Assembly: GCA_019115085.1 (NCBI GenBank)
Contig: DXEF01000065.1
Location: 1 to 32,463 of the forward strand
Source of the DNA: Candidatus Agathobaculum pullicola
Lineage (GTDB): Bacteria > Bacillota > Clostridia > Oscillospirales > Butyricicoccaceae
Direction of reading: 5' to 3'
Length of the DNA stretch: 32,463 bases
Position 1 is the stretch's first letter, and the number at the start of each line of letters is the position of its first letter. Shown one piece after another: positions 1 through 32,463 of the stretch. The notes under the pieces were generated by a model. The model searched no databases and was not told the origin of the DNA. It was given only the letters and a program-made list of their open reading frames with translations. The position numbers and the translations under genes are program-made.

Positions 1-496
1 AGCCGTCCTCGAGCATACGCTTAACGGTGACGGTGTTGCCTTCCTTCTTGATTTCCGCAGCGTAGGAGATCTGCGGGATTTCGAGCTTCTCCGCGATCTG
101 GGAGCCTACCTGCGCGGTGTCGCCGTCGATCGCCTGACGGCCGCAGAATACGATATCGTCATCCTCAAGGCCAATCTTCTTGACAGCGGCCGCGAGGATC
201 TGAGAGGTTGCAAAGGTATCCGAACCGCCGAACTCACGAGCGGAAACCAGAACCGCCTCGTCCGCGCCCATCGCGAGCAGCTCGCGGAGCATGCCTTCTG
301 CCGGAGCCGGGCCCATGGTCACGACAACGACCTTGCAGCCGGTCTCGTCCTTGAGCTTGAGCGCAGCCTCAACCGCGTTGAGGTCATCCGGGTTGGTGAT
401 GGTTTCCATGGATGCGCGGTTGAGCGTGCCGTCGGGATTGACTGCAACCTTACCGGAGGTATCCGGAACCTGCTTTACACAAACAATTGCCTTCAT
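1..496 (-). CDS. etfB: Electron transfer flavoprotein beta subunit (partial, N-terminal part)
   Basis: This is the small subunit of the EtfAB heterodimer, which passes electrons to or from acyl-CoA dehydrogenase in the cytoplasm. In butyrate producers, Bcd-EtfAB couples crotonyl-CoA reduction to ferredoxin reduction by electron bifurcation. Reading the minus strand from ATG at 496 gives MKAIVCVKQVPDTSGKV, then an N-terminal EtfB pattern including NPDD, VVVVTMGP and FCGRQAIDGDTAQVG. The frame is open to the window edge, so about 165 codons are visible and the C-terminus is missing. AAAGGAGG lies about 11 nt upstream, and the bcd stop codon is 21 nt before the start, so the two genes form an operon. 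etfA probably follows outside the window (inference). Confidence 0.95.
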   Translation of the reverse strand, partial: MKAIVCVKQVPDTSGKVAVNPDGTLNRASMETITNPDDLNAVEAALKLKDETGCKVVVVTMGPAPAEGMLRELLAMGADEAVLVSAREFGGSDTFATSQILAAAVKKIGLEDDDIVFCGRQAIDGDTAQVGSQIAEKLEIPQISYAAEIKKEGNTVTVKRMLEDG

Positions 497-517
497 AGTT
501 CAGTTTTCCTCCTTTAC

Positions 518-1669
518 TTAGCGCAGAATCTGACCGGCGATGACCATTCTCTGAACCTGAGAAGTGCCCTCGTAGATCTCGGTGATCTTAGCGTCACGCA
601 TCATGCGCTCCATCGGGTACTCACGGATATAACCGTAGCCGCCGTAGATCTGGACACACTTGGTGGTAACATCCATTGCCACTTCAGAAGCGTACAGCTT
701 TGCCATAGCAGCTTCCTTGGTAAACGGCAGACCCACGTCGTGGTTGAACGCAGCGCGGCGAACAAGCAGACGAGCCGCGTCGATCTGGGTGTACATATCG
801 GCTACCATCCACTGCAGGCCCTGGAACTTGTCCAGCGTCTTGCCGAACTGAACGCGCTCCTTCATGTACTGGATCGCCTTATCCAGCGCGCCCTGCGCAA
901 TGCCGAGCGCCTGAGAAGCGATACCGATACGGCCGCCGTCCAGCGTCATCATAGCGATCTTAAAGCCGCCGTTCTCCTTGCCGAGCAGACGGTCAGCCGG
1001 CAGATGCACATCTTCAAAAATCAGCTCGGAGGTCTGCGAGCCGCGGATGCCCATCTTGTGCTCGATCTTGCCGATGGAGAAGCCCGGGTCATCCTTGTCC
1101 ACGATGAACGCGGAAATGCCCTTGTTGCCCTTGGACTTATCGGTCATCGCGAAAACAACATAAGTATCCGCGCGGCCGCCGCCGGTGATGAACACCTTGG
1201 TACCATTGAGGATGTAGGAGCCATCCGGCTGCTTCTCAGCGATGGTCTGCTGTGCAGCGGAGTCAGTGCCCGCGTTGGGCTCGGTCAGGCCGAATGCGCC
1301 CACCTTTGCGCCTTCCTTAGGCTCGATGAGCGGGCGGAGCCACTTTTCCTTCTGCTCGGGCGTACCGAACGCGTAGATCGGCCAAGCGCCCAGCGTGCCG
1401 TGCGCGGAAATAATCGCACCGGTGGTGCCGCACACGCGGCTCACCTCTTCGATTGCGATAGAGTAGCAAACATAGTTGCCGCCGGAGCCGCCGACTTCCT
1501 TGGGGAACTGAATGCCCATCAGGCCGTACTTCATCAGCTTCTGGACAGTCTCTTCCGGATAGCGCTCCTGCTCGTCGATCTCGGCTGCGAGCGGCTCTAC
1601 TTCGTTAAGCGCGAACTCACGGCACATCTTCTGGAACAGTGCTTCTTCTTTTGTAAGCCTAAAATCCAT
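518..1669 (-). CDS. bcd: Short-chain acyl-CoA dehydrogenase, probably butyryl-CoA dehydrogenase
   Basis: This FAD enzyme reduces crotonyl-CoA to butyryl-CoA in the butyrate pathway and works with EtfAB. The start is ATG at 1669 (MDFRLTKEEALFQ) because GGGAGG sits just upstream. The longer in-frame extension to 1714 has no ribosome site. The product is 383 residues, normal for the family. Visible family features are the FAD/substrate-loop signature FGLTEPNAGTDS near residue 130, VFITGGG, the GIRGSQTSEL loop, the FGKTLDKFQGLQWMVADM helix, and the C-terminal QIYGGYGYIREYPMERMMRD-type segment that carries the catalytic glutamate (IYEGTSQVQ). etfB follows in the same operon. Butyryl-CoA is the favoured substrate from context; another short-chain acyl-CoA remains possible. 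Confidence 0.93.
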   Translation of the reverse strand: MDFRLTKEEALFQKMCREFALNEVEPLAAEIDEQERYPEETVQKLMKYGLMGIQFPKEVGGSGGNYVCYSIAIEEVSRVCGTTGAIISAHGTLGAWPIYAFGTPEQKEKWLRPLIEPKEGAKVGAFGLTEPNAGTDSAAQQTIAEKQPDGSYILNGTKVFITGGGRADTYVVFAMTDKSKGNKGISAFIVDKDDPGFSIGKIEHKMGIRGSQTSELIFEDVHLPADRLLGKENGGFKIAMMTLDGGRIGIASQALGIAQGALDKAIQYMKERVQFGKTLDKFQGLQWMVADMYTQIDAARLLVRRAAFNHDVGLPFTKEAAMAKLYASEVAMDVTTKCVQIYGGYGYIREYPMERMMRDAKITEIYEGTSQVQRMVIAGQILR

Positions 1670-1785
1670 GCCATATACCTCCCAAAAAATATTCGCGGGT
1701 GTACAGAAAAACACAGCGCCCGATGCCCATGGGCCGCAGCGCTGCGTTCCAAGCCAACACCCTACTTTGGAGCATGTCTATTTCT

Positions 1786-1813
1786 ATTATATCGTTTGCC
1801 GGGAATATGTCAA
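1786..1813 (-). promoter_or_regulatory. Sigma-A-type promoter of the bcd-etf operon
   Basis: On the minus strand, TTGACA (1808-1813) and TATAAT (1786-1791) are both perfect consensus and are separated by 16 nt. They lie about 117 nt upstream of the bcd start. The leader between them contains a GC-rich self-complementary stretch around 1715-1745, with CAGCGC and GCGCTG flanking the palindrome GCCCATGGGC, so the mRNA has a structured 5' leader. Confidence 0.85.
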
Positions 1814-1957
1814 GGATTTAACACACTTTTGCGTGAGATTTTCGACCCGTTTTTTTCCATTGTAAACCCGTATTTTAAACCCTGTGTGGAATCCGGGAGA
1901 TTGTTTGCATGATGTATTACACGCCTGGTATCCCATATGGTATCCCAGCGGTTTTTC

Positions 1958-1986
1958 TCATATTTCCCGCCCCTTCTGCATAAAAA
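1958..1986 (+). promoter_or_regulatory. Possible sigma-E-like (mother-cell) promoter of asnB
   Basis: TCATATT (1958-1964) is followed after 14 nt by CATAAAAA (1979-1986). The Bacillus sigma-E pattern is roughly ATATT, 13-15 nt, CATACA-T, so the -35 and spacing fit well and the -10 fits partly. It lies 35-60 nt upstream of the asnB start. No good sigma-A promoter was seen in the 200 nt before asnB. A direct repeat TGGTATCCCA lies just upstream (1926-1935 and 1938-1947). This is inference from pattern only. Confidence 0.35.
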
Positions 1987-2020
1987 GCAAGGAAGGCCAT
2001 TATATAAGGAGGAAAAGTCT

Positions 2021-3439
2021 ATGTGTGGAATCGGCGGCTTTGTCGATTATGAACACGACGCGCGCCGCTACGCCGCAGCGGCAAAGCGCATGCAGCGCAG
2101 CCTGACGCCGCGCGGTCCGGACGCGGCGGGAGACTATCAGGACGCGGACGCAGTGCTCGTCCATCGGCGCCTTATCGTCATTGACCCGGATGGCGGCCAG
2201 CAGCCCATGTGCGCGCCCGACGAAAACACGGTGTTGGTATATAACGGAGAGTTATATAATACAGAAGAAATACGAAAAGACTTACTCGCACGCGGACACA
2301 CGTTCCGCGGCCATTCGGACACCGAGGTGCTGCTGCACGCCTTCCTTGAATGGGACACGGACGCTTTTGCGCGTCTCAACGGCATTTTTGCGTTCGCCAT
2401 CTGGCAGAAGAAAGAACGGCGGCTCGTGCTGTGCCGCGATCGTCTGGGTGTTAAGCCCCTGTTTGTCGCACACTTGCAGGACGGCATCGTATTTGGTTCA
2501 ACCGTCGGCGCGGTGCTGTGCCACCCGGCGGTCGAGCCTGAGGTAGACGAGGACGGCCTGCGCGCCGTGCTGCTGCTCGGTCCTGCGCGCCCACCCGCGT
2601 CCGGTGTATTCCGGCAGGTCGACTCACTGCTGCCCGGGCATTACGCGGTGCTCACACCCGAGGGCTACGCCGACCACACCTATTGGAAGCTGGAGGCACA
2701 TGAGCACACAGACGATCTAGAAACCACGATTGCACGCACACATGAGCTGATCTGCGACGCGGCGCAGCGGCAGCTGGTGTCCGATGTACCGCTTGCTTGT
2801 TTTCTGTCGGGCGGGCTGGATTCCTCCATCCTGTCCATGCTGGCCGCCAAGACATACGCCGCCCGCGGCGAAACACTGCACACCTGGTCGGTTGACTACC
2901 GCGACAACGACAAATACTTCACCAAAAACAGCTTTCAGCCCAACAGCGACAACGAATTCATTCAGATGATGGTCGATGCACTCGGTACAAAGCACCATAA
3001 TGTTGTCATCGAGCCGGACGCCCTATGCGCGGCGCTGCTGCCCGCGACCGACGCGCGCGACCTGCCCGGCATGGCGGACGTGGACTCCTCGCTGCTGCTG
3101 TTCTGCGCGGCAGTAAAACAAGGCGGCACGACCGTCTGCCTGTCCGGCGAGTGCGCCGACGAGTTGTTCGGCGGCTACCCATGGTACCACCGGGAGGAAA
3201 TCCTGTTTGAGGACACCTTCCCGTGGTCGCGCTCGGTTGACCTTCGGCTCGGCCTACTCGCGCCCGGTATCGTGCGGGATGGTGCGGAATTTGTCCGCGA
3301 GCACTATCTTGCCACCTGCTGCCGCGCGGAAAAGCTGCCCTCCGACAGCGCAAAAGACGCACGCATGCGCGAAATGTTCGTGCTCAATCTGGACTGGTTT
3401 ATGGCGACTTTGCTCGAAGGAAGCGTTGCAAGAAGATAG
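2021..3439 (+). CDS. asnB: Asparagine synthetase (glutamine-hydrolysing), 5' part of a gene split by an inserted element
   Basis: This enzyme family makes asparagine from aspartate, glutamine and ATP; relatives amidate diaminopimelate in peptidoglycan or act in sporulation (Bacillus AsnO). The start is ATG at 2021 behind AAGGAGG (2006-2012). It puts the catalytic cysteine at residue 2 (MCGIGGF), as the N-terminal glutaminase requires. The glutaminase domain covers about residues 1-210 (RRLIVID, YNGELYN, GHSDTEVLL, RDRLGVKPL). The ATP-pyrophosphatase domain carries SGGLDSS near residues 262-268 and SGECADELFGGYPWYH. The frame runs 472 codons, but residues after about 465 (EGSVARR, then stop) are not AsnB and come from the inserted element. 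The missing C-terminal 144 residues lie at 14846-15278. The fragment has no stop codons or frameshifts, so it does not look decayed. Confidence 0.93.
   Translation: MCGIGGFVDYEHDARRYAAAAKRMQRSLTPRGPDAAGDYQDADAVLVHRRLIVIDPDGGQQPMCAPDENTVLVYNGELYNTEEIRKDLLARGHTFRGHSDTEVLLHAFLEWDTDAFARLNGIFAFAIWQKKERRLVLCRDRLGVKPLFVAHLQDGIVFGSTVGAVLCHPAVEPEVDEDGLRAVLLLGPARPPASGVFRQVDSLLPGHYAVLTPEGYADHTYWKLEAHEHTDDLETTIARTHELICDAAQRQLVSDVPLACFLSGGLDSSILSMLAAKTYAARGETLHTWSVDYRDNDKYFTKNSFQPNSDNEFIQMMVDALGTKHHNVVIEPDALCAALLPATDARDLPGMADVDSSLLLFCAAVKQGGTTVCLSGECADELFGGYPWYHREEILFEDTFPWSRSVDLRLGLLAPGIVRDGAEFVREHYLATCCRAEKLPSDSAKDARMREMFVLNLDWFMATLLEGSVARR
3399..3438 (+). other. attL-like junction of the element inserted in asnB
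   Basis: The host arm (3399-3415) is followed by the proposed crossover dinucleotide GA (3416-3417) and the element arm (3418-3438). The element arm contains AGCGTTGCA (3422-3430) and GATA (3435-3438). These are reverse complements of TGCAACGCT (14831-14839) and TATC (14823-14826) at the other junction. AsnB homology stops exactly here: codon 466 reads GAA instead of the expected GAC. The recombinase gene starts about 300 nt inside, the usual place for an integrase next to its att site. Confidence 0.82.
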
Positions 3440-3544
3440 TTCATAATACACCGCAAATCCACCGTGCTTTCCCCTATTTTGGCCACAAAAACAACGCACC
3501 CCGGATCAGAACCACAGACGAGCAACAACAAAGGAGGCCCGCCA

Positions 3545-3658
3545 ATGATGACCACAACCGCCGCAGTAACTCCAAACGCCACCCTATCTCCGGGCGAATT
3601 GAAGGCCCAGATCGTGCGCATCCGACAGGGATTCGATCGTCCGCTGCCGACAAAATAG
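3545..3658 (+). CDS. Small protein of 37 residues between attL and the recombinase; unknown
   Basis: A short ORF starts at tandem ATG codons (3545 and 3548) behind a strong AAAGGAGG about 6 nt upstream. It encodes MMTTTAAVTPNATLSPGELK and ends ...IRQGFDRPLPTK at the TAG at 3656-3658. I do not recognise a family. The recombinase gene 56 nt downstream has the same AAAGGAGG(C) ribosome site, which suggests co-transcription. Its position beside the integrase would suit a recombination directionality factor or a leader peptide, but nothing in the sequence proves either. Confidence 0.5.
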   Translation: MMTTTAAVTPNATLSPGELKAQIVRIRQGFDRPLPTK

Positions 3659-3684
3659 GCTGGGCGGCAATCGCCGTCCCAGCC
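3658..3684 (+). promoter_or_regulatory. RNA hairpin between the small ORF and the recombinase
   Basis: GGCTGGG (3658-3664) pairs with CCCAGCC (3678-3684), and CGGC (3665-3668) pairs with GCCG (3673-3676), around an AATC loop with one bulged T. No T-run follows, so this is not a standard terminator. It could modulate or stabilise the recombinase message, whose ribosome site starts 17 nt downstream. Confidence 0.5.
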
Positions 3685-3714
3685 CCATGATACCATAGCA
3701 AAGGAGGCGCGCGA

Positions 3715-5274
3715 ATGGTCGCTATCTATACCCGTCAGTCCGTCGAACGGGCGGACAGCATCTCGGTTGAACAGCAGGCGCAGCTTTGCCGGGACGCACT
3801 GCCCGCAAGCGAAGCGCAGACCTGCAAAGTATACACCGACAAAGGCTTTTCCGGCAAAAATATCGACCGTCCAGCTCTCCAGCATCTGCTCACCGACGCG
3901 GAAGACGGGCAAGTCGAAAAAATCCTTGTGTATCGGCTCGACCGTATCAGTCGCTCGGTGCATGACTTCACCGGCCTATGCACCCGCTTGTCAGCGCGCG
4001 GTGTGCATTTTCAGTCGGTCACCGAGGGGATCACACTCGACAATACCCCATCGGGCACCGTGATGGCACAGATCATGATGGTGTTTGCACAGTTTGAACG
4101 CGAAACCATCCAGCGCCGTGTCACCGACAACTATTTTGCCCGCGCAAAGGCCGGCATGTACTTGGGTGGGCGTCCCCCTTTTGGATTTGACAAGGGCGAA
4201 ACGCTGGTCGACGGCAAGCGCACTGCCTGTTATATAGCCAATCCACAGCAGTCCGCGTTGATGGCCTCGCTTTATGAGCGCTACTTGCAGGACGGCGAGA
4301 CCCTTGGCTCGCTCGTGCGTTGGCTTAACGCAAATGGATACCGCACCGCACGCGGCGGCAGCTGGTCCTCGCTTCCGCTCGGCCGCCTGCTGCGCAATCC
4401 CGCGTTCGTGCGGGCAGACGCGGCGGTCTACCGCTATCTGCAAAACAAAGGCGCAAGCATGAACGATCCCATTACGGCCTACGACCAGCAGCACGGTTGC
4501 TACTGCTACGCACCTCTCCATTCCGTGCCGGCTGACAAGCGCCCGACCAAGCGCAAATTCACCAACCTGTCAGGCAGTTGTGTCACGCTTGCCCCGCATG
4601 AGGGCATTGTAGACGCCGCGCTCTGGCTGGATGCGCAGCACAAACTTGATTGCAACCGTGTCCTGAAAAGCAGCGGCGCCGGCTCTCACAGCTGGCTTTC
4701 TGGACTGATGAAATGCAAAAAATGCGGCTATGCCATCACAGTGGTCAACAAGCCCGCCGGGATGCGCGGCCATTATATCAATTGTGGCGGGCACAAGCGG
4801 GGCAATACCATCTGCCCGGGACGCAGCCAAGTGATTACACTTGAGGCGATCGAAGGCGCGGTCGAGATGAAGCTGCTCGATTTTCTAACAAGCTACCGAA
4901 CCGTGCAAATTCAATCGCGGCAGCGACACGGCGCGCAAGCAAATAAGCTGGAAATTGAGATCGATGCCCGCGAAAAGGAGATTGGACGGCTTCAGCAAAA
5001 TCTGACCCATATCCTTGAGCCGGATGTCATACATATCATCGCCGCGCAAATCCATGAGGCGAACGAGCAGTTGACCGCGCTCAAAACCCAGCGCGAGGCG
5101 CTGCTCTATCGGGAAAATCCCGCCGAACTGGAGCCATATTTTGAAGCTGTTCTAACCGAATGGTCCGGCTACACCATCGAGGAAAAAAAACGCATCGCCA
5201 AGGTCGTGATCGAACGGGTATGGGTGGGCGACGGCACCATCGAGGTATTGTTCCGTGCCGCATATGGCTCGTGA
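3715..5274 (+). CDS. Large serine recombinase (site-specific integrase/excisionase)
   Basis: The 519-residue product catalyses cutting and rejoining of att sites through a serine-DNA intermediate. The N-terminal resolvase domain (about 1-145) begins VAIYTRQSVERADSISVEQQ, with the catalytic serine expected at S9. It contains YRLDRISRS and the QFERE-IQRR helix. The central recombinase domain (about 150-300) includes GGRPPFGFDKG and the RGGSWSSLPLGRLLRNP segment. A zinc ribbon at about 335-375 shows CKKCG, then C, then CPG. A charged coiled coil (about 415-475) follows, then an IEEKKRIAKVVIERVWV tail. All parts of an active enzyme are present. The start at ATG 3715 is set by AAGGAGG at 3701-3707. 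It sits just inside attL and reads into the element, so it is the likely enzyme for integration into asnB and for excision. Confidence 0.95.
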   Translation: MVAIYTRQSVERADSISVEQQAQLCRDALPASEAQTCKVYTDKGFSGKNIDRPALQHLLTDAEDGQVEKILVYRLDRISRSVHDFTGLCTRLSARGVHFQSVTEGITLDNTPSGTVMAQIMMVFAQFERETIQRRVTDNYFARAKAGMYLGGRPPFGFDKGETLVDGKRTACYIANPQQSALMASLYERYLQDGETLGSLVRWLNANGYRTARGGSWSSLPLGRLLRNPAFVRADAAVYRYLQNKGASMNDPITAYDQQHGCYCYAPLHSVPADKRPTKRKFTNLSGSCVTLAPHEGIVDAALWLDAQHKLDCNRVLKSSGAGSHSWLSGLMKCKKCGYAITVVNKPAGMRGHYINCGGHKRGNTICPGRSQVITLEAIEGAVEMKLLDFLTSYRTVQIQSRQRHGAQANKLEIEIDAREKEIGRLQQNLTHILEPDVIHIIAAQIHEANEQLTALKTQREALLYRENPAELEPYFEAVLTEWSGYTIEEKKRIAKVVIERVWVGDGTIEVLFRAAYGS

Positions 5275-5302
5275 GAGGTATGCGCAACTGCGGAGAACTT
5301 GC

Positions 5303-5914
5303 CTATTCCTCCAAGGTATAGCCGTAGCCGAACAGAAAGTAGTTATAATCGGCTGTATCCGAAGTAAAGGAAAGCGGAACGGTCTCGCCTGCGGCCAGCG
5401 GCCCGACATAGGCGTTATGTACCTCCAGCGGCTCGTCCGGAATGGTGGCATCGTCCCCGTACTGCCGTGGGTTGTCCAGCTTGTAAAGCGAAATCTCCAG
5501 CTGAATCATACCGAAATCCACATCGGTCTGGTTGGTGAAGCTCCCGCTGTGCTCCCCCGCATATCCCCGGTTTATGCCGTCCGCCTTTTGGTAGGAAAAG
5601 GTGGTGTCATCCAAAATCCGGTTAAGCTCCTCGCGTATCGCCGCGTCAATATCCGGATTATCCCCCGGTCGATACAGCTCCTCCTCCGGAATCGGCATGT
5701 CTGTACTGTCTGTCGGCGCGGCGGCTTCTGCCTGCATCCCGTCTTTCGGCAATACCGCTTCCTGCGCCGTTTCTATCTGCGCGGACGGCGCCTTGCTTCC
5801 TTCGATCCATTTCGCCCAAAGCTGCGAAAACAACCCATAAAGGGAAAAGGCAATCAGCAAAATCCCGATAATTGTCAGCACAAACAAACTGCCGTTTTTG
5901 ACCCGTTCTTTCAT
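5303..5914 (-). CDS. Membrane-anchored extracytoplasmic protein of unknown function (FxLYD-like C-terminus)
   Basis: The probable product from ATG 5914 (MKERVKNGSLF) is 203 residues. One N-terminal membrane helix (about 10-30, FVLTIIGILLIAFSLYGLF) is followed by an acidic, Ala/Pro-rich linker (about 40-90). A C-terminal domain (about 110-203) has the pattern GSFTNQTDVDFGMIQLEISL, then LAAGETVPLSF, like small FxLYD-type beta domains. The ribosome site before 5914 is weak (GGAAAGTGG), so an upstream start to 5977 cannot be excluded. An extended -10 (TGATATAAT; TATAAT at 6012-6017, minus strand) lies about 100 nt upstream. The gene runs tail-to-tail with the recombinase, with a 28-nt gap. Its role in the element is unknown. 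Confidence 0.7.
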   Translation of the reverse strand: MKERVKNGSLFVLTIIGILLIAFSLYGLFSQLWAKWIEGSKAPSAQIETAQEAVLPKDGMQAEAAAPTDSTDMPIPEEELYRPGDNPDIDAAIREELNRILDDTTFSYQKADGINRGYAGEHSGSFTNQTDVDFGMIQLEISLYKLDNPRQYGDDATIPDEPLEVHNAYVGPLAAGETVPLSFTSDTADYNYFLFGYGYTLEE

Positions 5915-6200
5915 AGCACACCACTTTCCACACCATAAGCGGAACGCGAAAATGTTCCTCCCTGTATCATTTCCCATTTATACCGTTTTTTTCCTTATCT
6001 CTATATTGTGTATTATATCAAAGCCGCACAAAAATACCAGAGTAAATGAAGGATTATTTTTCTGTTTTCACCAATGGGAACGAGATGCTTACTGTGTGCC
6101 GACTGCAGCGCGATTCTATCCAAACGGCTGTGCGGTTGCTCGTGCTGCATGCAGGCTGCACGCTATACAGCGATAGCTTACCATGCTGCCGGACAGAAAA
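5915..6200. other. Non-coding interval between the membrane protein and mocA
   Basis: This stretch holds the extended -10 noted for the gene at 5303-5914 and little else. A plus-strand frame opens at 6046 (MKDYFSVFTNGNE) but has no ribosome site and runs on antisense to mocA and the Mo subunit. I do not call it a gene. Confidence 0.5.
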
Positions 6201-6201
6201 A

Positions 6202-6233
6202 GCCCGCCGCAGAAGTTCTTTTCTGCGGCGGGC
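6202..6233 (-). terminator. Terminator downstream of mocA
   Basis: GCCCGCCGCAGAA (6202-6214) and TTCTGCGGCGGGC (6221-6233) form a 13-bp GC-rich stem with a 6-nt loop. T-runs or A-runs lie on both sides, so it can work in both directions. It lies 6 nt past the mocA stop. Confidence 0.85.
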
Positions 6234-6238
6234 CTTTT

Positions 6239-6808
6239 TTATCCGTCAAGGTCACCTTCCGTGTCTACATCATATAGTTCCCGCTCACTGCCTGCCTGCA
6301 CCAGCACACAGTCCGCGCCGCGCAGCAGTTCCCGGCCACCCTCATCTCCCTCGAGCGCGCGCAAGGCGGGTGCCAGCGCCGCACAAAACAGGTTGGGATT
6401 GCCGCGCCGCTCTCCGAACACCACGCGCGCCATGCGCACACCGGGCGCGGCCGCGTTTAGCAGATGTGCAACCGTCTCCACGGTCAGGTACGGCTGGTCG
6501 GCCACGACGAACACCACAAAGTCACCGTCCTGCAAATCCAGTGCATCCAGCCCTGCGCGGATGGTGTAGGACAATCCCTTCTCGCTCTCCGGACTATCCA
6601 CCGCGCGCACGCCGTGCGACTCCGCGCCCGCACGCACTCCCGCATAGCGGGAAACCACGGTCAGCGTGCAGTCCTCCCGCTCGCGCACGAGTTGCGCCAG
6701 CATGTCCAGCCCGTGCCGATAGAGCGACTTGCCATCCAGCACATGCAGCAGCTTATTTTCCCCGAAACGCCGGCTATTGCCCGACGCTAAAAACAGAATA
6801 TGCTTCAT
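6239..6808 (-). CDS. MocA/MobA-like molybdenum cofactor nucleotidyltransferase
   Basis: The 189-residue nucleotidyltransferase probably transfers CMP (or GMP) to molybdopterin, making the dinucleotide cofactor used by xanthine dehydrogenase-type enzymes. The N-terminus ILFLASGNSRRFGENKLLHV is the glycine-rich nucleotide-binding signature of the family, with SGNSRRFG in place of the common AGxSxRFG. VFVVADQPYLT is the metal/nucleotide-binding DQP motif, and RRGNPNLF matches the GNPxLF motif. The start overlaps the end of the Mo-subunit gene by 4 nt (ATGA), so translation is coupled and the enzyme likely serves that hydroxylase. CTP versus GTP preference cannot be read with certainty, but xanthine dehydrogenases usually use the CMP form. 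Confidence 0.88.
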   Translation of the reverse strand: MKHILFLASGNSRRFGENKLLHVLDGKSLYRHGLDMLAQLVREREDCTLTVVSRYAGVRAGAESHGVRAVDSPESEKGLSYTIRAGLDALDLQDGDFVVFVVADQPYLTVETVAHLLNAAAPGVRMARVVFGERRGNPNLFCAALAPALRALEGDEGGRELLRGADCVLVQAGSERELYDVDTEGDLDG

Positions 6809-9105
6809 TCCTGTCCCTTCTGTATGCCCCAGAACACCTTTTCCGGCGTAATCGGCAGCTCACGGTGCCAAACGCCGGTTGCGTGCGCGATGGCATGCGC
6901 CAGCGCGGGCGACGGTGTGTTGATGACGATTTCACCAATCGACTTTGCGCCGAACGGGCCGCTCTGCTCATAGCTCGACTCAAATTCCACCCGCAGCTTG
7001 CCCATATCCAGCCGCGTCGGAATTTTGTACTGCATAAAGGAGTTTTCCGCGATGCGGCCGGTCGGCTCGTAGGTCACATCTTCAAACAGCGCCATGCCGA
7101 TGCCCTGCACCAGACCGCCCTCGGTCTGCACGCGGGCCAGCGCCGGATTGACCGGCGTGCCGCAGTCCACGACCGCGACATAATCCACTATGTCGACCTG
7201 TCCGGTTTCCTTGTCCAGCTCGATCTCGACCATACCGACCATAAACGGCGGCGGTGAGACAGGCGACGAATGGGAAGCGGTCGCCTGTACAGCGGTCTCG
7301 TTGCCGCACATCGATTTGGTCGCGATATCGAACAGAGAAACCTCGCCCGTGCCGTCGAGTTTTCTCACCACGCGGCCCGCAAATTCGACCTCGTCCGTGC
7401 CGCAGCCCAGCATGTCCGCCGCGACCTTGCAAAGATTTTCCTTCAGCTGCGCACACGCTTTTTCGACCGCCTTACCGGTGACATAGGTTGTCGAGGACGC
7501 ATACGAGCCGGAGTCATAGGGCGACGCGTCCGAATCCGCGCCGAATACCGCGATATCATCCACCGAGCAATCCAGACACTCGGCCGCCATCTGCGCCAAA
7601 ATGGTGTCACAGCCCGTACCCATATCCGCCGCGCCAATCGACAGATTATAGAAACCCTCATCGCTCAGCTTGATGGTGGCCGAGCCGACGTCCACGCCCG
7701 AAATGCCCGAGCCTTGCATCGCCATTGCCACGCCCGCGGTGCGCACCTTGCCGTTTCCCATATCGCGCACGGGATATTTCTCATCCCAGCCGAACAGCTC
7801 CTTGCAGCGCGCCATGCAGCGGTCGAGCGCACAGGCGTTTGCCTGCTCATTGTAATAGGCCGTCATGATCTGCCCTTCGCGCACCATGTTGCGCTCACGG
7901 ATGGCAACCGGGTCAATGCCCAATCGGTCGGCCAACTCGCTGACCGCGCTTTCCACCGCGAAAATGCCCTGCGTCGCGCCGTAGCCGCGGTACGCACCCG
8001 CCGCCTGTACGTTGGTGTACACCACATCATAGGCAAAGCGGAACGCCTCGAGGTTTCCGGTATAGAGCGGAATCGACTTGTGCCCGGACAGGCCGACCGT
8101 CGTCGGGCCGTGTTCTCCGAACGCGCCGGTATTGGACAGCGTATAAACGTCCATTGCACGGATAACGCCGTCCTTGTTGGCGCCGACACGCACATGCACT
8201 TCCATTTCGTGCCGCGGTGAGCCGGCAATCTGACATTCCTCGCGGGAATAGATCATCTTGGCCGCCTTGCCGGTTTTCCATGTCACCAGCGCGGGATACA
8301 CCTCAGCCACGACCGACTGCTTTGCGCCGAAGCCGCCGCCGATGCGCGGCTTTTCCACGTGGATCTTGCTTTTCGGAATATCCAGCGCGTTTGCAATGAT
8401 GCGGCGCACATGGAACACAATCTGCGTCGAGGAAATGATGTGCAGCCGTCCGTAATGGTCAATTTCGGTATAGGTGCGGAAGGTTTCCATCATCGCCTGC
8501 TGGCAGGCCTTGGTATGATAGGTGTGCTCAATCACCTCATCACAGTCGGCCAGCACCGCGTCCACGTCGCCGTCGCCGCAGGTTTCGCTGGCGCACAGGT
8601 TGCGCTGGTTGTCCGCACCGACCGGACAAAGCGCGCGCCAGTTGTCCTCGGGATGCACCAGTATTTTGTTATCCTTCGCCGTATGGAAATCAAGCACCGG
8701 CTCAAGCACCTGATATTTCACTTTGATGAGTTTTAACGCCTTATCAACCGCCTTTTCGGTTTCGCCCGCGACAATAGCCACCGCGTCTCCCACAAAACGC
8801 ACGCGCCGGTCGAGAATCAGCCGGTCATAAGGCGACGGCTCAGGGAAGGTCTGTCCCGCCATGGTAAACCGCTTCTGCGGCACATCCTTATAGGTGAAAA
8901 TGCACTCGATGCCCGGCACTTTGCGGGCAATGTCGGTGTTGATTTCCTCAATCAGCGCATGCGCATGCGGGGAGCGCAGCACTTTAACCACCAGACAGTC
9001 ATGCGGGGTCACGTCGTCCACATAGGCAGGCTTGCCCAGCAGCAGCTGCATTGCGTCCTTTTTGCGCACGGGCTTGTTCACCACGCGAAAATTCGTCTCC
9101 GCCAT
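6805..9105 (-). CDS. Xanthine dehydrogenase-type molybdenum hydroxylase, Mo-cofactor subunit
   Basis: This is the catalytic subunit of a three-gene xanthine dehydrogenase family enzyme, which hydroxylates purines such as hypoxanthine or xanthine with water as the oxygen source. The product is 766 residues from ATG 9105, where TGATG overlaps the Fe-S gene stop; a GTG at 9108 is the alternative start. The N-terminal domain (about 20-130) has GKPAYVDDV and SPHAHA. The Mo-binding part has RIGGGFGAKQ, GAYRGYGATQG, DMGTGCDTI, and near the C-terminus GAKSIGE, whose glutamate corresponds to the catalytic base. Gene order is FAD, Fe-S, Mo, mocA. Xanthine use is supported by the nearby xanthine permease and xpt. 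Another N-heterocycle, or a selenium-dependent form, is possible. Confidence 0.92.
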   Translation of the reverse strand: MAETNFRVVNKPVRKKDAMQLLLGKPAYVDDVTPHDCLVVKVLRSPHAHALIEEINTDIARKVPGIECIFTYKDVPQKRFTMAGQTFPEPSPYDRLILDRRVRFVGDAVAIVAGETEKAVDKALKLIKVKYQVLEPVLDFHTAKDNKILVHPEDNWRALCPVGADNQRNLCASETCGDGDVDAVLADCDEVIEHTYHTKACQQAMMETFRTYTEIDHYGRLHIISSTQIVFHVRRIIANALDIPKSKIHVEKPRIGGGFGAKQSVVAEVYPALVTWKTGKAAKMIYSREECQIAGSPRHEMEVHVRVGANKDGVIRAMDVYTLSNTGAFGEHGPTTVGLSGHKSIPLYTGNLEAFRFAYDVVYTNVQAAGAYRGYGATQGIFAVESAVSELADRLGIDPVAIRERNMVREGQIMTAYYNEQANACALDRCMARCKELFGWDEKYPVRDMGNGKVRTAGVAMAMQGSGISGVDVGSATIKLSDEGFYNLSIGAADMGTGCDTILAQMAAECLDCSVDDIAVFGADSDASPYDSGSYASSTTYVTGKAVEKACAQLKENLCKVAADMLGCGTDEVEFAGRVVRKLDGTGEVSLFDIATKSMCGNETAVQATASHSSPVSPPPFMVGMVEIELDKETGQVDIVDYVAVVDCGTPVNPALARVQTEGGLVQGIGMALFEDVTYEPTGRIAENSFMQYKIPTRLDMGKLRVEFESSYEQSGPFGAKSIGEIVINTPSPALAHAIAHATGVWHRELPITPEKVFWGIQKGQE

Positions 9106-9566
9106 CACGCATCCCCCTTTCGGCTGTCCAGATAGGCACGAATACCGCGCAGCTGGCCCTCATAGCCCGAGCAGCGGCACAGATTCCCTGCGAGGTAGGC
9201 GCGGATCTCATCGTCGGTCGGGTCGGGGTTCTCGCGCAGCAGCGCAATCGTATTCATTACAAAGCCGGGGTTGCAGAAGCCGCACTGCTCCGCGCCCTGA
9301 TCGGCGATAAAACCGACAAAATCCTCGGCCTCCTCCTGCAAACCCTCGAGCGTCTGCACATGGTGGCCCGCCGCGCGCGCGGCCAACACGCTGCACGAGA
9401 GCACGGGCGTGCCATCCAGCAGCACGGTGCACAGACCGCAGTTTGCGGTTTCGCAGCCGCGCTTGACCGAATAGCAGCCATGCGCGCGCACAAAGTCAAT
9501 CAGCAGCATATCCGCGTCGATTTCCGCGGTCAGTGGCTTGCCGTTGAGCGTCAGTTTGATTTCCAT
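9105..9566 (-). CDS. Xanthine dehydrogenase-type hydroxylase, [2Fe-2S] subunit
   Basis: The 153-residue electron-transfer subunit has two [2Fe-2S] clusters. The plant-type ferredoxin cluster ligands are in GCETANCGLCTVLLDG and the later SCSVLA cysteine. The second cluster is in QCGFCNPGFVMN and GNLCRCSGYEG, the usual CGFC...CRC pair. It passes electrons from the Mo centre to the FAD subunit. The stop overlaps the Mo-subunit start (TGATG), and the gap to the FAD gene is 3 nt, so the three subunits are translated together. Confidence 0.95.
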   Translation of the reverse strand: MEIKLTLNGKPLTAEIDADMLLIDFVRAHGCYSVKRGCETANCGLCTVLLDGTPVLSCSVLAARAAGHHVQTLEGLQEEAEDFVGFIADQGAEQCGFCNPGFVMNTIALLRENPDPTDDEIRAYLAGNLCRCSGYEGQLRGIRAYLDSRKGDA

Positions 9567-9569
9567 GCC

Positions 9570-10373
9570 TTATCCCTCCTTTGCCAGCGTCATCGCCGCC
9601 CGACGCACCAGCACCTTGCAGATTTCGCGCCGATAGTCCACACTGCCGCGCATATTGCCCGCGAGCGCCGCGCGGGACGCAACATCCTCTGCAAAGGCGC
9701 GCGCACTGTCCTCGGTGATGCCCTGCGCCAGCAAGCCTTTATCATCCGCGAATACGGCCGCGGGCATCGGCCGCGCGCCAATGGCACAGGTATATACCCC
9801 ATCCTGCGCGGCAAGCGCCACGGTCAGCACGGGAAAATCGGTCGAAATATTGCGCTGGGACAGGTACACAACCTGCCGTGCCGCCTTGGGTACGATGACC
9901 TCGGTCAGAATGTCGCGCGTCGTGCGCGGCAGCGCCGCGAAGTCGGAGAGCGACATTTCACCAGCGTGATGCAGCACGACCCGCGCATCCAGCGCCAGAA
10001 ACAGCGTCAGCACATCGGAAAAGCCGAATCGGCCCCACAGACTGCCGCCCAGTGTGGCACAGTTGCGAAACTGCACGCCGACGATATGCTTGACCGCCTG
10101 CTCCATTGCGCCCTGCGTGAGTTTGGCAAACCCTTCATGCAATTCCAGCGCGCGCAGCGGCACCATCGCGCCGATGCGGTATTCCGTTTCGGTTTCCTCG
10201 ATTTTATCTAGTCCCAAATCGCACAGGTCAATCGCCGTGCCGACCTGTCGTCGGTGCATCTTGAGCCACAGCATACCGCCCAGCACCACGTTATTTTTCT
10301 TTTGGCAAAGCGTGTATGCCTCGTCCAAGCTCTGCGCCCGTACATATTGATTGATCGAAAGCACCTTTCCCAT
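9570..10373 (-). CDS. Xanthine dehydrogenase-type hydroxylase, FAD subunit
   Basis: This is the FAD-binding subunit that hands electrons to NAD+ or another acceptor. The start is ATG 10373 (MGKVLSINQYVRAQSLDEAY), giving 267 residues, normal for a CoxM/XdhB-like protein. An in-frame extension to 10448 has no clear ribosome site. Family features are the N-terminal dinucleotide-binding segment (NNVVLGGMLWLKMH), NCATLGGSLWGRFGFSDVL in the middle, and the C-terminal CO-dehydrogenase-flavoprotein-like part with MRGSVDYRREICKVLVRRA. It is the first gene of the xdh operon, behind the promoter at 10488-10516. Confidence 0.92.
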   Translation of the reverse strand: MGKVLSINQYVRAQSLDEAYTLCQKKNNVVLGGMLWLKMHRRQVGTAIDLCDLGLDKIEETETEYRIGAMVPLRALELHEGFAKLTQGAMEQAVKHIVGVQFRNCATLGGSLWGRFGFSDVLTLFLALDARVVLHHAGEMSLSDFAALPRTTRDILTEVIVPKAARQVVYLSQRNISTDFPVLTVALAAQDGVYTCAIGARPMPAAVFADDKGLLAQGITEDSARAFAEDVASRAALAGNMRGSVDYRREICKVLVRRAAMTLAKEG

Positions 10374-10487
10374 CCTTCCGTCCTCATGTTCCCATATCCT
10401 GCCGCGCGGACACCGCTCATCAGCCGGTATCTTCCAAATCGCAGCCATCTTGCAGTCATACTCTGTTTTTCTGTCTGCTTCGCAGAC

Positions 10488-10516
10488 ATTATACCATAGA
10501 AAGCGGCTTTTCTAAA
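10488..10516 (-). promoter_or_regulatory. Promoter of the xdh-mocA operon
   Basis: Minus strand: TTTAGA (10511-10516), a 17-nt spacer and TATAAT (10488-10493) preceded by TGG, so an extended -10. Just downstream is the inverted repeat TGTCTGC-TTC-GCAGACA, which would fall at the transcription start and could be an operator. Confidence 0.7.
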
Positions 10517-10529
10517 GCGGTTTCCACTA

Positions 10530-10608
10530 TTTTTATACAGAAACCGTATTTGTATTTCCCCGCTTGACTTTAGTCCGAAACCGTACTATACTATAATCCG
10601 AATTCGGA
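10530..10608. promoter_or_regulatory. Candidate regulator-binding sites between xdh and marR
   Basis: The palindrome TCCGAATTCGGA (10597-10608) lies directly over and after the marR -10 element. A half site TAGTCCGAAACC starts at 10571 inside the same promoter. GAAACCGTA occurs twice (around 10547 and 10576), and an inverted GGTTTC copy lies near 10538. Such clusters suit a MarR-type dimer acting on its own promoter and possibly on the divergent xdh promoter. Binding is inferred. Confidence 0.55.
10564..10592 (+). promoter_or_regulatory. Promoter of marR-MATE
   Basis: TTGACT (10564-10569), a 17-nt spacer and TATACT (10587-10592). The start codon is 36 nt downstream and TATGGAGGAG supplies the ribosome site. 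Confidence 0.8.
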
Positions 10609-10627
10609 CTATGGAGGAGCGTATCCT

Positions 10628-11068
10628 ATGGAACTGCACGCCAAAATGGAGCAGCTCAACACCTGCATCTGCAAGATGACCGAGCTGTACCGCACCTGGG
10701 CCAAGCGGCACGGCATGAGCTATAATACCATGATGACGCTTTACGCACTGGGGCAGTCGCGCAAATGCACGCAAAAGCAGATTGCGGACGAGTGGCTCAT
10801 CCCCAAACAGACGGTCAATACGGTCATCAAGGAACTGGAACGGCTGGGCCATATCCGATTTGAGCCGTTGCCCGGCAGCAAGCAGAAGGTAGTCTGCCTG
10901 ACCGAATCCGGCCGCGCCTACGCCGACAGCTGCCTGCACGAGCTGTACGAGATGGAAGCGCGCGCGCTGTACTCGCTCGGGCAGCCGCTGACCGATATTT
11001 TTATTGCGTGCAATCTTGCCTTTGTGGAGCGGCTGGACGAGGAGGTGCGCGGTCATGCAGGAGAATAA
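10628..11068 (+). CDS. MarR-family transcriptional regulator
   Basis: The 146-residue protein has a winged-helix MarR domain. The recognition region is KQIADEWLIPKQTVNTVIKELERLGHI, and the wing is RFEPLPGSKQKVVCLTESGRAYAD. It probably represses its own promoter through the palindrome at 10597-10608 and may respond to a ligand of the transporter next to it. The 3' end overlaps the MATE gene by 14 nt, so the two are translationally coupled. It could also act on the divergent xdh operon, which would tie the element's regulator to purine use. Confidence 0.92.
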   Translation: MELHAKMEQLNTCICKMTELYRTWAKRHGMSYNTMMTLYALGQSRKCTQKQIADEWLIPKQTVNTVIKELERLGHIRFEPLPGSKQKVVCLTESGRAYADSCLHELYEMEARALYSLGQPLTDIFIACNLAFVERLDEEVRGHAGE

Positions 11069-12404
11069 CGCGCTGGCGCGGCAGTTCACCCTGCCCTCGC
11101 TGATGCGCTTTGCGCTGCCCAATATCATTATGATGGTTTTTCTCTCCATGTATACCATTGTGGACGGAATGTTTATCTCCCGTTATGTCGGTACGCTCGC
11201 GCTGAGCGCCGTCAACATGGTTTTCCCACTCAACTGTCTGGAAATGGCGCTGGGCATCATGCTCGCCACGGGCGGCAGCGCGATCATCGCGCGGCAGTTG
11301 GGCGAGGGCAAGGAAGGCAAAGCGCGGCACAACTTTTCGTTTCTGATCGCGGTATCGGTCGCAGTCAGCCTGATATTTTTGCTTGCCGCAATCTTTTTCC
11401 TCGACCCGATCATTTCCGCGCTCGGCGCGAGTGAAGCGCAGTTTGGCCTGTGCCGCACCTACGCGCGCATCCTGCTGCTGTTTTCGCCCGCGTTTTTCCT
11501 GCAAACCGCGTTTCAGACACTGTTCATTACGGCGGGCCGGCCCGGATTGGGTCTGGTGGCAACTGTGGGCGGCGGTCTGACCAATATCGTGCTCGATTAT
11601 GTGTTCATCGCGCGCTTTCACTGGGGCATCGCGGGCGCGGCGGTCGCCACCGGACTGGGCTACCTTGTACCCGCCGTGGTCGGACTGGTGTTTTTCGCCT
11701 GCAACCGGCGCGGCACGCTGTTCTTCGTCCGCCCACGCGCGGACGGACGCATGCTGCTGTTCGCCTGCGCCAACGGCTCGTCTGAAATGGTCACCAACAT
11801 CGCAAACGCCATCACGACTTACCTGTTCAACCTGATTTTCCTGCGCTACTGGGGCGAGGACGGCGTGGCGTCCATCACCATCGTTTTATATTTTCAGTTT
11901 GTGTTCACCGCCGTGTTTTTTGGCTTTTCAATGGGTGTCGCTCCGGTGTTCAGCTACAAATACGGCGCGCAGGACACGCCGCAGCTGCGGCAATTGTTCC
12001 GCTACTGCATCGGCTTTGTCATTTTGTGTTCGGTGTTCTGCACCGTGCTGTCGCTTCTCGTCATCCGGCCCTGTCTGGCGTTGTTCACCAATACGGACAG
12101 CCGTGTATTCTCCATCACGATGGAAGGCTTCCCACTCTATGCCGTCTCCTTCCTGTTCATGGGCGTGAGCATTTTTGCCTCCTCCCTGTTCACCGCCTTT
12201 TCAGACGGCCGCGTGTCAGCCATCATCTCTTTTGCCCGCACGCTGGTGTTTCTCGTCGGCATGCTGCTGCTTCTGCCGCTGCTGCTGGGCGAAATCGGCG
12301 TATGGCTGGCTGTTCCCTCGGCCGAGCTGCTCGGCATTGTGGTTTCCATCTGTTATCTGGTCCGCCTGCGCGGCGTGTATCATTACGGCGCGACAAACGG
12401 ATAG
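11055..12404 (+). CDS. MATE-family multidrug/Na+ antiporter
   Basis: The 449-residue polytopic membrane protein exports small organic molecules by cation antiport. The start is ATG 11055 (MQENNALARQFTLPSLMRFA), with GAGGAGGTG about 10 nt upstream inside marR; the longer frame to 11004 is only marR overlap. Typical MATE features are about 12 hydrophobic helices, YTIVDGMFISRYVGTLALSA in helix 1-2, and the glycine-rich MLATGGSAIIARQLGEGKEGKA loop, repeated loosely in the second half (FGFSMGVAPVFSYKYGAQD). The substrate is unknown; context suggests a purine-like or toxic compound, but MarR-MATE pairs are common without such a link. Confidence 0.92.
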   Translation: MQENNALARQFTLPSLMRFALPNIIMMVFLSMYTIVDGMFISRYVGTLALSAVNMVFPLNCLEMALGIMLATGGSAIIARQLGEGKEGKARHNFSFLIAVSVAVSLIFLLAAIFFLDPIISALGASEAQFGLCRTYARILLLFSPAFFLQTAFQTLFITAGRPGLGLVATVGGGLTNIVLDYVFIARFHWGIAGAAVATGLGYLVPAVVGLVFFACNRRGTLFFVRPRADGRMLLFACANGSSEMVTNIANAITTYLFNLIFLRYWGEDGVASITIVLYFQFVFTAVFFGFSMGVAPVFSYKYGAQDTPQLRQLFRYCIGFVILCSVFCTVLSLLVIRPCLALFTNTDSRVFSITMEGFPLYAVSFLFMGVSIFASSLFTAFSDGRVSAIISFARTLVFLVGMLLLLPLLLGEIGVWLAVPSAELLGIVVSICYLVRLRGVYHYGATNG

Positions 12405-12406
12405 AA

Positions 12407-12439
12407 AAAAGCTCCTTCGCATCAAGCGAAGGAGCTTTT
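12407..12439. terminator. Bidirectional terminator between MATE and permease genes
   Basis: AAAAGCTCCTTCGC (12407-12420) and GCGAAGGAGCTTTT (12426-12439) form a perfect 14-bp stem with an ATCAA loop, with A and T runs at the flanks. It serves two genes ending tail to tail. Confidence 0.88.
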
Positions 12440-12454
12440 GCATTTCACAAAACC

Positions 12455-13888
12455 TTAGTTATTTGCCGTTTTCTCCTTGGGCAGCAGAATATTCAGCACG
12501 ATAGCAACGAATGCCGCCGGAACAATGCCCGAACCGCCGAATACCAGCTGTACCGCCTGCGGCAGACCAGCCAGTACCGCAGCGTTCGCGCCAAGGCCGT
12601 AACCCAGGCCGAGTGCTACGGATACAATGGTCATGCTGCGCGCGGTCAGCGGCTCACGGGTGATGAGCTGGATGCCGCTCATGACAATCGAGGAGAACAT
12701 GATAACCGCCGCGCCGCCAAGCACGCTCTGCGGCATGATGGAAACCAGTGCCGCCAGCTTGGGGAACAGACCGCACAGGATGAGGAATACCGCGCCGCAC
12801 GCGAGCGCAAAGCGGTTGACCACCTTGGTCATCGTGACCAGGCCGACGTTCTGGCTGAACGAGGTGTTGGGCAGCACACCGAACACAGCGGCGAAGGAAG
12901 AACCGAGACCGTCGCAGATAATGCCGCCGGACAGCTCCTTATCGGTCGCCTCACGGCCCATGCCGCCTTCCATCACGCCCGAAATATCGCCCACGGTCTC
13001 GACCGCGGTGACGATGAACATAATCATAACAGGCGCAATCGCGCGCACATCAAACACAATCGGCACCGGCATGATCTCCGGCACAGCGAACCAGCTGGCC
13101 TGCGCCACCTTGTCCCAATTGAGCACCCACGCTTTGGTGTACTCCACGCCCTCGGCAGTCACGCCAGTGGGCGAGATAAACAGCGGCAGCACCGCGCACA
13201 GAATATAGCCGAAAACAATGCCCAGCAAAATACACGAATAGCTGAGAACGCCCTTGGTGAAATGCTTAAAGATCAAAATAACGACCAGCACCACCAGCGC
13301 GATCAGCAGATTTTCCACCGAACCGTAATCCTTCGCGCCCGAACCGCCGCCGAACGAGGCAACGCCCACGCTGATGAGTGACAGACCGATGGACAGTACG
13401 ACCGTACCGGTTACCACCGCGGGGAAAAACCGGCGCAGCGGCTTGAGGAAGAAGCCCAATACGCCCTCAAACAGACCGCCGATGATGGACGCGCCCATCA
13501 TCGCGCCGTAGGCGAGAATACCGCCGCCCATGACGTTGGCCACACTCTGGAACACGCCGATAAAGCCCGAGCTGGTGCCCATGATGATCGGCACCTTGCC
13601 GCCGATAGGACCGATAGCGAACAGCTGCACCAGCGTTACAATGCCTGCAATCAGCATCGCGTTCTGCAAAAGCGACACCTGAAGCGCCGCGAACCGCTCC
13701 GCGTCGCTCATCGCAGCGCATGCGCTCGTGATGATGAGGATGGGCGTTAAGTTACCCACAAACATTGCCAATACATGCTGAAGGCCCAGCGGAATCGCCT
13801 GTGCCAGCGGCAACTTGGCGTGAAAGTCGTACGGTCCGAAAAATTCTTTTTTCGTCGCCGCACCGTTTTGCTGCTTTTCTTTTTCCAT
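12455..13888 (-). CDS. NCS2-family xanthine/uracil permease
   Basis: This purine (probably xanthine or urate) importer of the nucleobase-cation-symport-2 family has about 12-14 membrane helices. The start is ATG 13888 (MEKEKQQNGAATKKEFF), set by GGGAGG at 13894-13899, giving 477 residues. The frame upstream to 13984 has no ribosome site. Family features are PLGLQHVLAMFVGNLTPILI at the first helices, VPIIMGTSSGFIG, the VGDISGVMEGGMGR segment that lines the substrate site in NCS2 proteins, and SIMPQSVLGGAAVIMF near the end. It lies between the xdh cluster and xpt and would supply their substrate. Confidence 0.9.
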   Translation of the reverse strand: MEKEKQQNGAATKKEFFGPYDFHAKLPLAQAIPLGLQHVLAMFVGNLTPILIITSACAAMSDAERFAALQVSLLQNAMLIAGIVTLVQLFAIGPIGGKVPIIMGTSSGFIGVFQSVANVMGGGILAYGAMMGASIIGGLFEGVLGFFLKPLRRFFPAVVTGTVVLSIGLSLISVGVASFGGGSGAKDYGSVENLLIALVVLVVILIFKHFTKGVLSYSCILLGIVFGYILCAVLPLFISPTGVTAEGVEYTKAWVLNWDKVAQASWFAVPEIMPVPIVFDVRAIAPVMIMFIVTAVETVGDISGVMEGGMGREATDKELSGGIICDGLGSSFAAVFGVLPNTSFSQNVGLVTMTKVVNRFALACGAVFLILCGLFPKLAALVSIMPQSVLGGAAVIMFSSIVMSGIQLITREPLTARSMTIVSVALGLGYGLGANAAVLAGLPQAVQLVFGGSGIVPAAFVAIVLNILLPKEKTANN

Positions 13889-13930
13889 TTTATCCTCCCT
13901 GCTTACCATTTTGTGTAATGAATCATTTTT

Positions 13931-13939
13931 ATTATAACA
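13931..13939 (-). promoter_or_regulatory. Extended -10 promoter of the permease gene
   Basis: The minus strand reads TGTTATAAT, a consensus extended -10, about 45 nt upstream of the start. No good -35 is visible. No purine riboswitch core was recognised in the leader. Confidence 0.55.
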
Positions 13940-14084
13940 AAAACAGGCGTACACTCCCACATGCTTTTGCTTTTTTTGCCACAAATTCGTATTTTCTACA
14001 AATAAGCCAACAGATCACACATCAAAGCGGCTTCTCTTGTCTTGTTTGACGCAAACCGCCGCTGCACCGCGTCCCCCGCAAAAG

Positions 14085-14113
14085 ACAAAACCGGCTGCAT
14101 CAGCCGGTTTTGT
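14085..14113. terminator. Terminator downstream of xpt
   Basis: ACAAAACCGGCTG (14085-14097) and CAGCCGGTTTTGT (14101-14113) form a perfect 13-bp stem with a 3-nt loop, just past the xpt stop on the minus strand. Confidence 0.85.
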
Positions 14114-14119
14114 GCGTCT

Positions 14120-14701
14120 TCAGTCGTCCCGGAAGCGCACGGTCTGGGTTTGGGCATCCATGCCGTCCACAATCGCCAGCGACTCGACGCGCAGGCCCTT
14201 TTCGCGCAGCATCTTACCGCCGCACTGGAAGCCCTTTTCAATTACGATGCCGATGCCCGCAACCTTGGCGTGCGCCGCCTCGATAATCTGGCACAGGCCC
14301 ATCGCCGCGCAGCCATTGGCGAGGAAATCATCGATGATGAGTACATTTTCGCCCGGCTGCAAAAAGCGGCTGGCCACAATGACCTCATACTTGCGCTTGT
14401 GCGTAAACGATTCGATCGGCGCGGACAGCATGGTGCCGTCCAGGTTAATCGACTGCGACTTTTTGGCGAACACCACCGATACGCCAAAATACTGCGCCAC
14501 AATCGCCGCGATGCCGATACCGGAGGCCTCGATGGTCAGGATTTTGTCGACCTTGACATCGGCAAACCGACGCTTGAATTCCTTGCCGATTTCGTTAAAC
14601 AGGTCAATATCCATCTGATGATTGAGGAAATTATCCACTTTCAGCACATTTCCCTCTTTAATCACGCCGTCTTTCCTGATTCGTTCTTTCAAAAGTTCCA
14701 T
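14120..14701 (-). CDS. xpt: Xanthine phosphoribosyltransferase
   Basis: The enzyme converts xanthine and PRPP to XMP for salvage. The start is ATG 14701 ([15 protein letters not shown]), giving 193 residues, close to the Bacillus enzyme; upstream in-frame residues are not family-like. The PRPP-binding loop is [11 protein letters not shown] at about residues 122-132, the Xpt form of the type I PRTase motif. [15 protein letters not shown] and [17 protein letters not shown] also match Xpt. It is the rightmost gene in the inserted element and reads leftward, away from the attR junction. With the permease and xdh genes it completes uptake, oxidation and salvage of xanthine. Confidence 0.95.
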
Positions 14702-14770
14702 GCTCTTGCTCTTCCTTGTCCGTTCATCCTCATAATTTCTTGTTAAAAGCATAGCATTTTTCGCGCGCGC

Positions 14771-14799
14771 TGTATACTTTTTTTCACAGGTTTTTTACA
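14771..14799 (-). promoter_or_regulatory. Possible promoter of xpt
   Basis: Minus strand: TGTAAA (14794-14799), 17 nt, TATACA (14771-14776). Each box has one or two mismatches. The leader of about 65 nt shows no purine riboswitch consensus. Confidence 0.35.
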
Positions 14800-14822
14800 C
14801 ATTTCTCATTTTGTCCGGTCGG

Positions 14823-14862
14823 TATCCTGCTGCAACGCTGCGCGACCGCAAGGACCGCATGA
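14823..14862 (+). other. attR-like junction of the element inserted in asnB
   Basis: The element arm (14823-14843, with TATC and TGCAACGCT) is followed by crossover dinucleotide GA (14844-14845) and the host arm (14846-14862). Joining the host arms at GA makes codon GAC and restores MATLLDRKDRMSM. On the excised circle the element arms face each other as an inverted repeat. Counting outward from GA, 15 of 21 positions match, including nine in a row. The rebuilt attB is also partly symmetric, with 10 of the first 17 positions matching. Confidence 0.82.
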
Positions 14863-15278
14863 GTATGTATTCCGGTTTGGAGGTGCGCGTGCCCTTCTGC
14901 GACCATCGCATCGTCGAATATGCCTACAACATGCCATGGGATTTCAAGGCGCTGGAGGGCCGGGAAAAGGGTATCGTGCGCCGCGCATTCGCGCACGAAC
15001 TGCCGGAGGAAATCGTCGTGCGCAAAAAAAGCCCCTATCCCAAGACCTTCCACCCGGCCTATACCCGCCTGTGCGCGGACTATGTCCGCCGCATCTTCGA
15101 GGACAGCGACTCCATTGCCGCGCATCTCTTTAACCATGCCGCCGTCGAGACGCTCATGGAAAAGCCGGAAAGTCTGGCCGAGCCGTGGTACGGTCAGCTC
15201 ATGCGCACCCCACAGATTTTCGCCTATATCATCCAAATCGACCGCTGGCTGCGGCAGTACAAGGTGCGGCTGGTGTGA
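14846..15278 (+). CDS. asnB: Asparagine synthetase, 3' part of the split gene
   Basis: This C-terminal fragment continues the gene at 2021-3417. It encodes DRKDRMSMYSGLEVRVPFC and on through DHRIVEYAYNMPW, EGREKGIVRRAFAHELPEEI, and KKSPYPKTFHPAY, all part of the AsnB synthetase domain that closes over the ATP and aspartate site. The frame is open from 14811 through element sequence, but there is no ribosome site, so in the present layout the fragment is probably not translated. Joined at the GA crossover, the full gene has 1830 nt including stop, or 609 residues, about the length of Bacillus AsnO. No decay is visible. Confidence 0.93.
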
Positions 15279-15316
15279 CCGGCTGCCCCAGCCCGCTTGA
15301 CAAGGAGGTTTTGCCC

Positions 15317-15754
15317 ATGCCCAATCCCACCGAAGATTCCGCCGTGCTGCGCGTGGTTGTCACGACCGCGCTCGGCGCGCTGCCGCTGGCTGACGCCTCG
15401 GTCACGGTATCGACCGCGGCCGACGAGACCGGCGCGCGCGATCTGCTCTACTCGGTGCGCACGGATGCGGGCGGCATGACGCCGCCCATGACGCTGCCCA
15501 CCCCGCCCCGCTCCAACTCCATGATGCCGGACGGCGGCCTGCCCTACGCGGTTTATACGGTCGAAGTCGCGCGCCCGGGCTACACCCCGGTCACCGCGCT
15601 GCATGTGACCATGTTTTCCGGCGTACCCGCTGTGCTGCCCGTGGCGCTCACACCGCTGCCGGAAAACCAATCCTCCGCCCAGACCGATCTGACCGCCACG
15701 GGTGAGCCACAGGTGCTGTACCACGACCAATCCAATCCCAATGCAGAGGAGTGA
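15317..15754 (+). CDS. Small beta-sandwich-like protein of the asnB-spoIID-like operon
   Basis: The 145-residue protein starts at ATG 15317, with AAGGAGG at 15302-15308, 38 nt after the asnB stop. It has no signal peptide or membrane helix. Residues about 10-115 read like a carboxypeptidase-regulatory or transthyretin-like beta sandwich: LRVVVTTALGALPLADASVT, a turn with DAGG, then YTVEVARPGYTP and AVLPVALTPLP. Such domains often package surface or spore proteins. The next gene starts 6 nt after its stop, so it belongs to the operon. Function is unknown. Confidence 0.75.
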   Translation: MPNPTEDSAVLRVVVTTALGALPLADASVTVSTAADETGARDLLYSVRTDAGGMTPPMTLPTPPRSNSMMPDGGLPYAVYTVEVARPGYTPVTALHVTMFSGVPAVLPVALTPLPENQSSAQTDLTATGEPQVLYHDQSNPNAEE

Positions 15755-15760
15755 TTCGCT

Positions 15761-17188
15761 TTGCCCCAGTCCCCGGTGACCATCCCGGAAACCATCACGG
15801 TTCATCTGGGCACGCCCTCATCCGCCGCGCAGAATGTCACCGTCCCCTTTGCCGACTACATCAAAAACGTTGCCTCTTCGGAAATCTATCCAACCTGGCC
15901 CGAGGAGGCCATCCGCGCCAATATTTACGCGCAAATCTCCTATGCGCTCAACCGCGTGTTCACCGAATGGTACCGCGCGCAGGGCTATGATTTCGACATC
16001 ACCAACTCCACGCGCTTCGACCAATCCTTTGTCCCCGGGCGCGACATTTTCGAGAATATTTCCACCATTGTAGACGATATGTTCAACAGTTACCTCACCC
16101 GCGGCAACGCCATCGAGCCGCTGTTCGCCCAGTACTGCAACGGCACGACGGTGACCTGTCCCGGCGGCCTGAGCCAATGGGGAACGGTGCCGCTGGCCGA
16201 GCAGGGTATGACTGCGGAGGAAATTGTGCGATATTACTATGGAGACGACATCAACATTGTGCGAAACGCCCCAATTGCGCCCAACCTCGGCGGGTCGTGG
16301 CCGGGCGTGACCTTCCGGCTGGGCGATGTGTCCGAGGAGGTACGCACCATACAAAACCGCCTCAACCGTATCTCGACCAACTATCCCAATATCCCGAAAA
16401 TTTATCCGGTCGACGGCATCTACGACGCGGACACCGAGCGCGCGGTTCGCGCCTTCCAGAAGCAATTCAACCTTGGCGTGGACGGCATCGTCGGCCGCGC
16501 GACGTGGTACCGCATCGCGTTTATCTACAACAACGTCAAGCGCCTGAGCGAGCTGGACAGCGAGGGCCTTCTGCTCGAGGAAATTTCGCGCCAGTTCCCG
16601 GAAACGCTGCGCGAAGGCGCGACCGGTCCGGGCGTACAGCTACTTCAGTATTTCCTTGCGATTGTGGGCGAGTATTACGACCAGCTGCCGCGCTGGCAGC
16701 CCAGCCAGATCGACGGCATCTTCGGTCCGCGCACACGCGAAGCCGTCGAAGCGTATCAGCGCATGATGGGGCTGACCGTGGACGGTATTGTCGGCCGCAA
16801 CACATGGAACGCGCTAGTGTCTACCTATCAGTCCGTGCTGGCCGTACAACCCGATCAGGGCTTTTTGAGTGAGGTCGCCGGACTGCCGGATATCTTCCTC
16901 GTGGAAGGGATGCGCGGCGAGGCGGTGCGCGAGGCACAGGAGCTTATCAATACCATTGCGCGCGGCTATCCCGAGGTGCCTTCCGTCACGGTAGACGGTA
17001 TATTCGGTCCCGCGACACGAAACGCGGTTTCGGTCATCCAGTCGATATCCGGCCTGCCTGCTACCGGTGCAATCGGCCCGCTGACATGGGAGGAAATGGC
17101 CCTGCTTGCGCGCGACGTACTGGTGTCCTCGCAAACCAGCGAGGGACAATACCCGGGCTATCCGGTAGGAGAGGAGGCGACCGCCTGA
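15761..17188 (+). CDS. SpoIID-like domain fused to three peptidoglycan-binding domains
   Basis: The 475-residue protein starts at TTG 15761 behind GAGGAG. The N-terminal half resembles SpoIID/LytB, the lytic transglycosylase-type domain used in engulfment and spore cortex work. It shows VPFADYIKNVASSEIYPTWP with the glutamate where SpoIID has its catalytic residue. It also shows YCNGTTVTCPGGLSQWGT and MTAEEIVRYYYGDDI. Three peptidoglycan-binding type 1 repeats follow (about 185-265, 285-350 and 380-450), each with a VDGI(Y/F)...TR-AV--(Y/F)Q core. No signal peptide is seen, so it may act from the mother-cell side or in the spore coat. It ends in a TGATG overlap with the next gene. The spore role is inference from the domains. 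Confidence 0.85.
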   Translation: MPQSPVTIPETITVHLGTPSSAAQNVTVPFADYIKNVASSEIYPTWPEEAIRANIYAQISYALNRVFTEWYRAQGYDFDITNSTRFDQSFVPGRDIFENISTIVDDMFNSYLTRGNAIEPLFAQYCNGTTVTCPGGLSQWGTVPLAEQGMTAEEIVRYYYGDDINIVRNAPIAPNLGGSWPGVTFRLGDVSEEVRTIQNRLNRISTNYPNIPKIYPVDGIYDADTERAVRAFQKQFNLGVDGIVGRATWYRIAFIYNNVKRLSELDSEGLLLEEISRQFPETLREGATGPGVQLLQYFLAIVGEYYDQLPRWQPSQIDGIFGPRTREAVEAYQRMMGLTVDGIVGRNTWNALVSTYQSVLAVQPDQGFLSEVAGLPDIFLVEGMRGEAVREAQELINTIARGYPEVPSVTVDGIFGPATRNAVSVIQSISGLPATGAIGPLTWEEMALLARDVLVSSQTSEGQYPGYPVGEEATA

Positions 17189-17730
17189 TGTATACCGACA
17201 GCCAGCGCAGGACGCATATTTACGATTTGCAGCGGTTTCTGCGCCGCATCCAGCAGGAGCAGGGCGCGGTGCAGCCGCTCGCACCGGATGGGATTTTCGG
17301 TCCGGAAACCGCTGCCGCCGTGCGGGAATTTCAGCGGCGGGGCCGCCTGCCCGTGACAGGCACGGCCAATTTCGACACATGGACGGCCATCTACGCCGCC
17401 TATCTCGCCCTGACCGACCTTGACGCACTGCCGGCTGCGGTCAACTTCTTCCCGGCGGGCATGAATAGCAAACTCAAGCGCGGGGACAAAGGCCCTTCGG
17501 TCTTTGTGCTCCAGCTCATGCTGGGTACGGCTGCGCCGCACTTTGGGAGTGTGCTCCCCGTCCCCCTGACCGGCGAATACGACGCCGACACCGAGGCCGG
17601 TGTGCGCCAGGCACAAGGAGTATTTCAGCTGCCGCAGACCGGCGAGACCGACCGTGCCACCTGGGCAGCGCTCACACTGTTCCATAACAGCTTTTTCGGC
17701 CGCACACCGCTGACGTGGACGCTGGAATAA
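17188..17730 (+). CDS. Peptidoglycan-binding protein with two type 1 repeats
   Basis: The 180-residue product starts at ATG 17188, which overlaps the previous stop (TGATG). It has two peptidoglycan-binding domains. The first (about 10-70) contains LAPDGIFGPETAAAVREFQR and the second (about 90-165) contains LKRGDKGPSVFVLQLML and EYDADTEAGVRQAQ. There is no signal peptide and no catalytic domain. It probably works with the upstream SpoIID-like protein. It is the last gene of the operon; the terminator begins right after the stop. Confidence 0.85.
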   Translation: MYTDSQRRTHIYDLQRFLRRIQQEQGAVQPLAPDGIFGPETAAAVREFQRRGRLPVTGTANFDTWTAIYAAYLALTDLDALPAAVNFFPAGMNSKLKRGDKGPSVFVLQLMLGTAAPHFGSVLPVPLTGEYDADTEAGVRQAQGVFQLPQTGETDRATWAALTLFHNSFFGRTPLTWTLE

Positions 17731-17766
17731 CAACAAAAAGGACGCCCGAAGGCGTCCTTTTTGTTG
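17731..17766. terminator. Bidirectional terminator after the peptidoglycan-binding gene
   Basis: CAACAAAAAGGACGCC (17731-17746) and its exact reverse complement (17751-17766) form a 16-bp stem with a CGAA loop. A and T runs are inside the stem ends, so it serves both converging genes. Confidence 0.9.
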
Positions 17767-17776
17767 TATCATAGCG

Positions 17777-18925
17777 TTATTCCGCTGTATCTGCGGTCTC
17801 GGCAGCCGCATCATCCGTAGCGGATGCGTCCGATGCCGCGTCCTGCGTATTGAGGACTTCCTGCACCTCGGCGGGCAGGTAATCGCGCACGTTCTGGTAG
17901 GTGATTTCATCATATACTTCGGTCGTTTGTACGTCTGCCTCCTCCATCCACTGGGTCAGCAGGTCGTCCATCGTGCCGGCTACCGCCGTTGTCAGCAGGC
18001 TTCTATAGTTCTCCAGTTGGCCTTCGATATCCAGCGGTACGCGCTTGATGATGTGATAGCCGTAAGGCGACTTGATCAGACCGGATACCTCGTCCTCGCC
18101 CAGCGCCTTGGCGCCGTCATAAAACTCAGCGACCATGTCCCCATTGGTAAAGATGTAGCCGTCCGGGTTGCCGGCCAGGCCCGGGTCCTCGCTGTATGCG
18201 TTCATCAGCTCGTCATAATCCTCGCCTGCATTGATACGGTCCAGAATCTTCTGCGCCTCGGTCTTAGCCTCCTCATCCGTGCGGATGGTTTCGCCCGTGG
18301 TGGAGTCGACGGTCGAAATCAGGATATGCTTGGCGGCGATGTAATTGTCGGCGAAATACTGCCGCAGATCCTCGTCACTCGGCACACTGGCGCCGTTTTC
18401 ACCGAAATAATACTCATTGAGCGCATTATAGCACAGGCTGATATACATAAAGTTGCTATAGCTCTGATCCGAGAAGCCGAAGCCGGCGATTTGCTTGACA
18501 AAAGCGTCATAACCCATCGAATCAATGGTATCCTGCCGCAGCTGGGTCATCTGCTTTTCCTGTGCGTAGGTCGGCTTGAGGCCCAGTTCTTGAAACTTCT
18601 GCAATACCACGCGCGCATACACCGATTGATCCTTGGCAGCCTGCGGCATGGAAGAGCCCAGCGTTGCGGCGGCATATTCGTCATTCCACACGTCGCTCAT
18701 GCCAAACTGCGCATACATATTGGCATAATACGCCATGTTGTACAGCATATAGCCCGCATATTCATCCGCGCCCACCTCGTCGCCGTTGACCGTCATCACA
18801 ACCGGCGCACCGCTGTTGAGCGGCTGATACCGGATGGTCATGCTTGCCGTTCCCCAGATGGTACCGCCCATAACCACAACCAGCATCACAACCAGCGCGA
18901 CGGCGCGCTGCACCATTTTGCTCAT
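17777..18925 (-). CDS. Membrane-anchored parvulin-type peptidyl-prolyl isomerase (PrsA/SurA-like foldase)
   Basis: The 382-residue protein helps secreted proteins fold outside the membrane. An N-terminal helix (about 8-28, VALVVMLVVVMGGTIWG) anchors it. No lipobox cysteine follows, unlike Bacillus PrsA, so it is a membrane-spanning rather than lipidated form. The N-terminal chaperone-like region (about 40-185) is followed by a rotamase domain (about 192-295) with AAKHILIST, ILDRINAGEDYDELMNAYSE, DPGLAGNPDGY and LIKSPYGYHIIKR. An Asp/Ala/Thr-rich tail ends the protein. AAGGAGAG precedes ATG 18925. Confidence 0.9.
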   Translation of the reverse strand: MSKMVQRAVALVVMLVVVMGGTIWGTASMTIRYQPLNSGAPVVMTVNGDEVGADEYAGYMLYNMAYYANMYAQFGMSDVWNDEYAAATLGSSMPQAAKDQSVYARVVLQKFQELGLKPTYAQEKQMTQLRQDTIDSMGYDAFVKQIAGFGFSDQSYSNFMYISLCYNALNEYYFGENGASVPSDEDLRQYFADNYIAAKHILISTVDSTTGETIRTDEEAKTEAQKILDRINAGEDYDELMNAYSEDPGLAGNPDGYIFTNGDMVAEFYDGAKALGEDEVSGLIKSPYGYHIIKRVPLDIEGQLENYRSLLTTAVAGTMDDLLTQWMEEADVQTTEVYDEITYQNVRDYLPAEVQEVLNTQDAASDASATDDAAAETADTAE

Positions 18926-18967
18926 ATTCTAACTCTCCTTATTGCGTAATCAAAACAGACTTTAATC

Positions 18968-18996
18968 AGTATAGCACCTTTCAGAAGGCGATACAA
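18968..18996 (-). promoter_or_regulatory. Promoter of the foldase gene
   Basis: Minus strand: TTGTAT (18991-18996), a 17-nt spacer and TATACT (18968-18973), about 43 nt upstream of the start. Confidence 0.75.
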
Positions 18997-19023
18997 GCAA
19001 AAACACAAAATCGTCACAATCCG

Positions 19024-20499
19024 TCAGGCTGCTGCTGCCAAACGCTCCAATTGCGTATTGAAATTGGTGTAATGTTGCAGACGCCAATGGTCGTTCCAGC
19101 CCAGTGTGCGGTCGCGCGGCGCGCGGTACGGCAGGCTGACCGGATATGGAGCGTGATAATAATTGATCCCCGTAGCGCCAAAACCACGGTTTTCGTCCAG
19201 CTGCATCACATAGAGCACATAGCCGCGCGGGTTTTCCGCACCCAGCGGATAGCTGATCACACCGCTGATCTGGTTGCTGGTATAGGTACCGAACATGTTG
19301 GTTGTCGTCACGGTATTGTCCGATAAATCGGGAATGGGCGCGGCATAGGTTTGCCCCCGCTTCTCGTACACCAATCGCCCGCCAATCAAATCATAGCCGT
19401 AGTCGCTGTCCTCAAAGGCGGAAAACGCATCACCCCAATACGCGCTGCCCTGCACCCACGCAAGATAGTGCAGCACCGCCATACGGTAATCGGGCAGCTC
19501 AATATAATAAGTGGACGCAATCATCGTATCCGCACCGGCGGGAGGCTCCGGCTCGACCGGCGCACGTTTGGGCGCGTTGGTCTGGTCGCACAGCGTCATG
19601 CTTTGCGCATTCGGGCCAAACGCCAGCATCTCTGCGCAGCAGGCGACATGGAACGCCCCATCCAGCGCGCGCACGTCCTCGTCCGTGAGGTCGGCCAGTA
19701 CCTCGTCCGGCAAACCGAGGCTCTCCAGCTGCTGCCGCAGCTCGGTCTCTCCGTGTTCCTCCATCGGCGCGGCGTCCAGCCGCGGGTGGTTGACACATAC
19801 GCTCAAGGCCAGCATGAGCAGCAGGCAGCCGCCGAGATAGCCCCACCGAACCGCGCTCGTATTCAGACGCACCGGGGCCGCGGTAAAACAGTACCCCGCT
19901 TCGCCCATCGTCTCGCCCAGCCGGAACAGCGCGCGCACAATGCACACAAAGGCAATCAACATCGGAATCGCGGCCAGCCAGCTATGCGCCAACGGCGAAA
20001 TCGCCAGCACAAGGATGAGTCCTTCCCAGCACACGGCCGCCTTGAGCGGGTCGCTCTTTGGCTCAATCCCGGCCGTGCGGCATACCTGCCGCAGCCCGGC
20101 ACGCAGTGCAAGCATCTGTACCATCTGGATGGCCATACCCATCAGCCCGAGACCGATATCCAAATCACCGGTCGGCAGCCATGGCGTGACCGACAGCACG
20201 AGAAACGCGCCCACCCATACGAGCCGCACAGCAGACAGCACCCACGCCAGTCGGAAGGCCGCGCCGTTGCGGCGCAACGCGCGGAAGCCCAGATATTGCA
20301 GCACCACGCCCACCGCGGGCAGCAAATATTGCAAATACAGAAAGTTGAGCGTGATGCCGGTCAGCGCCAAGCCCCCCGCGATGCGGTCGATCGGCTCATG
20401 CCACGGGTTGACCTCATCGACCACGCCCTGCGTAGGTATGGTATCGGCGATTTCCTGCTCGATCATCCGGTCAAATTCGTCCCGTTCCCGTCCGGTCAT
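19024..20499 (-). CDS. Multi-pass membrane protein paired with an ECF sigma factor; possible anti-sigma factor
   Basis: The 491-residue product has a short cytoplasmic N-terminus (DEFDRMIEQEIADTIPTQ). About six or seven hydrophobic segments follow (roughly 35-250), then a long extracytoplasmic part (about 250-491) with NHPRLDAAPMEE, an EPEPPAG segment and Tyr-rich repeats near the end. The start overlaps the sigma-factor stop by 4 nt (ATGA), so the two proteins are made together. That suits an anti-sigma or sensor role, as does the N-terminal region resembling the zf-HC2-like position without its cysteines. I recognise no family for the outer domain, and the anti-sigma role is inferred from position. 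Confidence 0.65.
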   Translation of the reverse strand: MTGRERDEFDRMIEQEIADTIPTQGVVDEVNPWHEPIDRIAGGLALTGITLNFLYLQYLLPAVGVVLQYLGFRALRRNGAAFRLAWVLSAVRLVWVGAFLVLSVTPWLPTGDLDIGLGLMGMAIQMVQMLALRAGLRQVCRTAGIEPKSDPLKAAVCWEGLILVLAISPLAHSWLAAIPMLIAFVCIVRALFRLGETMGEAGYCFTAAPVRLNTSAVRWGYLGGCLLLMLALSVCVNHPRLDAAPMEEHGETELRQQLESLGLPDEVLADLTDEDVRALDGAFHVACCAEMLAFGPNAQSMTLCDQTNAPKRAPVEPEPPAGADTMIASTYYIELPDYRMAVLHYLAWVQGSAYWGDAFSAFEDSDYGYDLIGGRLVYEKRGQTYAAPIPDLSDNTVTTTNMFGTYTSNQISGVISYPLGAENPRGYVLYVMQLDENRGFGATGINYYHAPYPVSLPYRAPRDRTLGWNDHWRLQHYTNFNTQLERLAAAA

Positions 20500-21023
20500 A
20501 GCGCATCACCTCCCAACGCTTTTTGCAGGCGGCGGCGCAAACGGTACAGCCGTCCCTCGACCGCCCGCTCGGTCAGTCCCATTTCCGCCGCGATCTGTGC
20601 GGTGGACTGCAAATAATAATACTTACGGTAAAACAGCAGCTGCTCGGACGCACCGAGCGCGTCAACCGCCTTTTGCAAAAGCCGCGTGCGCTCGCGCCGC
20701 AGCACCACGTCCTCCGGCGAGGGGGAAGCCCCTGCCTGCTCCTCCCATGTATCGTCCGGCGCATGCCGGCGGCGCAGCCGATCGACCGCCGCGTTGCGCG
20801 CCACAACCGTCATCCACGCAGCCAGCGTGCCTTTTTTCGGGTCGAACGAGGCAAACCGCTCCCACACGTGCAGGAAAACATCGCTGACACATTCTTCCGT
20901 ATCCTGCGCGTCGCGCAGGATGCCGCGTACAATGTACTGTACCATCGGGCCATATTGCTTCTGCAAAAGCGTTACACCCTCCGCATCACCCGCGGAAAGC
21001 AAAGCGAAAATCTGCTCGTCCAT
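20496..21023 (-). CDS. ECF-type RNA polymerase sigma factor
   Basis: The 175-residue sigma-70 family protein has only regions 2 and 4. Region 2 (about 20-95) includes YIVRGILRDAQDTEECVSDV, FLHVWERFASFD, and LAAWMTVVARNAAVDRLRRR. Region 4 (about 115-172) includes LYYRKYYY-like text (LLFYRKYYYLQSTAQIAAEM) and GLTERAVEGRLYRLRRRLQK, the -35 recognition helix. It directs RNA polymerase to a small regulon in response to a signal probably read by the co-encoded membrane protein. A strong ribosome site (AAAGGGGGTGG) precedes ATG 21023. I could not identify a convincing self-regulated promoter upstream. Confidence 0.93.
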   Translation of the reverse strand: MDEQIFALLSAGDAEGVTLLQKQYGPMVQYIVRGILRDAQDTEECVSDVFLHVWERFASFDPKKGTLAAWMTVVARNAAVDRLRRRHAPDDTWEEQAGASPSPEDVVLRRERTRLLQKAVDALGASEQLLFYRKYYYLQSTAQIAAEMGLTERAVEGRLYRLRRRLQKALGGDAL

Positions 21024-21103
21024 GCCGCCACCCCCTTTCCTCTATCCTTCCTATCTATATCTACGCAAACTCGCGGAAAAACCCACGCTTCTTTCCATAG
21101 AAA

Positions 21104-21131
21104 AAACGGCACAGCGTTTGCTGTGCCGTTT
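21104..21131 (-). terminator. Terminator downstream of the wecC-like gene
   Basis: AAACGGCACAGC (21104-21115) and GCTGTGCCGTTT (21120-21131) form a 12-bp stem with a GTTT loop. On the minus strand a T-run follows. It lies between wecC and the sigma-factor gene, so the latter needs its own promoter. Confidence 0.85.
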
Positions 21132-21146
21132 CGGAATATGCGTGGA

Positions 21147-22349
21147 TTACTCCATCAGGCCGACGCAGTCGTAGTACGGCTTCTCGGCAATCAACTTTTT
21201 GTTATCTTTAAACAGAGTATGACCAAGTGTAATCACCAGATAATCCGCCTTGGCCAGAATCTCCTCGAAGGAGACGTTCGGAATCCCCTGTACCTCGCTA
21301 TCCTTTGCAAACGGTTCGCAGGCAATGACGTTTACGCCCTTCTCCTGCAAAATGTGGCACAGCTCGATCGAGGGGGACTCGCGCAGGTCGTCCACGTCCG
21401 GCTTATAGCTCAGGCCGAGCACACCGACCGTGTCGGTGACCTTTGCCATCTTGGAGACGACCTTTTCGGCCACAAAGCGCGGCTTGTTCTCGTTGCGCTC
21501 ACGCGCGGCGAGGATCACCTTGGCCTCCGCCGGGAACTGCTCATAGATGAACCACGGGTCGACCGCGATACAGTGGCCGCCCACGCCTACGCCCGGGGTC
21601 AGGATGTTGACGCGCGGGTGGCAGTTGGCGAGTTTAATCAGCTCGAATACGTCAATGCCCATCTTGTCGCAGATGACCGACAGCTCATTGGCATACGCGA
21701 TGTTCACATCGCGGAAGGTGTTCTCGGTCAGCTTGCACATCTCGGCGGTCAGGTCGTCGGTCTTGTGCACCACACCCTTTTCCAGCACCTTTTCATAGAT
21801 GGACGCGGCCATTTCCGCCGCTTCCGGCGTGCGTGCGCCGACGATGCGGTCGTTGTTCTTCAGCTCATACATCATATTGCCCGGGATGACACGCTCCGGG
21901 CAGTGTGCGACGTGAATTTTGTCCATCTCAATACCGGACTCCTCGGAGAGTACACGCGCAAGCATCTCACTGGTGTGCGGCGGCACAGTGGACTCAAGGA
22001 TAACCAGATTGGACGGCTCGAGCACCTTACCGGCCATACGTCCTGCGGATTCGACATACTTGAGGTCCGCCTTGTGGCTGCCGGTCTCGTCCTGATAAAA
22101 CGGTGTGGGCACGGCGATATAAAACACGTCCGACTTGGCAAGCTCGGTCGAGAAATGCAGATGGCCATGTGACACTGCGGTCTCAAACGCCTCCTGCAAA
22201 CCCGGCTCTACGATGTGGATATGACCGCCTTTGAGAGTTTCGATTGTTTTTTCGTTCACATCAAAACCGCAGACCTCAAAACCGGCTTCCGCAAGCGTGA
22301 TGGCGGTCGGCAGGCCAATATAGCCCAGACCCATGACAGTAATTTTCAT
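21147..22349 (-). CDS. wecC: UDP-N-acetyl-D-mannosamine dehydrogenase-type nucleotide-sugar dehydrogenase
   Basis: The 400-residue cytoplasmic enzyme oxidises UDP-ManNAc (or a related UDP-sugar) to the uronic acid with two NAD+, for surface polysaccharide. The N-terminal Rossmann fold begins MKITVMGLGYIGLPTAITLA. IAVPTPF and ESTVPPHTSE mark the NAD domain. The middle domain has KLTENTFRDVNIAYANELS, and the catalytic cysteine is in GVGVGGHCIAVDPWF (about residues 252-266). The C-terminal UDP-binding domain has GLSYKPDVDDLRESPS. Its usual partner, a UDP-GlcNAc 2-epimerase, is not in the window. Glucose or galactose as UDP-sugar is less likely, because the ENTFRDVNIA motif fits the WecC group. 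Confidence 0.88.
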   Translation of the reverse strand: MKITVMGLGYIGLPTAITLAEAGFEVCGFDVNEKTIETLKGGHIHIVEPGLQEAFETAVSHGHLHFSTELAKSDVFYIAVPTPFYQDETGSHKADLKYVESAGRMAGKVLEPSNLVILESTVPPHTSEMLARVLSEESGIEMDKIHVAHCPERVIPGNMMYELKNNDRIVGARTPEAAEMAASIYEKVLEKGVVHKTDDLTAEMCKLTENTFRDVNIAYANELSVICDKMGIDVFELIKLANCHPRVNILTPGVGVGGHCIAVDPWFIYEQFPAEAKVILAARERNENKPRFVAEKVVSKMAKVTDTVGVLGLSYKPDVDDLRESPSIELCHILQEKGVNVIACEPFAKDSEVQGIPNVSFEEILAKADYLVITLGHTLFKDNKKLIAEKPYYDCVGLME

Positions 22350-22383
22350 AATAATCTTCCTTTATTCAGCAAAATCTTCTTAC

Positions 22384-22411
22384 ATTATACCACTTTTTTT
22401 TAAAATTTCAA
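22384..22411 (-). promoter_or_regulatory. Promoter of wecC
   Basis: Minus strand: TTGAAA (22406-22411), a 16-nt spacer and TATAAT (22384-22389), about 35 nt from the start codon. It faces the cysE promoter back to back, with the two -35 boxes 8 nt apart. Confidence 0.8.
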
Positions 22412-22419
22412 TCAAAGGT

Positions 22420-22448
22420 TTGAATTTCCACACCAAAACCGCTATAAT
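22420..22448 (+). promoter_or_regulatory. Promoter of cysE
   Basis: TTGAAT (22420-22425), a 17-nt spacer and TATAAT (22443-22448). The start codon is at 22494. No T-box or SAM riboswitch is visible in the short leader. Confidence 0.85.
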
Positions 22449-22493
22449 GAATGATGTCACGAATTCACACTATCTCGATAGGATGATTGCTTT

Positions 22494-23156
22494 ATGATTT
22501 TCAAGGGGCTGCTTGATGACGCGCGCTCGATCCGTGATCGCGATCCGGCTGCGCGCACCACACTTGAAGTTTTTCTACTCTATCAGGGCTTTCATGCACT
22601 GATCTACCACCGTCAGGCACATTGGTTGTATAAACACAAGCATTTCTTTCTTGCGCGTGCGCTCTCACAATTTGCCCGCCATATGACCGGCATCGAAATC
22701 CATCCGGGCGCGACCATCGGCCACCGCCTGTTCATCGACCATGGCATGGGTATTGTCATCGGCGAAACCGCCGAAATTGGAGATGACTGCACAATTTACC
22801 ATGGTGTAACCCTTGGCGGCACCGGTCATGACACGGGCAAACGCCATCCGACCATTGGCAACAATGTTCTGATTTCGACAGGCGCAAAGGTGCTTGGCCC
22901 GTTCACCGTGGGTGACAACAGCCGCATCGGCGCAAACGCGGTGGTGCTGCAGGAAGTGCCGCCCAACTCTACCGTGGTCGGCATCAAAGCCCGCGTGGTC
23001 AAAATCGACGGTCAGCGTGTGCCGTCCTATGACCTCGACCAGATTCACCTGCCCGACCCGCTGGCACAGGAGCTGTGTCGCTTGCAGCATCGTGTATATG
23101 TCAACGAGCAAAAGCTCAAACGCGAAGAAATCCGCGACCGCGAAGCGGACGAATGA
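22494..23156 (+). CDS. cysE: Serine O-acetyltransferase
   Basis: The 220-residue enzyme makes O-acetylserine from serine and acetyl-CoA, the first step of cysteine synthesis. The N-terminal helical part (about 1-60) has [20 protein letters not shown] and [11 protein letters not shown]. The left-handed beta-helix of hexapeptide repeats follows (about 62-165): [51 protein letters not shown], and [20 protein letters not shown]. The catalytic Asp-His pair lies in IDHG and YHGVTLGG. The C-terminus ends [14 protein letters not shown] second, divergent copy of the last 35 codons lies at 29950-30062, beyond the GH20 gene. Confidence 0.94.
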
Positions 23157-23196
23157 AGCTCTCCGTACGAGAGGGGCTTTGCCGAGCGTTTTAATG

Positions 23197-23222
23197 AAAA
23201 AGCCTGCATCCGCAGGCTTTTT
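23197..23222 (+). terminator. Terminator of cysE
   Basis: AAAAAGCCTGC (23197-23207) and GCAGGCTTTTT (23212-23222) form an 11-bp stem with an ATCC loop and a terminal T-run, 40 nt after the stop. Confidence 0.88.
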
Positions 23223-23224
23223 CT

Positions 23225-23338
23225 ATTGGTTATACGCGTGACGGCGCGGTAATGTCTAAGTTTTGGGGCCGTTGTAAAATCAAGTTGAACAGTTAAACAG
23301 AAAAATCCATAACGGAAGTATCTGTGGTAGGCTGAAGG
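23225..23338. other. Non-coding stretch at the left edge of the GH20 segment
   Basis: No gene is visible. The sequence has short stop-broken frames on both strands. It lies where the cysE neighbourhood gives way to the GH20 gene and may hold the boundary of an acquired segment. No inverted or direct repeat of useful length was found here. Confidence 0.3.
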
Positions 23339-23339
23339 A

Positions 23340-23381
23340 GCATGGGGCGCAGACAATCTTGCGATTGTCCGCGCCCCATGC
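23340..23381. terminator. Long hairpin after the GH20 stop codon
   Basis: GCATGGGGCGC (23340-23350) pairs with GCGCCCCATGC (23371-23381), and GACAATC (23352-23358) pairs with GATTGTC (23363-23369), with one A-C mismatch and a TTGC loop. It sits 10 nt from the GH20 stop. The T-run lies on the plus-strand side (CTTTTACTTTTTTAC), so for the minus-strand gene it may act more as a 3' stabiliser than as a classic terminator. Confidence 0.7.
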
Positions 23382-23391
23382 TTTTACTTTT

Positions 23392-26300
23392 TTACATCAA
23401 GCCGTTCTCTATGAACCGCATCAGGAGCGTGGCCACCTGAGCGCGGCTGGCCTGACCCTGAGGATTCAACGTGTTGTTGCCCATACCGGAAATCAGGCCC
23501 TCCTGAACAGCCCAAACCATACCCTCGGTGGCCCAGCCGCTAACAGAAGCTCCGTCGGCAAAGCCGTCCAGATTCCCGCTCACGGTGGGAGTACCGGCAT
23601 AGCGATAGAGCATCAGGGCCAGCTGCTCACGGGTCAAGCCCTGTTCCATGTTCGTGCCGTCGGAAATGCCGTTCGCCATGGCCCACTTCTGTCCGGCCGC
23701 ATACCATACAGAACCGGTGGAGGTATCCACTCCTCCCATTCGGGCCAGCACCGTAACCATCATTCCACGGGTCATGGTCATCTCAGGTGAGAAGAGGTTG
23801 GGGCCAGTGCCGCCAAAAATCTCCCGACTAGCGACAAAATCTATGGACTGCTCTCCCCAGTAGCCGTCCGGTACATCGGAGAAATACTTGCTGTTGTCCA
23901 CGATCTTCACGCGCTGACCGTCGGTCAGGGTGACCGTCACGCCGTTTTCCGTGGTGACGGTGGTCTTGATGACCTCCTCGGTGCCATCCTCCTTAACCAG
24001 AACCGCCACAGTGCCGGATGTAGCACCGTCCACAGGTATCTCCACCGTTACCCCGTTGCTCTCAGGCAACTGCACCGTAATGGTGGGCGCACGGTCCCGG
24101 TCGCTGGTATTGGGCACACCGGGCAGAGGCAAGGCTACGTTCTCTCCCTTTTCCTCCGCGGCATCCACCGCTCGCTCCGGCACCTTGACCTCGGACTCCC
24201 ATATGCCGCTTTCATCCACCTTAGTGACAGAGGAGGAACCATTCGGCTGGGTCATGGTTGTGGTGGCATTGCCGTCCGGCTTTGTCTCCACCACCGTCTT
24301 GCTGCCATCCGTAGATACAGTGGTTTTGGTGATCGTGCCATCCGGCTCTGTCACCGTTGTGGTGATGGAGCCATCCGAATTGGTTGTGGTCTCCGTCTGG
24401 TTTTGGCTGCTGGAGCTGTCACTCGAGCTGCTGTCGCTGGAGCTATCACCCGAACTGCTGTCATCCGAGCTACTGTCATCCGAGCTACTGTCATCCGAGC
24501 TGCCGGAATCATCAGAAGAAGAATCGTCGTTATAAACCCACTTTGCCGTTATGACGGTGTCAGCAGCGGGCATAGTAAACGTGGTGCTTGCGCTGAGAGC
24601 GTCGTCAAAGATGACGGCATTGGAGGAAGTCCATCCGGTAAAGTGGTAGTTTGCATTGGCTGTAGCGGTCAGGGTGACGGTTTCACCCGCTATAGCCACA
24701 GTTTTGTCAACTTTGACCGTACCTCCCTGCTCTGGATTGGCGGTGACGGTTACCGTATACAGCTTCTCAAACTGAGCGGTAAGGCTACGGTCATTGTCAG
24801 CGGTAAAGGTATAGGCAGCATCTCTGCTTACGACTGCGCCGTCCTCAACCCACGCTGCAAAGCGGTAGCCCTTATTGGCCGTGGCGGTGAGGATAACAGT
24901 GCTGTTCTCTGCAACGCTGGCCGGGCTGCTGCTGCCATTCACCGTCACGCTGCCTCCTTCCGCGGGGCTAACACTGGCAGAGATGGTATGGGTGGTCGCG
25001 GGGAGATCGCTAATCTTGAGAGAGAATGCTTTGCTGCTGGTGCCGAAGTCATTGGTAGCGGTCACCGTGAAGGTCGAAATCCCTGCCGTCGTGGGTGTAC
25101 CGGAAATCCGGCCGTCCCTGTCTAAAGTCAAGCCATTCGGAAGGGTGCTGCCGCTTTCAAGCTCCCATATAACGGGACTGTCGCTATCGGCCGTAAGGGT
25201 GGCAATGTAAGGCTGCCCCACTGTGCCGTCATGCAGGTCTGTGGTGGTAATGATGGGAGCGGCCGAGTCGCCGCCGTCCTCCATGGCCTTCATGGCAGCC
25301 TCCAGATTGACCACAGCCTGCTCCACCTCTTCTATGGTGGCCAGCGGGCTGCCGCTCAACGCCCGGGCCAGAACCACCGCCCGGAACATCTCCCCTCCGG
25401 TGCCCGTGCTCTCAAAGGTCAGGCCTTTGTCGCTAACGATCTGCTCTGCTTCTGTAAGCAGAGCGCCCAGTTCACTTTTTTCCACCTGTTCGTACACCAG
25501 CAGCTCCTGGATGTAATAGGTGTTCCCGTTGCCGGCGTTGCTTTGGATGCCCTGCACCTTTACAAAGCGAGCCGTCACAGGCTGGTCTAAAAGGATGGTC
25601 TCGAAGAAATCCTGATTGCCTGTCACTTCCTTGTCTACATCCCACTGCTGCCCGTTCAGAGAGGTAAGGATCTGGAGATCTTTGCCCTTGCCGCCGTAGC
25701 GCCACTGGATATCCACCTGAGAGATGGTACGCGTCTGTCCCAGATCGATGGTAAGGGAGCTGTCGGCGTGATCGCCCTGCCAGTAGGAGTAGATCTCCGA
25801 AGCGGCGGCATCAGGCTGGGCCGCGGGGTCATCCTTTACAGGGAAAGCCTCGCCGTCCACTGCCTTCATGGCGATGCGGGTACGCTGCTCGGCGTTGTCA
25901 TTGGCGTCTCCGGTCTCATAAGAGTCGCCGCCGGCATGGGTGTTCTGTGCCACGTTCACCATACCGTCATCGGTTCCTTGGTACACGGCGGCCACTTCCT
26001 CCGCCGACATGGCTTTGTTGTAGACCTTCAAGTTGGCCATCTGTCCATGGAGATCCTGACCGATCTTCTCCAGCGGCAGAACCACCGAGGAATACAGGGT
26101 AGATATGGCACCGGGTGTCAAACCGTCCTGATCCTGCTTCTGGGACAAGAAGGATACCAACTGTCCGTCCACATACAGCCGAGTGGCTTGGAAAGTACCC
26201 ACTATAGTAAGGTTGACCGCTGTGCTGTTGGTGGGCACCTGATAGTCGAAGTCTCGCGTGAAGTAGTTGACATCAGCACTCAGCTTTCCGTCATGGCCGG

Positions 26301-29300
26301 CGGCCTGAATGCGCCCGTCATAGCCCGAGAAGAGGGAGGAATCCTCCGTATTGCCCGCGTCCAGCTTCAGGTCAAAGGACACTGTATAGGGGTAAGAGAG
26401 GGTCTTGAGCGGTGTCTCCAGCAGGGTATTGCCGTCAAAGGCCAGCCAGCCATCGCTGACCGAACCGCCAGTCAGGGATGCGTCATAACCGTTGCCGCTG
26501 GCATCATAGACGGTCTTGCCGTCCCCGGATACGTTGGTAAAATCGTAGTCCAGCACCAGAGAGCTTGCGCTGTCGATCTCCATGGCAATCTGGGTGCCTG
26601 GGCCTTCCGCCAGACGGCTGGCCCGCAATTCATACTCGGTGAAGGTGTCATCCGCATCCGTACCATCCCAGGTCTTTTCGCTGACGATGGCGATGGCCCG
26701 CAGTACTCGCTGATGTACGTCCTTTTCGATCATGCCCTCCTGACTCTGGTCGCCCCAGATTACCGCCTTGGCGCCCACCAGATTGGGTTCGCCCTGCCGG
26801 GGGTTGCCGCCGCCGAAGTTCGTGGGATCCCAGTCGTAGAAGAGATACTCCGCATTGGGGACATCCCGGTTGGTGCGGCCGGGATTGCCGTACAGGAAAG
26901 CGTCCCGGCAGTTGATGACCTGATAACCCTCTGCCGTGCGCTGGGCGGCGTTGTCATAGTTGTTAGACCAAATGTCCAACTGGTAGTTGGCCGCCAGTTC
27001 CTGATGGGTGGTATTCAAGGCGGAAGGGGCGGTGGCGAAGCTGCCAGTGCCGGCGCCCCACATTCGGATCTTGGTGTCCGTTCCCAGATTGCCCTGAATC
27101 ACCTGACGCATGGAATCGGCAAATCGCGCGAAGGCGTCATTGGTCACTGTGTTATGCACCCAGTATTCGTCCGAGCCGATGTGTACCACATCCCCGGAGA
27201 CCACAGGGTTGGTCCCGCCGGTATACTCATCCCACAGAGTTTGGGCAAACTGCAGCGCTCTTCCTGCGTTGTCTCCCGTCAAATCCAGCAGTTCCAGATA
27301 GCCGGAGTTGCTGGTGGCAGAGGACGACAGCATGGTGCCACCATCCAGCCAGTCGATTTGATCGGGATTGCTCTCCGCATATTTGTTGTAGAGCATGGAG
27401 TGGCCGGGCAGATCGATCTCGGTGAGCACATACATGCCCAGATCTTCACACATAGACTCCAGCGCCTGCCACTGCTCCTTGGTGTAGGTGGGATTGCCCT
27501 GATAGTCCGCGTTGCTGTTATAGTATTCTTCGTTGACCAGCTCGGCGGGAATGCCGGCATGCTTGGTCTCGGATGTCAGGCTGGGGAAGGTGTCGCTCTC
27601 CAAACGGTGGAAGCCCGAGTGGGTGTCGAAGGTAGCGCCGTTGATGTTGGCGTTGTCGTTGTCGCTGATGTGCAGGTGGTACTCGTTCATCTTGTACCAC
27701 AGCATGATCTTGACGTAGTCCTGAAGCTGCTCATAACGGTAGGGGGTGCGGGCTACGTCCAGCATCAAGCCTCGGACCTCGTAGGCGGGATAGTCCCGCA
27801 TGATGCCCATGGGGATGGAGGCGTGGTCCTCCGCCTGCCACAGAATCTGCTCAGCGGTAATGGTGCCGTAGAGACAGCCTGTATAGGTGGGGGCGTAGAT
27901 GTGCAGGCCCTCGCCATTGGTGACCATCAGATAGCCCTCGTCCCCGAGATCATAGTCATCAGAATTGGTCAGGGATTCGATATAGATGTCATTGGGCCCG
28001 GTGGGGGCGTTCCCATTCACCACCTCCAGCGTGATGCCGCAGATTTCAGCCACATCCGCCTTCAGATTGGCCGCCACTTTGTCCAGACCAACGCTTGCTG
28101 CGTCGTTCAGCACGATCTTGGAGGTATCGGTCAGGGTAAAGTTCCCCTCATAGCCATACCACTCCTGAACCGTGGGTATGACCTCCGGCTTTGGGTTGGG
28201 GTTGGACACTGCCGGAAACCACTCAGCAGGGTAGCTGTCTCTGTGATCGGGTACCGTTACGGACACATTCTTCTCGGCGTAATTGTCCTCGTTCCCCTTC
28301 TCTGCTATACGGAGCAGCAGAGTCACTTCCCTCTCGCCGATGTTCCACTTGCTGATGGCGCCGTCATTGCTCACCACGTTCTCCTGTGTGCTGCCTCGCA
28401 CCACCAGTTCCGCGCCCGCCGCTACCTCAGGCAGGACGATCTGCTGATCAGATGGGGCAGGATCGGTCACAGTGACATTGGAAAGCTCAGCATCCACATC
28501 CACCGGAGGATAAATGTTCGGGTTGGTGCCCCGCAGTTCAAACTCGACGATATTGACATTGTTTCCCCCGGGGGCTTGGGTGTTGGTTTTGTTGATGTAC
28601 ATACGGACGTAGCGCCCCAGCGTTGTCTTAGCCAGAGCCGGAGTGGAGCTGGTCGTGATGGTATCCGTGTTGCTCGCTGTGTCCGCAATCGTCTGGCCCG
28701 AGCCGTTGGTCACATTGGCGTTGGCCGAGGGCCGGGATACGGAGACCACCGCTTTCCAAGAACTATCAACCTCCGGCGTGTCGGTGGTCTGGATCACATA
28801 ATCCATGGCCCAAACCTTGGCGTTGTAGCTGATCTTAATCTGCTCCAGATTAGAGCCGGCGGCACCCAAGTCAATCTGAAGCCACTGGGGCGTCTGGGAA
28901 TCCGTATCCCGGCTGCTATCTGTTGCAACAAAGTCTTTTAAATTCCCGGAATTCCAGCTGGTACCGGTGTCCCCATCCACCGCATTGGCCGGCGAGGTAT
29001 TCTCAATGGAATCAGAGGCCGTTGCCTGCCGCCCTTCCGCCAGGTTCCATGCCGCTTCCCCTATCAGGAGATTGGGCTGCTCGTCGGCGGTATAGATGGA
29101 GATCTCCCGCAGACATACGTTGTTGCCCGGCGCTTCGGTATTTACCTTTTCCACATAGAAGCGCACATACCGCTCCACCGCCGCGTTATCCGCTAAGGCA
29201 GGCGAACTGCTCTTGGTGATGGTGTCGGTGTTGGCCGCCGTGTCAGGCGTATCGTTATCGGTCTCATCGGCGATGTTCTGGCCGGCCGCATTTTTCACCC

Positions 29301-29760
29301 CGCCGTCAAAGGGGTCGCGCTCTACCCGAACCACCCGCTCCCAGGGATCGTTTTTCCCGTTGTCGGAGGAGGTCTGGATCTCATAGACCATGGGCCACAC
29401 TTTCATGTTGTACCACAGCTTGATGGCCTCGATTTCCACCGGATCGGTGACCGTTTGGCCCAGATCCACTGTTAGCCACTGGGGGATCTGCGTGTCATCC
29501 GCTAAGGTGTACACAGCCTTCATATCCCCGGAAGCCCACTGCTGTTGCTGGTCGAAAATTCCATCCACCGCATACTGAGCGGTGGTGATACCCGAAGTTT
29601 GCTCTGAGGATACGGAAACCGCGCAGTCGGAATTTACCAAATCGACCATACTATCGGGCACCTCCAGCGCCCGGGCCGGCAAAGGCCTTAGTATGCTTAA
29701 TGCTATAGCGAGACAGAGTAATACGCTGAGGCCCTTCTTCGATCCTTTCATTGACGACAT
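23392..29760 (-). CDS. Giant secreted GH20 glycosidase with SLH surface anchors
   Basis: The 2122-residue exported enzyme cuts terminal N-acetylhexosamine, or lacto-N-biose, from host glycans. A signal peptide covers about 1-33 (LSVLLCLAIALSILRPLPARALE). Two F5/8-type (discoidin-like) sugar-binding domains follow at about 40-235 and 245-415. The GH20b and catalytic domains cover about 530-1050: RGLMLDVARTPYRYEQLQDY, EYHLHISDND, EIDLPGHS and the acid-base pair in VVHIGSDEYW (about 860-868). The rest is a LamG-like domain (about 1068-1260), a third F5/8-like domain (about 1270-1430), an Ig-like domain (1490-1580), two InlB-type repeats (about 1580-1740), a Ser/Asp linker and three SLH repeats (about 1960-2122). 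GSDE instead of GGDE resembles the lacto-N-biosidase side of GH20, so activity is unsettled. The start may be 29760 or 29751. Confidence 0.92.
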   Translation of the reverse strand: MSSMKGSKKGLSVLLCLAIALSILRPLPARALEVPDSMVDLVNSDCAVSVSSEQTSGITTAQYAVDGIFDQQQQWASGDMKAVYTLADDTQIPQWLTVDLGQTVTDPVEIEAIKLWYNMKVWPMVYEIQTSSDNGKNDPWERVVRVERDPFDGGVKNAAGQNIADETDNDTPDTAANTDTITKSSSPALADNAAVERYVRFYVEKVNTEAPGNNVCLREISIYTADEQPNLLIGEAAWNLAEGRQATASDSIENTSPANAVDGDTGTSWNSGNLKDFVATDSSRDTDSQTPQWLQIDLGAAGSNLEQIKISYNAKVWAMDYVIQTTDTPEVDSSWKAVVSVSRPSANANVTNGSGQTIADTASNTDTITTSSTPALAKTTLGRYVRMYINKTNTQAPGGNNVNIVEFELRGTNPNIYPPVDVDAELSNVTVTDPAPSDQQIVLPEVAAGAELVVRGSTQENVVSNDGAISKWNIGEREVTLLLRIAEKGNEDNYAEKNVSVTVPDHRDSYPAEWFPAVSNPNPKPEVIPTVQEWYGYEGNFTLTDTSKIVLNDAASVGLDKVAANLKADVAEICGITLEVVNGNAPTGPNDIYIESLTNSDDYDLGDEGYLMVTNGEGLHIYAPTYTGCLYGTITAEQILWQAEDHASIPMGIMRDYPAYEVRGLMLDVARTPYRYEQLQDYVKIMLWYKMNEYHLHISDNDNANINGATFDTHSGFHRLESDTFPSLTSETKHAGIPAELVNEEYYNSNADYQGNPTYTKEQWQALESMCEDLGMYVLTEIDLPGHSMLYNKYAESNPDQIDWLDGGTMLSSSATSNSGYLELLDLTGDNAGRALQFAQTLWDEYTGGTNPVVSGDVVHIGSDEYWVHNTVTNDAFARFADSMRQVIQGNLGTDTKIRMWGAGTGSFATAPSALNTTHQELAANYQLDIWSNNYDNAAQRTAEGYQVINCRDAFLYGNPGRTNRDVPNAEYLFYDWDPTNFGGGNPRQGEPNLVGAKAVIWGDQSQEGMIEKDVHQRVLRAIAIVSEKTWDGTDADDTFTEYELRASRLAEGPGTQIAMEIDSASSLVLDYDFTNVSGDGKTVYDASGNGYDASLTGGSVSDGWLAFDGNTLLETPLKTLSYPYTVSFDLKLDAGNTEDSSLFSGYDGRIQAAGHDGKLSADVNYFTRDFDYQVPTNSTAVNLTIVGTFQATRLYVDGQLVSFLSQKQDQDGLTPGAISTLYSSVVLPLEKIGQDLHGQMANLKVYNKAMSAEEVAAVYQGTDDGMVNVAQNTHAGGDSYETGDANDNAEQRTRIAMKAVDGEAFPVKDDPAAQPDAAASEIYSYWQGDHADSSLTIDLGQTRTISQVDIQWRYGGKGKDLQILTSLNGQQWDVDKEVTGNQDFFETILLDQPVTARFVKVQGIQSNAGNGNTYYIQELLVYEQVEKSELGALLTEAEQIVSDKGLTFESTGTGGEMFRAVVLARALSGSPLATIEEVEQAVVNLEAAMKAMEDGGDSAAPIITTTDLHDGTVGQPYIATLTADSDSPVIWELESGSTLPNGLTLDRDGRISGTPTTAGISTFTVTATNDFGTSSKAFSLKISDLPATTHTISASVSPAEGGSVTVNGSSSPASVAENSTVILTATANKGYRFAAWVEDGAVVSRDAAYTFTADNDRSLTAQFEKLYTVTVTANPEQGGTVKVDKTVAIAGETVTLTATANANYHFTGWTSSNAVIFDDALSASTTFTMPAADTVITAKWVYNDDSSSDDSGSSDDSSSDDSSSDDSSSGDSSSDSSSSDSSSSQNQTETTTNSDGSITTTVTEPDGTITKTTVSTDGSKTVVETKPDGNATTTMTQPNGSSSVTKVDESGIWESEVKVPERAVDAAEEKGENVALPLPGVPNTSDRDRAPTITVQLPESNGVTVEIPVDGATSGTVAVLVKEDGTEEVIKTTVTTENGVTVTLTDGQRVKIVDNSKYFSDVPDGYWGEQSIDFVASREIFGGTGPNLFSPEMTMTRGMMVTVLARMGGVDTSTGSVWYAAGQKWAMANGISDGTNMEQGLTREQLALMLYRYAGTPTVSGNLDGFADGASVSGWATEGMVWAVQEGLISGMGNNTLNPQGQASRAQVATLLMRFIENGLM
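24400..24515 (-). repeat. Ser/Asp-rich tandem repeat linker in the GH20 gene
   Basis: A 15-nt unit close to TCATCCGAGCTACTG is repeated in tandem around 24460-24505, with looser copies to 24415. It encodes SSDD-type repeats. Such a region links the enzyme to the SLH anchor and probably varies in length between strains. Confidence 0.7.
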
Positions 29761-29851
29761 CCCTTTCCTCTTTTCATTTCTTTTCTCGGATTTCTACTCG
29801 CATATTCATCTGATTTTGAGGCCCAAAGTTTAAAATTGCTATTACTTTTTT

Positions 29852-29881
29852 AGTATAGAATAGGAAGATATTTCTATGCAA
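29852..29881 (-). promoter_or_regulatory. Promoter of the GH20 gene
   Basis: Minus strand: TTGCAT (29876-29881), an 18-nt spacer and TATACT (29852-29857), about 92 nt before the start. The region is AT-rich compared with the neighbouring genes. Confidence 0.7.
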
Positions 29882-29949
29882 GTATGAAGTTTTATCATAC
29901 TTTTTATTTAAAAATTTCAATCGTGTTCAGGGCTTCCGCAATCCTCTCG

Positions 29950-30062
29950 TGCATCTTCCCGCTCCGCTGGCTCAGGAGCTGTGCCGCTTGCAGCATCGTG
30001 TGTATGTCAATGAGCAAAAGCTCAAGCGCGAGGAGATGCGCGCACGCAAAGCGGATGAATAG
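29950..30062 (+). pseudogene. Truncated second copy of the cysE 3' end
   Basis: The frame reads [20 protein letters not shown], then [16 protein letters not shown] and a stop. It matches the last 35 or so codons of cysE (23050-23156) with about 17 differences in 107 nt. The start and hexapeptide domain are missing. A terminator hairpin follows at 30122-30155, as expected after a real gene end. It may be what remains of a second cysE, or of the original cysE 3' end after the GH20 segment arrived. It is too diverged to be a fresh duplication. Confidence 0.8.
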
Positions 30063-30121
30063 ATGAAAACGAAGGCGCAAACTTGCCGCGCGAGCATTTC
30101 TGAAACGCGCCGAGTTATGAC

Positions 30122-30155
30122 AAAAGCCATACTCCTAATTGCGGGTATGGCTTTT
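30122..30155 (+). terminator. Terminator after the cysE fragment
   Basis: AAAAGCCATAC (30122-30132) and GTATGGCTTTT (30145-30155) form an 11-bp stem followed by a T-run. It lies 60 nt after the fragment's stop codon. Confidence 0.75.
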
Positions 30156-30228
30156 TATATTCCCTATAACAGGTGATTTTTGGTTTAACTCCCCAATGTA
30201 TGCTCACATTTTTTGTTGGTAGTTTACA

Positions 30229-30257
30229 TTGACTTTCTTTCACACAGGATATATACT
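30229..30257 (+). promoter_or_regulatory. Promoter of the unknown gene at 30330
   Basis: TTGACT (30229-30234), a 17-nt spacer and TATACT (30252-30257), 72 nt before the start codon. Confidence 0.8.
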
Positions 30258-30329
30258 CGTGATTATAGAAAACCATATAAATCCATTAAAACTAATACCA
30301 AGTAACGATTTATGATGTGGGGGATCACA

Positions 30330-30962
30330 ATGAGAATCAGTACTAACGCAAATTATTATCCATATTTACGCAATATTTCCCAAACGAAAACAGTATCACA
30401 GTCAAATTTGTTAGCGATGCTCCAATCAGATCGCACTAACCAATCACTCGATTGCGCCGAACCAGTTTACTGGGTCGACTCTGTAGATGCACTTGGCCAA
30501 CCTTGCCAGATTGGTGTCACACGGGATGACATTGTCAATCAGTACAAGGAGTGGAAGGCACAGCAGCCGCCGCTGGAGATACCGAATAAAAACGGCTGGT
30601 CCAGCGCCAACATGAAATTTCTTGAGGAACGGTATGGGGATTGCAACGAATTGCCTGTTTTCCGGCGTTTTGAACTTCTTGATGTTCTGCAAGAAATGAA
30701 TATCTTGAATGGACAGGGATTACAGGAGAAAATTTTCCCATCAAAAATGGTTACAACCGATCCATCCTCCTTTCGCTGCACCGGCCGCGAATTGCAGAAC
30801 GGCTCCTGGCTTGCGCTGGCGGAAGATGGCACGGAAACCGTTTATCCCAGTAAAGAGGCATGGGAAAACGCAGAATTCAGTGCGCAGCTTTGGGGCGCGT
30901 CTCCGATCAAGGATTTTCTGGCTTTAAATGATGTATTGAGCTGGGTAGAAGAAAATAGGTAA
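30330..30962 (+). CDS. Hypothetical protein, 210 residues
   Basis: I do not recognise a family. The likely start is ATG 30330 (MRISTNANYYPYLRNISQTK), with a GGGGG-type ribosome site a few bases upstream; an in-frame ATG at 30312 is the alternative. There is no signal peptide or membrane helix. The protein is mixed polar, with a Tyr/Asn/Ser-rich N-terminus (about 1-40) and later segments PVFRRFELLDVLQEMNILNG and SWLALAEDGTETVYPSKEAW. A good promoter and a terminator (31098-31122) flank it, so it is a stand-alone transcription unit. Base use is more AT-rich than the neighbouring mrnC-rnfB genes, suggesting acquisition. Confidence 0.7.
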   Translation: MRISTNANYYPYLRNISQTKTVSQSNLLAMLQSDRTNQSLDCAEPVYWVDSVDALGQPCQIGVTRDDIVNQYKEWKAQQPPLEIPNKNGWSSANMKFLEERYGDCNELPVFRRFELLDVLQEMNILNGQGLQEKIFPSKMVTTDPSSFRCTGRELQNGSWLALAEDGTETVYPSKEAWENAEFSAQLWGASPIKDFLALNDVLSWVEENR

Positions 30963-31097
30963 TGCGCCGCGACTCCGTCCCTATCCATTTGCTTTTCAGC
31001 AAGCTCCAGATAAGCAAGAATATCAACCAGCACTTTTTGATTTTCTCTGCTCCCCCAGCCTACTGACGCAGCTGTCGGCTGTGACAAACAACAAAAG
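30963..31097. other. Interval between the unknown gene and its terminator
   Basis: A minus-strand frame here reads GWGSRENQKVLVDILAYLEL and AEKQMDRDG, which looks protein-like, but it has no ribosome site and runs into the opposite gene. It could be a worn gene fragment. Confidence 0.25.
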
Positions 31098-31122
31098 GAC
31101 GCTTTCCCGCTGGGAAAGCGTC
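31098..31122. terminator. Bidirectional terminator between the unknown gene and mrnC
   Basis: GACGCTTTCCC (31098-31108) and GGGAAAGCGTC (31112-31122) form an 11-bp stem with a GCT loop, followed by seven Ts on the plus side. The A-run on the other side lets it serve mrnC too. Confidence 0.88.
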
Positions 31123-31128
31123 TTTTTT

Positions 31129-31536
31129 TCATTCTTCAAACCCTTCGGCAATGATGCCGAACAGCTCATTGATGCGCTCATACCGTCCCTTGAGATACAG
31201 CCAGCCGAACAATGCCTCGAGCGCGGTCGCCTGCGAATACTCCGCAGTTGACGCTGACTTGGGCACGCTCTTGGGCTTGGCATTGCGGCCGTAGCGGTAA
31301 ATCTCCTGCTCCGCTTCCTCCAGCAGAGGCAGAATACGCTGCACCGCTGCGGCCTGCGCAGGTGCGCAGACCAACTGCGTCGTGCGGCGGTGCAGATTTT
31401 TTGCAGTCTGCATACCGCCGCAGGCCAGAAACGACCGCACCAGCACCTCATAAACGGCATCGCCCACATGGGCGAGCGCAAGGCTCGACATGCGGGCGAT
31501 AGCAGCGTCATCCAAAATCGGATGCAAATAGTCCAT
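31129..31536 (-). CDS. mrnC: Mini-ribonuclease III
   Basis: The 135-residue protein is the RNase III catalytic domain without the double-stranded RNA-binding domain; in Bacillus it matures 23S rRNA. The signature ALAHVGDAVYEVLVR (about residues 20-34) carries the metal-binding Asp. A second acidic motif is ATALEALFGWLYLKGRYERI (about 103-122). The usual MrnC length and the KNLHRRTTQLVCA helix agree. Its start overlaps the rnfB stop by one base (TAATG), so expression depends on the rnf operon. Confidence 0.93.
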   Translation of the reverse strand: MDYLHPILDDAAIARMSSLALAHVGDAVYEVLVRSFLACGGMQTAKNLHRRTTQLVCAPAQAAAVQRILPLLEEAEQEIYRYGRNAKPKSVPKSASTAEYSQATALEALFGWLYLKGRYERINELFGIIAEGFEE

Positions 31537-32438
31537 TACTTGTCCTCAGCCGCAGGGGCAGCAGCGTTTTCCGCCTCAGCCTTGGCCTTTGCGGCAGCAG
31601 CCTTCTTTGCCTGCATCTCCTTGAACTTGGCCTTTTCCTCCTCGGTCGGCACCGGCTCGATGCAGCCCTTGGGGCAAGCCTTGGCGCACATCTTACAGTT
31701 CTTGCACTTGTCGTAGTCAATCTTGGCTACGCCGTCAATCACATGAACAGCGTCAAAATTACAGGTCTTTTCGCACATCTTGCAGCTGATACAGCCGTTG
31801 GAGCAGACCTTCATAACCTCGGGACCCTTATCGCGGTTTACACAGTTGACGTGTACTTTCTTGGAGGCGGGAATGAGGTTGATGAGGTTCTTGGGGCAAG
31901 CCGTGACACACATGCCGCAGGCTACGCACTTATCCGCATTGACCTTGGCTACGCCGTCTACAATATGGATGGCGTCAAACGCACAGGCCTTGACACACGA
32001 GCCGAGGCCCATGCAGCCGTAAGCACAGGCCTTCGGGCCGCCTGCAACGCGCATTGCTGCGGAGCAGTCCTGCAGACCTTCGTACTTTGCCTTATCCACC
32101 GCGTTGCAGCCGCCGTTGCAGTAAACGTGCGCAACCTTGCGCTCGCCCGCTTCGACCGCAACGCCCATGACCGCGGCGATCTTTTCCGCCGCAGCAGCGC
32201 CGCCGACCGGGCAGCCGTTGACCGGCGCGGTGCCCTCTACGATCGCGGCAGCCAGGCCGTCGCAGCCCGGGTAGCCGCAGCCGCCGCAGTTTGCACCCGG
32301 CAGGCACTCACGAACCAGCGGTACGCGCTCATCCACCTCGACCGCGAACACCTTGGCCGCGACGCCGAGCAGGATTGCGAACACGACGCACATGACAAAC
32401 AGGACGGCAACCGCTGCAATGATATTATTGATATCCAT
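31536..32438 (-). CDS. rnfB: Rnf electron transport complex subunit B
   Basis: The 300-residue iron-sulfur subunit of the membrane Rnf complex takes electrons from reduced ferredoxin. The complex passes them to NAD+ and pumps Na+ or H+. One N-terminal membrane helix (about 5-28) is followed by a 4Fe-4S domain with the CLPGANCGGCGYPGCDGLA motif (about 45-63). Then come several ferredoxin-type clusters: CAYGCMGLGSCVKACAF, CVACGMCVTACP, CSNGCISCKMCEKTC and CKNCKMCAKACP. An Ala/Lys/Glu-rich tail follows. AAGGAGG precedes ATG 32438. The rest of the rnf genes would lie beyond the window, since rnfB is usually last in clostridial operons. Confidence 0.95.
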   Translation of the reverse strand: MDINNIIAAVAVLFVMCVVFAILLGVAAKVFAVEVDERVPLVRECLPGANCGGCGYPGCDGLAAAIVEGTAPVNGCPVGGAAAAEKIAAVMGVAVEAGERKVAHVYCNGGCNAVDKAKYEGLQDCSAAMRVAGGPKACAYGCMGLGSCVKACAFDAIHIVDGVAKVNADKCVACGMCVTACPKNLINLIPASKKVHVNCVNRDKGPEVMKVCSNGCISCKMCEKTCNFDAVHVIDGVAKIDYDKCKNCKMCAKACPKGCIEPVPTEEEKAKFKEMQAKKAAAAKAKAEAENAAAPAAEDK

Positions 32439-32463
32439 TTCTTATCTTTCCTCCTTGCTTACC

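Follow-up and report, generated by a model that had tools for sequence, protein, structure and literature searches.

A serine-recombinase element within codon 466 of an asparagine synthetase gene in Agathobaculum and its relatives, a candidate for excision during sporulation

An asparagine synthetase gene (asnB) of Candidatus Agathobaculum pullicola is divided by an 11,428-bp element (3418-14845 of the window, the whole 32,463-nucleotide stretch of DNA analyzed here) that lies inside its codon 466. Integration by a serine recombinase at a GA dinucleotide of asnB is, on comparative grounds, close to certain. We consider it probable (roughly 0.72) that this is an intervening element of a sporulation gene, of the same kind as skin and gin, whose excision would restore asnB during sporulation.

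Joining position 3417 to 14846 yields an in-frame asnB of 609 codons that starts at ATG 2021 and includes the conserved LLDRKDRMSM, as proposed in a preliminary description of the window. The 5′ half (2021-3417, forward strand; TIGR01536) holds 465 complete codons and the GA of codon 466 and encodes the amidotransferase domain together with the larger part of the synthetase domain; what is left of the latter is encoded by the 3′ half (14846-15278, forward strand) in 144 codons, including the shared one, followed by a stop. ATG 2021 has a ribosome-binding site and is the likely start; an alternative ATG at 1937 would give 637 codons and is positioned upstream of the promoter motif described below. 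A gene whose product is a peptidoglycan-binding protein, with a match to SpoIID and a partial one to SleB (15761-17188, forward strand), is located 3′ of asnB in split and unsplit genomes. The element is similar to its surroundings in G+C content, and Rfam and tRNA scans of the window gave no match.

The GA common to 3416-3417 (attL core) and 14844-14845 (attR core) had been correctly placed, as judged from the in-frame join, the junctions of relatives and the symmetry around it. On the circle, this GA is flanked by a left arm (14822-14843) and a right arm (3418-3439) that form the inverted repeat described earlier; the symmetry stands, at 15 of 22 positions (a value reached by 0 of 20,000 arm shuffles) instead of the 15 of 21 first given. 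The partial symmetry ascribed to the rebuilt attB is present in weak form only (11 of 22, shuffle P = 0.02). A short common core and an inverted-repeat attP are together characteristic of large-serine-recombinase elements. The recombinase gene starts 298 nt inside the left end, close to the 300 nt noted before.

The recombinase (3715-5274, forward strand, 519 aa) carries Resolvase, Recombinase and zinc-ribbon (Zn_ribbon_recom) domains in one protein, the composition of a large serine recombinase, and matches the integrase family phrog_95. Its sequence relatives by NCBIfam are XisF of the fdxN element and CcrA/B/C of SCC, far under the curated cut-offs, which we read as homology and not as membership. 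An IMG/VR scan returned no close relative of the recombinase; a single IMG/VR match to the circle-junction pattern was rejected, as by eye it lacks the outer arms and appears to be due to chance. Directly 5′ of the recombinase is a 37-aa ORF with a ribosome-binding site (3545-3658, forward strand). This tiny ORF is clearly present in 11 of 16 genomes and more loosely in G010; strict clustering recovers it in 10 of 17 element pieces. It adjoins the recombinase even in elements in which the two are 16.5 and 23.7 kb away from the left end. Its 22-codon core has dN < dS in all 42 pairs that give a dS (45 pairs in all). The product is the best candidate for a recombination directionality factor, and perhaps acts as one.

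The remainder of the element is largely a metabolic module. A hypothetical protein without a Pfam or PHROG match, encoded by the same gene in related elements (5303-5977, reverse strand), is followed on the reverse strand by a molybdenum cofactor cytidylyltransferase-like protein (MocA; 6239-6808, under the curated cut-off), a xanthine dehydrogenase-type molybdenum subunit (xdh; 6805-9108, under the equivalog cut-offs) and, by domain and family matches, a 2Fe-2S subunit (9105-9566) and an FAD-binding subunit (9570-10448). A MATE family transporter (11004-12404, forward strand, by family matches) precedes an NCS2 family permease, probably for xanthine (12455-13984, reverse strand; above the NCS2 and below the pbuX cut-off) and xanthine phosphoribosyltransferase (xpt; 14120-14752, reverse strand, above cut-off). 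Of the larger genes in the window's element, nine in all, none is a capsid, portal, tail or terminase gene of the sort that marks a prophage, and no relaxase or transfer gene was found in this element. A separate observation comes from six other elements (88 ORFs, 37 PHROG families): among the matches listed (25 of the 37), "major tail protein" appears for three ORFs (best E = 6.9e-21).

An uninterrupted asnB in relatives was a test set beforehand. Nine of the 25 genomes of the genus have one, with LLDRKDRMSM running across the predicted join (all nine at the protein level, seven with the DNA inspected), and 16 are split at codon 466. The earlier claim of precise integration by a large serine recombinase is borne out by these empty sites, by the 16 splits at the same place and by an orthologous recombinase whose identified carriers are all split. 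The junction falls at the same GA in all 13 genomes that are readable on both sides (those of G006 and G011 are readable on one side only). Both ends are on one contig in 11 genus genomes, with inserts of 10,756 to 43,555 bp. Across the 87 genomes of the family, 50 have an asnB match at 1e-40, of which 28 are classed as unsplit and 22 as split, the latter including three one-half genomes (G006, G011 and G106); the six split genomes outside the genus represent four other genera.

Relatives of the recombinase are found mostly in Agathobaculum, family Butyricicoccaceae. An ortholog (at least 53% identity) is present in at least 16 of the 87 family genomes, all of them split, with misses possible as in some genomes the best 17 of more candidates were scored. 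Among the candidates scored, no ortholog was found in six split genomes: G006, G024 and G106, which have broken contigs, and G068, G069 and G075, in which other recombinases, 31-38% identical to that of the window, sit at a split of the same codon. The 3′ half of G069 is in the opposite orientation near a contig end, either an inversion or a misassembly.

Across these 13 genomes of the genus, between 14 and 20 of the 22 positions around GA are symmetric at the circle junction (the mean is 17.5, versus 6.3 for shuffles, s.d. 0.6), and no comparable symmetry occurs at neighboring centers in these genomes. Outside the genus, symmetry about GA is seen in G069 (14/18, P = 0.0004) and G075 (9/18, P = 0.04) and not in G068 (4/18). 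When G064 and G082 are added to the 13, the two arms of one genome match at 17.3 positions, compared with 15.6 for arms taken from different genomes; 0 of 20,000 permutations, which leave shared ancestry in, were as high. Such own-pair matching likely means either that attP pairs have been replaced as a whole or that selection favors binding of the recombinase.

Both halves of asnB are undamaged in the window, as originally described. Within the genus the 5′ half is readable in 15 cases, one being a contig fragment of 126 codons, and the 3′ half on 16 contigs (two from G016); all of these are open as far as the predicted codon. The halves beside the other recombinases in G068, G069 and G075 are also open, with 465 and 142 codons. 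The exception is L063, whose 3′ half is interrupted ten codons from its beginning by an in-frame stop, either real or an assembly error; L063 apart, the halves remain able to form a working gene over evolution, as is the case for skin-like elements. In 11 split pairs dN/dS is 0.04-0.14 for the 5′ half and 0.01-0.13 for the 3′ half, and in four unsplit pairs 0.10-0.27 and 0.03-0.32 for the corresponding parts; the pairs overlap and several enclose nested unsplit species, so that for some of the time compared the gene may have been unsplit. By these comparisons both halves of the split gene are under strong purifying selection.

Conservation of both halves is also expected if they are made as two polypeptides that assemble into an enzyme, as selection would then act without excision, and a ribosome-binding-like sequence indeed precedes internal ATGs at the start of the 3′ half on 15 of 16 contigs. 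However, that sequence encodes the conserved RKDRM and is therefore expected anyway; the open frame leading into the 3′ half offers a start codon equipped with such a site on 0 of 16 contigs, and unsplit relatives exist. We regard a two-polypeptide enzyme as very improbable. A recent or defective insertion in the course of decay would account for the stop in L063 and for the frameshifted recombinase of G010, but the other halves are open, the other 15 recombinases were matched without stops and the att arms are still symmetric, which leaves decay with hardly any credence.

The gene that these halves would restore is preceded by a promoter motif suggestive of sporulation. A sigmaE-type motif, CATATT-N14-GCATAA, is positioned at 1959-1983 (forward strand) upstream of asnB; we take it to resemble the sigmaE consensus. 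The strict motif occurs 62-71 nt 5′ of the asnB start in 23 of 26 genomes, split or unsplit (0.10 expected by shuffling), with the strict pattern missing in G001, G032 and G035, and it is kept on asnB in 13 of the 14 split genomes examined. As a control, 0 of 82 upstream regions of nine neighboring or cargo genes contain it. A search of four genomes gave eight exact matches to the motif versus three to the reversed pattern. Two of the eight are those of asnB, one has a long ORF 195 nt downstream, four have no such ORF after them, and one is located 30 nt upstream of an M23-type gene; the next gene encodes a membrane protein with HEGGH and LDGG motifs, and by eye the pair is probably spoIVFA-spoIVFB. 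The intended positive control, spoIVA, has the motif in 0 of 20 upstream regions; coding sequence lies directly upstream of it. Of the 25 genus genomes, 20 have SpoIVA itself and 23 a SigE-like factor (the latter in no case above the curated cut-off of its model), and the window's own assembly (82% complete) has no SpoIVA or SigE-like match at the cut-offs used.

An asparagine synthetase gene tied to sporulation is described in Bacillus subtilis. In the consulted excerpts of the reports, asnO belongs to the mother-cell genes controlled by sigmaE, sigmaK and SpoIIID, and an asnO mutant is one of three that do not sporulate like the wild type (PMC517825); asnO is described as expressed in sporulation only (PMC2311275). 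It is a possible counterpart of this asnB. The promoter motif and the selection data strengthen the earlier hint of a link to sporulation.

We compared the divergence of the recombinase with that of its host gene. In G002, G004 and G014, whose recombinases form one clade, recombinase dS is 0.50-0.59 (dN 0.04-0.05) and asnB dS is 0.44-0.49; among the neighboring genes, dS is 0.37-0.46 for unsplit PG15.7 and only 0.12-0.14 for acd. As the recombinase has diverged as much as asnB, the split would be as old as these species, and element and host gene appear to have descended together. The recombinase itself, with its low dN, is under purifying selection; over that time an idle gene should have drifted. 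For an old split we rely on the recombinase dS and not on the equality of xdh dS and asnB dS. A match to xdh is present in 21 of the 25 genus genomes: 10 have it inside the element and 10 outside, among the latter two deep-branching split species, G001 and G010, while its position in G011 is undecided. In a gene that is genus-wide and also found outside the element, such equality proves little. The xdh tree recovers several host groupings, G015+G023, G003+G017 and G018 plus the G000 group, and does not recover G019 or G008.

Exchange is evident elsewhere in the genus. The G000 recombinase differs from those of its sisters G002 and G014 by a dS of 1.1-1.3, far above the asnB dS of 0.5, which indicates that the recombinase was exchanged there. 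The recombinase data also reject three groupings of the asnB tree (AU p = 1.6e-5, 2.7e-7 and 0.001), a conflict which implies that modules move between species. Such mobility suits an ordinary integrative island that uses asnB as its attachment site, leaves its carriers without this asnB and excises rarely, for transfer, with no developmental role. The scatter of unsplit genomes in the tree fits an island as well, and so does the lack of a consistent sporulation promoter in the elements: across 16 elements, no strict sigmaE motif was found 5′ of the recombinase or the tiny ORF. (Scattered motif matches in the elements were not used; the sole shared one is inside the recombinase gene of G000 and G016.) An island is harder to reconcile with G002, G004 and G014, where element and asnB have co-diverged and yet the halves keep a low dN/dS and their exact length, or with the promoter motif retained on split asnB genes, and we judge it unlikely.

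The asnB tree requires five changes of state, with the unsplit G005 and G023 nested among split species. In G005 the cargo is located elsewhere in circular order with the element ends fused; ~47-60 bp of the attP region have been lost at the fusion, and neither the tiny ORF nor the recombinase is present. G023 likewise has its cargo at another location, with the recombinase absent and the left part inverted. The uninterrupted asnB and relocated cargo of these two genomes support a past precise removal of the element, and the simplest account of their history would be that the element was excised, inserted at a different position and lost its recombinase.

If the element is excised in sporulation, as we favor, the recombinase alone would integrate it and a second factor would be needed for excision, as reported, in the excerpts drawn on here, for skinCd, SP-beta and gin (PMC5025042, PMC5595907). 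In the mother cell the recombinase and a directionality factor, perhaps the 37-aa protein, would recombine attL with attR, releasing the element as a circle and making asnB whole again at the time when the sporulation sigma factor is active. The forespore would retain the element, so that the next generation inherits it. The dying mother cell has no descendants, and an element lost in that cell alone can house ordinary vegetative genes, here a module for xanthine use. We infer, in line with the preliminary description, that the integration is reversible by excision. A broader reading, which we put forward tentatively and at less than even odds, is that one codon of a mother-cell asparagine synthetase gene serves as a recurrent dock for programmed-excision elements, a split at the same GA in another genus being flanked by recombinases that are only 31-38% identical to that of the window, and that the element serves as an address for genus-wide metabolic genes. 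Each sporulation would then delete xanthine metabolism from the mother cell while turning asparagine synthesis on, and in a lineage that abandons the arrangement the circle would re-enter elsewhere and shed its recombinase.

Interrupted sporulation genes named in the cited literature, as excerpted, are sigK, spsM, spoVFB, gerE and yabG, and the comparisons below are confined to the same excerpts. The gin element of Bacillus cereus ATCC10987 (PMC5595907) resembles the element in asnB in its serine recombinase, its lack of phage genes, its need for a second factor and its splitting of a mother-cell gene that is later rejoined. It differs in occupying another gene, gerE, in another class of bacteria, in having three recombinases instead of one and in carrying mostly genes without known relatives in place of a metabolic module; its excision has been shown, whereas that of the element in asnB is predicted. 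The skinCd element in sigK of Clostridioides difficile (PMC5025042) is likewise clostridial with a serine recombinase, and its excision needs a small factor, CD1234 (72 aa), under sigmaE and SpoIIID; such a promoter was not found for the tiny ORF here, and skinCd is described as prophage-like, unlike the present element. SP-beta in spsM of B. subtilis restores a spore gene by precise excision in sporulation, but is an active phage (PMC4191935, PMC5595907). The yin element in yabG (PMC10747680) also has its recombinase adjoining the 5′ half and forms a circle on excision; it is prophage-like and comes from one isolate, in contrast to the many species with an element in asnB.

A literature search by title and abstract opening, mainly of open-access papers and without bioRxiv, found no element in an asparagine synthetase gene. 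The kind of element is already known; the novelty, as far as these searches reach, lies in the target gene, the metabolic cargo, the spread within a family and the presence of other recombinases at the same GA. If excision occurs as proposed, this metabolic gene would offer a way to study, in common gut bacteria, how and why such elements are kept: it is split in many species, its recombinases are exchangeable, losses have occurred naturally and the att sites are readable. It would also follow that many genomes are annotated with a broken copy of a conserved gene that may be intact in those cells that need it.

Candidate splits that end near the same codon were also seen beyond the family. In an order-wide search of 297 genomes, G301 and G129, from two other families, are among the matches listed and were excluded from the counts above; G301 has no 3′ half at the cut-off, and the candidate 3′ half of G129 is on another contig.

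The asnB gene is interrupted at the same GA core in another genus of the family, in genomes G068 (loci L141/L142), G069 (L143) and G075 (L144/L145), where the split gene is adjoined by a different serine recombinase encoded on the strand opposite asnB. In two families other than that of the window, asnB stops near the codon at which the window copy is split and is followed by unrelated sequence (G301, L182, near 5592; G129, L183, near 4308). The single-contig genome G010 carries a frameshift in the element's recombinase (L048 14972-16511), and its asnB remains split despite this damage.

We also observed the xanthine-use module outside asnB in two unsplit genomes, G005 (L164 9397-18791) and G023 (L166 4464-17545). 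Both relocated modules lack the recombinase and the 37-aa ORF just upstream of it, and at L164 the two element ends are fused to each other. In G009, likewise unsplit, the module (L173 262-9588) directly adjoins ppic, ugdh and sat, the usual downstream neighbours of asnB. Elsewhere in the window, a 2122-aa protein (23392-29760) is, judged by eye, a putative secreted hexosaminidase-like enzyme.
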